A DNA stretch of 64,000 nucleotides. Origin: Anseongella ginsenosidimutans (GTDB lineage Bacteria; Bacteroidota; Bacteroidia; Sphingobacteriales; Sphingobacteriaceae). The stretch lies in contig NZ_CP042432.1 of assembly GCF_008033235.1 (NCBI RefSeq), positions 744,001 to 808,000 on the forward strand. The letters run 5' to 3'. A program made the position numbers and the translations under genes. Under the pieces are notes generated by a model. It made no database searches and had not been told where the DNA came from. It saw nothing but the letters and a program-made list of their open reading frames with translations. Shown here piece after piece: positions 1 to 64,000 of this stretch (the first letter of the stretch is position 1; the number at the start of each line of letters is the position of its first letter).

Positions 1-137
1 AATACTTTGACAGTGGCCATTATTGCCTGGTAGAGTGGCCCGGAAAAGTGGAGAGCCTGCTCCCCGAAAAGCATATTACGATAAAAATGGAAGTACACAA
101 AAATTTACGGAAGATAAAACTCCGGAATTTTACGTAA
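1..137 (+). CDS. tsaE: TsaE, tRNA threonylcarbamoyladenosine synthesis ATPase (C-terminal fragment)
   Basis: Only the last 44 codons are present, reading from base 3 to a TAA stop at 135-137; the 5' part lies outside the window. The fragment contains a YCLVEWPGKVESLLP segment followed by a basic tail, which matches the conserved C-terminal end of TsaE/YjeE. In that family the ATPase works with TsaB and TsaD to make t6A37 on ANN-decoding tRNAs. The stop lies ten bases before the probable alanine dehydrogenase start. Identification rests on a short tail, so it is probable rather than certain. Confidence 0.72.
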   Translation, partial: YFDSGHYCLVEWPGKVESLLPEKHITIKMEVHKNLRKIKLRNFT

Positions 138-147
138 ATTGCGTGCT

Positions 148-1362
148 ATGAAATCGGGCTTTTCGGAAATTGCCAGACAGGCAATGCTAATGCCTCAGGA
201 GTCGATGCTGGAGGTAAAGCATAAAAAACACGAACTCTATATAGGTATTCCCAAAGAAACATCCTACCAGGAAAACCGGATCGCACTTACCCCCTCTTCG
301 GTTGCCGTGCTGGTCAATAATGGCCATGAGGTTATCGTGGAAGCCGGGGCGGGCAACGCCGCAAATTTTCCCGATAAAGAATACAGCGAAGCCGGTGCAA
401 GGATTATTTACAGTCAGAAAGACGTTTTTCAGGCCGATATCATCATGAAAGTGGCCCCGCCGTCCATGGAGGAACTGGATATGCTGAAATCCGAGCAAAC
501 GCTTATTTCGGCACTACATGTATCCACCATGAAGGAATCTTACCTCCGCACGCTGATGGCAAAGCGCATTACCGCTATCTGCTATGAATACCTGAAAGAT
601 CAGGGAGGCATTTTCCCGGTAGTCCGGTCCATGAGCGAGATCACGGGCAACACAGCCATCCTGATTGCGGCCGAATACCTTAGCAATCTCAGGAACGGAA
701 AGGGAATGATGCTGGGCGGCGTGACCGGCATCCCGCCTTGTGAAGTGGTGATCATCGGCGCCGGGACCGTAGCGGAATTCGCCGCCCGTGCTGCGCTTGG
801 CCTGGGGGCCGAAGTAAAGATCTTTGATAATTCCCTATACCGCCTCCGGCGGCTGCAGGATAACCTGAAAACCCGGGTATTCACTTCGGTGGTGCAGCCT
901 AAGGTATTAAGCAAGGCCCTGCTTACCTGCGATGTGGCCGTGGGAGCCATGCGTTCTGTAAACGGGCGCAGCCCCTGTGTGGTGTCGGAAGAAATGGTTT
1001 CCCGGATGAAGGCCAGCTCGGTGATCATTGACGTGAGCATTGACCAGGGCGGATGTTTCGAAACTTCCCGCGTAACTAACCATGACCATCCCACTTTCAG
1101 GAAATACGACGTCATCCACTACTGCGTACCTAACATTGCCTCCCGCGTTTCCAGGACCGCATCCTATGCCCTCACCAATATATTGTCACCGGTTTTGCTG
1201 GCTATCGGCGAAGCAGGCGGTATCCGGAACATGCTTTGGGAAAAATCGGGGCCGCGCAGCGGCGTATATGCCTACCAGGGCCATCTTACCAATAAGTATA
1301 TCGCCGGGCTTTTCAATATTCCCTACAAGGAACTCGACTTGCTGGTTGCGGCCGGGATGTAA
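148..1362 (+). CDS. ald: Alanine dehydrogenase
   Basis: Cytosolic enzyme that interconverts L-alanine and pyruvate plus ammonia using NAD. The N-terminal half has the family signature IGIPKETSYQENRIALTP and the substrate-region segments MKVAPP and ALHVS. A Rossmann NAD-binding loop (VVIIGAGTVAEFAARA) lies at about residues 200-220. The reading frame opens at a TTG at 139, but the first ATG at 148 is preferred; this gives 404 residues, the length usual for the Bacteroidota form with its short N-terminal extension. It follows the tsaE fragment closely, so the two may be cotranscribed. It converges on the metallophosphatase gene with a gap of only 41 bases and no obvious terminator. Confidence 0.93.
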   Translation: MKSGFSEIARQAMLMPQESMLEVKHKKHELYIGIPKETSYQENRIALTPSSVAVLVNNGHEVIVEAGAGNAANFPDKEYSEAGARIIYSQKDVFQADIIMKVAPPSMEELDMLKSEQTLISALHVSTMKESYLRTLMAKRITAICYEYLKDQGGIFPVVRSMSEITGNTAILIAAEYLSNLRNGKGMMLGGVTGIPPCEVVIIGAGTVAEFAARAALGLGAEVKIFDNSLYRLRRLQDNLKTRVFTSVVQPKVLSKALLTCDVAVGAMRSVNGRSPCVVSEEMVSRMKASSVIIDVSIDQGGCFETSRVTNHDHPTFRKYDVIHYCVPNIASRVSRTASYALTNILSPVLLAIGEAGGIRNMLWEKSGPRSGVYAYQGHLTNKYIAGLFNIPYKELDLLVAAGM

Positions 1363-1403
1363 TGCTGCCGGAAACCTCAGTGTTGCGTTAAGCCTTGCAA
1401 TCC

Positions 1404-2141
1404 CTAGCCCTTGTAATAGTAAAGGGACCAGGCGCCCCCGTTGTATTCAAGCGCGCTCGTGTTCTCGATCCAATCCCCTGAATTCAAATACAATAGGGAC
1501 TGCTCCCCGTTTTCAACCATCTTTATCTCCGGCAAATGATTGTGCCCGCATACGAGATAGTCCATTTTCTTCTCCAGGGCAATATCTATTGCCTTCTGCT
1601 GGAAATCCTCCACCGAACGGACCTTTTTCTTTACCCAGTTCTTGAGCGCTTTTGAAAGCCGGATCTCGCGGCCCGTAAGCGGCTTCCAGAGTACATTGAG
1701 GCCCTTATTGATCAGCACCGTAGCGCCATATGAAAACGCACCCAGTTTGGTAACCAGCTTTGACTTCATGGTAAAGTCATAAGCATCCCCGTGAATGAAC
1801 CAGGCTTTTTTACCATCCAGTTCCAGTTCCAGCTCATTTACCAATTTAAACCGCAGCAATGAAGAAAACGTAAAACGGCGCAGCACGTCATCATGATTGC
1901 CGGGAAGATAATAGACGTTAACACCTTCTTCCAGGTAGTTTCTGAGCGTTTCAAGCACCAGCTGATGTGATTCCGGCCAGTAATAGGTACTCAGCTGCCA
2001 GAAATCAATGAAATCGCCATTAAGTACAATGGTTTCCGGGCGGATGGACCGCAGGTATTCGTATAATTTATTCGCCTTTGCCCCGAAGGTGCCCAGGTGT
2101 ACGTCCGAAATAACTACCAGTTCTACTTTGCGATGTTGCAT
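1404..2141 (-). CDS. Calcineurin-like metallophosphatase, UDP-2,3-diacylglucosamine hydrolase type
   Basis: The five metal-binding motifs appear in order: DVHLG near the start, GDFID, GNHD, HGD and GHNH near the end. This is the dinuclear metallophosphoesterase pattern, and the spacing resembles the LpxH/UDP-2,3-diacylglucosamine diphosphatase group, which acts in lipid A synthesis. The frame extends six codons upstream to 2159, but the Met at 2141 puts DVHLG about 12 residues from the N-terminus, as is usual. It is 245 residues with no signal peptide, so it should be cytosolic. It lies four bases or so downstream of the PLP enzyme gene on the same strand. True substrate is inferred. Confidence 0.78.
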   Translation of the reverse strand: MQHRKVELVVISDVHLGTFGAKANKLYEYLRSIRPETIVLNGDFIDFWQLSTYYWPESHQLVLETLRNYLEEGVNVYYLPGNHDDVLRRFTFSSLLRFKLVNELELELDGKKAWFIHGDAYDFTMKSKLVTKLGAFSYGATVLINKGLNVLWKPLTGREIRLSKALKNWVKKKVRSVEDFQQKAIDIALEKKMDYLVCGHNHLPEIKMVENGEQSLLYLNSGDWIENTSALEYNGGAWSLYYYKG

Positions 2142-2163
2142 TGCCGGTAAAAATAGCAAGAAA

Positions 2164-3225
2164 TCAATCAGAGAAGTAATCTTTCAGCACATCGGCCAGC
2201 CTTTCAAGGTCAGCGGTGGTATGCAGGCTGCTAAGCACGATCCGGCTCAGCGGTTCGCTATGAAATGTGGGATACCGAAAGGAAGATGCCAGGATATGCC
2301 GCTCTTCCAGGCAAGCGGCTACTGCCTGGTCTTCCAAAAAGAAAACCGGCAGCCCCGGCGCTTGCCTTACCTGTTTTAAGCCCTTTATCAACCGGGAAAA
2401 ACAGGTAATATTCTTTGCCAGTTGTTTCCCCGCTTCCCGGTACAGGTCGCCGGCATGAGAAAAAGCGTAGAGCCCGGCGGGCGCGGGCGGCGAGGCGCTG
2501 ATAAAAAAAGCCGTTTGCCGTAATGCCCGGGCACGGCTTTCCGTACTCCATACCGCTCCCGCGGGAATCCCCATGGCCTTACCCAGCGAGCCCAGGATGA
2601 TCACTTCTACCTGTTTACCCTGTGGCAGCAGGCGGGCAATTCCTTCACCTTTTTCTCCCAGAATGCCGAAACCGTGGGAATCATCAATCACCAGAAGGAC
2701 CTCCTTTCCCCGTGGCAGGCGGCCGGCAAAGGAGAAATCATATTTTTGCGAACGAAGCGGGTCCACACTGCAGGCGAGGATCGCCTGCCTGCCCTCTGCC
2801 GTTTCCAGGCCGGGCAGTAGGTTCTCCAGCCATTCGTTCCAGGACGTTTGCGGCGGCGGCCCGCCGCCGCCCAGCAATGCAGGATGGGAACCGGGCGCAT
2901 AATGCAACTGGTATCCTGCTGCAAGAAGGGTATGGTAAACCAGCTGGCCCGCCATGAAACCTGAAGAGAGTACGGTGCAGGCTTCGCTGCCCAGCCATCG
3001 GGCCAGCTTTTCTTCGGCCTCCGGGTATATAGCTATTTGCAGGTTAGACGCTCTTGAACTGCCGTACACGGAACCGTACTTCTCCGTTCCTTCCGATAGC
3101 AATTTCCTGAAGGCCGCATTCCGGTGCATTCCCAGGTAGCTTGTGCCGCTAAAAAAGAGGTATTCAACGCCATCCAGGAATACCGTCCGGCCGGGAGCCG
3201 CTTCCGTTATATGCGTTCTTTCCAT
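2164..3225 (-). CDS. PLP-dependent alpha-oxoamine synthase-like enzyme (BioF/KBL/SPT group)
   Basis: A fold-type I pyridoxal-phosphate enzyme of 353 residues. The PLP-ring aspartate segment DDSHGFG is at 181-187 and the Schiff-base lysine is K216 in LGSLGKAMG; both match the 8-amino-7-oxononanoate synthase, 2-amino-3-ketobutyrate ligase and serine palmitoyltransferase family, as does the early YGSSRAS segment at 54-60. It is somewhat shorter than typical BioF (about 385) and no other biotin genes are nearby, so the acyl-CoA and amino-acid partners cannot be assigned. It stands between the PBP4-like gene (one base apart) and the metallophosphatase, all on the minus strand, and may share their transcript. 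Confidence 0.7.
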   Translation of the reverse strand: MERTHITEAAPGRTVFLDGVEYLFFSGTSYLGMHRNAAFRKLLSEGTEKYGSVYGSSRASNLQIAIYPEAEEKLARWLGSEACTVLSSGFMAGQLVYHTLLAAGYQLHYAPGSHPALLGGGGPPPQTSWNEWLENLLPGLETAEGRQAILACSVDPLRSQKYDFSFAGRLPRGKEVLLVIDDSHGFGILGEKGEGIARLLPQGKQVEVIILGSLGKAMGIPAGAVWSTESRARALRQTAFFISASPPAPAGLYAFSHAGDLYREAGKQLAKNITCFSRLIKGLKQVRQAPGLPVFFLEDQAVAACLEERHILASSFRYPTFHSEPLSRIVLSSLHTTADLERLADVLKDYFSD

Positions 3226-3226
3226 G

Positions 3227-4525
3227 TTAGTATTTTTCCCGGATCTCCATCAGCAGCCGTTCCATTTCCTTTCTTACCTCTCTGACCGGGGTCATAAAAT
3301 TATTATTCATAAAGGAAAAAATAAGGACTTTGCCGCTTTTTCCCAGAAGATACCCGCTCAGGTTATGCTGGTTGGAAAGCGTGCCGGTTTTGGCAAACAC
3401 ATAGGGCGGTTCTTCTTTGAAGTACCCTTCAATGGTACCTTCTTTTCCTCCGATAGCCAGCATAGGAAACAATCGTTCTCTTGGAAATTCCTTATATAAC
3501 CTTTCAAGTACTGCCACCAGGCTGCGGGGGGTCACCATATTGTACCTGGAAAGGCCTGAGCCGTCTACCCAGGCTATTGAATCGGGCAGGTTCTGCAGGA
3601 AATGTTCTTTTGCGTAATGGATCATATCTTCACTGGCCAGCGTGTCCCCCAGCAGGGAAGAGCAAACCAGCAGCATTTGTTCGGCGATAAAATTATCGCT
3701 CACCTTCATCATGCGGGCTAACACCGAATCCAGGGGGAGGCTGTAAATGCGGGGCGCGCCGTTGGGAATAGACCTCCGGATGGGTGTAATTTCCCGTCCC
3801 AGCGTATCCTGCAGGAAGGAAAGCAGGAGTCCGGCCGAAGGGCGGAAAGGTATTCTCCGGAAATAAAAACCGGGCAGCGGCCCGGCCGGGTAACGGAAAA
3901 CGTTGCTTCCGTAATCTCTTTCAATACGAAATTTATCCGGCTGAAACGCGGAATCACATCGCAACCGGGGCGCCAGGACAGCCGGGAAAACCTCCGGAGG
4001 CACACCTGCCTTTACCTGGAAATCGGCTGAATTATCATGGAACGGGAATACCGAACGTTCAGGCTGAAAAGAATAAGGGTAATCATCCCAGGCCCAGCCC
4101 GGGCCCAAGCCGGGATCCTCGTAGGGCCGCTGACTGTAAAAAATATGGCGCTGAGGGGCATTTTCAAGAAAGTCAAGCGCCCGCCGGCTTTTCAGAAAGG
4201 TATGCACCAGCGAAGGGTCGCCGGTACCCCGGAAAAAAAGGGAGTCGCCGCTTATCATGTATTGAAGGGCGGGAACGGAATCGCCCAGCATCCTCAGCGA
4301 TGTGTAAAAGGTGAGCAGTTTTGTATTAGAGGCGGGAGTAAAATATTTGCCGGCATTATAAGCTGCCAGAGGCTGGCCGCTTTCCGCGTCACTGATCATC
4401 AGCCCTGTAAAATGTGCGCCAAGCACTTCGGAATCCGCAATCATCCGCGCCAGCTTATTATCATTGATCTGCGATAGCGCTGTGCCGCAACCCAGCACCA
4501 GGCAGCAGGTAAACAAAATTCTCAT
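3227..4525 (-). CDS. dacB: D-alanyl-D-alanine carboxypeptidase/endopeptidase, PBP4 type (peptidase S13)
   Basis: Periplasmic penicillin-binding protein that trims or cuts peptidoglycan cross-links. The three active-site motifs are present: S-x-x-K (SNTK, S66-K69 from the chosen start), S-x-N (SDN in the [12 protein letters not shown] segment) and K-T-G ([16 protein letters not shown]). The frame opens at 4663, but the Met at 4525 begins a good Sec signal peptide ([19 protein letters not shown]), while the upstream 46 residues look non-coding. The resulting 432 residues fit the shorter Bacteroidota DacB forms. Its start region is divergent from the protease gene at 4565, leaving a 39-base shared promoter region. 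Confidence 0.88.
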
Positions 4526-4564
4526 ACCCTTAAAAATAAGGAGATAATTTAGTAAATTGGTAAT

Positions 4565-5815
4565 ATGCTTGGCCGGGGATGTTATATAATTTTTCTGAGC
4601 TTGCTGTTGCTTGCCCCCCTTCTCAGCGCCGCACAGCGTCCGTTCAAATTTATCAGCGAGCAACGGCGGAAAGTGAAAATGCCCTTTCGCTTTGAACGAA
4701 ACCTCATCGTGGTTCCCGTTTATATTAATGACAAAGGCCCCTTTAACTTTATCCTGGATACCGGGGTAAGCATCCTGATCATTACCGAGCCTTCGCTGAA
4801 AGATTCACTCGGGTTGGAGGGCGACCGCAATATAAAGATCCGGGGCCTCGGCGAAGGTGAAGACCTGGACGCCCGGATCATCCCGAGAATGAAGGTACAG
4901 ATTGGGAAAACCCTGGCTCCCTACATGGCCGGAGCAGTCATTGATGAAGATCATTTTCACCTTTCCAGTTATATCGGCATTCCCATATACGGCATCATCG
5001 GCCACGATTTCTTCAATAGTTTTACCGTAAAGATTAACTATGTTACTTCCCGGCTCACAATTTATCAATCCGCCAGGTTCGACCGGGAAAAATTTATCCA
5101 CGGCAAAAACTATGAACCCGTGCCTATACTGCTGGAAAACCAGCGCCCCTATTTACTCACGAGTATCCGCCTGAACGACGGCACTTCCATCAGTTCCAAG
5201 CTGATCATTGACAGCGGCGCCGGACATCCTGTTTTGCTGGATCCCAATTCCAACCCTGCGCTGATTGTGCCGGATACTTCGGTATCCGCTATGCTGGGGG
5301 TGGGGTTGAACGGCCCGATTCACGGCCACCTGGGCAGGCTTAATTCGCTCTCTCTAGGGGATTTCGAGATCATCAATCCGATTGCCTCCTTCCCCGATTA
5401 TGATACGGTCCTTTATGAAGCCTACGGCATACACAGGAACGGAAATATCGGGAACGAAGTACTGAAGCGCTTTAACGTGATCTTTGATTACCGGCATTCC
5501 AGCATGTACCTGAAGCCCAATAATCGCTTCGGCGACCCTTTCGAACACGATATGAGCGGAATGAGCCTCGTGAGCGGAGGCGAAGTGTACCGGCGCTACT
5601 TTATTGCCAATATTGTTCCCGGCTCCCCGGCGGATGAAGCCGGCCTCGAAGTAGATGACGAAATACTTTCCATTAACCTGCGGCCGGCCAGGGAAATGAG
5701 CATCTCGGAAATTGATAACCTGCTCCGTTCCCAGGACAAACGCAACTTACTGCTGGAAGTCGGCCGGGAAGGCGAAACCGGCATGTTCGTCCTGGTTCTT
5801 CGCCGCAGGATTTAA
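4565..5815 (+). CDS. Secreted retropepsin-like aspartyl protease with C-terminal PDZ domain
   Basis: A 416-residue protein with an N-terminal signal peptide ending around SAAQ. Two copies of the pepsin-like half are visible: the first has the catalytic FILDTG (D65) and the second a matching LIIDSG segment near residue 218. Each half is followed by the hydrophobic strand pattern of retropepsin domains. Residues from about 335 to the end form a PDZ domain ([19 protein letters not shown]). This two-lobe plus PDZ layout is a common Bacteroidota periplasmic protease family whose substrates are mostly unknown. It is transcribed divergently from dacB. No terminator is obvious in the 184 bases that follow. 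Confidence 0.8.
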
Positions 5816-5999
5816 CGCTAGTATTTGCCACACTACGGTCAAACCTGCGCTGCCGGTTCAGGGTCAAACACCTCGGCAATACCCGCAGTTTCTCATCCGG
5901 GCCCGGCAAAATCTAAATCAAACCCCGCACCTGCTCAATCACTCTTTCCGGGGTATCGCCTAACAGTTACCTTTATTGACTAATTAACTCTCCCAGGTC

Positions 6000-6542
6000 A
6001 TGCAAACGTTAGAGAATTCAATACTCAAAAAAACCATTCTTTCGGCAGCTATGCTGCTTGCGCGGAATGACGTGGAAGAAAACACGGATACGGAAAGCGT
6101 AGCCTTTACTATGAAGGTAGACGGCGTGAATCATCCGAATTATCATGCAATGATCGTAAAGGAAGAAGAAGACGGGCACGAATTCTTCAGTATCCTGGCC
6201 TACCAGGGAGAATTTATTTCCCAAAGCAATCTGCCCAGCATCTGGCTATCGGTAAACGCCAGCGGGGAAGGTACTTATGCCATCCAGAAACGCCTGAACT
6301 TTGACGGCGCCTGGGCGTTGTACAATGACGCAGAAGGAACAGGCTTCAATTTCTTCAACAGCGACCCCAAAGTGAATAAGGGATTTGTATCCACCTGCGG
6401 GGCCATTACCATCTCCAGCATAGACGTGGAAAGCCGCCGCATCTCGGGCAGGTTCCAGTTCAATGCCATCAATGCCGGCGGCAAAACCAAAACCATCTCG
6501 GAAGGCACTTTCAGCAACCTGAGCTATTTTGAACAGGCATAA
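6000..6542 (+). CDS. DUF6252-like conserved protein of unknown function
   Basis: A 180-residue protein without a clear signal peptide or membrane segment. It shows alternating strands with segments such as GEGTYAIQ, GAITISSIDVESRRISGRFQFNA and a final ISEGTFSN, the pattern of small beta-rich Bacteroidota proteins in the DUF6252 group, many of which are lipoproteins. Here the N-terminus lacks the lipobox normally seen in that group, so localisation is unclear. It stands alone, preceded by 184 bases with no gene, and is closed by a strong terminator at 6574-6606. The family assignment comes from pattern recognition only. Confidence 0.55.
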   Translation: MQTLENSILKKTILSAAMLLARNDVEENTDTESVAFTMKVDGVNHPNYHAMIVKEEEDGHEFFSILAYQGEFISQSNLPSIWLSVNASGEGTYAIQKRLNFDGAWALYNDAEGTGFNFFNSDPKVNKGFVSTCGAITISSIDVESRRISGRFQFNAINAGGKTKTISEGTFSNLSYFEQA

Positions 6543-6573
6543 TCCAACGCGCTCTCTTAACTCTCTATAATTT

Positions 6574-6606
6574 AAAAACGGGGCCCACTCTAGGCCCCGT
6601 TTTTTT
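6574..6606 (+). terminator. Intrinsic terminator after the DUF6252-like gene
   Basis: A perfect 7-bp GC stem (CGGGGCC / GGCCCCG) with a 7-base loop, flanked by a run of A on the left and seven T on the right. It lies about 30 bases after the stop at 6542. The flanking A-run also lets it act in the opposite direction, for the minus-strand VWA gene ending at 6657. Confidence 0.85.
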
Positions 6607-6656
6607 CAAACACACACACAGCATTCGCTTCTTCTTCTTGAATTTCTTATTTCCTG

Positions 6657-8531
6657 TCAACGATCCGCATCCGTGCGGAGAGATAAATCCTTTACCGGTT
6701 CCCTGCCTTCTTCCAGGAGTTTCGCTGTTTTCAGCAAAGCAATGAATTCCGCCCGGTAGCCCTCGCGGTCCTGCCCCCTGGCGCCCCGGGCAAGCTGTAA
6801 CATTTCCTCATAGGTGGCCGTTCCCCTGAATTCCGAGTTTCGCAGCAACATTCCGAAGCCCGCTACCGAAGCAGCGAACCGCAAGTTCTCCGAAGCTGCT
6901 TCCAGGCTGGTTTTCGCGTCGGCCAATACCGCGCTGATTTCTTTGCTTACCTTACCGCCGGGCAGCTTGTAGCGCAATTTTACCGTCAGAACTTCATTTC
7001 CTTCCGCAGCGCCGGAAGGACGCAGGTCCTGGTATTTCAGCTTATCCGTTTGTTTCGCGCCGCCTGCGGGAATAATTTCGTACAGGGCTGTTACCGTGTG
7101 GCCCGACCCCATTTCTCCCGCGTCTTTTTTATCGTCTTCAAAATCCTCTTCGTTCAGCATCCTGTTCTCATAGCCGATAAGGCGGAAGGCCTTTACATAG
7201 CCGGGATTGAACTCCACCTGCAGCTTCACATCCCCGGCAATCGTGAACATGGTTCCGCCAAATTCGCTCACCAGCACTTTCCGGGCCTCATTAAACGTGT
7301 CGATGTACGCGTAATTCCCATTCCCTTTGTCAGCCAGCAATTCCAGCTTATTATCCTTATAGTTCCCCATACCAAAGCCGAGTACCGAAAGATATACGCC
7401 ACTCTCCCGCTCCGCTTCGATCAGCCGCTGCAGTTCGCCGTCGCTGGAAACACCCACGTTAAAATCCCCGTCCGTGGCCAGGATCACCCGGTTATTGCCC
7501 TCTTTAATAAAATGTTCGCGGGCAATGCGATAAGCTTCCCGGATACCGGCGCCACCCGCGGTAGAACCGCCTGCCTGTAGCTCTTCAATTGCCTGTTTAA
7601 TGGTTTGCTTCTCATCTCCGGGGGTCGAATTCAGCGCCACTCCGGAACTGCTGGCATAGGTGACAATGGCCACCCGGTCTTTTGCCCGCAGCTGGCCGGC
7701 CAGCAATTTAAAGCCTTGTTTTAAAAGAGGCAGTTTATCAGGCGCCTGCATAGAGCCGGAAACATCGATAAGAAACACCAGGTTCGATGCCGGAAGATCT
7801 TCCATGGGAAGGGTCTTTCCCTGCAAGCCAATATGGACCAGGCGGTGTTCCGCATTCCAGGGAGCTTCGGTAATTTCCGTTACAATGTTCACCGGGTCCT
7901 TCCCCTGCGGCTGCCGGTAATCATAGTCAAAGTAATTGATCATTTCCTCAATTCTTACCGCATCAATGGGAGGCAGTTCCCCGTTCTCCAGGAACCGCCG
8001 CACATTGCTGTAGGAGGCCGCGTCCACATCAATAGAAAAAGTGGAAAGCGGGCTGTTCATCACTTCCTGAAACCTGTTTTCATCAACAGGGCTATAGTCT
8101 TCGGTATTATGGTAACCGGGTGCGGGCCGGATGCGGATCATGGCCGGCTGCTCCCGGTCATAGGCAGCCGTAAGTTTTTGGCCGCCGCCTATCAACACTT
8201 TCTGATTAGCCGAAACCAGGTCGTTCTGAGGCAAGGGAACCGGCAGCATCTGCACGTCCAAAACTCGCTTGCCACCTACCGGCACTTCTATTGTCAGAAA
8301 ACCAATGTAACTGAATACCAGGACGGCCTTATCATCCTCCACCCTAAGAGAAAATTCACCCTTTTTATTGGTAGTAGTGCCAATGGAAGTCCCCTTCACC
8401 AAGATAGAAACTCCGGGAAGTGCTTGCTGCCCATCGGTAACTTTGCCCGTGACCGTTCGTCCCTGATCAACTCCGTTAAAGCCGCTGCCGAGAAAAAGGA
8501 CAGCAAACAACAGTATGAGTTTCGCCTTCAT
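6657..8531 (-). CDS. Secreted VWA-domain protein with carboxypeptidase-regulatory-like domain and DUF3520
   Basis: From the Met at 8531 the protein has a signal peptide (MKAKLILLFAVLFLGSG). A carboxypeptidase D regulatory-like beta-sandwich follows at about residues 25-100 (VTGKVTDGQQALPGVSILVKG). Then comes the conserved FSIDVDAASYSNVRRFL segment and a von Willebrand A domain from about residue 250 with a MIDAS motif (FLIDVSGSMQ). The C-terminal third is the DUF3520-type region seen in YfbK-like proteins. It probably binds a divalent metal and a partner protein in the periplasm or at the outer membrane. The function of the family is not established. It is monocistronic and divergent from the Tat-protein gene. 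Confidence 0.82.
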   Translation of the reverse strand: MKAKLILLFAVLFLGSGFNGVDQGRTVTGKVTDGQQALPGVSILVKGTSIGTTTNKKGEFSLRVEDDKAVLVFSYIGFLTIEVPVGGKRVLDVQMLPVPLPQNDLVSANQKVLIGGGQKLTAAYDREQPAMIRIRPAPGYHNTEDYSPVDENRFQEVMNSPLSTFSIDVDAASYSNVRRFLENGELPPIDAVRIEEMINYFDYDYRQPQGKDPVNIVTEITEAPWNAEHRLVHIGLQGKTLPMEDLPASNLVFLIDVSGSMQAPDKLPLLKQGFKLLAGQLRAKDRVAIVTYASSSGVALNSTPGDEKQTIKQAIEELQAGGSTAGGAGIREAYRIAREHFIKEGNNRVILATDGDFNVGVSSDGELQRLIEAERESGVYLSVLGFGMGNYKDNKLELLADKGNGNYAYIDTFNEARKVLVSEFGGTMFTIAGDVKLQVEFNPGYVKAFRLIGYENRMLNEEDFEDDKKDAGEMGSGHTVTALYEIIPAGGAKQTDKLKYQDLRPSGAAEGNEVLTVKLRYKLPGGKVSKEISAVLADAKTSLEAASENLRFAASVAGFGMLLRNSEFRGTATYEEMLQLARGARGQDREGYRAEFIALLKTAKLLEEGREPVKDLSLRTDADR

Positions 8532-8644
8532 AATTTTAAGATTTGATGACAAGCTTAAGATGCGGGCGCCCGGGAAATTCCATAGCGCCGCCCGGGCATT
8601 AAAGATTATTCTTCTGTTTTTAATAATAAGTACCTATTATAGGG

Positions 8645-11053
8645 GTGATGCACAATAAATCTACTTTCCCTTTTAGCCGGCGGCGGTTTCTTGCTTCAGG
8701 CGCGCTCCTGGGCGCGGCCTTTTTACCTGGCGGGGCTTCCGCGGCGGACGTTGCAAAATTGCTTCAGGGCACGCTTCAGCCGGAAACAGGAGGTCCGGCG
8801 CCGGTTCCCTTCCCCCATTTTCCCGGCACCTTTCAGGCCTTTGTATGGCGGAACTGGTTCCTGGCGCCGGCAGAGCGAATGGCAAGGGTAGCGGGCATCA
8901 GTACCGGCGAACTGCTGAAGGCGGGCCGGGCAATGGGACTGCCCGATCCCCCGGCCATAACGGGAGAGCAGGAACGGCGAAGTTATATTACCGTAATCCG
9001 GCGTAACTGGCACCTCCTCCCCACCGCACAACTGCTGGAACTACTGGGATGGACGGAAGAAAAACTGGAGTTCACGCTTAAAGAAGATGATTTTCTTTAC
9101 CATAAGCTGGGCAGCCTGAAGCCCGATTGTCCGCCTGTCCGGTACACCCCCGCTGATGAAAAGTGGGAGCAATGGATGTCTCGTGTGATCACCGAAGAAT
9201 TTTCCGGAAGATACCCGCGGGCAGAACAGCCGCTCTTCCATTTTGTGGATGAATTGTCGGCGCCGCTTCGAAAGGCCCCTTCGCGGGAAAAGGCACCGGC
9301 TTCCGGCTTTAGTCCCAGGTTCGCCTATCCTTATTTCGCCCTTTTCGGCGATCCCCTGCTTGATCCGGGTATAGACCCCTATCCGGGCGGATACCTGGAC
9401 AGGATGGCTGCTTCCGGCCTGGACGCTACCTGGATGCATATTGTACTTAGCAAACTCACACCGTTTCCCTGGGACCCGGCGGTAAGCGAACACTGGCAAG
9501 AACGGCTAGGCAACCTGCAGAAGCTGGTTCAGCGTGCGAAAAATCACGGGATCGGCATCTATTTATACCTGAATGAGCCCCGTTCCCTCCCGCTTTCCTT
9601 TTTCAAAAAACATCCTGAATTAAAAGGAGTGACCAGGGGCGGTGAAGCGGCTTTATGTACCAGCCACCCGGCCGTACAGGAGTACCTGGTGAATTCCATG
9701 ACTACGATCACCAGCGCCATCCCGGACCTGGCAGGCTTTTTTTCGATTACGGCCTCGGAAAATCCCACTAACTGCTGGTCGCATTTCAACGGGCAGGGCT
9801 GTCCCCGATGCGGAGAGCGAGGGCCGACCGCTGTTATTGCCGAGCTGAACACGCTCTACCTGAAAGGGATCAGGCAAGGTATCGGCAACCAGCAACAGGC
9901 AAAGGAAGAACCGGCAGGGAACAAATCCCAACCGGCCATACGGGAGCCGCAGCTGATCGCCTGGGATTGGGGCTGGCCTGCGGACTGGGCCGAAGGGATC
10001 ATCCCGGCCCTTCCTAAAGAGCTGGCTTTAATGAGCGTCAGCGAATGGGAGCTGGAAATTGAGCGCGGAGGGATCAAAAGCCACGTAGGGGAATATTCCA
10101 TTTCAGCCGTCGGCCCCGGACCACGCGCCAGGCGGCACTGGTCCATCGCAAAACAGCAGGGCTTGAAAACAATTGCCAAGATACAAGCGGGAAATACCTG
10201 GGAAATAGGCGCAGTGCCCCATATTCCGGCGGTAGCCAATGTAGCGCGGCACGCCGCTAACCTGCGGGAACAGCAGGTAGACGGGCTCATGCTCAGCTGG
10301 ACCCTGGGAGGGCATCCCTCCCCTAATCTGGAAGTAGTGGCCGAAATAGGCAGCAATCGTACGCTGACACCGGAACAGGCCATGCAGCAGGTGGCCGCGC
10401 GCCGTTACGGAGAAGCAGCTTCAGACGTTGTAACCGCCTGGGAACAATTCAGCCAGGCATTCAGCGAATTCCCCTATCATATCGGCGTCGTATATAACGC
10501 GCCGCTGCAGGCGGGCCCGGCCAACCTGCTTTGGGAAAAACCAACCGGTTACCGGGCAAGCATGGTGGGTATTCCTTATGACGATGTAAAAAGCTGGATA
10601 TCCGTCTATCCCGAAGAAGCCTTTACAGGCCAGCTGACAAAGGCGGCCGAAGGATTCGATACAGCCCTGGCAGCCCTGCGGGCAAAAACCGGCATGCTCC
10701 GGCTGACAAAATCACAAAGGAAACTGCTGGACGAAGAATGCCACGCTGCAGAAACCGTCGCCATTCATTATCACAGCATTGTCAACCAGGTGCAATTCAC
10801 CGGCATACGCGACAGGTTGCCGGAAATGGCTGCGCAGGAAAAGCAGCAGGCCCTGCGAAAGCTGGAAGCCATTCTGAAAGAAGAGATCATCCTGGCCAGG
10901 CGAATGAACGAACTCCAGGGCCTTGACAGCCGCCTTGGTTTTGAGGCTACGAATCATTATTTTTATGTTTCCTCCGACCTGACCGAAAAAGTGATCAACT
11001 GCCGCTACCTGCTTGACCGGTGGCTGCCTTCAATAAAAACCGACCATGAGTAA
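8645..11053 (+). CDS. Tat-exported 802-residue protein of unknown function, possible glycoside hydrolase-like barrel
   Basis: The N-terminus (FSRRRFLASGALLGAAFL) is a clear twin-arginine signal, so the folded protein is exported, perhaps with a cofactor or metal. The middle, residues about 215-580, alternates strands and helices in the way of a TIM barrel, with WMHIVLSKLTPFPWDP and GIGIYLYLNEPRSLP segments. A cysteine group lies at C377, C386 and C389 (CPRC) and could bind metal. The C-terminal 200 residues are helical. The start could also be the second Met at 8648. I do not recognise a specific family; a link to carbohydrate-active barrels is inference. The next gene overlaps its end by eight bases, so they form an operon. 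Confidence 0.6.
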   Translation: MMHNKSTFPFSRRRFLASGALLGAAFLPGGASAADVAKLLQGTLQPETGGPAPVPFPHFPGTFQAFVWRNWFLAPAERMARVAGISTGELLKAGRAMGLPDPPAITGEQERRSYITVIRRNWHLLPTAQLLELLGWTEEKLEFTLKEDDFLYHKLGSLKPDCPPVRYTPADEKWEQWMSRVITEEFSGRYPRAEQPLFHFVDELSAPLRKAPSREKAPASGFSPRFAYPYFALFGDPLLDPGIDPYPGGYLDRMAASGLDATWMHIVLSKLTPFPWDPAVSEHWQERLGNLQKLVQRAKNHGIGIYLYLNEPRSLPLSFFKKHPELKGVTRGGEAALCTSHPAVQEYLVNSMTTITSAIPDLAGFFSITASENPTNCWSHFNGQGCPRCGERGPTAVIAELNTLYLKGIRQGIGNQQQAKEEPAGNKSQPAIREPQLIAWDWGWPADWAEGIIPALPKELALMSVSEWELEIERGGIKSHVGEYSISAVGPGPRARRHWSIAKQQGLKTIAKIQAGNTWEIGAVPHIPAVANVARHAANLREQQVDGLMLSWTLGGHPSPNLEVVAEIGSNRTLTPEQAMQQVAARRYGEAASDVVTAWEQFSQAFSEFPYHIGVVYNAPLQAGPANLLWEKPTGYRASMVGIPYDDVKSWISVYPEEAFTGQLTKAAEGFDTALAALRAKTGMLRLTKSQRKLLDEECHAAETVAIHYHSIVNQVQFTGIRDRLPEMAAQEKQQALRKLEAILKEEIILARRMNELQGLDSRLGFEATNHYFYVSSDLTEKVINCRYLLDRWLPSIKTDHE

Positions 11054-11513
11054 AATAGTAATTCTGTTAACCGCCATGTTATTCAGCACAAATCCGGGCT
11101 TGGCCGGCCCGGGAGAGGATTTAAAGAAGGTGAAATCTTTTATCAGCGATCTTGCAGATGACCGCGTAGATTACGATACGATCATCCAAAAACACCTCTG
11201 CATTGGGAATAAAGTGCTGAGCCCCCCGGAACAGGAAGAAAAGGACGCGGCGCTTAAGGCCATGCTTGAAGCACTCCGGGAACAACTACAGAAAAATCCA
11301 GCGCCGGGAATTAACAAATATTCAAAAGTCCCGCGAAAATATCAAACCCTTCAGATTGAAGAGGAGGAAGAATCTAATGTTTACGCGCTACAAGTCAAGG
11401 GCAAAGATGAACCTCCGGGCCTGATCCTGGTTAAAGATGGCCGGATCGCTTCATTTACCGCCATCAGCAAAAGCGGCATGCGCTCTTTCTTGTTGATTTG
11501 CTCTGACCTTTGA
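11046..11513 (+). CDS. Small secreted protein of unknown function
   Basis: A 155-residue protein whose start overlaps the end of the preceding Tat-protein gene by eight bases, so translation is probably coupled. The first 21 residues (MSKIVILLTAMLFSTNPGLAG) form a Sec signal peptide. The rest is a mixed helix/strand domain with an Asp/Arg-rich helix near the front, a charged helical middle and a KDEPPGLILVKDGRIASF strand pair near the end. No family is recognised. Tight linkage suggests that it works with the exported 802-residue protein. Confidence 0.62.
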   Translation: MSKIVILLTAMLFSTNPGLAGPGEDLKKVKSFISDLADDRVDYDTIIQKHLCIGNKVLSPPEQEEKDAALKAMLEALREQLQKNPAPGINKYSKVPRKYQTLQIEEEEESNVYALQVKGKDEPPGLILVKDGRIASFTAISKSGMRSFLLICSDL

Positions 11514-11613
11514 TGCAAAGCCGCTACCGTACCTTCCGATGCACAGGGAGACAAACCAGGACGGCCCTCCGTTCGTTTATTTTTCCTACATTGCTTAGAA
11601 GAATGCACCCGGA

Positions 11614-12213
11614 ATGTTTCTGAAAATAACAGGCGGCAGGAAGAAAACCCTCAGCGATGAAGAGCTGGCGGCGCATTACCGTAAAAACGGTGATATGATC
11701 CTGCTGGGCGAGCTTTACGGGCGGCACATGGAAATGGTGTTCGCGGTTTGCTTTAAATACCTGAAGGACGAAGAAGCCAGTAAGGACGCCGTGATGCAGC
11801 TTTTCGAAAAGCTCTCCGGCGACCTCCGGCGGCACGAAGTAAGCAATTTCAAAGGCTGGCTGCACCAGGTTACCCGCAACTACTGCCTCATGCATTTGCG
11901 TTCGGCCCAAAACAAGTTCCGCGAGAACATGGTTTCCATTGAAAATGAGTTAAGTGGGGATGTGGAAACGACTGCTTTCCTGCATCCTGATAATGGGGAA
12001 ATACTGGAAAACCAGTTGAGGAAAGTGGAAGCAGGGATCGGGCAGCTCCCCCCGGAACAGCAGCAGTGTGTCCGGCTGTTCTACCTTGATCAGAAATGCT
12101 ATAAGGATATTGCGGAAATGACGGGATACGAATTGAAGAAGGTGAAGAGTTATATACAGAACGGGAAGCGGAACCTGAAGTTATTTATGGAGGCGCAGAA
12201 AAATGAGCAGTGA
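11614..12213 (+). CDS. ECF-type RNA polymerase sigma factor
   Basis: A 199-residue sigma factor. Region 2 covers about residues 20-90, with FKGWLHQVTRNYCLMHLR as the promoter-melting part, and region 4 with the helix-turn-helix covers about 135-190 (LPPEQQQCVRLFYLDQKCYKDIAEMTG segment). There is no signal or membrane segment. Its last 11 bases overlap the start of the anti-sigma gene at 12203, so the pair is translationally coupled. This is the usual arrangement for an ECF sigma factor held at the membrane by its partner. What activates it and which promoters it reads cannot be seen here. Confidence 0.9.
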   Translation: MFLKITGGRKKTLSDEELAAHYRKNGDMILLGELYGRHMEMVFAVCFKYLKDEEASKDAVMQLFEKLSGDLRRHEVSNFKGWLHQVTRNYCLMHLRSAQNKFRENMVSIENELSGDVETTAFLHPDNGEILENQLRKVEAGIGQLPPEQQQCVRLFYLDQKCYKDIAEMTGYELKKVKSYIQNGKRNLKLFMEAQKNEQ

Positions 12214-13651
12214 AGGGAAATACATAGGCCACCTTACGCCGGAAACGATCAGGGAATACCTGGGAGGACAGCTGGACAGTACAAAGATGCACCAGATAGA
12301 AACGCATTTGCTGGAATGCGAATTCTGCGCTGATGCGGTAGAAGGATTCGAACTGTCGGAAAGATCCCATGTTAAGACGGACCAGGCGCTTCTTGCCCTC
12401 CGGAAAAAACTAAATCAAAAAATAAAGGAACACGAGCGTCCGCGCATGATGCGCTGGCCGGCCTGGTCCGCCGCGGCCGGGATAGCCCTTGCCATTGCGG
12501 GATACGTCGTGATCAAACAGCAGGAAAGGGAGCAGGAGCTACTGGCAATACAACAGTCCGAAGCCTTCCTGCAAACCGGCATCAACGACACTCTGATCAT
12601 TTTTATGCCGGAAGACCCGCGGCCGGTAAATCCGGAAGGGCTCCTGGCTTCCAATACCGGGTATGCCCCGCAGCCAGGAGAACAGCATGCGGAAGCCGCG
12701 GCCTTAGCGAGGGATTCACGGGCAGCGCAGGCAGCTACCGCAAAGCAGGACGAAACTGAAAAACAACGAATAGAACATGACCCCACCCCGGATTCGCAAA
12801 TCGCACAGGCAGCGGGGGCGCCCAGAGAAGGAACGGCGAAACCAGCGGCAGCGGCAAGGCAGGTAGCGGCAGTACAGCAGCAGCAGATGGCAGAAAGAAC
12901 GGAAAGAATCCTCGATTCCCTGCCCGCCGGCAACGAACTGGCCAGGGCTGTTCCGGGGAACCGGGCGGTGGTTGTCAAATCGCCCGGGGTGCAGCGGAAG
13001 CCGCCGCGTACGGGAAAGGTATATATCAGGGGCGTAAAACGGGATACGGCTGCCGAAGGAATGAAAACCATCCGGGGAAGGGTGGTAGCGGGCGATACGA
13101 TGTCGCTTCCGGGAGTATCGGTCACGGTGGAAGGCACCTCAAAAAGCACCTCTACGGATCATTTGGGCAATTTTACATTGCAAATCCCAAAGGGCGAGCA
13201 TTCCCTGGTAATGAGCATGATCGGGTTTAAAACAGACACGGTACGGGTTGCCGAATATGCCGACAACCTTCTGCTGGCCATGCAGCCCGCGGAAATGGAT
13301 CTTAACGAAGTAATCGTCGTGGGATATTCAGGAAATTCAAAAAAAGCCGGGCAGGTTTCGCCCACGCCCGTTATTGGGAAAGCAGCTTATGAAAAGTACC
13401 TGGCGGATAGCCTGCGCTACCCGGAAGAAGCGCTGGAAAAACAAGCGGAAGGCGAAGTGGTGGTCAGCTTTACGGTTCGTGCCAGTGGCAGGCCGGCGGC
13501 TTTTAAAATTATCCGTTCCCTGGGTTACGGCTGCGACAAGGAAGCCATCCGGCTGATCAAAGAAGGGCCGGATTGGGTTTCCCCGGTTGTAAAGCGCGGC
13601 CGGCCCCAACCGGCAGAAGCCGTTCAGACCGTCAAGTTTAATCTTCCTTAA
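12203..13651 (+). CDS. Membrane anti-sigma factor with zinc-finger, carboxypeptidase-regulatory-like and TonB C-terminal domains
   Basis: An unusual 482-residue fusion. Residues 1-60 look like a cytosolic zinc-binding anti-sigma domain (HLLECEFCADAVEGFE: His, Cys, Cys). One membrane helix follows at about 84-104. Next is an Ala/Gln-rich periplasmic linker of some 150 residues, then a carboxypeptidase-regulatory-like domain at about 290-380 (TIRGRVVAGDTMSLPG; DLNEVIVVGYS). Last is a TonB C-terminal-like domain (LRYPEEALEKQAEGEVVVSF) to the end. Coupled to the ECF sigma gene by an 11-base overlap, it should hold that factor at the inner membrane while its outer domains sense or contact an envelope partner. 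The role of the TonB-like end is inferred. Confidence 0.82.
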   Translation: MSSEGKYIGHLTPETIREYLGGQLDSTKMHQIETHLLECEFCADAVEGFELSERSHVKTDQALLALRKKLNQKIKEHERPRMMRWPAWSAAAGIALAIAGYVVIKQQEREQELLAIQQSEAFLQTGINDTLIIFMPEDPRPVNPEGLLASNTGYAPQPGEQHAEAAALARDSRAAQAATAKQDETEKQRIEHDPTPDSQIAQAAGAPREGTAKPAAAARQVAAVQQQQMAERTERILDSLPAGNELARAVPGNRAVVVKSPGVQRKPPRTGKVYIRGVKRDTAAEGMKTIRGRVVAGDTMSLPGVSVTVEGTSKSTSTDHLGNFTLQIPKGEHSLVMSMIGFKTDTVRVAEYADNLLLAMQPAEMDLNEVIVVGYSGNSKKAGQVSPTPVIGKAAYEKYLADSLRYPEEALEKQAEGEVVVSFTVRASGRPAAFKIIRSLGYGCDKEAIRLIKEGPDWVSPVVKRGRPQPAEAVQTVKFNLP

Positions 13652-13693
13652 AAGGCATATTTCTTATATATCTTATATTTACGAAAAATTGGT

Positions 13694-15562
13694 ATGAATA
13701 ATCTACGCTTTTTAAGTGGCGCATGCGTCATTACACTGGCCTTATTCACCGCCTGTACACCGCGGCAAAAACAGGAAAACAATACAAATACCCCCATGGA
13801 CGTACATAGTTTTGCCCGCCCTTCAGAGGCCGTGGTTAAGCATCTTGACCTGAATATTTCAGTAAATTTCGGCAATAAGATCATCAGCGGAACAGCCGCC
13901 TGGGAAATCGAAACCAGCGGCGACGCTAGGGAGATTATTTTTGATACCCAGGGCCTGGAAATCGAAAAAGTCACGTACGGAAACGGCGATCCGGCTGAAT
14001 TTTCGCTTGGCGGCGAGGAACCTTTCCTGGGGCAAGCCCTGAGTGTGCAGCTGGAAAACGGGACAAAAAAGGTGATCATCCATTATGTGACCAGCCCCCA
14101 GGCCGCGGCCCTGCAATGGCTTGATCCGCAGCAGACCGCAGGCAAGGAGTACCCCTACCTCTTCACCCAGTCCCAGGCTATTTTGGCGCGCAGCTGGATT
14201 CCCTGCCAGGACAGTCCCGGTATACGTTTCAGTTACACGGCAAAAGTGCAGGTCCCCCGCGAACTGATTGCCCTGATGAGCGCTGAAAACCCTACTGAAA
14301 AGTCAGCTGACGGGTCCTACAGCTTCCGCCAGGAAAACCCCATTCCCTCCTATCTCATGGCCCTGGCCGTAGGCGATATCCGTTTTCGTTCCCTTGGCAG
14401 GAATACCGGAGTGTATGCGGAACCGTCTATGATTGAAGCCTGCGCAAAAGAATTTGCCGGCATGCAGGACATGATGGACGCTGCGGAAGCGCTATACGGG
14501 AAATACCGCTGGGGCCGTTACGACGTGATCGTGCTTCCGCCCAGCTTCCCGTTTGGAGGCATGGAAAACCCTGAGCTTACCTTTGCCACCCCCACCATTA
14601 TCGCCGGCGATCGCTCGCTGGTGAGCCTGGTGGCCCATGAACTGGCCCATAGCTGGAGCGGCAACCTCGTGACCAATGCCACCTGGGATGATTTCTGGCT
14701 GAACGAAGGCTTCACCGTGTATTTTGAACGACGCATTATGGAAGCCATTGAAGGCCGGCCCTATGCCGATATGCTGGCGCTTATCGGGTTCCAGGACCTG
14801 CAAAACACCATTCAGCGACTGGGAGAAAACCATCCGGACACCCGGCTGATGCTTGACCTAAAGGGCCGCAATCCTGATGACGGTGTCAGCGATATTGCCT
14901 ACGAAAAAGGATTCTGCCTGCTTCGCACCATTGAAGAAGCAGCAGGGCGGGAACGCTTTGATGCATTCCTGAAACAGTATTTCAACAGCCAGGCCTTCAG
15001 TTCCGTTACTACCAAAGAATTTCTTGATTACTACCGGAAAGAGCTGATTGGCGGCGACTCCGCCCTGGCGCAGCAAATCAATATCCGTCAGTGGATCTAT
15101 GAACCCGGCCTGCCACCCAATCATCCCGAATTTACTTCGGAGCGTTTTGCCGCCGTGGATGAAGCGCTGGCTGCCTGGAAAAACGGAACAACCACCGCAA
15201 GCCTTCAGACAAGCAGCTGGAGTACCCATGAATGGCTGCATTTTATTCGCCATTTACCGGAAGATATGAACCAGGAACAAATGGAAGAATTGGACAAGGC
15301 CTTTCAATTTACGGGATCAGGAAACAGCGAATTGCTGGCCGCCTGGTTCCTGCATACCATCCGGCACCGTTATGAACCAGCCTACCCTGCGCTTGAAAAA
15401 TTCCTGGTAAATGTCGGCCGCAGGAAATTCCTGACCCCCTTGTATACCGAACTCATAAAAACGCCGGAAGGAAAGCAAATGGCAAAAAGCATATATGCAA
15501 AAGCGCGTCCCAACTATCATTTTGTTTCCCGGCAAACGATGGACGAATTACTCGGGCAATAG
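13694..15562 (+). CDS. M1-family aminopeptidase lipoprotein (leukotriene A4 hydrolase-like)
   Basis: A 622-residue zinc metallopeptidase that removes N-terminal amino acids from peptides. The zinc site is H315-E316-L-A-H319 with the distal E338 (NEGF), the HExxH-x18-E pattern. The exopeptidase motif is GGMENPE, about 40 residues upstream. The C-terminal helical region resembles the leukotriene A4 hydrolase end domain. The N-terminus (FLSGACVITLALFTAC) is a lipobox, so the enzyme is probably anchored on the periplasmic side or at the cell surface. A TATATTTA element at 13674-13681 resembles the Bacteroidota -7 box and could drive it. Confidence 0.92.
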   Translation: MNNLRFLSGACVITLALFTACTPRQKQENNTNTPMDVHSFARPSEAVVKHLDLNISVNFGNKIISGTAAWEIETSGDAREIIFDTQGLEIEKVTYGNGDPAEFSLGGEEPFLGQALSVQLENGTKKVIIHYVTSPQAAALQWLDPQQTAGKEYPYLFTQSQAILARSWIPCQDSPGIRFSYTAKVQVPRELIALMSAENPTEKSADGSYSFRQENPIPSYLMALAVGDIRFRSLGRNTGVYAEPSMIEACAKEFAGMQDMMDAAEALYGKYRWGRYDVIVLPPSFPFGGMENPELTFATPTIIAGDRSLVSLVAHELAHSWSGNLVTNATWDDFWLNEGFTVYFERRIMEAIEGRPYADMLALIGFQDLQNTIQRLGENHPDTRLMLDLKGRNPDDGVSDIAYEKGFCLLRTIEEAAGRERFDAFLKQYFNSQAFSSVTTKEFLDYYRKELIGGDSALAQQINIRQWIYEPGLPPNHPEFTSERFAAVDEALAAWKNGTTTASLQTSSWSTHEWLHFIRHLPEDMNQEQMEELDKAFQFTGSGNSELLAAWFLHTIRHRYEPAYPALEKFLVNVGRRKFLTPLYTELIKTPEGKQMAKSIYAKARPNYHFVSRQTMDELLGQ

Positions 15563-15602
15563 CCGATACAAACACAGCAAACCAGCCAAACCCAGCCAGA
15601 AT

Positions 15603-16877
15603 ATGAAAACCCTGAACCTCCTCTTAATCACCATGACAACCATCTCCGGCAACCTTTACGGGCAGGAGCCTCTTTACGATGAAAGCAAGGTTCCTTCATA
15701 TCATTTACCAGCGCTCCTCGAAAGCGAAAACGGCAAAGCCGTAAAAAACGTAAAACAATGGGAAAACAAACGCCGGCCCGAGATCCTGGCCCTTTTCAGC
15801 GAACAGGTCCATGGAAAAACGCCGGCAGGAAAAATTCCTGTGATATTCCAGCTGCAGTCCATGGAAGAGCGGGCGCTGGACGGGACAGCCACGCGTAAAC
15901 AGGTACGTATTTTTTTCGGGAGGGACAGCTCCAGGCACATGGACCTCCTGCTATACCTTCCCAGTAATGCAAAAAAACCGGCGCCTGTATTCCTGGGATT
16001 AAATTTCACAGGAAACCAGACCATTCATACCGATCCGGGCATCTTAATTTCCACCCGGCAAACTAACAATGGCAATAATCCCGGCTATAAGGATGGCTAT
16101 GCCACAGAAGAAAGCCGGGGCCTGCGCGTGCGGCGCTGGCCGGTGGAAGAGATACTTTCCCGGGGCTATGGGGTTGCCACCATCTATTACGGTGACATTC
16201 AGCCCGACCGTCCGGATAGTTTTCGCGAAGGAGTACACAGCCTTTTCTTTAAGCCAGGGCAGGAAAAGCCGGGTCCCGGCGAGTGGGGCGCTGTAGGCGC
16301 ATGGGCATGGGGCCTGAGCCGCGCCCTTGATTACCTGGTACAGGATCCCGGTGTAAACCCGGACCAGGTAGCCGTGCTTGGCCATTCCAGGCTGGGAAAA
16401 GCTTCCCTGTGGGCCGGCGCGCAGGATCCGCGCTTTGCCATCGTGATCTCCAACGACTCAGGTGAAGGCGGCGCTGCCATCACCCGGAGAAAATACGGCG
16501 AAACCATTAAGGACATCAATACCCGTTTCCCACACTGGTTCAGCGATAATTACAAACAATACAACAACAAAGAAAACGAACTCCCGGTAGACTACCACCA
16601 GTTAATAGCCCTGATTGCTCCCCGCCCCGTCTACGTGGCCAGCGCATCCGATGACCAGTGGGCCGACCCGAAAGGCGAATACCTTTCCCTCGTTCATGCC
16701 GGGCCGGTGTATGAACTCTACGGCCTGGAACCTCTTAAAGCTCCGGAACCTCCCGGCCTTGAAAAACCGGTTAGTACGGAAAGCATGGGCTATCACCTGC
16801 GGAAGGGGAAGCATGACATCCTGCTGTACGACTGGTCCAATTACATGGATTTCGCCGACAAAGTTTTCGGCAAATAA
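15603..16877 (+). CDS. CE15-type (glucuronoyl esterase-like) secreted esterase
   Basis: A 424-residue alpha/beta-hydrolase. The nucleophile motif GHSRLGK (S262) matches the G-x-S-R-x-G-K signature of carbohydrate esterase family 15, and the catalytic His is H404 in GKHDILLYDWSNYMDFAD. Family members cleave the ester between glucuronic acid on xylan and lignin alcohols, though many bacterial members have broader or unknown targets. The frame opens at 15495, but the Met at 15603 starts a signal peptide ending near NLYGQ. It begins 40 bases after the aminopeptidase gene on the same strand. Database annotations often call such proteins acetylxylan esterase. Confidence 0.85.
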   Translation: MKTLNLLLITMTTISGNLYGQEPLYDESKVPSYHLPALLESENGKAVKNVKQWENKRRPEILALFSEQVHGKTPAGKIPVIFQLQSMEERALDGTATRKQVRIFFGRDSSRHMDLLLYLPSNAKKPAPVFLGLNFTGNQTIHTDPGILISTRQTNNGNNPGYKDGYATEESRGLRVRRWPVEEILSRGYGVATIYYGDIQPDRPDSFREGVHSLFFKPGQEKPGPGEWGAVGAWAWGLSRALDYLVQDPGVNPDQVAVLGHSRLGKASLWAGAQDPRFAIVISNDSGEGGAAITRRKYGETIKDINTRFPHWFSDNYKQYNNKENELPVDYHQLIALIAPRPVYVASASDDQWADPKGEYLSLVHAGPVYELYGLEPLKAPEPPGLEKPVSTESMGYHLRKGKHDILLYDWSNYMDFADKVFGK

Positions 16878-16951
16878 AAGCGGCAGCAGCAAAACCATTA
16901 TTGTATATAACGCTATTTTTATCATATTAGCAGGATAGAAATTTTGACTAA

Positions 16952-19900
16952 ATGAAATCACTTTGCAGAATGAACAGGTACAGCGTCGTCTGTATCGTTA
17001 TTGCCGCTATTGCATTCGCCGGATGCGGGCAGCAAAAGAGAGATGGAGAACCTCGCATTTTAGTATTTTCCAAGACTGCCGGCTTTCGGCACAGCAGTAT
17101 AGAAACGGGTGCTAAAGCCATCATGAAAATGGGAGAAGAAAAAGGATTCACCGTTGATACTACTGAAAACTCCGCAGTGTTCAATGACGACAGCCTTAAA
17201 AAATATTCCGCAATTATTTTCCTCAATACCACGGGCGATATCCTGGACGCTTCCCAGGAAGCATCCTTTGAGCGCTATATCCAGGCAGGCGGCGGTTTTT
17301 TCGGTGTCCATTCTGCAACGGATACGGAATACGACTGGAAATGGTACGGCAAACTGGTAGGCGCTTATTTCCTGTCTCACCCGCAAATACAGGACGCACG
17401 GCTGGTAAGGCATGCCACCCCTGATTTCCCGGAGCTGGACAGCCTTCCGCAGGAATGGAAACACAGCGACGAATGGTATAATTTCAGGGAAGTGCCTTCC
17501 CATGTGAATGTCCTGGTGAACATTGACGAGGCCAGCTATGAAGGAGGTTCCAACGGGGAAAATCATCCTATGGTATGGTACCATGAATACGACGGCGGCA
17601 GGGCCTTTTTCATGGGAATGGGCCACAGGGAAGAATCCTATGCCCTTCCCGCCATACAGAAACTCTTATATTCCGGTATCCAATACGCCATCGGCGACAA
17701 CCGGGAGCTGGATTATTCCAGGGCCAGAACGCTCCTGCCCCCCGACGAGGACCGTTTCAGCAAAGTAGTGCTTGGCCGGGGCCTGGACGAACCAACCGAA
17801 CTAACCATTTTACCAGACAATAACATTTTAATCGCCGAGCGAAAAGGCGGTTTGAAATACTACGACGCCCAGTCGAAAACGCTGAAGGAAATAGCGCGGC
17901 TGGAGGTTTACCATCATACGGATGTTCCGAATGTGAACGTGGAAATGGGCTTCATGGGCATCCAGGCCGACCCGGATTACGAAAACAATCATTGGGTATA
18001 CGCCTATTATTCGCCTCTGGAAGGCCCTTCAGTGGACCGCCTTTCCCGCTTTAAATTCCAGGACGGCAAATGGGATATGGAATCCGAGCAAGTGATCCTT
18101 GACGTGGCTACCACCAGGGATATCTGCTGCCATACCGGTGGTTCCATTGCCTTTGATGCACAGGGGAACCTTTATCTGTCAACAGGCGATAACAGTACTC
18201 CTTTTGACGAGCCGGCAGTGGACGGGAAAAAGCCGCCCTATAATTCGCATGGATTCGCCCCCCTGGACGACCGGCCCGGCCTGGAACAATATGACGGCCG
18301 CCGAGCCCCCGGCAACAGCAATGACCTCCGTGGTAAGGTCCTGCGCATAAAAGTGCAGGAAGACGGCAGCTATACCATTCCCGAAGGCAACTTATTTGAG
18401 CCGGGAAATGAAAAAGCGCGGCCGGAAATTTATGTAATGGGGAACCGTAATCCTTACCGCATATCAGTAGACCAGAAAACCGGGTTTTTATACTGGGGCG
18501 AAGTAGGGCCGGATGCAAGGGGAGACAGCCTGGCAACCCGCGGCCCCAGGGGCTATGATGAAGTGAACCAGGCGCGTGCCGCCGGGAACTTCGGCTGGCC
18601 ATACTTCATTGCCGATAACCAGGCCTACTGGCAGTACGATTACAGCACGGGAGAGTCCCAGTTCCAGTTTAACCCGGAACACCCCGTAAATAATTCAAGG
18701 AACAATACGGGACTCAAAGAGCTTCCTCCCGCCCAGCCCGCTTTTATCTGGTACCCTTATGATGAGTCAAAGCACTTTCCTATCGTGGGATCCGGCGGGC
18801 GGACGGCGATGGCGGGCCCGGTTTATTATCCCGAATCCTATCCGGAAGCCACCCGTTTACCGGAATACTATAAAGGCAAGCTGTTCATTTACGAATGGAT
18901 CCGGAACTGGATCATGGTGGTCACCATGGATGAGCAAGGCGACCTGATGCGCATAGAGCCTTTTATGGAAGGCACGAAGTTCTTCAGCATCAATGATATG
19001 GAAATAGGGCCTGACGGAAGGATCTATTTCGTGGAATACGGGACCGGATGGTTCACCCAGAATGAGAATTCCAGCCTGTCGGTCATTGAGTATAATGGCG
19101 GCAACCGGCCGCCGGTTGCGGAATTGAGCATTGAGAATACCAGCGGGCAAACACCGCTTACGGTAAGCCTGGATGCCGGGGAATCCTCCGATCCGGACGG
19201 AGACGCCCTCCAATACACCTGGATAATCAATGAAAAAGAAGTCACTACCACCAGCGAGCCCGAATGGACGACAGAGCTGAAGGAACCCGGGCAATACAGC
19301 CTTTCAGTGAAGATCAGCGACGGGAAGGGAGAAACAGCCGCCAGCCAGCCTTATACGGTAGTGGCGGGGAATAACCGCCCGGAAGTAAGCATCCGTTTTG
19401 AAGGCAACAGCCAGTATTACTTCAAAAATAAGCCCGTTCGGTACTCGGTAAGCGTTACCGACGCGGAAGACGGAAGCCTCGGAGAGAAATCCATTGACGC
19501 CGGACAGGTGCTGGTACAGAAAGACTACCTGACCAGCCCCGACAAAGCAGCGACCACCCTGGGCCATCAGCAATTTGCTAATCCTGCCCTGGAAGCGCAG
19601 GCGGTAATGTCCAACCTGGATTGTGCAGCCTGTCACAAAACGGACGAAGTATCGGTGGGCCCTTCATTTATGCAGGTATCCCAAAAATACAAGGGCCAGG
19701 ATAACGCGGTAGATTACCTGGCGGGAAAGATCATCAGCGGCGGAAGCGGCGTTTGGGGAGAAGTGTCCATGCCGGCCCACCCCACACTCGCCAGCAAGGA
19801 TGCAAAAACGATCGCTACCTGGATCAAGAGCCTTTCCGGTGAAAAAACCGGACCTGCTTCCCTTCCGGCGCAGGGCTCCTTCGTTCCTTCCAACGAATTC

Positions 19901-20389
19901 AAGTTAACGGACCAGGGAATGGTCGCCCTCTTTGCTTCCTATACGGATAAGAGCGCCTCAGGTTCCCTTGCCCTTACCGGCAATTCTACGGTTTACCTGA
20001 GAAGCCCCTTCCTGCCGGCTCCCGATGCAGCTACGCTTGAAGGGCTAACCAAAGGGGAACATGAAGGTAAATCCTTTGCCCTCGTCGGGGGCAATACAGG
20101 CTCCCTGGCTTATGAGAAGGTGGATCTTACCGGGGTAGCTAAAGTGCGGATCCATTATGCCGTACTTGGAGAAAATAAGGAGGGCTGGACCATCAGACTG
20201 GAAGCAGGCAATGCGGGAACAATAGCCGAAGGCGTCATTGGACGCGGTGAAACTCCCATGAAGCCCCAGTCCACGGTATTGACCATTAAAGAGAGCGGAA
20301 TGATCGAAAACCTTCGCGTGAGCATTCAGAACAACCAGGGCGAGGTCGTACAGCTTGCCCTCTCAGGTTTTGAGTGGATGCCTGAATAA
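16952..20389 (+). CDS. ThuA / PQQ-type sugar dehydrogenase / PKD / cytochrome c multidomain lipoprotein
   Basis: An 1145-residue lipoprotein (lipobox near IAFAGC). Domains in order: ThuA-like glutamine-amidotransferase fold (about 30-250), a six-bladed glucose/sorbosone dehydrogenase-type propeller (about 265-700), a PKD domain (about 725-805), a small linking domain, and a class I cytochrome c with C891-x-x-C894-H895 and distal Met M940. A beta-sandwich of about 130 residues resembling a carbohydrate-binding module ends the protein. The layout suggests oxidation of a sugar with direct electron transfer to the fused haem. Such fusions occur in Bacteroidota and Planctomycetes. The ThuA substrate and the physiological electron acceptor are unknown. 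A second possible start is the Met at 16970. Confidence 0.88.
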   Translation: MKSLCRMNRYSVVCIVIAAIAFAGCGQQKRDGEPRILVFSKTAGFRHSSIETGAKAIMKMGEEKGFTVDTTENSAVFNDDSLKKYSAIIFLNTTGDILDASQEASFERYIQAGGGFFGVHSATDTEYDWKWYGKLVGAYFLSHPQIQDARLVRHATPDFPELDSLPQEWKHSDEWYNFREVPSHVNVLVNIDEASYEGGSNGENHPMVWYHEYDGGRAFFMGMGHREESYALPAIQKLLYSGIQYAIGDNRELDYSRARTLLPPDEDRFSKVVLGRGLDEPTELTILPDNNILIAERKGGLKYYDAQSKTLKEIARLEVYHHTDVPNVNVEMGFMGIQADPDYENNHWVYAYYSPLEGPSVDRLSRFKFQDGKWDMESEQVILDVATTRDICCHTGGSIAFDAQGNLYLSTGDNSTPFDEPAVDGKKPPYNSHGFAPLDDRPGLEQYDGRRAPGNSNDLRGKVLRIKVQEDGSYTIPEGNLFEPGNEKARPEIYVMGNRNPYRISVDQKTGFLYWGEVGPDARGDSLATRGPRGYDEVNQARAAGNFGWPYFIADNQAYWQYDYSTGESQFQFNPEHPVNNSRNNTGLKELPPAQPAFIWYPYDESKHFPIVGSGGRTAMAGPVYYPESYPEATRLPEYYKGKLFIYEWIRNWIMVVTMDEQGDLMRIEPFMEGTKFFSINDMEIGPDGRIYFVEYGTGWFTQNENSSLSVIEYNGGNRPPVAELSIENTSGQTPLTVSLDAGESSDPDGDALQYTWIINEKEVTTTSEPEWTTELKEPGQYSLSVKISDGKGETAASQPYTVVAGNNRPEVSIRFEGNSQYYFKNKPVRYSVSVTDAEDGSLGEKSIDAGQVLVQKDYLTSPDKAATTLGHQQFANPALEAQAVMSNLDCAACHKTDEVSVGPSFMQVSQKYKGQDNAVDYLAGKIISGGSGVWGEVSMPAHPTLASKDAKTIATWIKSLSGEKTGPASLPAQGSFVPSNEFKLTDQGMVALFASYTDKSASGSLALTGNSTVYLRSPFLPAPDAATLEGLTKGEHEGKSFALVGGNTGSLAYEKVDLTGVAKVRIHYAVLGENKEGWTIRLEAGNAGTIAEGVIGRGETPMKPQSTVLTIKESGMIENLRVSIQNNQGEVVQLALSGFEWMPE

Positions 20390-20404
20390 GTTTCATCGTA
20401 TTGT

Positions 20405-20433
20405 TCCAACCTTTCAGGGTTGTTCACGTCTAT
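20405..20433 (+). promoter_or_regulatory. Predicted ECF sigma promoter, copy 1
   Basis: A CCAACCTTT box (AACCTTT at 20408-20414) is followed after 12 bases by CGTCTA (20427-20432), 29 bases before the DUF4382 gene start. AACC-type -35 and CGTC-type -10 boxes are typical of ECF sigma promoters. The same two boxes with the same 12-base gap recur at 24024-24047 ahead of another lipoprotein gene of the locus. Autoregulation by the ECF factor at 22082 is inferred. Confidence 0.62.
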
Positions 20434-20460
20434 ACTGGGCAATAATTAAAACCCGGTATA

Positions 20461-21273
20461 ATGACGAAAATGAACAATTTGAAAGTTTGGGCGGCAGGCG
20501 GCCTGCTGCTGACGGCAGGGATCATCGCTGCTTGCTCAAGTGAAGACGAAGTCCGCGGAGGGCAATCCGGTTTCCAGGTACGCCTGACGGATGCTCCCGG
20601 CGACTATGAAGCGGTTTGGATCGACGTGGAAGACGTCCTTATTAAACGGGACGCGGACACCGCTGGCGAAGGAGGCTGGGAAAGCCTTCCCGGAGTACAA
20701 AGAGGGGTATACAACCTGCTGGAACTCGTTGATGGCCGGGACACAATGTTGGTTGATGCCGTAATTCCTTCAGGAACCATACATCAGCTGCGACTGGTGC
20801 TGGGAGAAGACAACTGGATCACGGTGAACGGGGAAGACATTGCTCTCACCACGCCCAGCGCTCAGCAATCCGGATTGAAATTAAAAATTAACGCGGATGT
20901 AAACCCCGGTATTGTTTACGGCCTGGTGCTTGATTTTGATGTGGCCAAGTCGATTGTAAAAGCAGGAAACAGCGGAAAATATATCCTGAAGCCCGTTATC
21001 CGTACTTTTTTGGATGCGCAGGGAGGAAACCTTGCCGGCGATGTCTGGCCTGATACGGTACAAACGGCTGTGCTGGCCATTGCGGACGGGGATACCGTTA
21101 GTACCTATACGAGTGAAGACGGCGGTTTTCTTTTCCGGTCCCTTAACCCCGGATCTTACCAGCTTCGTTTTCTGCCGGATACCCTGAGCGGCTTCCTGCC
21201 TTATGATACAGCGGGAGTTATCGTAGAAGAAGGGAAGCTAACCGATATTGGTACGATAACATTCACTGAATAA
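20461..21273 (+). CDS. DUF4382-domain lipoprotein
   Basis: A 270-residue lipoprotein (lipobox at IIAACSS). After the anchor comes a DUF4382 domain at about 35-185, opening with FQVRLTDAPGDYEAVWIDVEDV and closing with GKYILKPVIR. A carboxypeptidase-regulatory-like beta-sandwich follows to the C-terminus (DGGFLFRSLNPGSYQL). Function of DUF4382 proteins is unknown. It is the first gene of a run with another lipoprotein, an ECF sigma gene and an unusual anti-sigma gene, and lies just after the ECF-type promoter at 20405-20433. It is therefore probably a target and possibly a sensor component of that sigma module. The Met at 20470 is an alternative start. Confidence 0.83.
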   Translation: MTKMNNLKVWAAGGLLLTAGIIAACSSEDEVRGGQSGFQVRLTDAPGDYEAVWIDVEDVLIKRDADTAGEGGWESLPGVQRGVYNLLELVDGRDTMLVDAVIPSGTIHQLRLVLGEDNWITVNGEDIALTTPSAQQSGLKLKINADVNPGIVYGLVLDFDVAKSIVKAGNSGKYILKPVIRTFLDAQGGNLAGDVWPDTVQTAVLAIADGDTVSTYTSEDGGFLFRSLNPGSYQLRFLPDTLSGFLPYDTAGVIVEEGKLTDIGTITFTE

Positions 21274-21297
21274 GGCATTTTTTTCAGACCTTTAAGC

Positions 21298-22089
21298 ATG
21301 GTAAAATTATTTGCTAGGTCCTGCCTGCTGCTGATCCTGCTGCTGCCGGGATGCGAGAAGCAGGAATTTACCGAACCTGCCCCATTTGAGCTGGAGTTTT
21401 CGGCCACCGGAACGCCGGTCATGGAAGGGAGGCTGGGGTTCGGCGATATTACCATGCATCCTGAAAAAATCGAAATAGAAGGGATCCGCTCTGCCGGCGA
21501 TGATGTGTTTTTTGAACGTGATCTTAAGGCCGGGGCATTGACCTTGGGCCAGCATCCGGTCCTTCATTTCGATCTTCCCCAAGGCATTTATAACCGGCTG
21601 ACCATCAACCTGTCCTTTGAACCGGACGAAGAAAAAGAAGAAGAGTTCGAAGAGGAACTCGGGGACCTGCTGGAAGATCTCCAGGGGGGCGTTCTGTCCC
21701 CTATCGCTGAAGCAGCGCTGGGAGAACTCATTCTGGACTACCGGGAAGGCGAGCCTGGTTTCCTTTATTCGGGAACCTATAAGCACGGGCAGGAAGAATT
21801 TGAACTGCTCCTGGTAATCAATAACCCTTTCGTGCTGAACCTAACGGCGACGAATACAAGCGGTTCCCGGGAAATTGTCCTTGAAAAGGGCAAAGACAAC
21901 AGGGCTGCCCTTTATTTCGATATTGAAAAATGGTTTTCCATCGTACCCGCCCAGCTGGTGGAAAAATCGCCTAAGGGAACAGCAAACGGCAAAACGTATG
22001 TGCTGATCCATAAGAAACTCAACCCGGGATTATTCAATATGTTATATAACCGGATTGAACAATTTACAACGCTGGTAGTAAATGAATAA
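21298..22089 (+). CDS. Lipoprotein of unknown function in the sigma/DUF4382 locus
   Basis: A 263-residue lipoprotein (lipobox LLLPGC near residue 19). The mature part is beta-rich with a very acidic helix at about 105-130 and a segment GTYKHGQEEFELLLVINNPFVLNL that resembles the DUF4382-type 'yd-v-l ... G-y-g-pf' strand pattern. The lipoprotein at 24082 shows the same general order of elements. The gene starts 24 bases after the DUF4382 gene and its last eight bases overlap the ECF sigma gene, so it is part of that operon. No firm family is recognised. Confidence 0.65.
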   Translation: MVKLFARSCLLLILLLPGCEKQEFTEPAPFELEFSATGTPVMEGRLGFGDITMHPEKIEIEGIRSAGDDVFFERDLKAGALTLGQHPVLHFDLPQGIYNRLTINLSFEPDEEKEEEFEEELGDLLEDLQGGVLSPIAEAALGELILDYREGEPGFLYSGTYKHGQEEFELLLVINNPFVLNLTATNTSGSREIVLEKGKDNRAALYFDIEKWFSIVPAQLVEKSPKGTANGKTYVLIHKKLNPGLFNMLYNRIEQFTTLVVNE

Positions 22090-22639
22090 GGTCGGGGGCG
22101 GCAATATATCGGACCGGGAACTAATAGCAGCCTGCCTGAGCAATTCAAGAAAGGCGCAGGAACAACTTTACAGGAAATACGCCAAAACTATGTTCCATGT
22201 TTGCCTTTCCTATTGTGCTGACAGGGACCAGGCTAAAGATATTTTGCAGGAAGCGTTCATCAAGGCCTTCAGGAAACTGGACACCTTTGCGACCGCGAAT
22301 TCTTTCGAAGGCTGGCTGCGGCGCATTGTCGTAAATACCGCCCTGGACCATCTCCGGAAGTCAAAAAAATGGTCATTCATTACTATAGAAGAACAGGTAG
22401 CCGAACCGGAAGATACAGCCGACGTTCCGGCTTTTCCATACAGCACCGGGAAGGTCTTGCGCCTGATCGGCGAACTGCCTCCCGGAGCCAGAGCGGTTTT
22501 TAACCTGTATGCGCTGGATGAATTAAGCCATAAGGAAATTGCCGGCCGGCTTAAAATATCGGAAGGCACATCAAAATCACAGTATAACCGTGCAAGGGCC
22601 TTGTTAAGGCGATGGCTAAAAGAGGAGGAAGAACAGTGA
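22082..22639 (+). CDS. ECF-type RNA polymerase sigma factor
   Basis: A 185-residue sigma factor. Region 2 lies at about 20-95 (DQAKDILQEAFIKAFRKL, SFEGWLRRIVVNTALDHLRK). Region 4 lies at about 125-180, with LPPGARAVFNLYALDELSHKE leading into the recognition helix. The start overlaps the upstream lipoprotein gene by eight bases and the end touches the anti-sigma gene, so four genes are translationally linked. Two copies of an AACCTTT-N12-CGTCT element upstream of the operon and of the lipoprotein gene at 24082 are good candidates for its own promoters. Confidence 0.91.
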   Translation: MNKVGGGNISDRELIAACLSNSRKAQEQLYRKYAKTMFHVCLSYCADRDQAKDILQEAFIKAFRKLDTFATANSFEGWLRRIVVNTALDHLRKSKKWSFITIEEQVAEPEDTADVPAFPYSTGKVLRLIGELPPGARAVFNLYALDELSHKEIAGRLKISEGTSKSQYNRARALLRRWLKEEEEQ

Positions 22640-23994
22640 AGAAGGATTGGATAAAGGAAGCGTACCGCAGCTGGTTCAGCAGGCTTGACGAAGACGTGCC
22701 GGAAGAGGTATGGACGGAAATAGCCGACGAGCTGGACCTGGATGAAGTATGGAATAATCTGAGCGAAGAGCTGGACCGCACACCCCGGCTTTCCCCCTGG
22801 CGATGGCTCCCCCGGGCCGCCGCCGTCCTCGCGCTGCTGGTTTCCGCACTGGCAGCCTATTGGTACCTCTTTCCTCCCCAGCGCAAAGGGGAAACGCCGC
22901 TTGCAACCCAAAGCCTTCCTTCCGCAGCGCTGCCGCCGGAAAACGGACCCGGCGGAAATGCGTCATCCGGAGATGCGCCAGCCGGAAATGAATCTCCCGC
23001 GAACGGCGGCCTTTCCGCCGCTAAGGCTCCGCAAAATGGATCTCCCGCCGACAACGAACTTGCCAGCGGCGGGGCTCAGGGAGATGCTTACAGGGAAAAG
23101 GCGGCGCCGGGAAACCGGATATCGGCTGATCACGGGGAAGACGAACTGCCGGAACGCGGGAGTCTGGCTGTTTCTCCTGTGGAGCAAAACGGCCTGCGTC
23201 TTTCGCCTGAACAAGAGCGATGGACGGCGGTACCGCTACTTCCTTCACTACCTGGCGGAATACCGGGGGCTGCAGGAGCAGATTCGACGAGGATAACGGC
23301 GACGGAAATTGATGGATTGAAAGTACCGGGGGAACTTATGGCGGGCATCCGGCCCCCGGACCAACCGGCAGCGGGCAGCGGAAAGCAGTCCCCTTTCATC
23401 CAGCTGCAGCGGCTTGGAGTAGTTTCAGCCTATAACAATACCTGGATGCTAAACCACGAAACCTTTAATGGCTTGCAGGCATCTACCCTCAATGCTACCA
23501 CAATTACCTATAGTACCAGCACCGGGCTCAACGCAGGGTTCCTGCTAAAGGGAAAGCACAAGGTAAACGCCGAATTGTACCTGAGTTCCAGCACCGGCCA
23601 GGATTACCGGCAATACATTGAAGCCCGGTATCAAAGCCGCAGCATAGAACTTGATTACTATAAACTTCAGCTTTACTACCAGCTTCCTGTATTCTCCGGA
23701 AAAGGCGATGTACTGCTTGGCGCATATACGTCCTATCTTAAAAGAGGGCGCGAGAAGGTCGCCGGGGAGGCGCGCGGGGTGGGCCGGTTTTACCGCGATA
23801 TCGACTACGGCATCATGACCGGGTACCAGTTTAACCTGCCGGTGAATAACCGCTTGCTGCTGCAGCCGGGCATCAGGCTTAATTACGGCCTGCCCAATAT
23901 TTTCAAGGGCAACCAGCTGATCCCCGGAAACTTCCTCCGGACGCATAATGCCGCGGCAGGCCTTTACCTCGGGGTCAGTTACAGGTTGTATTAA
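22636..23994 (+). CDS. Membrane-anchored anti-sigma-like protein fused to an outer-membrane beta-barrel-like domain
   Basis: A short cytosolic segment (about 55 residues, acidic, with repeated DxxxExVWxEI-type helices) is followed by one membrane helix at about 60-80 (AAAVLALLVSALAAYWYLF). Then comes a roughly 170-residue linker rich in Gly, Ala, Asn and Pro, with loose GNxSxG-type repeats. The C-terminal 200 residues are alternating amphipathic strands ending in an aromatic (LGVSYRLY), as in small outer-membrane barrels. The GTG at 22636 overlaps the sigma stop as GTGA and has AGAGGAGG upstream; an ATG at 22612 would add eight residues. Position next to the ECF factor suggests anti-sigma function, with the barrel part reaching the outer membrane. 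That bridging role is inferred. Confidence 0.72.
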   Translation: MKKDWIKEAYRSWFSRLDEDVPEEVWTEIADELDLDEVWNNLSEELDRTPRLSPWRWLPRAAAVLALLVSALAAYWYLFPPQRKGETPLATQSLPSAALPPENGPGGNASSGDAPAGNESPANGGLSAAKAPQNGSPADNELASGGAQGDAYREKAAPGNRISADHGEDELPERGSLAVSPVEQNGLRLSPEQERWTAVPLLPSLPGGIPGAAGADSTRITATEIDGLKVPGELMAGIRPPDQPAAGSGKQSPFIQLQRLGVVSAYNNTWMLNHETFNGLQASTLNATTITYSTSTGLNAGFLLKGKHKVNAELYLSSSTGQDYRQYIEARYQSRSIELDYYKLQLYYQLPVFSGKGDVLLGAYTSYLKRGREKVAGEARGVGRFYRDIDYGIMTGYQFNLPVNNRLLLQPGIRLNYGLPNIFKGNQLIPGNFLRTHNAAAGLYLGVSYRLY

Positions 23995-24020
23995 AAATTC
24001 CGGAATATTTTTGCTGCCTT

Positions 24021-24048
24021 TCCAACCTTTCGCGGGCACCTACGTCTG
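24021..24048 (+). promoter_or_regulatory. Predicted ECF sigma promoter, copy 2
   Basis: AACCTTT at 24024-24030 and CGTCT at 24043-24047 are separated by 12 bases, exactly as in the copy at 20408-20432. The flanking CC before the first box and the GGTATAA/GGATTATAATGA leader near the start codon also resemble each other. It sits 34 bases before the lipoprotein gene at 24082. Confidence 0.62.
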
Positions 24049-24081
24049 ACAGGGTATAACAAAGAACCAAAAAGGATTATA

Positions 24082-24807
24082 ATGAAAAAGTACGCGATTT
24101 TCTTTCTGCCAGTAATCAGTGCTTCCCTATTCATGATGGGATGTGAGGAAGATATTCAGAACGACAATGCCCAGGCGCAAAGCGATGTCACGGTAGTAGC
24201 AAGGACTGACGAAGCTTCCGAACCCGAAAGTGCCGCCACCCGCAGTACCGAGGCCGCTGCAGAAGGGACCGTCATTACCGATGCAAAAATTTCTATAAAA
24301 GAATTTGAACTGGAAGTGCTGAACCTGTCGGCCGCATTGAACCTGCTCTCCGAATTGGAAATTGAACTGAAGGAACCGCGGGTGGTTACCCTGGTGTCTG
24401 AAGGCCAGGCCCAGTCAGAGGTAATAGCTGAAGGTAAATTGCAGAACGGCCTGTACAGCGAAGCTGAATTCAGCTATCATAAAAATCTGTCCGTAGAGAC
24501 CTCAGATGAAATGTATGGGAAATCCATTCTGGTAAAGGGACAACATAACGGATTGCCTTTTGTATGCTGGACAGATGAAGAGAAGGATGTGGAAATCGAT
24601 TTTGAAGGAGAAGGAATAGATGTTAAAGAACAGGGAGCGATTTACGTCACCTTTTATGTTAATAAGGTAATGAACGAAATTGACTTGTCCCTGGCCGTAG
24701 ATGGGAACGCCAATGGCGTGATCGAAATCGGGCCGGATGGAGCTGACGGAAATGCCGCCTTATATGCTGCCATGCAGGCCGGGCTGACGGGAATGGCGAA
24801 ACTTTGA
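24082..24807 (+). CDS. Lipoprotein of unknown function controlled by the same predicted ECF promoter
   Basis: A 241-residue lipoprotein (lipobox FMMGC near residue 21). A Thr/Ser/Ala/Glu-rich linker at about 30-65 is followed by a beta-rich domain. The middle (LQNGLYSEAEFSY, GKSILVKGQHNGLPFVCW) recalls DUF4382-like strands and the layout of the lipoprotein at 21298. The last part, with DGNANGVIEIGPDG, looks like a turn-rich acidic segment that might bind calcium. It follows the anti-sigma gene by 87 bases that contain a second copy of the ECF-type promoter. Family not recognised. Confidence 0.68.
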   Translation: MKKYAIFFLPVISASLFMMGCEEDIQNDNAQAQSDVTVVARTDEASEPESAATRSTEAAAEGTVITDAKISIKEFELEVLNLSAALNLLSELEIELKEPRVVTLVSEGQAQSEVIAEGKLQNGLYSEAEFSYHKNLSVETSDEMYGKSILVKGQHNGLPFVCWTDEEKDVEIDFEGEGIDVKEQGAIYVTFYVNKVMNEIDLSLAVDGNANGVIEIGPDGADGNAALYAAMQAGLTGMAKL

Positions 24808-24841
24808 TGCAACGTGTGAGGGACGCCATCTCAAAGCCCGG

Positions 24842-26845
24842 CTAAAGGCGGTTCATGGTAAAACGCAGATCATGGATCTGCCCCTGGAAGGGATCGGCCA
24901 CCGGTGCGTCACGCAGGAAACCGCAGGAGACGTAACCCCCGTTGATAACGGTATGAGCAGCGCCGGTGCCTCCTTCCAGGATCTTATTCCCGTTAAAAGT
25001 AAGTGCAAATTCCCCATCCGGGCCCAGGCGTAAGACAAAATGCCCCGAAATTTGCTTCAGGGGCCGGCTGTAAAAAGTTTTCCCGCCGTCAAAGGCCAGA
25101 GCGAGCTTTCCATTCTCGGCCAGGAGGGTAAACTGCCTGAAATAACGGCAGATCACGCCACCAGGAGCGTGACTTCTTGCATTCCCGCCTGATTTCGCGG
25201 GGCCTGCTTGCCGCCCGCCGGGATTCCGCGAGTTAGCTTCCGGCTGGCTTGCCGCTGGCCGGCCTGATCCAGCAGAGCCTGCATCCTTCCCACGTTCATC
25301 CCCTTGTAAGTAGCCGGAAATATAGAGGGTATCGGGATTCCAGCGATTTTTGTCAAACGAAAGGTGAAAAGCGGCTTCTCCCTGGGGCAACTCATAGGAA
25401 TTGGCTTGAAACCGGGGGAAATGCCCCTCCCTGATCATTTCTTCCGTTTCGCCTTGACTTGCCAGCTCGTTGCCTAAAAGAGCGCCCAGCTGTGCTAACC
25501 GCGTAGCATAACGAGGATTTTCCGCCAGGTTTTGCAATTCTTCCGGGTCCTTGTCCAGGTCATACAATTCTATGGAAGGGCGGTAACTGTAGCGACGCAG
25601 TAAAAAAGCCGCTTTCTCGTCTTCCCGGGCTTTTTTAACCCAGGAATCAAAATAATACATATTCTGTTCCACCTCGTCGATATGCGTAATGAAGCGGCGG
25701 CCAGGGTGGTAATTGCGAATATAATGGAAGCCTTCGCGGGAAATAACCGTGCGGGCGGGGGTATAATTATACCAGTAATGCGGTTCTACGGAGGTTTCGG
25801 CAAAAATATACTCCCGGTGTTCCTCTTTCTTTCCAAGCAATACCGGCGCAAAGCTCTTACCGTCCAGGTCCTTCGCCGGCTTTCCCCCCGTTAGTTCCAG
25901 CACCGTAGGCGTAATATCGGTAAGTGAAACAAGGGCATCCGAAATACTTCCTTCCCTTATCTTATCCGGCCAGCGCGCAATGAGCGGAACCCGCAGGCCC
26001 CGGTCATAGACGGTCCATTTCGCCCCGGGGAACTGGGTTCCCTGGTCAGAGAAAAACAGGAAAACCGTATTGCTTTGCTCACCGGTACTTTCAAGCGCCG
26101 CCATTATTTCTCCCAGCATTCGGTCCGCCTCACCAATGCTCTGGTAATAGGCGGCCAGGGCTGCCCTTGTTTTCTTTGTATCGGCCAGGTATTCCGGCAG
26201 TGCCAGGTTCGCAGGATCAAAATCGCGGTTTTTTACCCAGGGTACATGGGGCAGCCAGGGCGCCACTACCAGGCAGAGCGGCTGCTGCGGCTGCCCGCGG
26301 AAATGGTCCTGTATAAATTGCACGGTTTCCTTCCGGGGATCGCTCCGGGTTTCAATGGGTTCGTATCTTCCAAACTCCTGGCCGATATACTCAAAGGGGA
26401 AGGCCGCCCCGGGTGTCACGTGCGTTTTTCCCGCAAGTACCACCCGGTACCCCAGCGGTTTAAGGTAATGTGGCAGGCTTTTCACTCCGGCCCTGACAGC
26501 GAAATGATTCATCTGGCAGCCATTGCGGAAAGGATAAAGGCCGGTAAACAGGCTGCTGCGGGAAGGCGTACACATGGAAGAAGCCGCGTACGCAGACGTG
26601 AAGCGCATTCCCTCCGCGGCGAGGCGGTCCATATTAGGGGTTTGCACGTCCCCGTTGCCATAACAGCCAAGGTCTGACTGATTCTGATCATCGGTGATAA
26701 AGATCACGATGTTCGGCCTTTCATTACCGGCGGCCGGTTCTTCTGCGGCCATGGAAGAATCCTGAGAAAGTGCTTGCGAGCCGCTCAGGGCGAGCAATGC
26801 CGTAGCAAGCAATGCCACAGCAAGCGAAAAGCGTCTTAATTTCAT
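24842..26845 (-). CDS. Secreted type I sulfatase
   Basis: A 667-residue sulfatase from the Met at 26845, which starts a signal peptide. The metal-binding DD follows in IVIFITDDQNQSDLGCYG (D52, D53). The formylglycine signature C-x-P-S-R is CTPSRSSLFTG (C92), so it needs the anaerobic or FGE-type maturation enzyme. The catalytic domain runs to about residue 490 and most resembles the heparan N-sulfatase/arylsulfatase group. A C-terminal beta-sandwich-like domain is interrupted by a 35-residue Gly/Ala/Ser/Pro-rich insertion. It follows the SusD/SusC pair on the same strand after a terminator, so it probably desulfates the glycan taken up by that pair. Confidence 0.9.
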   Translation of the reverse strand: MKLRRFSLAVALLATALLALSGSQALSQDSSMAAEEPAAGNERPNIVIFITDDQNQSDLGCYGNGDVQTPNMDRLAAEGMRFTSAYAASSMCTPSRSSLFTGLYPFRNGCQMNHFAVRAGVKSLPHYLKPLGYRVVLAGKTHVTPGAAFPFEYIGQEFGRYEPIETRSDPRKETVQFIQDHFRGQPQQPLCLVVAPWLPHVPWVKNRDFDPANLALPEYLADTKKTRAALAAYYQSIGEADRMLGEIMAALESTGEQSNTVFLFFSDQGTQFPGAKWTVYDRGLRVPLIARWPDKIREGSISDALVSLTDITPTVLELTGGKPAKDLDGKSFAPVLLGKKEEHREYIFAETSVEPHYWYNYTPARTVISREGFHYIRNYHPGRRFITHIDEVEQNMYYFDSWVKKAREDEKAAFLLRRYSYRPSIELYDLDKDPEELQNLAENPRYATRLAQLGALLGNELASQGETEEMIREGHFPRFQANSYELPQGEAAFHLSFDKNRWNPDTLYISGYLQGDERGKDAGSAGSGRPAASQPEANSRNPGGRQAGPAKSGGNARSHAPGGVICRYFRQFTLLAENGKLALAFDGGKTFYSRPLKQISGHFVLRLGPDGEFALTFNGNKILEGGTGAAHTVINGGYVSCGFLRDAPVADPFQGQIHDLRFTMNRL

Positions 26846-26865
26846 ATGAAAAGAAAATATAAACA

Positions 26866-26899
26866 AAATTCCGCCCCCTCGGAAGGAAAGGCGGAATTT
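26866..26899 (-). terminator. Intrinsic terminator between susD and the sulfatase gene
   Basis: A perfect 10-bp inverted repeat (AAATTCCGCC / GGCGGAATTT) with a 14-base loop lies 19 bases after the SusD stop. On the minus strand it is followed by TTTTGTTTAT. It should separate the susCD transcript from the sulfatase gene, at least partly. Confidence 0.65.
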
Positions 26900-26917
26900 G
26901 TTCCTAAACCTAAAGCG

Positions 26918-28777
26918 TTATTCTTCTTCTTCCGCAGGCGGTATTTCCGTCAGCGGCGGTACATTATTTTCGTAACCTGCATAGCCTTTGTTCTGGTTGA
27001 TCTGCCCTTGCGTGTTGGTATTAATGGCGTCTGCCGGAATCGGCCACAGCACATGGAACGCACTCATCGTGTATTCGTCTCCGTGACGGGTTTTTACGCC
27101 CTGGTTATAGAATTCCGTCTTTTCCATGATCCGGTCATACCAGAAATTATTATCGGAAAAACTTTCCATATTGTAAGATTTCCCGTTATAGGCTGTCTTC
27201 CCGGTCATGGCAAAAATATAGGCTATACGGGTAAGCTCCGTTTTGCGCGGCTCTTCCCAGTAGAGTTCCCGTGCCCTTTCATCCAGAATGGCAGCGATAT
27301 TCACATCAGCTGCTGTAATGGCAGCGGCCCCGGCGCGTGTTCTTACGGCGTTGATATCCGCGGCGGCCAGCGCCAGCTGATCTTTCCAGAAATACGCTTC
27401 CGCGCGCAGCAAATAGGTCTCCGCCAGCCTGAATACATACCAGTCCGTATGGCCGCCGGCAGGCTGAGCCCGCTCAGGATCAGGAATATACACTTTATAA
27501 TGCGGCCAGGAATACCAGCAGCGGATGGTGTCAATGGTTAGCAGGGCTCCCGCATCGTTCCTGAGCTGCAGCGGCTTCCCATAATAGGGGTCCGGGGTTT
27601 GGGTCCCGGGGGCAATGCCGGGGTTGTTGTAAACAAGGTCTTCCATATCCATCCAGTTGCCCGGAGCATGACGCAGGTCATTGGGATCGCCCCAGATCAT
27701 ATTCGTGGCATACCAGGTGCCGCGCGAACGGCCGATTCCCCGCCCGTATTGTTCCACCTGGGGAATGGGCTCGCCGGCTTTGTCGCTGGTTCCCTTATTC
27801 CCGGTAGGCGTGTTGATATTGGAGCCCCAATAGGGAATTGACTGGCGCATGATCTGGATACCGCCGTCCATATTCCCATCCATGTCCAGCCGGTCTATTA
27901 CCAGCATCAGCGCTTCCTTATTAATAGCCAGAGATTTATTGGCCGGCCGGTGAAGGTCCCAGATAATATTTTTGCTGGGATCCCCGGCGTCTACCCCGAA
28001 ACGTTCCGTCATAAGGGCGTGTGTTCCGCCGTCTATGACCCGGCTGGCAGAAGCGATCGCATCGTCAAATAGGCCCAGCGCCAGGTTTACCTTTGTTAAC
28101 AGGTGACTGACCGCGCCTTTTGAAACCGCGCCCTTATCCACGATTGCCGGAACCCATTCTTCAGCGAACTCCAGGTCTGTTTTCATTTGCTGAAGGATCA
28201 CTTCCCGCTTGGTGGAATAAAAATCAAGTTTCGGCTTCGTAATCTCCTCAAGGATCAGGGGCACATCTCCGAACTGCTGCGTGAGCCGGTAATACCGGTA
28301 AGCCCGGTGGAAATAGGCCGCCCCCAGCACCGCGTTTTTCTGCTCTTCCGATTCCCATTCCGGCAGGTCAATATTGGAAATAGCCGTATTGGCATACTTT
28401 ATTCCCTTAAAACCTTCGTACCAGTACCAGCCTATCCTGTTATAATCCGTATGGTTCAGCTGGGCATCCGGCGTAATCTGGAGATTCAGATCCTGCGCCG
28501 GCCCGGATTTGTCTGTAGTACCTTCTACAGCAATTTCGGAGAATATATTCTCGGTGATAATCGGGCTTCCATCCCCGTACCATTCGTAGCGCATATTCCG
28601 CTCACAGGCGATAAGCGTAGCCATCAGTCCTTCCGGGGTATTAAATGTATTTTCCGGAGTATAGAAAGACAATTCCTTGGTGTCGAGCCATTCATCGCTG
28701 CAGCCTGTTGTTCCGCCCAGCAGGAGCGCCAGGGAGGCGACGGCTATAACAGCTGGTTTTTTATAGTTCGTTTTCAT
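26918..28777 (-). CDS. SusD/RagB-family nutrient-binding lipoprotein
   Basis: A 619-residue surface lipoprotein ([16 protein letters not shown], Cys at about residue 26). It has the SusD pattern: TPR-like helices in the N-terminal half ([21 protein letters not shown]) and the C-terminal RagB region with [19 protein letters not shown] and [17 protein letters not shown]. It caps the SusC channel and binds the oligosaccharide before import. It is encoded 24 bases downstream of its susC partner, and the neighbouring sulfatase suggests that the substrate is a sulfated glycan. The C-terminus ends in an acidic EEEE run. Confidence 0.93.
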
Positions 28778-28801
28778 GTCAGTTCAATTTAATATGCACG
28801 T

Positions 28802-31800
28802 TTACAGGGTAAGATCAATGCCGAAGGTGTATGTTCTGGGCGTCGGGCCGGCGCCTACTTCCGGATCCCATTCCGGATCCCAGTAATCCCAGTTCGGCGC
28901 CCACACACCCACGTTCCGGATATTGAAAAAGAATTTCAGGCTTTCCACCTTTGCTCTTTCCAGGAACTGATGCGGCACATTATATCCCAGGGCGATATTG
29001 TCCAGGCGAATAAAAGAACGGTCCCGGTACACGCTAAAGCCGCTGGAAGCGCCCTCGCTTGAATAAAGCCTTGCCCATTCATTAGTTGGATTCTCAGGCG
29101 TCCAGTAGGGGAAGACGTAAGAACTGGTCCTGTCCAGGAAGCCATCCCTGTTCTTTGCCTGGTTAAAGGCAGTTTTATGCCCCCAGTAAGAGTAGATCAT
29201 AAAGGACACATCCAGGTTTTTGAAAAGGCTGAACTCGTTCCGGATCGTCCATTTAAACCGCGGCTCCTCAAATCCCTGGAATACCTTATCTTCCCTGGTG
29301 AACTGTCCGTCGCCGTTAAGGTCCACGACCTTGAAGTCCCCGGGCGATACCCCGTATTTATCGGCTTCTTCGGCTTCGTCCTGCTGCCATACGCCGTCCA
29401 CCTGGTAGTTCCATATTTCGTCAATGCCATGACCGATGAACCATTCATTTTCCAGGTCATCCAGCTCGTTCCCGTTTTCGTCCGTATCCCCGTATAAATG
29501 CGCGATCTCGTTCCTGTTCAACTGGAAATTAAAAGAAGTCCTCCAGGAAAAGTTGTCCTTGCTCATATTCAGGCTGCTAAGACTCAGTTCTATCCCCTTG
29601 TTCTTCACTTCTCCCAGGTTATCCCAAACGAAGTTGAAGCCGAGGATATCGGGAAGGGACCGCTGCACCAGCAGATCAGTGGTGGACATTTCGTAGAGTT
29701 CCAGTGTACCGTCCACCTTGTTGAAGAGCGAAAAGTCCAGGCCGATATTGAAAGCCGTTGTCCGCTCCCATTGCAAATTGGGGTTAGCCATTTTATCTAC
29801 GTACAGCTGGTTCACCTGGTACACCTCGCCATCGGAGTTTACATGCAGGTAGGGCCCGGCAGTCAGGTTCGAAAGGGCGGCATAACGTCCGCCCGGGCCC
29901 AGGTCCCTGTTACCGTTGCTTCCCCAGGAAACCCGGAGCTTGCCATAGTTCAGCCAGCTGCTGTTATAAAAAGGCTCTTCTGAAAATACCCAGCCGCCGG
30001 CGATGGAAAAGAAGGTAGCCCGGGGATTTGCTTCGCCGAATGCCGAATAACCGTCGCGGCGAACCGAAGCGGTCATCAGGTACCGGTCCCTGAAGGAATA
30101 GATTAACCGGGCCATTAACGCATCTCCTGTACTGTACTGGTCATCACTTTCAACAAGCGGGTTCGTTCCCGATTTAATTCCGTGATAACCCAGGTCATCG
30201 TGCGGAATGAAACCTTCATTGGTCATGGTATTATCCCAGCTTTGATATTTCTCAGCGTTGGCCAGAAGGGTCACGTTAAAGTTGTGGACATCTGCAACGG
30301 TCTTGTTCCAGTTCAGAATGTTGTCCACCTGCCAGTAATAGACTTTTCGCTGCCGCCGGGAAACATGGCCTCCGTCCCGGCCCCAGTCTTCATGTTTTGA
30401 CGATTCGTGATTGTACCGTTCATAAAATTCGAACCGGGGGGTAAAGTTGAGCCGGTAGGTGATCCCAAAGGGCAGTGTCACTTTGGCGAAAAGCGTCGAG
30501 TTGAGCGTCGTTTCTTTTTGCCGGCGGTCCGTAAGGCTGGGAGCATAATAAGGATGGTTACCGCCGCTGTTCTCTTCATTGGGGCGGTATTTATAAAAGC
30601 CCTCTTCATCAAATTCCGATCCCCAGGGAGAAAGCGTCCTGGCCAGGCCCCAGTTAACAGGCACCTGGCTTTCATCACGGTCGGCAAACTGGGTGTGCAT
30701 CCCAACGGAGAGAAAGTCATTGACCTTTCCTTCTATATTGATCCTGCTTCTCACCGTCTGGAAATCATCCCCCACCACAATACCTTCATTATCCAGGTAA
30801 CCCAGGGACATATAGTACTGCACTCCTTCTTTCCGCCCGGAAAGACTGATCGTATGATCCTGCCGGAAAGCATTCTGGAACATCATATCGTACCAGTTCA
30901 CACTTTTTCCCGCTTTATAATTTTCGATTTCCACGGGCTGCATATTCAACCGCCGCAGCCAGACGGACACCGGATCGCCGCTGGAGCCGTCATAGGCCAT
31001 CCATTCGTCCAGGGAAATATCGCTGGGAAGGTTGCGCGGATCGGAAAACTCGTAAGGGTCGTACCCTCCGGCATTGATGTTCTTCATCACATCTTCCCGC
31101 CAGGCAATGAATTCATGCGGCCCGTACACCGGCTCGTTTACCGACATCGTGGCAATGCTCACATTGCTATTAAAGTTTACCGTGGTTTTGCCCTCCTGAC
31201 CCTTTTTAGTAGTGATCAGGATCACCCCGCTGGCCGCTTTGGCCCCGAATACAGCGGCCGAGCTGGCATCCTTCAGGACGTCGATGGTTTCGATATCATT
31301 CGGGTTGATATCGGCAAGCTGCCCGGGGTAGATCACCCCGTCCAGTACGATCAGGGGACTTCCGCCTGCATTCAGCGTAGCCCGGCCCCGTACCTCCAGC
31401 CCGGCGCCTCCTTTTGCGGAAGTACTGAAGCCCACGTTCAGCCCGGCAATGTTCCCGCGCAGAATATCAGCAACGGCATTGGGGTTTTCGTTCTCCAGCT
31501 TCTCGGCGCTCACCTGGGAAACGGCGCCGGTAAGATCCTTTTTCCTTGCGGTACCGTAACCGATCACCACCACCTGGTCCAGGGAGGCCACGTCTTCCTC
31601 CATGACCGTATTAATTACGGACTTTCCCTCCACGGGAATTTCCTGCTGGCCGAAGCCAAGCAGGCTGAATACCAGTACGGCGTCCGGATCCACGCCTTCC
31701 AGCTGGTAATTCCCTTCAATGTCGGTACTGGTGCCCAGGGTGGTGCCTTTCACCGTCACGCTCACACCCGGTAGTCCGGAATTCTGGAAAGTTACTTTCC

Positions 31801-31930
31801 CGTTAACCTCGATGCGGTCCTGGCCGTAGGCCTGAAAACAGCAAAATAAGCATAAAACAATCGATTGCAATCGGAACAAGAGTTTGTTCCGGCCCTGTCC
31901 GGGACAGGGTGGGTTGGGTTTGGTTTTCAT
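28802..31930 (-). CDS. SusC/RagA-family TonB-dependent outer-membrane transporter
   Basis: A 1042-residue receptor. After a signal peptide ending near the YGQD segment comes a carboxypeptidase-regulatory-like domain (about 42-120). The TonB box region and the SusC-specific DQVVVIGYGTARKKDLTGA lead into the plug domain (about 125-240, with SPLIVLDGVIYPG). The 22-strand barrel fills the rest and ends TFGIDLTL. There is no STN domain and no adjacent FecR gene, so its expression is not controlled by the trans-envelope FecR route used by the other two loci here. It pairs with the SusD gene downstream and is divergent from the HerA-like gene, with a 232-base AT-rich gap. Confidence 0.94.
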   Translation of the reverse strand: MKTKPNPPCPGQGRNKLLFRLQSIVLCLFCCFQAYGQDRIEVNGKVTFQNSGLPGVSVTVKGTTLGTSTDIEGNYQLEGVDPDAVLVFSLLGFGQQEIPVEGKSVINTVMEEDVASLDQVVVIGYGTARKKDLTGAVSQVSAEKLENENPNAVADILRGNIAGLNVGFSTSAKGGAGLEVRGRATLNAGGSPLIVLDGVIYPGQLADINPNDIETIDVLKDASSAAVFGAKAASGVILITTKKGQEGKTTVNFNSNVSIATMSVNEPVYGPHEFIAWREDVMKNINAGGYDPYEFSDPRNLPSDISLDEWMAYDGSSGDPVSVWLRRLNMQPVEIENYKAGKSVNWYDMMFQNAFRQDHTISLSGRKEGVQYYMSLGYLDNEGIVVGDDFQTVRSRINIEGKVNDFLSVGMHTQFADRDESQVPVNWGLARTLSPWGSEFDEEGFYKYRPNEENSGGNHPYYAPSLTDRRQKETTLNSTLFAKVTLPFGITYRLNFTPRFEFYERYNHESSKHEDWGRDGGHVSRRQRKVYYWQVDNILNWNKTVADVHNFNVTLLANAEKYQSWDNTMTNEGFIPHDDLGYHGIKSGTNPLVESDDQYSTGDALMARLIYSFRDRYLMTASVRRDGYSAFGEANPRATFFSIAGGWVFSEEPFYNSSWLNYGKLRVSWGSNGNRDLGPGGRYAALSNLTAGPYLHVNSDGEVYQVNQLYVDKMANPNLQWERTTAFNIGLDFSLFNKVDGTLELYEMSTTDLLVQRSLPDILGFNFVWDNLGEVKNKGIELSLSSLNMSKDNFSWRTSFNFQLNRNEIAHLYGDTDENGNELDDLENEWFIGHGIDEIWNYQVDGVWQQDEAEEADKYGVSPGDFKVVDLNGDGQFTREDKVFQGFEEPRFKWTIRNEFSLFKNLDVSFMIYSYWGHKTAFNQAKNRDGFLDRTSSYVFPYWTPENPTNEWARLYSSEGASSGFSVYRDRSFIRLDNIALGYNVPHQFLERAKVESLKFFFNIRNVGVWAPNWDYWDPEWDPEVGAGPTPRTYTFGIDLTL

Positions 31931-32106
31931 TAATTCGCTTTTTAATTAGGTTTAGCCTTACAAAACTGTAACAAGAATATCACACTAAGTTATAGAAAAG
32001 CTAATGCGGCTTTATTATTCACCGCCTCAGGCCCTTCCTTTTTTAAGGCAAAAACCGCCTTTCTGGGGGTGTTCAATCGTTTTCCTAAATTGAAATATAA
32101 ATGTTA

Positions 32107-32140
32107 CATTGACTCGTATTCATGAAGTTTCCTATATTTA
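32107..32140 (+). promoter_or_regulatory. Possible Bacteroidota promoter for the HerA-like gene
   Basis: ATTG at 32108-32111 and TATATTTA at 32133-32140 resemble the -33 TTTG and -7 TAnnTTTG boxes, with a 21-base gap, 23 bases before the start codon. The -7 box has one mismatch. The rest of the 31931-32162 gap is AT-rich with no further feature seen. Confidence 0.35.
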
Positions 32141-32162
32141 ATTATCATTATTTCAGATCAGG

Positions 32163-33740
32163 ATGGCAAACGTTGAAACTTTCCGCGAACACATTGAAAA
32201 AGGCTATACTTTCCAGGGGGATAGCCTTTTGCTGGGCGCTTCCATGCTGGAAGGCAAAGCTGTTAAAGACAGCCAGGTAAAAGCACCGCTGTCAACTTTT
32301 AACCGGCACGGCCTGGTAGCAGGCGCCACCGGCACCGGGAAAACAAAAACTCTTCAGGGGATTTGCGAAAAATTATCTGAAAAAGGCGTTCCTGTGCTGA
32401 TCATGGACATTAAAGGGGATGTAAGCGGCCTTTCCCAGCCGGGCGAACCCAATCCGAAGCTGGACGGGCGGCACCAGCTGATCGGCTCGCCCTGGAAAGC
32501 AGACGCCTTTCCCGTGGAACTGCTGAGTATCTCGGATGAACCGGGAGTACAGCTCAGGGCTACCATCTCCGAATTCGGGCCTGTACTCTTAGCTAAAATG
32601 CTGGAATTGAACGAAACCCAGTCGGGTGTGGTTTCACTGGTCTTCAAATATTGCGATGATAAGAAGCTTCCCCTGCTGGATATCAAAGACTTCCGAAAAA
32701 CGCTTCAATACCTGGGCGACGAAGGCAAGGAGGAACTGGAGAAAGAATACGGGCGCATCAGCTCTTCGTCCATGGGCGCCATTATGCGTAACCTGGTGGC
32801 GCTGGAAGAGCAGGGAGCGGATAAGTTCTTCGGGGAACGTTCCTTTGACGTGGCAGACCTGACGCGGCTGGATGAGCGCGGCTACGGCTATATAAATATT
32901 TTACGGCTTACGGATATCCAGGGAAAGCCGCGTTTATTTTCCACTTTTATGCTTTGCCTGCTGGCCGAAATTTACGAGACTTTCCCGGAGCAGGGCGATG
33001 TGGAACGCCCCGAGCTGGTGATCTTTATTGACGAGGCGCACCTGATCTTTGAAGAAGCTTCCAAATCACTGCTCAACCAGATTGAGACGATCATCAAGCT
33101 GATCCGCTCCAAGGGCATCGGCATTTTTTTCTGCACGCAAAACCCCGACGATGTGCCTGCGGAGGTTCTTGGGCAACTGGGGATGAAAATACAGCATGCG
33201 CTCCGTGCCTTTACGGAGCGTGACCGCAAAGCGATCAAAAGCGCCGCGGAAAATTACCCGGTTTCGGAATTTTACGAGACCAACCAGCTGCTCACTCAAT
33301 TAGGGATAGGAGAAGCCCTTATAACAGTACTCAATGAAAAAGGTATTCCCACCCCGCTGGTCCATACCCTCCTTACCGCTCCGGCATCCAGGATGGATAC
33401 GATCAGCGAAGAAGAAATTCAAACGCTGGTGCGGAAATCGCGCCTCGTAGAAAAATACGGGGAACAGGTTGACCGGGAAAGCGCTTATGAGATCCTCGGA
33501 AAAAAGATGGAAGCCCTGGAGCAGGAGCTGCTGGAACAGCAGCAGGCCGAAGAAGCGCTGAAAGAAGAAAAGAAGGAACGCGCTACCCCCTCCACCCTGG
33601 AAAAAGTGGTAAACAGTACGGCCGGCCGCACCGTCATCCGCGAGGTAACCCGCGGCCTCCTGGGAGTACTGGGCCTCACCAGCCGCAGAAGGACCACCCG
33701 GCGCAGGAGTTCCGGCGGATTATTCGATCTTTTTAAATAA
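32163..33740 (+). CDS. HerA-like ATPase of the DUF853 (YjgR) family
   Basis: A 525-residue cytosolic protein. Walker A is GATGTGKTK (G54-K60) and Walker B is LVIFIDEAH (D290-E291), in the spacing of the HerA/FtsK-like helicase family DUF853, represented by E. coli YjgR. A coiled region of Glu/Lys/Gln at about 440-480 and a basic Arg/Ser-rich tail (SRRRTTRRRSSGG) end the protein. The family is widespread, but the role is poorly known and probably involves DNA or membrane-linked translocation. It stands alone between the SusC promoter and the Dabb gene, 65 bases apart. Identification as DUF853 is secure; the function is not. Confidence 0.88.
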   Translation: MANVETFREHIEKGYTFQGDSLLLGASMLEGKAVKDSQVKAPLSTFNRHGLVAGATGTGKTKTLQGICEKLSEKGVPVLIMDIKGDVSGLSQPGEPNPKLDGRHQLIGSPWKADAFPVELLSISDEPGVQLRATISEFGPVLLAKMLELNETQSGVVSLVFKYCDDKKLPLLDIKDFRKTLQYLGDEGKEELEKEYGRISSSSMGAIMRNLVALEEQGADKFFGERSFDVADLTRLDERGYGYINILRLTDIQGKPRLFSTFMLCLLAEIYETFPEQGDVERPELVIFIDEAHLIFEEASKSLLNQIETIIKLIRSKGIGIFFCTQNPDDVPAEVLGQLGMKIQHALRAFTERDRKAIKSAAENYPVSEFYETNQLLTQLGIGEALITVLNEKGIPTPLVHTLLTAPASRMDTISEEEIQTLVRKSRLVEKYGEQVDRESAYEILGKKMEALEQELLEQQQAEEALKEEKKERATPSTLEKVVNSTAGRTVIREVTRGLLGVLGLTSRRRTTRRRSSGGLFDLFK

Positions 33741-33805
33741 TTTAGCGATCCGGCTTCAGGACCTTTGCCAACGCATTGCGCTGCTCCGGTGTAAAATTTT
33801 TTAAT

Positions 33806-34273
33806 ATGAAATCAAAGAACTTAGTTAATTCAATCACTACCGGTATGTTTATTTTTGCCTTCGGCTTTATCAGCTGCCAAATGAGCCCCTCCTCTTCGGA
33901 TTCAGCCGGATCCCCTGATTCTGCCGCCTCGGCTCCTGCGGCCCTGGAAAGCGGAACCGCAGTCGCACCGGCAAAAGTGCAGCACATGGTTTGCTTTAAA
34001 TTCAAAGAAGGCGTTACCGAAGAACAAAAGCAGCAGCATATGGCTGATTTTGCCGCTTTAAAAGATTCTATCCCCGAAGTAAAAAGCTATTCCGGCGCCT
34101 ATACTTTTGAAGTAAGCTACGAGAAAACCGCCGATTACGACTGCATGCATATTGCGGGCTTCGATTCGGAAGAAGGGCTGGAAACCTATTTCCATCACCC
34201 TGCCCACCAGCGCTTTATTGAACGCAATAAGGATGCCTGGGCCGATGTGATCGTCGTCAACTCGAAGGAATAA
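33806..34273 (+). CDS. Dabb (stress-responsive alpha/beta barrel) lipoprotein
   Basis: From the ATG at 33806 the protein has 155 residues, with a lipoprotein signal (FIFAFGFISC), a Ser/Ala/Pro linker and a C-terminal Dabb ferredoxin-like barrel of about 95 residues. The barrel begins VQHMVCFKFKEGVTEEQ and ends near NKDAWADVIVV. Dabb domains form dimers; many are of unknown function, and secreted Bacteroidota versions often lie near polysaccharide or sugar-oxidation genes. The longer frame from 33776 only adds an unlikely basic leader. It converges on the SusD gene across a shared hairpin terminator. Confidence 0.83.
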   Translation: MKSKNLVNSITTGMFIFAFGFISCQMSPSSSDSAGSPDSAASAPAALESGTAVAPAKVQHMVCFKFKEGVTEEQKQQHMADFAALKDSIPEVKSYSGAYTFEVSYEKTADYDCMHIAGFDSEEGLETYFHHPAHQRFIERNKDAWADVIVVNSKE

Positions 34274-34290
34274 CATCCAATCTGGCAAAG

Positions 34291-34310
34291 CCCGGGCTCA
34301 ATAGCCCGGG
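34291..34310. terminator. Shared hairpin between convergent Dabb and SusD genes
   Basis: A perfect 8-bp stem CCCGGGCT / AGCCCGGG with loop CAAT, 17 bases after the Dabb stop and overlapping the SusD stop codon at 34298. The T-run is weak on both sides, so strength as a terminator is uncertain. Confidence 0.5.
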
Positions 34311-36091
34311 TTCTGTATCAGCAGGTTATTTTTATTCATTTCATTGCGCATGATGGGCAGGAAGTACGCTTTATCCTCCCAGGAATGCGTTTCGAACGGT
34401 TCATGGGTGACTGTCGGGACGGTGGCCGTGGTATGATCAGGCTGCAGTTCGTAAACGACTTTGGCTACATGAATAGGCTGGTAAGCTTCCGGGCCGATGA
34501 CCCAGCGGCGGACATCATAAAAGCGCTGGTCCTCGAAAGCGAGTTCAATGCGCCTTTCATTGCGGTAGCGTTCGCGCAGGTCCGCTCCTGATTCAGTAAC
34601 AGGGGGAAGGCCGGCTCTTCTGCGGATCTTGTTGATATAGGTCCTGGCTTCCTCTTCTTCCCCAAGCTCAATGCAGGCTTCGGCATAATTCAAAAGTATT
34701 TCTCCATACCTGATGAACCGCCAGGTGACCGCCTGCCTCACATATTGCGCGTCAATGGCCGGATCCACGTACTTGCGGCAATAATAACCGGTGTAAGAAC
34801 CATTCCAGTCTTCTACCGTACTTTTCCGGGTATCTACCCCGTACATTTCCACCATTTTGCCGGCCGCCTCGTCCCAGGTTTGCCAGACGCCGGTCTGCAC
34901 CCTGTTAAAAGGGTCCAGTCCCTTGACGTCGTCCGGGCGCTCTCTCCAGGGAGCCCCGTTATAAAGGATGGTCGCATAGAAACGGGGTTCACGGTTTTGG
35001 TAAGGGCTGGCAGCATGAGCAGGATTTCCCCAGTCGAATTTCGTGCCGTCCGCCATTTCGAAATCATCCACCAGTTCGCCGATAGGTGCGTTTGCGCCCC
35101 AGCCGTGATAGCCGTTGGGACTGGTGTACAGCCCGAAGCGCTGCGCCATAGGAGTGGTGAAGAATTTCACGAAAATATCCTCTTCCGTATGCCTGGACAG
35201 GAAAATCTCCGTGATGTTCCGGGCTACCGAATCGCCGGGACCCGGTTCAGCCTTGTACAGCTTGTACAACCCCAGGTCAATCACCGCTTTGGCGGCGTCC
35301 TTTGCCGCCTGCCAGCGGGCCGTCCTGTCACCGCCGGTATAGCCGATAAGTTCCGGATTGGGGTAATCTGAAAACACGGGCGTATTGTACAGGTCGCTTG
35401 CGGCATACAGCAGCACCCTGGATTTCAGCGCCAGCGCAGCTCCCCTGCTGGCCCGGCCGATATTATCGCCGGTATGCTCATCGGGCAGCAGGCTGGCCGC
35501 CTTATCGCACTCCTCGACGATAAAGTTCACGCATTCTTCGTAGGTGTTCCGCGCAATGTTGAACTCCGCATCCAGGTCATATACCTCAGTAATGATGGGA
35601 ACGCCTCCATAAACGCTGGTGAGGAAGTGGTACAGGTAAGCCCGTAGAAAATGGACCTCGCCGGTCATCCTGTCCCGTTCGGTCTTGCCGTCTACCAGGG
35701 CGTCGCTGAAAGGAACTTCATCGACTTTTTCCAGGAAGATATTGCAATACCGGATGGTCTTGTAAAGATCATCCCACGAGCGGTACCGGGAAACACCCCA
35801 TCCGGGCAGGTTATCGGAAGTGATATCGCTGTTATTGAAATTGAAAGCAGCGCTGTTGCCGCGGTAATGCGCCTCGTCCACGTAATTGGCCTTCATTCTC
35901 CCGTCGGTAAGCGGTTCGTCCAGGCGGTAATAGATCTGGTTAATAAAGGTTTCCACCAGTGCCGGGTCGTTCCAGACGGCCGTTTCGGAAAATTCCGTAG
36001 AAGGCTCGGTTTCCAGGAAATCCTCGCTGCAGGAAATTAGCAGCAAAACCGACATTATCAATATTGAATATTTGTTGATCAAAGCTTTCAT
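34298..36091 (-). CDS. SusD/RagB-family nutrient-binding lipoprotein
   Basis: A 597-residue surface lipoprotein (SVLLLISCSEDFLETEPS, Cys at about residue 21). N-terminal TPR-like helices (VHFLRAYLYHFLTSVYGGVPII) and the RagB C-terminal signatures (RYGEILLNYAEACIELGEEEEA; RYRNERRIELAFEDQRFYDVRRW) are all present. It begins 11 bases after the end of the disrupted susC gene and is the last gene of an operon-like run ECF sigma, FecR, SusC, SusD. No enzymes accompany this pair in the window, so its substrate cannot be guessed. Confidence 0.93.
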   Translation of the reverse strand: MKALINKYSILIMSVLLLISCSEDFLETEPSTEFSETAVWNDPALVETFINQIYYRLDEPLTDGRMKANYVDEAHYRGNSAAFNFNNSDITSDNLPGWGVSRYRSWDDLYKTIRYCNIFLEKVDEVPFSDALVDGKTERDRMTGEVHFLRAYLYHFLTSVYGGVPIITEVYDLDAEFNIARNTYEECVNFIVEECDKAASLLPDEHTGDNIGRASRGAALALKSRVLLYAASDLYNTPVFSDYPNPELIGYTGGDRTARWQAAKDAAKAVIDLGLYKLYKAEPGPGDSVARNITEIFLSRHTEEDIFVKFFTTPMAQRFGLYTSPNGYHGWGANAPIGELVDDFEMADGTKFDWGNPAHAASPYQNREPRFYATILYNGAPWRERPDDVKGLDPFNRVQTGVWQTWDEAAGKMVEMYGVDTRKSTVEDWNGSYTGYYCRKYVDPAIDAQYVRQAVTWRFIRYGEILLNYAEACIELGEEEEARTYINKIRRRAGLPPVTESGADLRERYRNERRIELAFEDQRFYDVRRWVIGPEAYQPIHVAKVVYELQPDHTTATVPTVTHEPFETHSWEDKAYFLPIMRNEMNKNNLLIQNPGY

Positions 36092-36102
36092 ACTCCAGTA
36101 CG

Positions 36103-39100
36103 TTAAAAGGTTAATGTCACGCCGAAATTATAGACCTTATTAAGCGGGTAGGCCACCGCCGAGGTTGATTCCGGGTCAAAGTCCTCCACCCCGGTGAAAG
36201 TGAGCAGGTTCAGCCCGGTGAAGTAAATGCTGGCCGCGCTCATGTGCAGGCTTTCACAGAGTGAGGCAGGCAGATTATAGCCCAGCTCAAAACTCTTCAG
36301 CCTGACGTAATCGGAACTCTGCAGCCAGTAAGTGTTGTCATTCGACCTCCAGTACTCGCTGTAACGGTTCCATATCCTGGGCTGGTCCGCATCGGGGTTC
36401 TCAGGAGTCCATCTTCCTTCCACATCGCGCGCCAGGAAATTTCCAACCTCTCCCTGCATTTCATAGTAATCATTCCTTACCGCGCCGGCGGCCCATTGGA
36501 AAAATATGGAGCTGTAGAAATTCTTGTAAGCCAGGTCAATATTAAAACCGCCTGTTTGCGTGGGCAGGTCCGTTTTGTAAATACGCACCCGGTCAAGACC
36601 GTTGATCTCGCCGTCCTGGTTTACATCCTCGAAGATCACGTCTCCGGGCCGGGCGCCGGTCCAGTGGGGATAAGCGTCTACGGCAGCCTGGTCACGGAAT
36701 ATGCCTATTGCTTTGTAATAAAGATTCGTATTCATTGGATGACCGGTGGATTGCTGGTATTCGGGCACTCCGGGTGTCTCATCCCAAAACTTTATCCGGT
36801 TCTTGTTGAAGTTGATATTGGCTGAAACCTCGTAATGAAGATCTCCCGCCTTGTTCCGGTAGCCAAGCTGGAATTCCGCGCCCTGGTTCACCACTTCCCC
36901 GATATTCTCGCTGGGCAGCGTGAGCCCGCTGGAAGCCGGTACGGAAGCACTTCGCCGCCACAGGATATCCTCCCGGACATTATAGAAATAATCCGCCGAA
37001 AAGGAGACCTTGCTGTTGAACAATTCCCCGTCAAAGCCAATGTTCGACTGGTTGGCCACTTCCCAGGTCACATTCCGGTTGGGAATACGCAGTTCGCCAA
37101 GGATTTTTGATTCCACATCCCCGTTGAAGACATAGATCTCGTTAGCGCCCGCTTCATAGCCGTAGCTGGCCATATACTGGTAGGTGTCTATCCGGTCATT
37201 CCCCGTCTGCCCCCAGGACCCCCTGATCTTTAAATGGCTGACAACGGGGCGGATACCTTCCCAGAAATTTTCCTCGGAGATCCTCCAGCCGAGCGAGACG
37301 CCGGGGAAGAACCCGAACCGCTTTTCCCTGGGGAAGATAAAGGAACCGTCGTACCTCCATACGAATTCGAAGAGGTACTTGCTTTTGAAATCATAATTTA
37401 CGCGGCCGAAGTAATTGAGCCTGGCTTCTTCGCTGGCCTGGCCGGAATTGGTTTTATCGGCATCGCCGCCGGCGAATAGCTGGTCAATGGCTTCGGAAAC
37501 GAAATGTTTGCGGAAAGCGGAGAAGATCATGGACTCGCCCGAGATCCTTTCCGTACCGGCCAGGAACTTGAAATTATGCATCCCGCCAAAGTTCCGCTCA
37601 TAGTTGAGCAGGGCGTTCAGGGTCAGGCGGTCGGCATCCTCCATTTCCTGGGTCAGTTCAGGATTGGTGAAGCCTTTCTGCCCTTCCACCAGGACAGGCT
37701 GACCGTTCTCATCGACGCTTTCCCTGTCCCAGGAATACAGGAACCAGGGCGTGCGCCAAAGCTTATCGTTATCCATTTGCCGGTCAAACGCTACGTTCCC
37801 GGAAAGGGACAGCCCTTCGATCCAGGGAAGCTTCACGTCCAGCTTCGCCCTGGTCATCAGGTTAGTGGTCTTATTGCGGTCGTACCCGGTCTGATTGGTG
37901 GTGACTACCACGGGATTATTGCCATACTCGATATCGGGGCCGTTCATGCCATTGGGCCAGTAGGCATGCATGTGAGGCTTACCCCTCCTTAGCATGGTGA
38001 AAATATCCGAGGCCGAACGGGTAGGATAATTTCGGTACTGCTCCCGGCCTGATACGTCAATGCTGTACCTTACGTTATCCGAAACTTTTCCGTCAAGGTT
38101 CACCCGGAAGTTCATTTGCTTGTAATTGGTCGCGCTGTTCTTATATATGGCGTCCTGGAACTGGGTCCCTGCGGAAATAAAATAAGAAAGGTATTCCTGC
38201 CCTCCGCTGATGGTCAGGTTGGCCGAACGCTGGGGGGCTGCATCGCGAAAGGTTTCCGCGTACCAGTCCGTGTTCGGATAAAGCCAGGGGTCGGTCCCTT
38301 CGCGGTAATTCTGGATCTCTTCTTCGGAATACTTGGGAGCCTGCCCGGCATATTCTCCGATCTCGTTCAGCATTTCCAGGTAGGTCGCCGCATCGATACT
38401 TTCGGGAAGCACCGTGGGCGTACTCAACCCTTCATTATAATTCAGGCTGATCTGCGGCTTTCCCAATCTGCCTCTTTTGGTTGTTACCAGGATAACCCCG
38501 TTGGCCGCCTGAGCCCCGTAAATAGCGGCCGACGCGTCCTTCAGTACGGTAATGCTCTCGATATCGGCGGCATTCAGCCGTTCCAGGCCGCGGTTTGCGA
38601 TGCCGTCCACCACGATCAGCGGGGAATTGTCACCCAGCGTGTTGGCCCCCTGATGCGAAACGTTGAGCCGTCGCTCCCCGGTTCTCCGGAACGGGTAACG
38701 GCCACCAGCCCGGGCAGCCGCCCGACCATGGCATTGGAAAGATTGATTGCCGGGGCGGACCGGAGTTCTTCACCGCTGACATTGCTGATGGATCCCGTAA
38801 TCGTGGCCGCCTTCTGCGTGCCGTAACCCACTACTACCACCTCGTCAAGGGAAGCGACATCCGGCTCCAGGCTCACGTTGATAACTTCCCGCCCGTCCAC
38901 CGGCTCCTCCAGGTTCTTAAACCCAATGAAGGTGAATACCAGCAGGCCTTGCCCGGGAAGATTTTCCAGTGTGTATCTTCCCTCGGAGTCGGTGGAAGTT
39001 CCGTTCGTGGTTCCCTTCAGCTGAACGCTTACGCCGGGAAGCGGGTCCCCGGCAATATCCGTGACCCGGCCCGATACCTGCTGCTGGAAGATCTCCGGGC

Positions 39101-39539
39101 CGGCGGGCATACCGGACGGCGACAGGGCGGTCCGAAGGATACTCAATTCGTTCCTGGCCCCTTTTACCGGGAGCAGCATTTTTCGCAACACCACAAAGTC
39201 CTTTTCCATTACCGCGTAGCTGATTTCCAGGGGGGCAAGGAGGCGGGAAAGGATAACTCCTGCCTTTACGCCTTCATAACTCATCGGCGGGGCCTGCACA
39301 TTATCGAAGAGATTGTTTACGTACACAAAGTGTACCCCGGTTTTTGTTTCAATAGCGCTAAGTACCTCTTCCATGGAAGTGCCTGGCAACTCGATAGAGA
39401 TCTTTTTATCCAGGACCTTCTGGGCATTCAGGCCGTGGGCGTGAAGGATGCACGCGCCGGTGAGCAGGAAAATAAGCTGGATAAATGTGAAGCGCATAAG
39501 GGCTATGAGCAACGTTGCTCCATAAGAATTACATTTCAT
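36103..39539 (-). pseudogene. SusC/RagA TonB-dependent transporter with STN domain, split by a frameshift
   Basis: Two abutting frames form one receptor of about 1145 residues. The upstream frame (39539 to 38616) has a signal peptide, an STN/secretin-N domain that receives the FecR signal, a carboxypeptidase-regulatory-like domain and the DEVVVVGYGTQKAATITG box. It then breaks after GSTFRIRG. The downstream frame (38613 to 36103) resumes exactly at the plug motif VVDGIANRGLERLNAADIES and ends with the barrel (FGVTLTF). The break maps to a run of five C at 38646-38650; six would restore RGANTLGDNSPLIVVDG. Everything else looks intact. The break is either a recent loss of function or a sequencing error. 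Confidence 0.9.
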
Positions 39540-39593
39540 ACATTTGTATAGGTTTGGTTAAATAATCGCATATAGACTGAACCTTAATTACTT

Positions 39594-39619
39594 GCCGGGA
39601 ATGCGTCAACATTCCCGGC
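39594..39619. terminator. Stem-loop between fecR and susC
   Basis: A perfect 10-bp inverted repeat GCCGGGAATG / CATTCCCGGC with a six-base loop lies 23 bases after the fecR stop and 55 bases before the susC start. On the plus strand it is followed by TTATTTATTTT; on the minus strand the T-run is poor. It may terminate or attenuate transcripts from the sigma/fecR pair before susC. Confidence 0.5.
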
Positions 39620-39641
39620 TTATTTATTTTACATTCGTTTT

Positions 39642-40619
39642 TTATTTACATCCGCCTCCTTCGAAATGAACGATCCTTTCTTCCTGTTTGTAGGTAATCC
39701 CCACAGACCTCGTGAGTAGTTTAAGCGTGTAATCCAAACCCTGGTCGGTCATATTCGCCGTAAAACGGCAGGAAGCATACCGGTTCAGATCGCCCCTGAT
39801 ATCTACGTCGAACTTTTGTTCTATCCTTGCCACCACCAGGCTGAAAGGGGTATTCCTGAAATTCATATCGTAGCCCGTACCCGCCGCATAGCTTGTGCTT
39901 TCCTCCCTACTGAGCCGTTTAACCGCCGGAACATCGCCGGTCAGAAGCTTTTCATCGGGAAGTACGATCTGCGTCCCAAATGAGGGGTTGGCATCCTTTC
40001 TTCCCACTTTCACTTTCCCGGTGAGAACCGCAAGCTGCATATCGCGCCGGTTGTCCGATTCCTTTATGTAAAAGCTGGTTCCCATCACAGTAGCCGTATA
40101 ATCCCCCACCGATACCGTAAAGGGGTGAAGCGAGTCTTTCGCCACTTCAAATAAGCCTTCCCCCGAAAGGGATACCCTGCGCCCGCCGCTGAAGGAAGCG
40201 GGGTATTTTAATGTCGCCCCCGGCCTGAGCCAGATAATGCTACCGTCCGGCAGCATGGCTTTTTCTATCTCCGCACCGGCATCAACCATGACGATACGGG
40301 TAAAAGGAAAGGTGCTGAAACGGTTCTGTGTCCACCAAAAGGAAAAGGAAGTCAAAAATGCCACACAAGCCGCGCCCGCCAGGTAGCGGTACAGGTTCCG
40401 CATCTTTCCTTTCTCTGCCGGAAATTCGCCCCGCTGTATGGAATCGTAAAGGCGTTCCCGCAGCGCTTCCGGGGTTTCATCCTGCAGCATCTCCGGTTCA
40501 GCATCGTCGAATGAAGCGTACCATTGCTCAAATTCGGCCATTTCCCCGGCTGTGATGGTACCATCCATCCATTTCCTGGCCAGTATCGCCATATGGTCCG
40601 CCTGATTGTTTGCCGGCAT
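39642..40619 (-). CDS. FecR-family anti-sigma regulator
   Basis: A 325-residue inner-membrane protein from the Met at 40619; the longer frame to 40655 adds 12 doubtful residues. A cytosolic N-terminal segment (about 80 residues, ILARKWMDGTITAGEMAEFEQW) is followed by one membrane helix near 85-100. The periplasmic FecR domain has the signature VMVDAGAEIEKAMLPDGSII and VSLSGEGLFEV. The C-terminal STN-contacting domain (FSLVVARIEQKFDVDI) comes last. It relays the ligand-occupied state of the STN-bearing SusC to the ECF sigma factor encoded 91 bases upstream. The arrangement sigma, fecR, susC, susD is the standard Bacteroidota trans-envelope switch. Confidence 0.92.
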   Translation of the reverse strand: MPANNQADHMAILARKWMDGTITAGEMAEFEQWYASFDDAEPEMLQDETPEALRERLYDSIQRGEFPAEKGKMRNLYRYLAGAACVAFLTSFSFWWTQNRFSTFPFTRIVMVDAGAEIEKAMLPDGSIIWLRPGATLKYPASFSGGRRVSLSGEGLFEVAKDSLHPFTVSVGDYTATVMGTSFYIKESDNRRDMQLAVLTGKVKVGRKDANPSFGTQIVLPDEKLLTGDVPAVKRLSREESTSYAAGTGYDMNFRNTPFSLVVARIEQKFDVDIRGDLNRYASCRFTANMTDQGLDYTLKLLTRSVGITYKQEERIVHFEGGGCK

Positions 40620-40710
40620 TAACTTCCCTTTATTGCTAAGCCAGCCGAAGGCCACAATACCCTTGCTCCAAATCGAAAAAAAATAAAATAATTTGAAATA
40701 AACCGGAATA

Positions 40711-41247
40711 CTATCCGAAGACGGAACGAAGCGCTTTCAAGGCACGGCTAAGGTGTCCTTCGACGGTTTTAATGGAAATGTTCAGCTCTTCGGCAATCTG
40801 CCGGTTGCTGAATCCCTGTTCGCGGCTGAGGCGGTAGACGATGCTGCACTTTGCGGGAAGGGTCTGAATGGTTGTTTCCAGCCGCCTCCGAAGCTCGTCG
40901 AAATCCAGCTGCCGGAGCATATCCTGGTCGGCTTCGGAATAACGCAGCTCCAGGTGCTGCCGGTAAGCCGCTGCATGAGCGCGTTTTGCGAAGCGGTTGA
41001 TCACCTCGAATTTCACGGCGACGGCCAGGTAGTTTTCGAAACCGCCTTTCAGCGACAGGGTTTCGCGCCTGCGCCATAGCTTGCAGAAAACATCCTGGAC
41101 AATTTCCTCCGCTTCCCAGGTATTGTCCAGGCGCTTGCGGGCCACTACGTATAGCTTGTCCCAATATTTCTCATACAAATAACGAAATGCTTCATGATCA
41201 TTTTCGCGAAGTCCGTTAAGCAACTCCGTATCACAGAAGGTTTTCAC
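40711..41247 (-). CDS. ECF sigma factor of the FecR-linked Bacteroidota type
   Basis: A 178-residue sigma factor. Region 2 is at about 15-85 (EAEEIVQDVFCKLWRRRETL). Region 4 is at about 115-170 (LPAKCSIVYRLSREQGFSNR followed by the ISIKTVEGHLSRALKAL recognition helix). Start and length fit the FecI-like group that controls susC/susD operons. It is upstream of fecR on the minus strand. The 160 bases between it and the 3' end of the EEP-family gene hold its promoter, which I could not define. Confidence 0.93.
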   Translation of the reverse strand: MKTFCDTELLNGLRENDHEAFRYLYEKYWDKLYVVARKRLDNTWEAEEIVQDVFCKLWRRRETLSLKGGFENYLAVAVKFEVINRFAKRAHAAAYRQHLELRYSEADQDMLRQLDFDELRRRLETTIQTLPAKCSIVYRLSREQGFSNRQIAEELNISIKTVEGHLSRALKALRSVFG

Positions 41248-41407
41248 TAGAGTTCGTTCTGGTCGTAGAAGCTAAGTTAGTATTTGTTTTCAGAACTTTA
41301 AGCGCAATTTTTTTGAATTAACCGAAAAATGATCCACGGTTAACGGCCTCCGTGCCAGGACGGAACATGCTTGACTGCTCAGCGTGTTTAGTGTTGTGAT
41401 CGCAACA

Positions 41408-42268
41408 CTAGCGCATCTCCAGCTCGACTACTACCGGGAAATGGTCGGAAGGGAAATGGCCTTTATAGCTCCCGGTCAGGATCCCGAAACGATTGGCTGT
41501 GAACTTTTTATTGATAAAAATATGGTCAATGCGCCTGTCATGACCGGTGTTGTTGAAATTGAACTGGTTAAAGGTTCCGTTTGGCGCCATACGGATGGGC
41601 GCCAGCTCGTACGTATCTTCCAGGAAACCTGATCCGGCGATCAGCTTGTAATTGGGATGGTCCTGGTCAAAGTTAAAATCCCCGGACAGGATCACCGGCG
41701 CGTTCCCGGCGATCTCGCGGATCTTCTCAAGCACCAGCAGGGTGCTGTTTTTCCTGGCTTCCTGCCCTTTGTGGTCCATGTGCAGGTTAAAATAGAAAAA
41801 CTCTTTTTTTGATTCGTTATCCCTGAACTTGCCCCAGGTGCAGATCCGGTTCAGTGCTGCGTCCCAGCCTTTGCTGGGCGTTTCCGGAGTTTCAGAAAGC
41901 CAGAACGTAGCGTGATCCAGCAGCTTGAAGCGGTCCTTTTTATAGAATATCGGAGAATACTCTCCGCCTGTTTTCCCGTCTTTCCTTCCTACGCCTATAC
42001 GGTCATAGGCTTCCAGCTGCCCGTCCAGGTCTATAAGTTGGCTTTCAAGGGCTTCCTGTACCCCCATAAGGTCAAAATCGAAAAACAACACCTGAGAAGT
42101 TATGACCGGGAGGCGGCTTTCCCAGCCGTCGCCTTTTTCGGCATCGCCTTCATTGGCATAACGGATATTATAGGAAGCTACGGTCAGTTCCTGCCCGATG
42201 GAAAGAAGCGGCAGCGTTATTATAAGGATCAGTAATGAAGTTATTTTTTTCAGGCTCATCTTACTCAT
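41408..42268 (-). CDS. Secreted endonuclease/exonuclease/phosphatase (EEP) family protein
   Basis: A 286-residue protein with a signal peptide (SLLILIITLPLLSIGQ). The EEP catalytic motifs appear in order: SYNIRY (metal Asn), GVQEAL (metal Glu), SGDFNFDQ (Asp, Asn), HDRRIDHIF and SDHFPVVVEL (His). Family members cut phosphodiester or phosphomonoester bonds in nucleic acids, inositol phosphates or sphingolipids. This short secreted form is frequent in Bacteroidota. It starts 25 bases after the SusD gene on the same strand, so it probably belongs to that uptake operon and acts on its phosphorylated substrate outside the cell. Confidence 0.88.
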   Translation of the reverse strand: MSKMSLKKITSLLILIITLPLLSIGQELTVASYNIRYANEGDAEKGDGWESRLPVITSQVLFFDFDLMGVQEALESQLIDLDGQLEAYDRIGVGRKDGKTGGEYSPIFYKKDRFKLLDHATFWLSETPETPSKGWDAALNRICTWGKFRDNESKKEFFYFNLHMDHKGQEARKNSTLLVLEKIREIAGNAPVILSGDFNFDQDHPNYKLIAGSGFLEDTYELAPIRMAPNGTFNQFNFNNTGHDRRIDHIFINKKFTANRFGILTGSYKGHFPSDHFPVVVELEMR

Positions 42269-42293
42269 TTTAAAAGTTCAAATATATTAGTCA

Positions 42294-44074
42294 TTATTCC
42301 CAGCCCGGGTTTTGACCCAGTTCGGGGTTGTCCTCCAGGTCGGCTTCCGGGATGGGGTAAAGATAATGTTTTTCATCCCATTCCCTCGGAAGGTTTTCCA
42401 GCCAGGTGATCTCTCCCCGGGTGCCTTGAGAGAGCTGCTGGGGATTGACGCCCCCGCTGATGGTAGGGGCTACGTTGATATAGGTCACACCAGGCGCAGG
42501 AGTGGAAGGCGGTGCCTGTACGAAGGAAACATCCATGTCGCCGTCCTCGTTCAGATCCATAGGCGTGTTCAGGGCCGGCACATAGAAGCCGTTCCATGGC
42601 AATTCCATCAACTCCCCTTTTTTCCAGCGTACCAGGTCATAAAAGCGGAAGCCCTCGAGGGCCAGTTCAATTGCCCGCTCCCTGCGAACCTCCAGCAGGA
42701 CCGGATCTGATATTTCAGGGAAATAATTCGCCTGCAGGTAGGGATCGGCAGTTACCGGAAGCGTATTCAGCCCGCCGGTAATGCCGGCCCGGCCCCGTAA
42801 AACGCCAATGGTCAGCTGCCAGTCCTCATTGTTCATCAGGCCCTGTTCTGCCCGCGCTTCGGCATAATTCAGCAGTACTTCGGCATATCGGATAATACTG
42901 ATGGAATTGTCGTTCCGCGTGCCGCCGTCATAATACGTGTCGTCCAGGGTCCATTTGATTGGCTGGTAGCCGGTATAGGTGTAGGAAAATACGGGGGAGC
43001 AGGCTCTTCCACCCCGCCGTTTATTCGTTTGTAATCGCCCATGCGAATGGTCTGGCTCAGGCGCAGGTCCCTGTTCTTCACCTCCTCGGGAAAGGTCATG
43101 GTCTCATGGCCGGGAACATTGGTAAAGGGAGTGCCGTCGCGGTTCAGGTAGGTATTGATAAAGGTCCGCGTAAAGCTCACCCTGGACCCGTAAGTGGAGC
43201 TGGTCCACCACCAATTGGCATCATTGAAAACGCTCAGGGAAGGATCGGCCACCGCAGACAGCATCACTTCGCTGGCAACAGGGGCCTTGCTGATGAACAC
43301 CTGGCGGTAAGAGCTTTCCGGCCCCACGCCTTCGTACAAGCTAAAACCGGAATTGTCCATGACAAATTTCGCCGCTTCTTCAGCTTCTTTCAGCCAGGTT
43401 CCGGCAGTAGACCCCAGGTCGTAGTTTGTATGGTATTTCCGGAAGGTCCCTTCGAAGAGGCAAACCCTTGATTTAAAGGCATAGGCGACGAAAGTGGTAA
43501 TGAGACTGCGGGTCTCGTCTTCCGTTGTGCGGATATTTTCGCAGGCATAATCCAGGTCTGCCAGGACGGAATCCATTACCAGCGTCCTGGGGTCGCGGCT
43601 GCTGAACAGGCCGGGATCATCCACACTCATGGCTTTGCTGATCCAGGGCACATCCCCGAATCGCTTTACTTTTTCGAAATAAAACCAGGCGCGGAAAAAC
43701 CGGGCCAGGCCAATGTAATGACGGCGTGTTTCCTCAGGGATGGCCGGATTGGTGCAGTTCTCAATGAAATAATTGAGGTTCCGAAGGCCTTCCCAATCCC
43801 AGCCCGAACTTTGCCGGGCGTCAAACGCACCAGGACGGATAAAATCCGGGACCTGGGTACGGGCCGCGTAATCGGCCAGTGCGTCCCCGCGGTGAATATC
43901 GTTTCCGCTGGGAAGAATATCATAGAAGGAAATGGAATATAGCTCCAGGCCGTTTTCGCTTCCGAATACGGCATCTTTTGTGGCAGTGTCTTCCGGCACC
44001 TGGTCCAGTTTCTCACAGGACACGAGGCATCCTGCCAGCAGGACAAGGTATAAAGGGTATCTTCTATTTTTCAT
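42294..44074 (-). pseudogene. SusD/RagB lipoprotein gene split by a frameshift
   Basis: The first frame (44074 to 42869, 401 residues) has a lipobox (LVLLAGCLVSC), the TPR-like helices (ARFFRAWFYFEKVKRFGDVPWI) and runs to GGVEEPAPP, then drifts out of frame. The second (42836 to 42294) resumes with the RagB C-terminal part (RERAIELALEGFRFYDLVRW). Reading the intervening bases in the second frame gives SYTYTGYQPIKWTLDDTYY and IIRYAEVLLNYAEARAEQG, the expected SusD sequence. The break is at a run of five G at 42993-42997; six would restore a protein of about 593 residues. It pairs with the intact SusC gene 11 bases upstream. Confidence 0.9.
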
Positions 44075-44085
44075 AATACGGATAA

Positions 44086-47000
44086 TTAAAAGGTGAGGGA
44101 CAATCCAAGGGTGAAGCTTTTGATCATCGGGTAATTATAGCCGTTGCCGGCTCCCCGCTCATCAACATTACGGCTGGTAAGAACCCGGTCGGACCCGGAA
44201 GTACTCTCCACATCCAGGTCCCGTGTGATCCGGTAAAGCGGACTCCAGGACCAGAGATTCTCCCCGGTCAGGTAAATACGTGCCTGGCTCAGTCCCACCC
44301 GGCTTATCAGCTGTGCGGGAAGATTGTAGCCAACTTGCAGGTTTTTGAGCCGGATGTAGGCGATATTAAGGATATATTTGGTTTGAGGAGTAGACAATTC
44401 CCTGTCGGCCCCCTGGGCAATATAACCCCGGTAACGTGGCAAAAAGGCATCCGGATTGTCTTCCGACCATATATTCCCGATCTGCCATTTGGGCATGTCA
44501 TTGTAGGGGCGGTTATACTGGCCCCAGAAAATGCTGGCCTCCCGGTCAGGAAACCAATCCTGCTTGGCAACGCCCTGGAAAAAGGCGGAAAAGAAAAAAT
44601 TATTCCAGGAAGCGCCCAGGTTAATGCCGTAGCTATACCTGGGAGTGGAATTGCCGATCACCCGCATATCGCCGGCGCTGTCCGCCCGGTTAAGGCCGTT
44701 GTCAATAACGCCGTCGTTGTTCAGGTCGCGAAAACGGATATCGCCTGGCAGCAGCTGCCCGCTGGTGGAGGCCCTGATGTCCGTCTGGTCGGCGGCATTC
44801 TCGATCTCCTCTTCCGACCGGAAAAAGCCCTGCGTTTCGTAGCCCCAGATCTCGCCAAGCTTCTGCCCCACGTAATAATTGTCCAGGTCATTATTCTCGT
44901 TATTGAACTTGGTAATTTCGGCCTGGTAATCGGCCAGTGTGGCGCGGATATCGTAATTAAAGGGCTTGGAACCCAGCTCAAAGGCATCCCGCCAGGCAAC
45001 CGTTAATTCCCAGCCTTTGGTACGGAGGTCGGCATAATTTCCCCTGGGAACATCTGTTCCGAATACCGCTGGAAGTTCAGGGCCAACCGTGAACATATCG
45101 GTGGTTTCACGGACATAGGCGTCGGCGACGATATTTAACCGGTCCCGCAGCATGGCCAGGTCAATCCCTATATTTCGCGTGGTGCTGGTTTCCCAGGTAA
45201 GCCCGTCCGGGATCACACTGGGTTGCCCGGTTTTCTGAGGCCGGACGCCGCCAAGTACGCGACCCGATTGCTCGATCGTGAATTTTTCCTGGAATGAATA
45301 GGATTCAATGCTTCCGTTACCCAGGCTGCCGTAGGACGCCCGGATCTTCAGGTTGGAGATCATGTTTTCGGATACTTTCCAGAAAGGTTCTTCGGACACC
45401 CGCCAGCCTACCGATACCGAGGGAAAGAAGGCGTAACGCTGACTTTCGGGGAACTTGGAGGAACCATCGTACCGGCCGTTCACTTCCAGCAGGTAGCGGC
45501 TGTCGTACGCATAGTTCAGCCGGAAGAAACCGCCCATGATGTTCCAGCGTTCGTAGCCTCCGCCGGTGACGATAGATTGCCCCAGCGCCAGGTTAATGTC
45601 CTTCGCATCTTCGAAGATAAGCCCGTTACGAAGATTGCTGATGCCCTTAAAGGTGGATTGCTCGTAATTGTAACCGGCCATTCCCTTGAAGTAATGTTTT
45701 CCTGCGAAGGTATTCTCGTATTCGCCGTAGAAGTTGGTGGCCAGGTATTGCGTGCGGTCAAGGACGTTCTGGATATCGTTGTAATTGGTGCCTACGTACT
45801 CGATCACGCCGGGCTTGCGGCTGTAGGGCACTTTTACCCGCAGGCGCTGTTCATCATAATCCGTGTTCTGGAACGTGAAATCGCCTTTCAGCCGGAACTT
45901 ATTATCGTAAAAGTTAGTATTGAAGGAAGTGGTGTTCCTCAGGACCTTCCGGTTCATGTCAATCCCATTCTTCCCGTAGTAAAAATCGCCTACGGTATAG
46001 GCTGCCGAATAGGTGAGCGTACCGTCAGGATTCAGCAGCGGCGACATGGGATGCCCTTCATCAGCAATGTTCCGCCATATGCTCCCGCCTTCGCCAACGT
46101 TCAGAGGATTATGGTATTGCATTGAAGAATAACTGGCATTATTCTCCACGTTCAGCCAGGGAAAGAGCTGGACAGCCCCCTTGGCGCGGAGGTTATACAT
46201 CTTATAATCGTCGGAGTTATACCGGAACAGGCCATCCTGGCCGAACAGCCGCCCGGTCACATAATAACTGGCTTTCCCGGAACTCCCCGACACGGAAAGA
46301 TTATGTTCCGTAGAACTGAAATCGTCTTTGTAGAGCAGATCATACCAGTCAGTGCTTCCGTAGTACACATATTCGCCGTTCTCGTTCACTTCCACATCCG
46401 GCAGGCTCGGATCATTGGACCGCCTCTCCAGCTCTGCCAGGTATTCCTGTGAAAACTTCAGCGTTTTATTGACGTTCTGGGGAGTCTGCGAATAATCGTT
46501 CCATGCCGTCCAGGCTTCGTTGAACATTTTCGCCCAAAGATATCCGTCCGTCACCAGGTCCGGCACGGTGGTAGGCTGCTTAAAGGACTGGTTGATGGAA
46601 TAGGACACGCTGGTCTTCCCTTCCGCAGGCGCTTTGGTCGTGATCAGCACCACTCCAAAGGCTCCCCTTGCGCCATAAATAGCGGCCGAAGAGGCGTCTT
46701 TCAGCACGGTAACCGAAGCAATGTCGGAAGGGTTCAGCGTTCTCGGATCGCCTTCCACGCCGTCGATAAGGACCAGGGCGCTTCCTCCCTGCCCGATGGA
46801 GGTATTTCCGCGGATATTAAAAGTTGGCGACTGGATAGGCTTGCCGTCCTGCATGTCAATGTTCAGGTTGGGGATGACTCCTACCAGGCCCTGGGAGACG
46901 TTTGGCATGGGCCGGTTTTCCAGCACCTCGCTGGTCACCTGGTCAACGGCCCCGGTGAGGTTAACCTTTTTCTGGGTTCCGTAACCAACTACGACCACTT

Positions 47001-47754
47001 CTTCCAGCGATGCGACATCGGGTTCCAGGCTGACGTTAACCAGCTCCCTCCCGCCTGTTGCTTCTTCCCTTGTTTTATAACCTATAAAACTGAATACCAG
47101 AACTCCGCCTTCGGGAATATTTTCAAGCGTGTACCTTCCCTCCGGATCGGTCGAGGTGCCGTTCAGGCTTCCTTTCAACAGCACGCTGACCCCCGGAAGG
47201 GGCTCCCCGGCATTGTCTGTAACCTGTCCGGATACGCGCTGCTGAAGCATCCTGGCCTCCAGCCTTCCGCGAACTGCTTTTCCTATCTCAGACAGGGAAA
47301 TAACCGTATTTTTTGCCAGGAGCGAAGTCTGCCCGCTAAGTGGAACTGGCTCCCTTTTCGTATAAATGATATATTGCTCTTTCCCTGACTGCTCGCAGGC
47401 AAGGCCCAGCGGGGCCAGGAAGCCGTTAAGGCCTTTTCCAAAATTTCCCGAAAACCGATTGCCTGCGGGCGGGATCACGTAAATGCCGCTTACCGTTTTT
47501 CCAATATAATTCAATGTTACATGGTATTTTCCCGAGAGGTCGTCGAGGACATTCTTCAGCAAAACCCGGCTTTCCCGGGGAGCAGCGGTTCTTCCGGCGC
47601 TTATTTCATGCTTTTCGTTCTGTGCATACTGAGCAGAGGAAATAATGTCAGCGTCCTGCTGTATTTCCCGGCTGCCTGCACCGGCGCTGTAGCAGCAAAG
47701 GGAAGAAGCTATCAGCACGATGCAGCTTTTAACGACTTTTACCTGTTTTATCAT
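44086..47754 (-). CDS. SusC/RagA TonB-dependent transporter with N-terminal STN domain
   Basis: A 1222-residue outer-membrane receptor. Signal peptide, then an STN domain (about 60-115, VLDDLSGKYHVTLNYIG), a carboxypeptidase-regulatory-like domain (about 170-255) and the SusC box EEVVVVGYGTQKKVNLTGAV. A plug with ALVLIDGVEGDPRTL and the barrel ending FTLGLSLTF follow. The STN domain marks it as the sensor for the FecR/ECF sigma pair encoded immediately upstream (47800-49437). It is the largest of the three SusC proteins here. Its SusD partner gene is disrupted in this sequence, and an EEP-family enzyme is encoded further downstream. Confidence 0.94.
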   Translation of the reverse strand: MIKQVKVVKSCIVLIASSLCCYSAGAGSREIQQDADIISSAQYAQNEKHEISAGRTAAPRESRVLLKNVLDDLSGKYHVTLNYIGKTVSGIYVIPPAGNRFSGNFGKGLNGFLAPLGLACEQSGKEQYIIYTKREPVPLSGQTSLLAKNTVISLSEIGKAVRGRLEARMLQQRVSGQVTDNAGEPLPGVSVLLKGSLNGTSTDPEGRYTLENIPEGGVLVFSFIGYKTREEATGGRELVNVSLEPDVASLEEVVVVGYGTQKKVNLTGAVDQVTSEVLENRPMPNVSQGLVGVIPNLNIDMQDGKPIQSPTFNIRGNTSIGQGGSALVLIDGVEGDPRTLNPSDIASVTVLKDASSAAIYGARGAFGVVLITTKAPAEGKTSVSYSINQSFKQPTTVPDLVTDGYLWAKMFNEAWTAWNDYSQTPQNVNKTLKFSQEYLAELERRSNDPSLPDVEVNENGEYVYYGSTDWYDLLYKDDFSSTEHNLSVSGSSGKASYYVTGRLFGQDGLFRYNSDDYKMYNLRAKGAVQLFPWLNVENNASYSSMQYHNPLNVGEGGSIWRNIADEGHPMSPLLNPDGTLTYSAAYTVGDFYYGKNGIDMNRKVLRNTTSFNTNFYDNKFRLKGDFTFQNTDYDEQRLRVKVPYSRKPGVIEYVGTNYNDIQNVLDRTQYLATNFYGEYENTFAGKHYFKGMAGYNYEQSTFKGISNLRNGLIFEDAKDINLALGQSIVTGGGYERWNIMGGFFRLNYAYDSRYLLEVNGRYDGSSKFPESQRYAFFPSVSVGWRVSEEPFWKVSENMISNLKIRASYGSLGNGSIESYSFQEKFTIEQSGRVLGGVRPQKTGQPSVIPDGLTWETSTTRNIGIDLAMLRDRLNIVADAYVRETTDMFTVGPELPAVFGTDVPRGNYADLRTKGWELTVAWRDAFELGSKPFNYDIRATLADYQAEITKFNNENNDLDNYYVGQKLGEIWGYETQGFFRSEEEIENAADQTDIRASTSGQLLPGDIRFRDLNNDGVIDNGLNRADSAGDMRVIGNSTPRYSYGINLGASWNNFFFSAFFQGVAKQDWFPDREASIFWGQYNRPYNDMPKWQIGNIWSEDNPDAFLPRYRGYIAQGADRELSTPQTKYILNIAYIRLKNLQVGYNLPAQLISRVGLSQARIYLTGENLWSWSPLYRITRDLDVESTSGSDRVLTSRNVDERGAGNGYNYPMIKSFTLGLSLTF

Positions 47755-47799
47755 GTTGCGAAGCTATTTTGCGAATATTAAGTTAGTACGAACTCCAAA

Positions 47800-48840
47800 T
47801 CATCTTTTTACTATGATTATTTCCTTGTCATTCCGGATAATTTCCACGTTAAACGTCCGGGAAAGTGTTTTAAAGAATACATCCACGTTATCCATGGGTA
47901 TGGTCCCGGTAAAGGTTTCCTCCAGGAGTTCCCGGTCTTCAAAGCGAATGGCGATCCCGAAATTATCCTGCAGTGAACGGGCCACTTCCAGGATGGGCGT
48001 TCCTTTAAAACGAAGAATATTCGTTCTCCAGGAAGAATAAAGCTCCGGGTCAACTCTGGCGCTGATCAATTTGCCTGTCCTGTACGACCAGCTGATCATA
48101 TCGCCGGGCTTCATCAGGAGATTTTCCCGGTTTTTTGCATCCTGCTTTTGAGTTCCCGGATTGAGCAGAAGTTCCACAGCGCCATTATTCAGCACTACTT
48201 TAGTGGCGATATGCCTTGTGTTAACATTGAATTCTGTGCCGGTCACCTTTACGGTCATATCATTGGTATGCACCAGGAATTGTTGATTATTGCTTTTATG
48301 CACGACCGAGAAGAAAGCTTCGCCTTCCAGCCAGATCTCCCTTGGCCGCTCATTATCCCAACTGCGGGTATACCGGAGGTGGGAATTGGCGTTTAATTTG
48401 ACGATGGAGTTGTCCGGAAGAACGATGGTGCTGATTTCGCCATAAGCGGTATCATGACTTACCGGCGCGCGGTAATAAAAATAAAAGGCAAGGGATACCA
48501 CCATCAGCAGGGCTGCCAGCGCCGCGGCGTACCGGAGGCGGCGCGTCAGGACCCGGCGGGAAGGCGAAGCGCCCGGCAGGGGAATGACCGGCCGCTCATC
48601 GCGGATTGTCTGTCCGATCCTTTCCCAGGTTTGCGCCTGTTCCTCCGGTGAAGCCTGATGCTGCCTGAACCGGATCAGCTGTAAAACTTCGCGTGCCTGC
48701 TGTACTTCCTCCGCCTTTTCGGAATTGTTCAAAAGCCAGCTTTCCCAAAAAGCTTCGATTTCCGGATCGGGATTCATGACCCACTTGCGGAAACGCTCAT
48801 CCAGCAGAAAATCCTTAACTGTGTAATCCTGGTATTGCAT
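47800..48840 (-). CDS. FecR-family anti-sigma regulator
   Basis: A 346-residue membrane protein. A cytosolic segment of about 90 residues (FRKWVMNPDPEIEAFWESWL) is followed by a single membrane helix at about 105-125 (AALAALLMVVSLAFYFYYR). The periplasmic FecR domain (ISTIVLPDNSIVKLNANSHL; REIWLEGEAFFSV) and the C-terminal STN-binding part (ILEVARSLQDNFGIAIRFED) come next. It lies between its ECF sigma gene and the STN-bearing SusC gene, all on the minus strand, and should transmit substrate binding at the outer membrane to the sigma factor. Confidence 0.93.
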   Translation of the reverse strand: MQYQDYTVKDFLLDERFRKWVMNPDPEIEAFWESWLLNNSEKAEEVQQAREVLQLIRFRQHQASPEEQAQTWERIGQTIRDERPVIPLPGASPSRRVLTRRLRYAAALAALLMVVSLAFYFYYRAPVSHDTAYGEISTIVLPDNSIVKLNANSHLRYTRSWDNERPREIWLEGEAFFSVVHKSNNQQFLVHTNDMTVKVTGTEFNVNTRHIATKVVLNNGAVELLLNPGTQKQDAKNRENLLMKPGDMISWSYRTGKLISARVDPELYSSWRTNILRFKGTPILEVARSLQDNFGIAIRFEDRELLEETFTGTIPMDNVDVFFKTLSRTFNVEIIRNDKEIIIVKR

Positions 48841-48885
48841 AACTTATACAATACCAAAGAGCGGTTCAGGAAAAACCTTAGCGAA

Positions 48886-49437
48886 TTATTTGAAAAAAAA
48901 TAAAAAAGCAGCCGGAAGCAGCTTGTCCCGGTGAGTTCTCAGGAAATCAAGCGCTTTGGAGAGGAGTACGTAGGTGGAGTTAATATTCAGGGACATGATA
49001 GCGGCGACTTCTTTCGGGCTTAAGCCTTCATAATAACGTAAAAACAGGGCCTCTTTTTGCCTCCTGGAAAGCTTATTGATAAGCTCCTGCAGCTTTTGCC
49101 TTTTTATTTGCCCGGTCTGTTCCAGGATGATGCTGTCTTCCGGGGAAAGGCAGAATTCAAATTCTCCGGGAAAACCGAACAGCCGCTTTACAGGAAGCAG
49201 CCGGTTCTGCCTGGAAAGGGCGATTATTCTTCTCTTCAGGCAGGCGTATAAATAGAATTTAACGGAGCTGGTAGCCGAAAGCCGCTGGCGGGATTTCCAC
49301 AGGGTTACGAACACATCGTGAATTCCGTCACGGATCAGCTCCGCCTGCGGAATAAGCTTCATCCCGTAATTGAAGAGCCGGGGAAAAAACCTATTGTAAA
49401 TCAGGGCGAAAGCCTGTTTATCACCATTCCGCAACAT
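48886..49437 (-). CDS. ECF sigma factor (FecR-linked), probably 5'-disrupted
   Basis: The visible 183 residues contain region 2 (RDGIHDVFVTLWKSRQRL, VKFYLYACLKRRII) and region 4 (LSRRQKEALFLRYYEGLSPK). The ATG at 49437 cuts into region 2: in the same frame upstream the sequence still reads SGLDDEALWA, the usual N-terminal part of these factors, but has no start codon. An ATG at 49520 begins MSIQDLRAEPP in another frame and would join this frame if the run of six G at 49488-49493 were seven. So either the gene starts at 49437 with a short N-terminus, or it carries a one-base deletion. It heads the fecR/susC/susD operon. Confidence 0.85.
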   Translation of the reverse strand: MLRNGDKQAFALIYNRFFPRLFNYGMKLIPQAELIRDGIHDVFVTLWKSRQRLSATSSVKFYLYACLKRRIIALSRQNRLLPVKRLFGFPGEFEFCLSPEDSIILEQTGQIKRQKLQELINKLSRRQKEALFLRYYEGLSPKEVAAIMSLNINSTYVLLSKALDFLRTHRDKLLPAAFLFFFK

Positions 49438-49570
49438 CGCCCAAAGCGCTTCATCGTCAAGCCCGGAATATGCAGGATCGCTATCCCGGGGGGCTCCGCT
49501 CGAAGGTCTTGGATGGACATGATTCAGGTTTAATTACCCTCTAATTTAGGGTTATTTTAGCAAGAAATCC

Positions 49571-49578
49571 TACCTTTG
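49571..49578 (+). promoter_or_regulatory. Bacteroidota -7 box for the DUF3127 gene
   Basis: TACCTTTG is a perfect match to the TAnnTTTG -7 consensus, 20 bases before the ATG. TTTA at about 49545-49548 is a weak -33 candidate. Confidence 0.55.
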
Positions 49579-49598
49579 AACAAGAAAAGAGGACAGAT

Positions 49599-49967
49599 AT
49601 GGAAATCAAAGGAAAAGTTGTTGAAGTGTCGGAGGTAATGCAGGTAACGGACACGTTTAAAAAGCGCGAACTGATCGTTGAATATGTTGAAAATAACCCT
49701 GCTTATCCCGAATACCTGAAATTTGAAACGCTGCAGGAAAAATGCAATTTGCTGGATGCGGTAAAGCCGGGCGATGAAGTGGAAGTTGCCTTTAACCTCC
49801 GCGGCCGCCCATGGACCGGGAAAGATGGCCGGAAGCAATATTTTAATTCGCTCGTACTCTGGAAAATAAACATTGCGGGAGGTTCCTCCGCCCAGGAAGG
49901 AACGGATCAAATACCTGATTACGTTCAGCAGGATCCGAACTCGCAGGATGATGATTTGCCGTTTTAG
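49599..49967 (+). CDS. DUF3127 protein with SSB-like acidic tip
   Basis: A 122-residue cytosolic protein. Residues 1-92 form an OB-fold-like DUF3127 domain (GKVVEVSEVMQVTDTFKKRE; NLRGRPWTGKDGRKQYFNSL). A flexible Gln/Asp/Pro linker follows, and the last six residues are DDDLPF. That tip is nearly identical to the DDDIPF end by which single-stranded-DNA-binding protein docks its partners, so this protein may bind nucleic acid and recruit repair or replication proteins. DUF3127 has no proven role to my knowledge. Preceded by a clear promoter, it is transcribed away from the sigma gene. Confidence 0.86.
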   Translation: MEIKGKVVEVSEVMQVTDTFKKRELIVEYVENNPAYPEYLKFETLQEKCNLLDAVKPGDEVEVAFNLRGRPWTGKDGRKQYFNSLVLWKINIAGGSSAQEGTDQIPDYVQQDPNSQDDDLPF

Positions 49968-50073
49968 CGGCGGCATCAAGCAGCATCAATTAGCAAGGCT
50001 TGGCGCGTAGTACCATTGCGCATAGTGCCTTACGCATAGTTGCTTTGCGTGTCTTTGCCTTTGCGCGCAGGCT

Positions 50074-50155
50074 GGAAATGGCATGGCCGGACTCGTTCAG
50101 GCGATTCTCCGGCGTGCCGGAGAATCAACATCACTCGCTCGGCCATGCCATTTCC
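50074..50155. repeat. Nested inverted repeat (palindrome within a palindrome)
   Basis: Outer arms of 16 bp match perfectly (50074-50089 GGAAATGGCATGGCCG with 50140-50155). Between them is a second, independent perfect hairpin of 11 bp with a two-base loop (50103-50113 GATTCTCCGGC with 50116-50126). The whole unit is 82 bases and non-coding, and it lies in the junk zone between the DUF3127 gene and the intron remnant. It could be a small palindromic mobile element of REP/MITE type. Confidence 0.75.
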
Positions 50156-50199
50156 GGGCCTGGGCCTGGGCTCCTGCCCCTGCCACAATGTTCATGTCC

Positions 50200-50306
50200 T
50201 GATATTTGCTGCTGAATGATTTTTCGGGTTCAGCAAGAGGATTGCGGCCCTGCCGGTGTTTGTAGAGGACTTTCACCTCCAAGAGTCTGCGCCCTGCCGG
50301 GCGCAC
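50200..50306 (-). mobile_element. 5' remnant of a group II intron
   Basis: Read on the minus strand from 50306, the sequence begins GTGCG, the canonical group II intron 5' end, and continues with a GGAGGTGAAAGTCCTCTACA segment. A very similar GAAGTCCTCTACA block occurs in the intron-like sequence at about 62530. Similarity fades after about 100 bases and no reverse transcriptase or domain V follows, so only a fragment is left. It abuts the terminator at 50312. Confidence 0.55.
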
Positions 50307-50311
50307 CACGC

Positions 50312-50343
50312 AAAAAGCCCCGGCTTTCGCCGGGGCTTTTTTT
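50312..50343. terminator. Strong bidirectional intrinsic terminator
   Basis: A 9-bp GC-rich stem AGCCCCGGC / GCCGGGGCT with a four-base loop, preceded by five A and followed by seven T, works in both directions. It marks the boundary between the GC-rich genome side and the AT-rich cluster side. Confidence 0.85.
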
Positions 50344-50540
50344 CATTTGTCGGGGTGATGAGAATCTGTTAGAACACTTATTCGGAATTTTGAAAGTAAT
50401 TGGTAATTTTATTGAGAAAAATCAAAATAAATAGTTTAAATAATGCCATTTTGACAATCGCGATGGCAACACATCAGATCCGCTTTCCTACATTTCCCTT
50501 TTTCTCCTCAATAAATAGAAGCATCGAATTTTGACAATGT

Positions 50541-50711
50541 TGTAGCTATATCAGGACGGGTCAAGGGATCAGGCAAGCCATTATAGCCGTGCCTGAAAAG
50601 GCTATCGGTTCAAGCTTTGCCGATGAGCCACTTACGGAATTCGGCTACCAATACGACTGGCATGTGAAGCCTGCTCAGGCACGACTAAAGGTCAAACATC
50701 ACTTTATATGA
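50541..50711 (+). pseudogene. Fragment of a DEAD/type III restriction-like helicase gene
   Basis: An open stretch of 56 codons ends at TGA 50709-50711. It reads YIRTGQGIRQAIIAVPEK and then AIGSSFADEPLTEFGYQYDW, which resembles the start of a helicase just after the Walker A loop, where a TGSGKTRQAIIAVPE-type pattern is expected. No start codon or remaining domains are present, and the segment overlaps the 3' end of the glycosyltransferase pseudogene on the other strand. It appears to be a recombination remnant. The family match is from memory of the motif and is moderate. Confidence 0.4.
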
Positions 50712-51369
50712 CCCATACCTTTCATTGTAAACTCTTCTTAATTCCCTCCTCTTTTCCTGCCGTATTTCCTCATTATTTTTAGTCAAATAATTGACGTGTT
50801 TTACCTTAAAAAAATCACTAATAACAATTTTTCGTTGCAATAACTTTGCCTGATAGGCAATTTCCCAGTCATAGCCCATCCACTTTTTGACATAGGAAAT
50901 CCCCCGAAGCTCTCAATAAAATCAATATCCAAAGCACAGCAAAGAATGTCCGAATGCAGAACAGCTCTGTTCTTGTGTTCTCTATTACTCACCATCCACG
51001 GGTAATGACCTCCCTGATCAGAATTTTTAGTTATTGATGCACTCAATTGAACTATCTCGGGATGATTGTCAAGTATTATTTCAAAATATTTCATCTCAAT
51101 TCTAGTAATTGGCACTATATCATTGACTACCAGAAATAAGTATTGAGCACCCTGATCTCGCGCAATTTTCAGGGAATCGATAATTCCACCGCCTACTCCT
51201 GAGTTCTCTTCGTTCTGATGAGTAATAACAGTGCTTCTACTTTCATGGCTGGCGTTGTCCAAACATTTATATCATAGCCAGGATTCCACTTTTTGAATTT
51301 CCGATAAAGTAGGTCGGTTCTCCAGCCACCGCAATATTCTAACAAAACACAGCATATTTTCTTTCTCAT
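50685..51369 (-). pseudogene. Family 2-like glycosyltransferase, broken by two frameshifts
   Basis: Three reading frames on the minus strand join into one protein of about 226 residues. It starts at ATG 51369 (MRKKICCVLLEYCGGWRTD) and changes frame near 51264, where one more T would give NVLDNASHESRSTV. It then continues through HQNEENSGVGGGIIDSL and YLFLVVNDIVPIT (a DxD-like site). It changes frame again at about 50895, where one more C would give GGFPYVKKWMGYDW, and ends at 50685. The pattern is that of small GT2 sugar transferases. It is the last gene of the peptide cluster on this strand, 135 bases after the HlyD gene. Whether it is truly dead or misread needs resequencing. Confidence 0.7.
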
Positions 51370-51435
51370 ATTTTTTTAACAAATTAAATCCCATTTGCCT
51401 TAATCAACCGGACTATCGAATCAAGATACTGGTGA

Positions 51436-51500
51436 AAAGGATGAAGATTTTATCATAAGTGACAGTCTTTCAACTTTAGTCGGCTTTAGCCGGTAGTAGT
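51436..51500 (-). repeat. Intergenic repeat of the peptide cluster, copy C (divergent)
   Basis: On the plus strand it reads GACAGTCTTTCAACTTTAGT, then CGGCTTTAGCCGG. This resembles copy B at 57441-57501 (CACAGTCTATCAATTTTGAG, then CCTGTTTTAGTTGGC). It lies between the HlyD stop and the glycosyltransferase start and contains a small CGGCTTTAGCCG hairpin. Similarity to copy A is weaker. Confidence 0.45.
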
Positions 51501-51504
51501 TTAA

Positions 51505-52803
51505 TTAATTCCCTCGCTCCATCACCAGTCGGACGTTCCGCATCAGTCGTTGCAGCAGTGAAGCATCCTCAGTAATAATCTCCGCCGTGCCCACCATCCC
51601 CGTAGTAAGCCGGATAGCCCCTTCGTCTGGTTCCGACTGGATATCCACTCGAGAGAGGAACACGCTGTCGTGGTAAGGTACCCGGTTCAACTGCCCTACC
51701 TCTCCATGGAGTACCCCATATTCTTGAAACGGGTAGCTGTCAAGTTTGAGAAGCACCTCCTGTCCCACCTTCACCTTGCCCATGTTGTACTGCGGCACAT
51801 TCACCTCCCCAAAGAAATCCGAGCTGCCCGGGTTCACATAAAAGACCTCCTGCCCCGCTTCTACATGCTGATGTGGCTGGATGATGCCCGCATACACCAC
51901 CATGCCCCTCTGCGGTGCACTCAGCACGTGCTGTACCTTCCACTGTTGCATCTCACTAACCAAACTGTTCAATGCCTGCATGAACTTCGATTTTTCCTCC
52001 GCGATTTGATTGTCCAAGTCGGCTAGTTCTTTCACTTTGGCCGTGCGCGAGGCGTCATTGGCCAATAGCGACGTTTCCGTTTGCTCTAACGGGTGTTGTT
52101 TGGCCAATAGTACGGTCCGCTGCTTCTGATATTCCGATGGCGAGATCACTTCTTTTTCCGCCAGTACCTTATACCGTTCAAACTCCTGCTCAGCCAACGC
52201 GTATTCTCGTTGCTGCAAGTCTCTCTGCTGTTCCAGTTGTGCCCGTTGCAGCCCGATGTTCCGCAAATCCTCTAACAGGTACGCTCGCCGTTTTAGGTAG
52301 ATGCCGGTACCTACAGCCGATCGGTAGTTGAGATACGACTGGTAGAATGCCTGATAACTGCCTTGCAGCTCTCCCAACCGCAAGCTTGTAGGTGCTTCTA
52401 TCACCGCATGTGCAGCATCCATTTCCTGCAGCAAGCTATCGCGCAACCCATGGAGCAGGTCCAGCAAAGCCAGCACCTGCCGGTGATCCGCCGTACTCTC
52501 CATCCACCCCAGTGGCTGACCTTGGGATACCGTATCCTTTTCGGTAACCAAGATGTTCACCAAGTTGCCCGTCATCCTTGCAATGACCGCCTTGGGTGCA
52601 TTTGTCGCATTGATGCGTACCGGTGCCCGCACAAGGTCCGGGTACCGGATGAAAGCCGTCAGTGCCACAATGGCCACCAGCACTACAAACACCCACGTGA
52701 TGCCCCAGCGGACCAGCGAGCTGGGTGGGGTGCCGATGATATCGGCGATATCATCGCTATGTATTTCCGTGCTGGTTGGTTGGTTGGTGGTCTCCTTTTT
52801 CAT
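51505..52803 (-). CDS. HlyD-family periplasmic adaptor of a peptide exporter
   Basis: A 432-residue membrane fusion protein. One N-terminal membrane helix at about 33-52 (WGITWVFVVLVAIVALTAFI) is followed by a biotinyl-lipoyl half (RMTGNLVNILVTEKDTVSQG). A long alpha-helical hairpin fills about 120-290, and the second lipoyl half with beta-barrel follows (VLSAPQRGMVVYAGIIQPHQ). It should link the C39 ABC exporter encoded 22 bases upstream to an outer-membrane channel. No TolC-like gene lies in the window. Bacteroidota bacteriocin-type systems usually have exactly this adaptor next to the transporter. Confidence 0.9.
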   Translation of the reverse strand: MKKETTNQPTSTEIHSDDIADIIGTPPSSLVRWGITWVFVVLVAIVALTAFIRYPDLVRAPVRINATNAPKAVIARMTGNLVNILVTEKDTVSQGQPLGWMESTADHRQVLALLDLLHGLRDSLLQEMDAAHAVIEAPTSLRLGELQGSYQAFYQSYLNYRSAVGTGIYLKRRAYLLEDLRNIGLQRAQLEQQRDLQQREYALAEQEFERYKVLAEKEVISPSEYQKQRTVLLAKQHPLEQTETSLLANDASRTAKVKELADLDNQIAEEKSKFMQALNSLVSEMQQWKVQHVLSAPQRGMVVYAGIIQPHQHVEAGQEVFYVNPGSSDFFGEVNVPQYNMGKVKVGQEVLLKLDSYPFQEYGVLHGEVGQLNRVPYHDSVFLSRVDIQSEPDEGAIRLTTGMVGTAEIITEDASLLQRLMRNVRLVMERGN

Positions 52804-52825
52804 ATTGTCAATCCTTATTCCCCGG

Positions 52826-55009
52826 CTATTGTCCCAATTCCAACTGGTTTTTCACCAGTTTATAATACTCGCCCCGTTTTGCGACCAGTTCTTGATGGGT
52901 ACCCTGTTCCAACACTTTACCTTTGTCCAACACCACGATGTTGTCTGCATGGCTTACTGTACTGAGCCGGTGGGCCACGATCACCGCCGTACGGCCTTCC
53001 ATAAATTCCTTCAGGTTGTCGATGATTACCCGTTCATTATTCGCATCCAGTGCATTGGTCGCCTCGTCAAACAGAATGTAGCGAGGGTCTTTATACACCG
53101 CTCGTGCGATCAGTAACCGCTGTCGCTGCCCCTGACTAATGCCCTTACCGCCCGTTCCGATCTTCGTCTTCAGGCCAAAGGGTTGTTCTGTGATGAAGTC
53201 TTCCAGGTTAGCCATCCGGATCGCCTTTTCCACTTTTTCCCTGTCGGGGTATTCGTCCCCTACAGCAATGTTGTTCTCAATTGTATCGGCAAAAATAAAC
53301 CCATCCTGCATTACCGCCCCACAGCTTCCCCGCCAGGTCGCAAACCCAATCCGGCTCAGTTCGGTGCCTCCAACACGGACGATGCCCCCTTCCGGTTTAA
53401 AAAAACGCAGGATTAGTTTCAGTACGGTCGTTTTCCCACTACCGCTCATACCCACAATGGCAGTGGTTTTTCCCTCCGGTAATGACAGACTGATATCCCT
53501 CAGCACCGGCTCATTACCCGCGCCCGGATAACGGAAGGTGACCCCTTGTAATGTAAGGCCCTTGTTTGCCGGTAGTTCCCGCAGCCAGTCGTGGTCAGCC
53601 GGCTCCTCGTCCTCCTCCCTGTAAATCTCATTAATACGTTCGAGGCTAATCTTAGCATCCTGATACGACTGTATGAAGCCCAGCAGTTGCTGGATAGGGC
53701 TGTTCACCATCCCTACGATATACTGGATGGCCACCATACCACCCAGGGTTAAGTGGCCTTCAATCACAGCCTTGGCACTCAGAAAAGTGATCAGGATGTT
53801 CTTCAATTGGTTTATCGCCATAGAGCCCGCCTGCTGGTACTGACCCAGCGCCAGCGCCTTTACCTTAAAACGAAATAGCCGCGCTTGGATACCTTCCCAT
53901 ATCCACCGCTTCTGATGCTCGCTGTTGTTCAGCTTAATCTCCGGCATAGCAGTAATCATCTCCACGATGTTAGTCTGGTTGTCTGAGCCGATGGCAAACC
54001 GCTGGTGGTCGAGTTCCCTACGTCGTTTCAGAAACAGTAGAATCCACCCGGTGTACACTACGGTAGCCCCCATGAAAATAAGAAAGATACCGCCATGGTA
54101 GAACGCCAACACGAAACCAAACACGATCAGGTTCACGAAAGAGAACAGTGTACTTAAGGTGGACCCGGTAAGAAAGCTTTCTATGCGCTGCTGATCGGCC
54201 ATGCGCTGCATAATGTCACCCGTTGTCTTAGTCTCAAAGAACGCCATTGGCAGCTTCATCAGCTTGATGAGCATATCGGTAAGTACCGAAATGTTCACCC
54301 GCGTACTGATGTGCAGCGATATCCAGGAGCGAATAAAATTTACGCCCGTTTGTCCTAAGAACAACGCCAGCTGGGCAATGAGGATGAGGTGAATAAAATT
54401 CAGGTTGCGCGTACTGATGCCAATATCTACCACCGATTGGGTGAGGAACGGCGTGATTAGCTGAAGAATAGTGCCTATCAGCAGACCCAGTACCAGCTGC
54501 ATGAATAGTTTACGGTAGGTATAAAAGTAACGCAGCACAGTGCCCCAGCGCAGGCCCTTTTCTTTTCCCTCCTCTTCGGTTTCGTAGAACTGCGGGGTTG
54601 GGGCCAACAAGAGGGAGATACCGCTATGGAGTTCCTTATGTGCAAACCAGTTGTCCGCGAATTCCTTTTCGCTTAGTTTGCGTTTCCCTGACGCCGGGTC
54701 AGCGATATGAAACACCCCTCTTTTGATCCTATACAGAACCACAAAGTGATTTTGTCTCCAGTGCAGGATGCAGGGCAACGTGATCTCGGGAAGCTGCTCC
54801 AGTGCCAGCTTCACCCCCTGAGTGCGGAAGCCTAGCTTATCGGCGGCCTCGCTGATGCCCAGTAGGTTCACCCCACCGCGGGTCACCTGGCATAATTGTC
54901 GCAGCAGGTAGATGTCCCTGTTGCGGCCGTAGTGCTTGCACACCATCCGCAGGCAGGTGGCTCCGCAGTCCATCTGGTCCTGTTGGCGATAGTGGGGGAA
55001 GGGTGTCAA
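52826..55009 (-). CDS. Peptidase C39-containing ABC exporter (double-glycine leader peptidase/transporter)
   Basis: A 727-residue inner-membrane protein. Residues 1-130 are a peptidase C39 domain with the catalytic C15 (MDCGATC), H88 (NHFVVL) and D104 (ADPASG), plus Q9 for the oxyanion hole, so cleavage should be active. Six membrane helices follow at about 165-440. The ATPase domain has Walker A GMSGSGKTT, a degenerate signature ISQGQRQR, Walker B YILFDEATNALD and the switch His in AHRLS. Such proteins cut leaders after Gly-Gly and export the core. The precursor at 59529 with a VVGG leader is its obvious cargo. It is upstream of the HlyD gene. Confidence 0.95.
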   Translation of the reverse strand: MTPFPHYRQQDQMDCGATCLRMVCKHYGRNRDIYLLRQLCQVTRGGVNLLGISEAADKLGFRTQGVKLALEQLPEITLPCILHWRQNHFVVLYRIKRGVFHIADPASGKRKLSEKEFADNWFAHKELHSGISLLLAPTPQFYETEEEGKEKGLRWGTVLRYFYTYRKLFMQLVLGLLIGTILQLITPFLTQSVVDIGISTRNLNFIHLILIAQLALFLGQTGVNFIRSWISLHISTRVNISVLTDMLIKLMKLPMAFFETKTTGDIMQRMADQQRIESFLTGSTLSTLFSFVNLIVFGFVLAFYHGGIFLIFMGATVVYTGWILLFLKRRRELDHQRFAIGSDNQTNIVEMITAMPEIKLNNSEHQKRWIWEGIQARLFRFKVKALALGQYQQAGSMAINQLKNILITFLSAKAVIEGHLTLGGMVAIQYIVGMVNSPIQQLLGFIQSYQDAKISLERINEIYREEDEEPADHDWLRELPANKGLTLQGVTFRYPGAGNEPVLRDISLSLPEGKTTAIVGMSGSGKTTVLKLILRFFKPEGGIVRVGGTELSRIGFATWRGSCGAVMQDGFIFADTIENNIAVGDEYPDREKVEKAIRMANLEDFITEQPFGLKTKIGTGGKGISQGQRQRLLIARAVYKDPRYILFDEATNALDANNERVIIDNLKEFMEGRTAVIVAHRLSTVSHADNIVVLDKGKVLEQGTHQELVAKRGEYYKLVKNQLELGQ

Positions 55010-55178
55010 AATCTTAGTTGTTGATTGGTTGCATTGCTCTCATACATTTTTTACAGTGATATTTTTACCGTATCGGAGTCACTTATTAATTGCAATTGGT
55101 CTGTTAAAGCGATCGTCTTCTCTACCATTGTCTTGCGTTCTCGCCCCACATCCAAACCTTGTTGCTAGAGTTTATTAT

Positions 55179-55208
55179 CCGCTGAAAAGCGGTAGATGAA
55201 CATCTACC
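55179..55208. other. Paired hairpins in the 55010-55383 gap
   Basis: Two adjacent perfect stem-loops: CCGCT-GAAA-AGCGG (55179-55192) and GGTAGATG-AA-CATCTACC (55191-55208). They lie about 170 bases upstream of the C39 exporter start on its transcript strand. They could be a leader structure or mark an operon break. Elsewhere this gap of about 370 bases holds only a 37-codon open stretch on the minus strand (55051-55164) that may be a gene fragment. Confidence 0.45.
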
Positions 55209-55449
55209 CGCAAGACAAAAAATAAAAACGTGCGGCCTATCTTTAACCGAGTTGTAATACACATGTGGGTTTGTCGTAACAGAATGCTAAAATCTAAAAC
55301 CATCACAGTCCAAATAGCTTCTTCCGTCCCCTTGAGAATCGCTCATCCTTATCGAACTTATGTAAAGACGGAAGCGAAGGTCACTAAGAAGGATAGTTGC
55401 GCTTGATTTCATAATCTCCTTGGTAGGACTCATGTATCCGTTTGATGTG

Positions 55450-56052
55450 TTATTCATTCTCCAGCGTAAACGGGGCCTCGGTTTTATTCGATATCTCGTT
55501 GCCAAATGGTACCTCATGTTCATTAAGGAACCTATTCAGTTCGCCGATAGGTACGATGTAATCCACCTGGTCGGGGTGATAATAGTCCACTTGCCTACGG
55601 AAGTGTTCATCCTGGTGCAACAGGTACTCCTTACCCAACTCGAATTCCGGGAACTGAATGAAGCGGCCGAAGTCTATGTTTTCGTATAATCCCAATGTAT
55701 AGAAATATTTTCGGAACTTCCGCTCAAGGCAGGATAGTCTATATGTAGAAATCACACGACCCACTGGATCACGCCACACCGTGAACTTCGTGAACTCCCC
55801 TTGTTCACGTTCATATGAGTCCATCTCTTCAAACGGGATGAGATATGGTGACTCTTGCGAATAACCGATCTTATCATGGATAGCCCAGAAACCCTCAACC
55901 CATTCTTGCTCCTGAGATTCATTGTAGACGACTACTTTTTTCAGGAATGTCCCCGCGTTCTTGGAGATGACTACAAACGTTAAATCGGCGTTTGGAATTA
56001 GGCAGAAACAGTTCCCAGAAAATGGAAATACTTTTTCATTAGGGACTTTCAT
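55450..56052 (-). CDS. Sulfotransferase-family protein, truncated near its C-terminus
   Basis: A 200-residue cytosolic protein. The N-terminal TFVVISKNAGTFLKK corresponds to the PAPS 5'-phosphosulfate loop of sulfotransferase family 2, with Asn in place of the usual Thr or Ser-Gly. FTVWRDPVGRVISTYRL is the 3'-phosphate-binding segment. After the TAA at 55450 the same frame continues with HIKRIHESYQGDYEIKRNYPS to 55387, which is the usual end of such enzymes, so the stop looks premature and removes about 21 residues. It may sulfate the exported peptide or its glycan. It follows the second GT25 gene by 22 bases. Confidence 0.75.
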   Translation of the reverse strand: MKVPNEKVFPFSGNCFCLIPNADLTFVVISKNAGTFLKKVVVYNESQEQEWVEGFWAIHDKIGYSQESPYLIPFEEMDSYEREQGEFTKFTVWRDPVGRVISTYRLSCLERKFRKYFYTLGLYENIDFGRFIQFPEFELGKEYLLHQDEHFRRQVDYYHPDQVDYIVPIGELNRFLNEHEVPFGNEISNKTEAPFTLENE

Positions 56053-56074
56053 AGACTTCGGTGTACTTTTTCTT

Positions 56075-56752
56075 CTATTGTATGTTTCCTGTTCCGTATC
56101 TATCCGCGATGGCCAGAATCTTGGTTAGCCGCTCTTCACTCCGGCAGAACAGATCCTTGTGTTTGGTCATTTTCAATCCCTGCACCGGAAGGTCCGAATA
56201 CCCGAAATCTTTTTGGGCAGAAATGAATGGGTGGATAATCATCTTATGGCTGGTCATCTCCGAGAACTTGACGTCGGCGACTTCACCTTCAGTGAATGGC
56301 TCGTCCAATATCCGCTGAAAAAAAATGCGGTAGGCCACAATAAATTGCGTAGATTGAAATTGGTCGATCCAAAACCGCCCTTCAGCAACCGGGATAGCTT
56401 GCCCGAAGTGGTTGATCCCGCCCAGCATTATATTAGCACCCTGCTCCGCGGCACCAATGATTTGACGAAACAAGCTTGTTCTTGAATAATGTGGCGTGAA
56501 CTCATGGTCGTCTTTGCAAATGACAATCACATCGTCATTGCGTTCCATGGCTGTCCGGATTACTTTTTTAATACTTTCCCAAAGGTTAATCACGCCTATC
56601 TCATGCCGATGGGCTTCGATAAACTCGACGTCAAACTCCTCCCTACCTTCGAATTGTCCCCGGATGTGGGTAATCCGATCTTTATGCTCCGGCAGGTTGA
56701 TTACATACACGGGTACGCAAACGTCGCTGTAAGATTGTGTTTTTTTGCCCAT
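56075..56752 (-). CDS. Glycosyltransferase family 25-like enzyme (second of a tandem pair)
   Basis: From the ATG at 56752 a 225-residue cytosolic protein. YVINLPEHKDRITHIRGQF near the N-terminus and VICKDDHEF at about 95 match the GT25 (LPS/procollagen glycosyltransferase) fold, where the acidic DD pair binds the metal and nucleotide sugar. The last third (FGYSDLPVQGLK) contains the AQKDFGYSD box shared with its neighbour. The frame extends upstream to 56821, but that part is the shadow of the previous gene, whose restored stop is at 56757-56759, four bases away. In a RiPP cluster it may put sugars on Ser or Thr of the precursor. Confidence 0.78.
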   Translation of the reverse strand: MGKKTQSYSDVCVPVYVINLPEHKDRITHIRGQFEGREEFDVEFIEAHRHEIGVINLWESIKKVIRTAMERNDDVIVICKDDHEFTPHYSRTSLFRQIIGAAEQGANIMLGGINHFGQAIPVAEGRFWIDQFQSTQFIVAYRIFFQRILDEPFTEGEVADVKFSEMTSHKMIIHPFISAQKDFGYSDLPVQGLKMTKHKDLFCRSEERLTKILAIADRYGTGNIQ

Positions 56753-56756
56753 AACT

Positions 56757-57409
56757 TTATTTCGTATTAAATCCATAAAACTTGCGTACCGAATCCAGTT
56801 GAGCAAGTTTCTCGCTCCCATTGTCGAACAATTCCGTCACCCACCCCTTTTTTTCATTCTTTTTCGTTACATCCGAATAACCAAACTCCTTCTGTACCGA
56901 AATGTACGGGTACATCACAAAAATCCCGTCCGTGAGGGAAGAAATCTTCCGGTCTGCCCCCCCTTCCCTAAATCCGCTTCCAATATTTTTTCATAAAATT
57001 TCCGGTATATCAGCATGAATTGCGTACCAGTGAATCGATCCACCCAAAATAAGTTCTTGTCAACCTGTAGTACTTGGTCGAACCAGCTCACTCCTCCCAA
57101 CAATATATCGGCATCGTATTTTCTGGATTGATTTATGGCTCTGATCAGTCTATTGGACGTATAGGCTTCTGTGAAAACATGATCGTCTTCGCAGATAAGA
57201 ATATTATCGATATCATCATTGCAGACTTTCTGTATGATTTGGCATATAGTTTGCCACAAGCCAATAGCTCCTACCTTATGAGCAATAGCTGGAACGACGG
57301 TCAATTGAAATTCGTTCCTTCCCTTAAATTCTGAAATCAAGCTCGCTTTACGATCTGTTCGCCTCGCTAGATTGATGGCATAAGTATTTATTTTACCCAT
57401 GCAAGTCAC
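56757..57409 (-). pseudogene. Glycosyltransferase family 25-like enzyme (first of the pair), frameshifted
   Basis: The intact frame (57409 to about 56960) has YAINLARRTDRKASLISEF and LICEDDHVF, as in GT25. It breaks at a run of seven C on the plus strand (56957-56963). In the next frame the protein continues with DRKISSLTDGIFVMYPYISV, QKEFGYSDVTKKN and a stop at 56757. That restored tail parallels the neighbouring paralogue's FGYSD box and ends four bases before its start codon, so the restored gene is very convincing (about 217 residues). Eight C would fix it. As read, the last third is lost and the enzyme is probably inactive. Confidence 0.82.
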
Positions 57410-57440
57410 AGTTTTGCTACGGATTACTTTGTTTAAATTT

Positions 57441-57501
57441 AAAGGAATTCCGCAAAGTCACAGTCTATCAATTTTGAGCCTGTTTTAGTTGGCTTGTCCT
57501 T
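57441..57501 (-). repeat. Intergenic repeat of the peptide cluster, copy B
   Basis: Aligns with copy A (59838-59896) over about 60 bases. Shared are AGGA-TTCCG at one end, the core AGCCTGNTTTAGTNGGC and TCCTT at the other end. It lies in the 184-base gap between the TlpA-like gene and the first GT25 gene, 32 bases before the latter's start. The remainder of that gap shows no gene. Confidence 0.6.
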
Positions 57502-57593
57502 ACCAAATGCTATTCCATTGTGTGCTTTTGGCCTTTCGCAAATCGATGAGACTAATGTTGGGTGGGATCGACACGTGATCGTCCGAAATCACC

Positions 57594-58739
57594 TTACAAA
57601 TAATTACCTATCTTTTCCTTTATACGTTCGAGCAGTATCGATTGCTCCATGATGCGATTATCTCTGGTACGGACTATGAAATAGCGCGGGACTCCCCCTA
57701 CATCGATGTCCTTAAACCGATGAGCGTACTGCGACCAATCTATCCAGAAATTAGGATATGCCGAACCGTGGAGTTCCATATAGTTATTCCAGGATTCCTC
57801 CCCACACATTATAGCAAGGCCGACGATTGAGAATTTTTTGTTTGTGCCATGTTGCTGCGCCAGCTCCCGGAGTTTTGGATGATCCCGAATGCAAGGACCG
57901 CACCAGGTAGCCCACAACTCTATCAGCAGATAATCGCAGCTGTTTCGCAGCTGTTCATAATTCATCCCGATACCGGCCATTAAAAGCTGCGCATCGCCAA
58001 GAGCGGGAAAAATACCAGGGCGCGGAATATTGTTGAAATAAAAAGTTTCGTACCCCGCCAGCAAATCTTTAATTTTTTCCTCTCCAAGTACCGCTGGATC
58101 GAGTCCCGAAATAACCCTCAACACATCATCTTTCACCGGGAGTGCCGACTCTCGAAAGAATGTGAAAATCTTTTGAAAGGCATAAACCGAACCGGGATGT
58201 TTAGCTATCAACATGAGCTCTTCTCCGTATTTTTTCAGCTGGATCGAATCCAGATCGTCTTTGAAATTGAGCAACTCGTTTTTAAATCGGGTGTTAATCT
58301 CGTCGAATGCGGATTTCACATGGTTTTCGTACCCGCCATTTACAAGCATAGCCCCTGTTTCCAGATCGATATCAATATTGATGGCTGTGGTATCTAAAAG
58401 AACGTTAATATACTTCACCGATGGGGGAATATCTGTTTTAAGGCGAGGAGCAATTTCGCCGGGATCATTGAAACAATAAAGACGAACCGAACTTAATGCA
58501 TTACCTCCACCGGGTGGCAGTGCCGTATAGCATTTGAATGAAAAGCCGCCATCGGCATCAATTTTGGCTTTATGCAAGCTGTTCTCACCGTTTAATACAT
58601 AATAAACAGCTTCTGGAATTACCTCAGCCGATACCTGCCCGGAAATCGTAACCTGACTTTGCCAGACAACAGGGGAACTGCCAGCCCAACTATAAAAACC
58701 AGCTACCCCTAGAAGACTTGCTAACACTGCACTTTTCAT
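57594..58739 (-). CDS. TlpA-like periplasmic thiol-disulfide oxidoreductase
   Basis: A 381-residue exported protein with a signal peptide (MKSAVLASLLGVAGFYSWAG). The first half is a DUF4369-like beta-sandwich and helical region. The C-terminal 140 residues are a thioredoxin fold with active site C280-G-P-C283 (ELWATWCGPC) and cis-Pro in VGGVPRYF. TlpA/ResA-type proteins reduce or isomerise disulfides in the periplasm. Next to a VKOR-thioredoxin and a four-cysteine precursor, it probably helps set the correct disulfides. It lies 15 bases after the DUF4369 gene. Confidence 0.88.
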   Translation of the reverse strand: MKSAVLASLLGVAGFYSWAGSSPVVWQSQVTISGQVSAEVIPEAVYYVLNGENSLHKAKIDADGGFSFKCYTALPPGGGNALSSVRLYCFNDPGEIAPRLKTDIPPSVKYINVLLDTTAINIDIDLETGAMLVNGGYENHVKSAFDEINTRFKNELLNFKDDLDSIQLKKYGEELMLIAKHPGSVYAFQKIFTFFRESALPVKDDVLRVISGLDPAVLGEEKIKDLLAGYETFYFNNIPRPGIFPALGDAQLLMAGIGMNYEQLRNSCDYLLIELWATWCGPCIRDHPKLRELAQQHGTNKKFSIVGLAIMCGEESWNNYMELHGSAYPNFWIDWSQYAHRFKDIDVGGVPRYFIVRTRDNRIMEQSILLERIKEKIGNYL

Positions 58740-58754
58740 ATCTGAAATAGAATT

Positions 58755-59447
58755 TCACTCTTTGGTTCTTTGCAATTTATTGTAGAATCTTTCCCCAATG
58801 GTGCTTTCCTTGACCTCCTTTGGAAGCTGATCATAGAAATCGATGTATTTCGCATAAGAGAAGAACGGATCAGAAACCAAAATCCATGTTTTCTCGGCTA
58901 TCTTGTTGGGTGTCGTTATAACCTCATCAAATAGCGCCCTGATTGCCTGGTTTATCGCGTCGACGTCCTGACTTTCGATATCCATTGATCCTTCTGTTTC
59001 CGGCAAACTCCCAAGTTCTTTCTTCATGCCTTCCAATTGAAGTAATTTCCCGTGTATAAACGAATCCCAATTATGATATTCCGAATCTGTAATAATCTTG
59101 GGATCATACGTATACAAACCTTTCTCCCGAACCTTCAAAGCAAATTTGCATATATACCGGCTATTGTCCAGATGCACCGCTACGCCGCCATACTGATAGG
59201 TGACAGTTGCTTGATATGGAAACGGAACAGTACCTTCGAACCTGAATTTTCCGTTAGCAATGGTAGTGGTATCCACTCTCTCCTTACCATAGAATTTTAA
59301 AAATACCTTGTCCCCATCCCTAAGCGGACCTTTTACGGTGGTGTCTGCAGCATTATCAATAATCCCTTCAATAACATAGTGACATTCCTGTGCAGCCGCG
59401 GTGGTTACCAATGCTGTTAGTGTGCAAAGAATTAAAAAGTTTCTCAT
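58755..59447 (-). CDS. Exported DUF4369-like protein
   Basis: A 230-residue exported protein (signal peptide ending near TTAAAQ). The mature N-terminal part is a DUF4369-like beta-sandwich (YVIEGIIDNAADTTVKGPL, GKFRFEGTVPFPYQATVTY), as found at the front of many Bacteroidota thioredoxin-like proteins. The C-terminal half is helical. There is no thioredoxin active site; it looks like the front half of the neighbouring TlpA-like protein on its own. It lies between the precursor gene (81 bases upstream) and the TlpA-like gene, so it is probably an accessory or immunity-type envelope factor. That last point is only a guess. Confidence 0.75.
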   Translation of the reverse strand: MRNFLILCTLTALVTTAAAQECHYVIEGIIDNAADTTVKGPLRDGDKVFLKFYGKERVDTTTIANGKFRFEGTVPFPYQATVTYQYGGVAVHLDNSRYICKFALKVREKGLYTYDPKIITDSEYHNWDSFIHGKLLQLEGMKKELGSLPETEGSMDIESQDVDAINQAIRALFDEVITTPNKIAEKTWILVSDPFFSYAKYIDFYDQLPKEVKESTIGERFYNKLQRTKE

Positions 59448-59528
59448 TTGTCTACATTTCAGCCTTTAGATAACAATCCGTAACGAGAAACGGTAACATG
59501 CTTCTCGTTACGGACGATCGATTATTCG

Positions 59529-59795
59529 TCAGCTTCCAGACCCCCAAGTGGCGGTCCAGTCTGTTGCCGTACCTCCGGAGCTGTTAATATCATCGTAAGC
59601 ACTTTCACATCGTGTGCTGCAGTCGGATTCTGTAGTTGGCTCGGGATTTAGTTCAATCGGATAATCGTTGCCATCACTTGCAGTTAAACGACACTCACAA
59701 GAAGTATCACTCCCGTTACCACCAACAACTTGCTTTAACTGTTCCCTTGTCAAAATTTCTTCTACATCTTTCAAATTTAATTTGAGCTTATTCAT
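59529..59795 (-). CDS. Double-glycine leader precursor peptide (putative RiPP/bacteriocin)
   Basis: An 88-residue peptide. Residues 1-26 form a leader (MNKLKLNLKDVEEIL, then TREQLKQVVGG) of the Bacteroidota natural-product-precursor type, ending in GG where a C39 peptidase cuts. The predicted 62-residue core starts at N27. It has four Cys (C33, C35, C59, C63 in CEC and CSTRC), 19 Ser/Thr, 12 Asp/Glu against two Arg, two Tyr (Y45, Y67) and a Trp/Gly/Ser-rich end. It is flanked by the VKOR-thioredoxin and DUF4369 genes. The cysteines suggest disulfides or other crosslinks, and the Ser/Thr content suits glycosylation. The core resembles no characterised peptide that I recognise. Confidence 0.85.
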   Translation of the reverse strand: MNKLKLNLKDVEEILTREQLKQVVGGNGSDTSCECRLTASDGNDYPIELNPEPTTESDCSTRCESAYDDINSSGGTATDWTATWGSGS

Positions 59796-59837
59796 TTCAA
59801 TTTACTTTTTTGTACAGACTCCGCATTTTATTTTATC

Positions 59838-59896
59838 AGGATTCCGTAGATTTGTAATTCTAGTAATTTGTAGCCTGCTTTAGTGGGCCAATCCTT
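59838..59896 (-). repeat. Intergenic repeat of the peptide cluster, copy A
   Basis: Shares the AGCCTGNTTTAGTNGGC core and both ends with copy B. It lies 43 bases upstream of the precursor start, so it could be part of its promoter or leader region. Confidence 0.6.
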
Positions 59897-59900
59897 GCTG

Positions 59901-59932
59901 CGGCAGTCCCCTCGGACTGCCGTGGCTTTTTT
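59901..59932 (+). terminator. Stem-loop with T-run between the VKOR and precursor genes
   Basis: A 9-bp perfect stem CGGCAGTCC / GGACTGCCG followed by TGGCTTTTTT. The T-run is on the plus strand, opposite to the cluster's direction, so it may be a structural barrier for the minus-strand transcript or terminate antisense reading. Confidence 0.5.
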
Positions 59933-60003
59933 ACACGTCTGTTTCTTATAATTCTCCTTTTTTAAAGATTTTCATCACCTATTTCTCATTTCAGTTCCTT
60001 AAA

Positions 60004-61644
60004 TCAACTTTTCAGGAAATAGTTCAAATCCTCAACCGAATACATTTCCGGTAGCTGGTGGCCGTCCACAAAAAAAGTGGGGGTGAACCGGATATCCATC
60101 TGCTCGCACCATTTCCGCATGGCTTCTATTTTGTGTCCCTGTTGCTGCAGCTCGCTGTTCATCGGGTAGTTGGCCGCAAACGTGAAGTAGTCCTTTTTTT
60201 TCGCTAGGTACCAATCGTCCAATGCCTGTTTCAACTGCTGCTTGTCGCCCTGGCTCGATATGGCCAGCAGATGGCGAACGGGCGCGGCTCTCTTGTCTTT
60301 ATCATCGCAGGTAGCGGTGAAAATAATCTGTACCTGCACCTCAGAATTGCTGTCCAAGATTTTCTCGATGACCGGATGCGCTTTGGCGCAGGGGCTGCAA
60401 TAGGGGTTGCACACCTTGATGATTCGATGTTTGGCGCGTGGATTACCCAGCGAGATGCCCAGCCCCTCACTGCCCACGGCTGCTTTTTGTTTGTCAAGAA
60501 GCGCTGAGAATATCTGCGAATTGTGCTTCAGGCGTTGCAGCTGATGTCTCAGGGTCATTCCTTTTTTGGCCTGCTGTAATGTCGGTACAGCCAACGTGAC
60601 GCCGATAAATGGAAGGATAGATGAAGTACACAAAGCAAGTGCCTCGTAATCGGGAAATCCATCAGCAGGCGTGAATGCCCAACCGGCCGTAAGAATAACT
60701 GCCGCTTGGAGTACGAGTATGCACTGTACCACCAGGCAAAGCGTACACCATTGTTTGGCTACCCGCCATTGGTAATACAATGAGAACACTGTGTAGCCGA
60801 CGGCTGGTAAACCCAGCCAGGAAAGTAGCTGCAAAAGGGATAGATTACCCAGCCCCGAAATAAGCAGTACGATCACGATGCCGGCGAAGTAAGCGAATCC
60901 AATGTGTGACCAGCTGAGGCCGAGCAACCTGGCAGCGCTAGAGCCGAGAACGGCCCCGCAGTTGACATTTTTTATGTCGGAGCAGGCCTGCTTCAGTGCA
61001 GGATTGTGCCGGTCTACCTCGTGCCACAAAAGTAGCAGCCCTACGAAAGATCCAATGGCGGCCAGCAACAGGTATATTCCAGGGAAAACAGCATCCACCC
61101 CATATCTAAACAATCCTAGAGCAATGGCGGCTAGTACCAAAATTGGAACAATAGCCATTATAACTGTTCGAAGAATGGACGCACTATGTACAGCTTTTTG
61201 CTTCTTCTGGTAGTCCATTTCGCCGGCATTCTCTTTCACCTCGGCAATAAATACTACGTTACCAGCCATACTCGCAAATTCATCGATTGTACAAGTAATC
61301 CATTTATTTCTTACGGGGTGCAGATACGATATCCCTCGTGTACTATCCAGTCGGACCACTGTAAAGTCTAAGGGAGAAGAACCCTTATCTAGTTTGATTT
61401 GCGTAATATATGGTTGCTCCAATCCAGCCAATTGACCCTTGCTTATCCGTACGGCGGTGGTTCCGACACCGAACGATCCGAATGCATCGCTCAGGGCCAA
61501 CATGCTCGGATAATCCGGGTGCCCTTCCAGTGTTTCTCGCAGCGACTCACGAGTGACCTTTAAGCCTAACAACCGTGCATAATACCAGGCAACATGATTG
61601 ACGTTGGACGTAGGGTATAATAGTCTGTCGATAAATGGAATCAT
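60004..61644 (-). CDS. C39-like / VKOR / thioredoxin fusion, disulfide-forming membrane protein
   Basis: A 546-residue inner-membrane protein. Residues 1-140 resemble a peptidase C39-like fold (VNHVAWYYARLLGLKVTRES, then HPDYPSMLALSDAFGSFGV) but lack the catalytic cysteine, so this part is presumably a binding domain. Next comes a vitamin K epoxide reductase domain with five helices at about 160-365, including the loop pair C221/C229 (CSDIKNVNC) and the active CxxC at C300-T-L-C303. The C-terminal thioredoxin/DsbA-like domain has C416-S-P-C419. VKOR and thioredoxin together oxidise cysteines in exported proteins with quinone as acceptor. It opens the cluster and precedes the precursor gene. 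Confidence 0.92.
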   Translation of the reverse strand: MIPFIDRLLYPTSNVNHVAWYYARLLGLKVTRESLRETLEGHPDYPSMLALSDAFGSFGVGTTAVRISKGQLAGLEQPYITQIKLDKGSSPLDFTVVRLDSTRGISYLHPVRNKWITCTIDEFASMAGNVVFIAEVKENAGEMDYQKKQKAVHSASILRTVIMAIVPILVLAAIALGLFRYGVDAVFPGIYLLLAAIGSFVGLLLLWHEVDRHNPALKQACSDIKNVNCGAVLGSSAARLLGLSWSHIGFAYFAGIVIVLLISGLGNLSLLQLLSWLGLPAVGYTVFSLYYQWRVAKQWCTLCLVVQCILVLQAAVILTAGWAFTPADGFPDYEALALCTSSILPFIGVTLAVPTLQQAKKGMTLRHQLQRLKHNSQIFSALLDKQKAAVGSEGLGISLGNPRAKHRIIKVCNPYCSPCAKAHPVIEKILDSNSEVQVQIIFTATCDDKDKRAAPVRHLLAISSQGDKQQLKQALDDWYLAKKKDYFTFAANYPMNSELQQQGHKIEAMRKWCEQMDIRFTPTFFVDGHQLPEMYSVEDLNYFLKS

Positions 61645-61752
61645 CGGTGCGGTTTTTCGATTTTAAGGCTATATATAGAAGTAGGCAAGGTCATTAAACA
61701 AAGGCTAAAAAATATGCTGAGAATAATAAGTGAGCATTCTTTCATGGTTCTA

Positions 61753-62076
61753 TTATTGGTTACAATCAAATGTAATACCCAGTATTTTCAGGCCGCGCTT
61801 GGCCTGTCCGGCCTGCCCGGACCAGAAGTAGCCTACGCCCGGGGTTTGTTTGCCGGACTTGGCTACAAAACTGGGATCAATGGCAATGACATAGTTTCCG
61901 CCGCTATGCTCATCTACCAGGGTTTTGTTGAAACGCAGAAAGTCAAACCGTTTTTTGAATTGCTGGCGATACCGCAATTCACTATATTTACTATGTCCGG
62001 CCAGTTGCAGAAAGCTAATCCGTCTCTGATGAAAAAGTGGTAACGTTTTCATTGGTATCTGTAAGTTGTTACCCAT
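61753..62076 (-). pseudogene. IS4/DDE-type transposase remnant
   Basis: A 107-residue frame with FDFLRFNKTLVDEHSGGNY and VIAIDPSFVAKSGKQTPGVG, then YFWSG. This is the N-terminal DDE part of a Bacteroidota transposase, where the Asp in AIDPS is catalytic. The frame ends abruptly after ILGITFDCNQ, where a full enzyme would continue for hundreds of residues. It is a truncated remnant at the upstream edge of the peptide cluster. Confidence 0.7.
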
Positions 62077-62203
62077 CTCTTAGGCTTATTTGGTCTTTCT
62101 TGAATTAATGTACTTTGATTACCTGTAAATATATTGCAAATTATTTTTCCGCAAACAGGGATAAATGACTGTTTGAATAAACAGGACTATTTATTTGTGT
62201 ATT

Positions 62204-62346
62204 CCGGAGTAAAGGGTCCCAGTAAACCGGAGTAAAGGGTCCCACTGTTTTAGGTATAAACTATGAGTGGAATCCGGCGAAGAAGTTCGGAGCCGGTGTG
62301 TCATTCCGGCATAAGGGTCTCAAAAAATCCGGAGCAAAGGGCCCCA
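62204..62346. repeat. IS21-like multiple terminal repeats
   Basis: Four copies of a unit close to CCGGAGTAAAGGGTCCCA begin at 62204, 62227, 62306 and 62329. They form two pairs with the same 23-base period, 79 bases apart. IS21-family elements carry several such repeats at each end. No istA or istB gene is nearby, so these are left-over ends. Confidence 0.6.
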
Positions 62347-62566
62347 ATCGGAAGATGGGTAAAGTCACCATCGGGATTGATAAATGCCTCCTTGTCCGGC
62401 TTGTATGCCTCCTATGCGATTCCTGTTCGTCAGGCCAGCGCTTTGCCTTCGGCTTCCTTCAGATTCCACCTCGCGATGGACACCCTTGCCGCTCGGCTAA
62501 CAGTTCCCCTTACCGGGCCTGTAGAGGACTTCATCTCCGGGAGGGTTGCACCTTCGCGGGCGGGGA
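62346..62566 (-). mobile_element. 5' domain of a second group II intron, joined to the intron 3' end
   Basis: Reading on the minus strand from 62566: a GAAGTCCTCTACAGGCCCGG segment, then GTTAGCCGAGCGGCAAGGGT, then GGTGGAATCTGAAGGAAGCC and TGGCCTGACGAACAGGAA. This is the domain I pattern of Bacteroidota group II introns, with its first few bases replaced. It begins exactly where the neighbouring intron ends and is cut off by the IS21-like repeats at 62346. Confidence 0.6.
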
Positions 62567-64000
62567 TTGAGTAGGAGGCGAAATTGTTAGATTTCGCCGT
62601 CCTCTCACACCACCGGACGTACGGTTCCGTATCCGGCGGTTCCAGTGCCTACTGTTTTCTTGTAAATCAAATATCTGTCCAGCAGGCTTTCTAAGCCAAG
62701 GTGTCGGAAATACTTCTTAGGAAAGGCTTGATTCATGTGGCTGGCCCCGGAATTCCACCATGGGCCGCGGTCGTTGAACGAAGACTGAACAGCTCGCTCC
62801 TCCGACAGCCCTGCGGCCATCAGACGCAGGCGTCTTGTCCACCTTCGTTTCCATTGCCGCCACTTGATCAGTCGTAACCGCCTGCGGATCCATTCATCCA
62901 GCTCCTCCGCAATCCCTTTCATGTCCGCTATACGGTAATAATTCAGCCAGCCCCTGAGATGAGGGTTGAGCTGTTCAGTGATAAACCTTCCTATGTTTCT
63001 CCCTCTACCTTGCCTGAATAGCCTCTTGAGTTCCTGCCGGAGACGTCTCAGGCTCTCGGGGGATACCCGGATCCCCACCCCGCCTTTCTTCCAGTAGAAG
63101 CTGAAGCCCAGGAATTTTCGTTTTCCCAGACGATCTGCCTTGCTCTTTTCCTTGTTCACTTTCAGCCGCATCTTCCCTTCCAAAAAGCGTGTTAATGAGG
63201 CATATACCCGTTCCCCGGATTGCCTGGTTTTCACGTACACGTTGCAGTCATCAGCATATCGGACAAACTTATGGCCCCGCTTCTCCAACTCTTTGTCCAG
63301 TTCGTCTAATACGATATTGGACAACAGCGGCGATAGCGGTGACCCTTGAGGAGTGCCTTTACTGCGTGGTTCCAGCACCCCGCCCTCCATTATACCTGCT
63401 TTCAGGCAACGGTCTATCAGGCGGTGCAGCTGCCATTCTCCCCGGGTCTTTTCCATAATCCGGCTCATCAGTCTTCGGTGGTTGACCTCGTCAAAAAAGT
63501 TTGACAAGTCCATATCCACTACGTATTTGTAGCCCTGCTCCTGATAAGTCTTTGCTTGTTCAACTGCGGATGATGCCCTGCGCCCTGCACGGAAACCGTA
63601 GCTCTGATCTGAGAACGTGGGTTCCCAGATCGGACTCAATACTTGCTGGATAGCTTGTTGGATCAGCCGGTCGGTGACCGTGGGGATACCCAGCATTCGC
63701 TGGCCTCCTCCCGGCTTCGGTATGGTTACCTTCTTTACCGGCTGGGGGCAGTAGATGCCCCCTTCCAACTCTTCTTTGATTCGTTGCCAGTGTGTTTGGA
63801 GATACGGCCGCAGCTGGCTGACTTCCATCCCGTCTATCCCCGCCGAGCCTTTGTTGCCCACTACCTTTCGGTAGGCAAGCTCCATGTTCTCCTTACTAAC
63901 AATTTCCTCTATCAGATACTTCTTTACTGGGGTCGGATTTTCTACCGCGGGTATAGAAGTATCCGCACCAGGTGCTTTCCCGACCACTTCCGGTAGTCGT
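62566..64000 (-). mobile_element. Group II intron, 3' part with reverse transcriptase
   Basis: The intron runs off the right edge of the window on its 5' side. On the minus strand the RT frame is followed by a domain V-like hairpin at 62603-62643 (AACCGCCGG ... TACGTCCGGTGGTGTGAGAG). Domain VI follows at 62571-62600, a GGCGAAAT / ATTTCGCC stem with a bulged A region. The intron ends CCTACTCAAT at 62566, fitting the AY end rule. Confidence 0.8.
62605..63987 (-). CDS. ltrA: Group II intron reverse transcriptase/maturase
   Basis: A 460-residue frame. RT blocks run in order: GIDGMEVSQLRPYL, PKPGGGQRMLGIPTVTDRL, YGFRAGRRASSAVEQA, VVDMDLSNFFDEVNH, GTPQGSPLSPLLSNIVLDEL and the catalytic FVRYADD (D246, D247). 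The maturase X domain (GIIM, NPHLRGWLNYYRIADMKG) lies at about 345-380 and a short end NDRGPWWNSGASHMNQAFPK is typical. No HNH endonuclease is visible. The frame opens at a GTG at 63987 and stays open to the window edge, so the true start may lie beyond. Its end overlaps the intron's domain V. Confidence 0.92.
   Translation of the reverse strand: MVGKAPGADTSIPAVENPTPVKKYLIEEIVSKENMELAYRKVVGNKGSAGIDGMEVSQLRPYLQTHWQRIKEELEGGIYCPQPVKKVTIPKPGGGQRMLGIPTVTDRLIQQAIQQVLSPIWEPTFSDQSYGFRAGRRASSAVEQAKTYQEQGYKYVVDMDLSNFFDEVNHRRLMSRIMEKTRGEWQLHRLIDRCLKAGIMEGGVLEPRSKGTPQGSPLSPLLSNIVLDELDKELEKRGHKFVRYADDCNVYVKTRQSGERVYASLTRFLEGKMRLKVNKEKSKADRLGKRKFLGFSFYWKKGGVGIRVSPESLRRLRQELKRLFRQGRGRNIGRFITEQLNPHLRGWLNYYRIADMKGIAEELDEWIRRRLRLIKWRQWKRRWTRRLRLMAAGLSEERAVQSSFNDRGPWWNSGASHMNQAFPKKYFRHLGLESLLDRYLIYKKTVGTGTAGYGTVRPVV

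What the first reader, a model, noticed from the sequence alone, without database searches (positions are those of the whole stretch)
59529..59795. New precursor peptide: VVGG leader with four-cysteine acidic core
The leader ends at G26, fitting the C39 peptidase encoded 4.5 kb downstream. The core has CEC and CSTRC, i.e. two close cysteine pairs 24 residues apart, 19 of 62 residues are Ser/Thr, net charge is strongly negative, and the tail is DWTATWGSGS. This is neither a cationic bacteriocin nor a lanthipeptide-like core.
Basis: partly seen in the sequence, partly recalled or inferred. Interest (0 to 1): 0.72.

Follow-up and report, generated by a model that had tools for sequence, protein, structure and literature searches.

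The report
Double-glycine peptide with glycosyltransferase-pair gene cluster
A Bacteroidota genome encodes a small secreted, probably disulfide-bonded peptide whose export genes travel with a pair of sugar-attaching enzymes; across relatives, the presence of these enzymes predicts a Gly-Ser stretch at the start of the mature peptide, pointing to an undescribed kind of sugar-decorated bacterial peptide.

Summary
In detail: window 59529-59795 (-) encodes an 88-aa protein, a 26-aa leader ending VVGG and a 62-aa acidic core with CEC and CSTRC. The leader-core reading is well supported. The leader is conserved in dozens of family genomes (K3, G25, G26 invariant in 24 leaders), while cores are unrelated; 97 of 100 cores have an even, non-zero number of Cys. 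The gene sits in a conserved same-strand cluster: VKOR-DsbA fusion, precursor, DUF4369/TlpA proteins, tandem GT25-like glycosyltransferases, here a sulfotransferase, C39-ABC exporter, HlyD. Precursors near a GT25 pair carry 'GS' in the first 12 core residues in 37/45 cases, against 11/55 without (Fisher 4e-10; within-genus permutation 4e-5). Loci with a different large enzyme have Thr-rich linkers instead. Best explanation: a C39-exported, disulfide-bonded peptide whose N-terminal Gly-Ser linker is O-glycosylated by the GT25 pair, the glycan being sulfated in this strain. Glycosylation, sulfation, cleavage and bioactivity are inferred, not shown. It works like a glycocin or bacteroidetocin but is neither by the tested features. 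Novelty: new variant of a known kind. The window's GTa gene is frameshifted at a G-run.

The parts
59529..59795 (-). precursor peptide gene, 88 aa
   Evidence: leader homologues
59718..59795 (-). leader, 26 codons, ends VVGG
   Evidence: A1 alignment: M1, K3, G25, G26 invariant in 24
59532..59717 (-). core, 62 codons, 4 Cys, acidic, 19 Ser/Thr
59700..59717 (-). N-terminal linker NGSDTS with the GS motif; proposed glycosylation site
   Evidence: association test
60004..61644 (-). membrane fusion: degenerate C39-like domain (no catalytic Cys) + VKOR + DsbA-like thioredoxin; proposed disulfide-forming enzyme, possibly leader-binding
   Evidence: Pfam VKOR 3.5e-16, Thioredoxin_4 1.6e-12; six Cys conserved in 48/48; hhalign to the C39 domain 96.7%
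58755..59447 (-). DUF4369 protein, probably secreted
   Evidence: E 8.4e-9
57594..58739 (-). TlpA/thioredoxin_8-like protein with WCGPC
   Evidence: E 5.5e-8
56757..57409 (-). GTa, GT25-like glycosyltransferase; frame changes at a G-run (ORFs 56915-57409 and 56757-56918)
   Evidence: (PF01755 3.1e-5)
56075..56821 (-). GTb, GT25-like glycosyltransferase, intact, CKDDHEFT motif
   Evidence: homologues in 33 of 251 genomes; fold
55450..56052 (-). Sulfotransfer_2 protein with PAPS-site-like motifs (SKNAGTFLKK, RDPVGRVISTY)
   Evidence: Pfam PF03567 5.1e-9; homologue only in G098
52826..55009 (-). C39 peptidase-ABC exporter (PCAT), catalytic Q/C/H/D residues present
   Evidence: Pfam C39 5.6e-37
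51505..52803 (-). HlyD-type periplasmic adaptor
   Evidence: HlyD_3 5.6e-14
50685..51369 (-). three ORF fragments, by eye one frame-broken GT2-like gene downstream of HlyD; membership uncertain
   Evidence: no Pfam hit for the largest fragment

Best explanation
The ORF is the precursor of a small secreted peptide. The leader targets it to the C39-ABC/HlyD exporter, which cuts after Gly26 (inferred). The VKOR-DsbA fusion, perhaps with the TlpA-like protein, forms two disulfides in the core (inferred). Before export, the tandem GT25-like glycosyltransferases attach sugar to Ser of the Gly-Ser linker that follows the GG (inferred from the enzyme-linker association). In this strain a sulfotransferase then sulfates the glycan (inferred, weaker). 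The mature product would be an acidic, disulfide-bonded, O-glycosylated peptide, most likely used against, or to signal to, related bacteria (speculative). Shown: conserved leader, conserved gene cluster, even Cys numbers, GT25 fold assignment, and the GT25-GS association.
For: Conserved leader with unrelated cores. Of 42 loci with a GT25 gene or pair, 26 have C39-ABC, 26 the VKOR fusion and 27 a precursor on the same strand within 7 kb; median distance to C39-ABC is 408 bases. GS in the first 12 core residues: 37/45 with GT25 vs 11/55 without, p=4e-10; GSG or SGS 31/45 vs 3/55, p=9e-12; per genome 25/29 vs 7/29. Within-genus permutation p=4e-5 on 63 loci. Same-genome contrasts: G298, G131 and G208 each have a GT25 locus with GSG and another locus with neither. 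Linker composition: Ser 25%, Thr 5% at GT25 loci; Thr 24%, Ser 11% at loci with the other large enzyme. Two loci with decayed GT25 remnants (G184, G084) also have truncated cores. GTb model resembles COLGALT1 (E 8e-7), a GT25 enzyme that acts on polypeptide, mimivirus R655 and bacterial beta-1,4-GalT. In 20 loci the two GT domains are fused in one open frame. 97/100 cores have an even non-zero Cys number. The other sulfotransferase cluster (G098) has a core without Tyr, which favours glycan over Tyr as the sulfation target.
Against: No direct evidence of glycosylation, sulfation, cleavage or activity. The GTb model is modest (mean pLDDT 66, 5 sequences), and Foldseek TM-scores are 0.4-0.5. GTa is frame-broken here. 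Eight of 45 precursors near GT25 lack GS, notably in genus g14 (0/4), and G149 has GS linkers but no GT25. The GS motif was first noticed in part of the GT25 loci, so the test is only partly out of sample (most control loci and L129, L154 and L155 were fetched later). Gly-Ser could be a mere flexible linker.
Confidence: 0.6

Rival explanations
1. An unmodified disulfide-bonded class II (bacteroidetocin-like) peptide; the GT25 and sulfotransferase genes serve surface polysaccharide and merely lie nearby, and Gly-Ser is a flexible spacer.
For: Bacteroidetocins have a GG leader, four Cys, a thiol oxidoreductase and a C39-ABC exporter without any GT (PMC6671954). Several loci here lack GT25 altogether.
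Against: The GT25 pair lies between precursor/VKOR and exporter on one strand in many genomes, is practically absent elsewhere in the class and phylum samples, and predicts linker sequence.
Confidence: 0.22
2. A Tyr-sulfated signal peptide like RaxX, the sulfotransferase acting on DY in 'NDYPIEL' or 'SAYDDI'.
For: GG leader, C39 exporter and a sulfotransferase occur together; both Tyr have Asp neighbours.
Against: The Pfam family is Sulfotransfer_2, carbohydrate-type by general knowledge; the only relative with the same sulfotransferase encodes a core with no Tyr; that cluster is rich in GTs.
Confidence: 0.08
3. A non-functional remnant: GTa and a GT2-like gene are frame-broken, and the peptide may no longer be matured as in relatives.
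For: Frame breaks at 56.95 kb and 50.7-51.4 kb.
Against: Other large genes in the window also look split (36.1-39.5 kb, 42.3-44.1 kb), so indel errors in the assembly are likely; exporter, HlyD, VKOR fusion, GTb, sulfotransferase and precursor are all open.
Confidence: 0.1

Closest known systems
Bacteroidetocins (class II bacteriocins of Bacteroidales; PMC6671954)
   Same: GG leader, four Cys, thiol oxidoreductase and C39-ABC exporter in one region
   Different: Leader 15-16 aa versus 26 here; 42-48 aa mature peptides, one with net charge +2; no GT or sulfotransferase reported; no core similarity
Glycocins (sublancin, glycocin F, enterocin F4-9; PMC12457901, PMC8620827)
   Same: Precursor, glycosyltransferase, thiol-disulfide oxidoreductases and C39 exporter in one cluster; disulfide-bonded core with Ser/Thr
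   Different: GT25-like tandem pair instead of a SunS-type GT; Gram-negative host with HlyD; proposed sugar site in an N-terminal GS linker; different Cys pattern
RaxX/RaxST/RaxB (sulfated peptide; general knowledge, cited in PMC10885120)
   Same: GG leader, C39 exporter, sulfotransferase, DY in the core
   Different: Sulfotransfer_2 protein, glycosyltransferases present, disulfide core; the ST-carrying relative lacks core Tyr
TIGR04149 GG-leader natural product precursors (Bacteroidota)
   Same: Leader style MKKLxLxxxxLTREQLKxVxGG
   Different: Window peptide scores 16.8, below the cutoff of 25; no radical SAM gene among the ORFs tested
COLGALT1 (GT25 collagen galactosyltransferase, 9evj)
   Same: Best structural match of GTb; GT25 enzyme acting on polypeptide
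   Different: Eukaryotic, 13% identity, TM-score 0.47 on the query; acceptor is hydroxylysine, not Ser

Membership tests
Double-glycine-leader peptide exported by a C39 PCAT | Leader ending in GG, conserved apart from the core | tested here: met
Double-glycine-leader peptide exported by a C39 PCAT | C39-ABC with catalytic residues in the same cluster | tested here: met
Double-glycine-leader peptide exported by a C39 PCAT | Cleavage after GG | not testable with these tools
   needs enzyme assay or mass spectrometry
Bacteroidetocins | 15-16 aa leader and conserved placement of four Cys in a 42-48 aa peptide | tested here: not met
   26-aa leader, 62-aa core, spacing CxC...CxxxC
Glycocins | SunS-type family 2 peptide GT in the cluster | tested here: not met
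   Pfam shows GT25-like proteins; no Glycos_transf_2 hit in the window ORFs tested
Glycocins | Two nested disulfides in a helix-loop-helix with CX6C pairs (general knowledge) | tested here: not met
   Cys at core 7, 9, 33, 37
Glycocins | Sugar on Ser, Thr or Cys | not testable with these tools
   only the indirect GS-GT25 association
TIGR04149 rSAM-modified RiPP | Score above the curated cutoff | tested here: not met
   16.8 vs 25 bits
TIGR04149 rSAM-modified RiPP | Radical SAM enzyme in the cluster | tested here: not met
   none among the ten ORFs of 50.8-61.6 kb
Sulfated peptides of the RaxX kind | Tyr in the core conserved among sulfotransferase-carrying clusters | tested here: not met
   G098 core has no Tyr; only two clusters compared
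GT25 glycosyltransferases (GTa/GTb) | Match to PF01755 and GT25 fold | tested here: met
   PF01755 in 3 of 5 members, best 2.5e-6; GTa itself 3.1e-5, GTb alone only 0.015; Foldseek COLGALT1 and bacterial beta-1,4-GalT

The most novel reading that the evidence does not exclude
A previously undescribed class of RiPP, found chiefly in this Bacteroidota family: disulfide-bonded peptides with an O-glycosylated Gly-Ser linker next to the cleavage site, built by a tandem GT25 pair and, in some strains, extended by further GTs and sulfated, i.e. a bacterial miniature of a proteoglycan-like modification. A sister class with Thr-rich linkers would use an unnamed ~500-aa enzyme and a LanC-looking partner.
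Probability: 0.45. Interest if true: 0.78.

Novelty: new variant of a known kind. Interest (0 to 1): 0.6.

Why it matters
Known glycosylated RiPPs (glycocins) depend on a small set of SunS-type GTs, nearly all in Gram-positives. A Gram-negative family with its own peptide glycosyltransferase type, natural variation in many cores and a simple sequence rule (GS linker follows GT25) would give a testable enzyme-substrate code and new tools for attaching sugars to peptides. It also gives a likely function to a set of orphan GT25 pairs that would otherwise be filed as LPS biosynthesis.

Tried and rejected
Close homologues of the whole precursor: none confirmed in genome contigs and none in the own genome beyond itself; only leaders match. 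Lanthipeptide or radical-SAM system: no matching enzymes among the ORFs tested. Tyr sulfation: disfavoured by the G098 core. GT25 genes as a generic LPS locus: rejected by synteny. PDB sequence search with the sulfotransferase found nothing meaningful, and with the GT alignment only weak GT hits (R655, E 0.08). The GT2-like fragments at 50.7-51.4 kb matched nothing in the fetched loci. NCBIfam gave no name to the GT25 proteins, the ~500-aa enzyme or its LanC-looking partner. Literature searches found no report of this cluster, but the library holds open-licence papers only.

Full report
What is there. Window 59529-59795 on the minus strand is an open frame of 88 codons: MNKLKLNLKDVEEILTREQLKQVVGG followed by a 62-residue core with Cys at core positions 7, 9, 33 and 37, 19 Ser/Thr and net charge about -10. 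The window lies in a 4.32-Mb single-contig genome, Bacteroidota by its gene content and relatives.

Is it a precursor? The whole peptide has no close homologue, but the leader does. A protein search found matches, mostly to the leader, in 12 of 151 family genomes including its own, and a profile of 24 leaders found them in 58 of 301. M1, K3, G25 and G26 are invariant in the 24. Cores after the GG are unrelated to each other, but of 100 distinct precursors collected, 97 have an even, non-zero number of Cys, mostly six. This is the signature of a leader-core family with disulfide-bonded, fast-changing cores.

Surroundings. All neighbours from 61.6 to 51.5 kb read on the minus strand: a fusion of a degenerate C39-like domain, VKOR and a DsbA-like thioredoxin domain (60004-61644); the precursor; a DUF4369 protein; a TlpA-like protein; two GT25-like glycosyltransferases; a Sulfotransfer_2 protein; a C39-ABC exporter with catalytic residues; and HlyD. 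Profile-profile comparison ties the N-terminus of the fusion to the C39 domain of the exporter (96.7% probability), but it lacks the catalytic Cys; it may bind leaders (inference). Six redox Cys of the fusion are kept in 48 of 48 homologues.

Conserved cluster. The GT25-like protein 56075-56821 has relatives in 33 of 251 genomes sampled from the order (own genome included), nearly always as a tandem pair. Twenty loci have both domains in one open frame. Of 42 such loci, 26 have C39-ABC, 26 the VKOR fusion, 22 HlyD and 27 a precursor on the same strand within 7 kb (layout). Outside the family the pair is rare: one other genome of 346 sampled from the phylum and none outside the family in 295 sampled from the class, plus one Niabella MAG.

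The key association. Most cores near a GT25 pair begin with Gly-Ser, often GSGSG, right after the GG. I noticed this in the first set of GT25 loci and then fetched precursor loci chosen by leader alone. 'GS' in the first 12 core residues: 37/45 with GT25, 11/55 without (p=4e-10); GSG or SGS: 31/45 vs 3/55 (p=9e-12); by genome 25/29 vs 7/29. A permutation within genera on 63 loci, leaving out fragmentary cases, gives p=4e-5. In genomes with both kinds of locus (G298, G131, G208) only the GT25 locus has the GSG start. Genus g14 is an exception (0/4), and G149 has GS without GT25. Two genomes with decayed GT25 remnants also have truncated cores.

A second enzyme type behaves in parallel. Many loci without GT25 carry a ~500-570-aa protein starting M-IYISAQPD with a LanC-looking partner, unnamed in Pfam and NCBIfam. 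Their linkers are rich in Thr (24% Thr, 11% Ser) where GT25 linkers are rich in Ser (25% Ser, 5% Thr); Mann-Whitney p=6e-7 for Thr and 4e-5 for Ser (related loci counted separately, so these p-values are optimistic). Enzyme type thus predicts which hydroxyl residue fills the segment between GG and the first Cys. I take this as the best evidence that this segment is the substrate site.

Enzyme identity. Three of five GT alignment members hit PF01755. An AlphaFold2 model of GTb from five sequences has mean pLDDT 66; its best PDB matches are COLGALT1, mimivirus R655 and bacterial beta-1,4-galactosyltransferases, i.e. the GT25 fold. The C-[E/K]-D-D-H-x-F-T motif is widely kept. In the window GTa changes frame at a G-run near 56.95 kb. 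Other large genes in the window look split too, so an assembly error is as likely as a real loss.

Sulfation. The sulfotransferase has one clear relative in 201 family genomes, in G098, whose cluster also holds a fused GT25 pair, a further GT25-like and two GT2 genes, and a precursor whose core has no Tyr. Glycan sulfation is therefore favoured over Tyr sulfation in the RaxX style.

Mechanism and status. Most likely: glycosylation in the cytoplasm on the leader-bearing peptide, export and leader removal by C39-ABC with HlyD, disulfide formation by VKOR-DsbA. Conserved leader, cluster and association are shown; the chemistry, order of steps and biological role are inferred.

Comparison. By gene content it works like a glycocin (precursor, GT, thiol oxidoreductases, C39 exporter; PMC12457901) and like a bacteroidetocin (GG leader, 4 Cys, oxidoreductase, exporter; PMC6671954). 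It fails tested features of both: GT type and Cys pattern for glycocins, leader length and Cys layout for bacteroidetocins. Searches of the open-licence literature found no description of this GT25 cluster; that is absence in one library, not proof of novelty. I rate it a new variant of a known kind.

Noticed in passing
L125:10220-12728, also L127, L131, L133, L134, L136, L138, L139, L144, L145, L149, L152: Sister clusters without GT25 carry a ~500-570-aa 'MIYISAQPD' protein with HDSD motif plus a 260-340-aa LanC-looking partner; no Pfam or NCBIfam name; their precursors have Thr-rich linkers.
   Followed up: partly
L087:9342-18741: G098 cluster with sulfotransferase, fused GT25 pair, a third GT25-like ORF and two GT2 genes: looks like an expanded glycan-building version.
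   Followed up: partly
L052, L056, L058 and four further GT25 loci: Branch/GT14-type glycosyltransferase (PF02485 1.1e-30 for L058) occurs in 7 GT25 loci and in none of the others.
   Followed up: partly
L071:10725-10973 and 11573-11806: Two precursors next to a GT25 pair end the leader in MGKGSIGA instead of GG, recalling the Gly-Lys cleavage reported for thermoglycocin relatives (PMC12457901).
   Followed up: no
window 36103-39539 and 42294-44074: SusC-like and SusD-like genes look split into two frames each, suggesting indel errors in this assembly.
   Followed up: no
window 62379-63987: Group II intron (Rfam group-II-D1D4-3 at 62379-62480) with its reverse transcriptase gene, just upstream of the cluster.
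   Followed up: partly
window 59901-59922: Perfect 9-bp inverted repeat (CGGCAGTCC/GGACTGCCG) between the VKOR gene and the precursor; a T-run follows only on the + strand.
   Followed up: no
L129 and L154: Decayed GT25 fragments next to precursors with truncated cores: whole clusters seem to decay together.
   Followed up: partly
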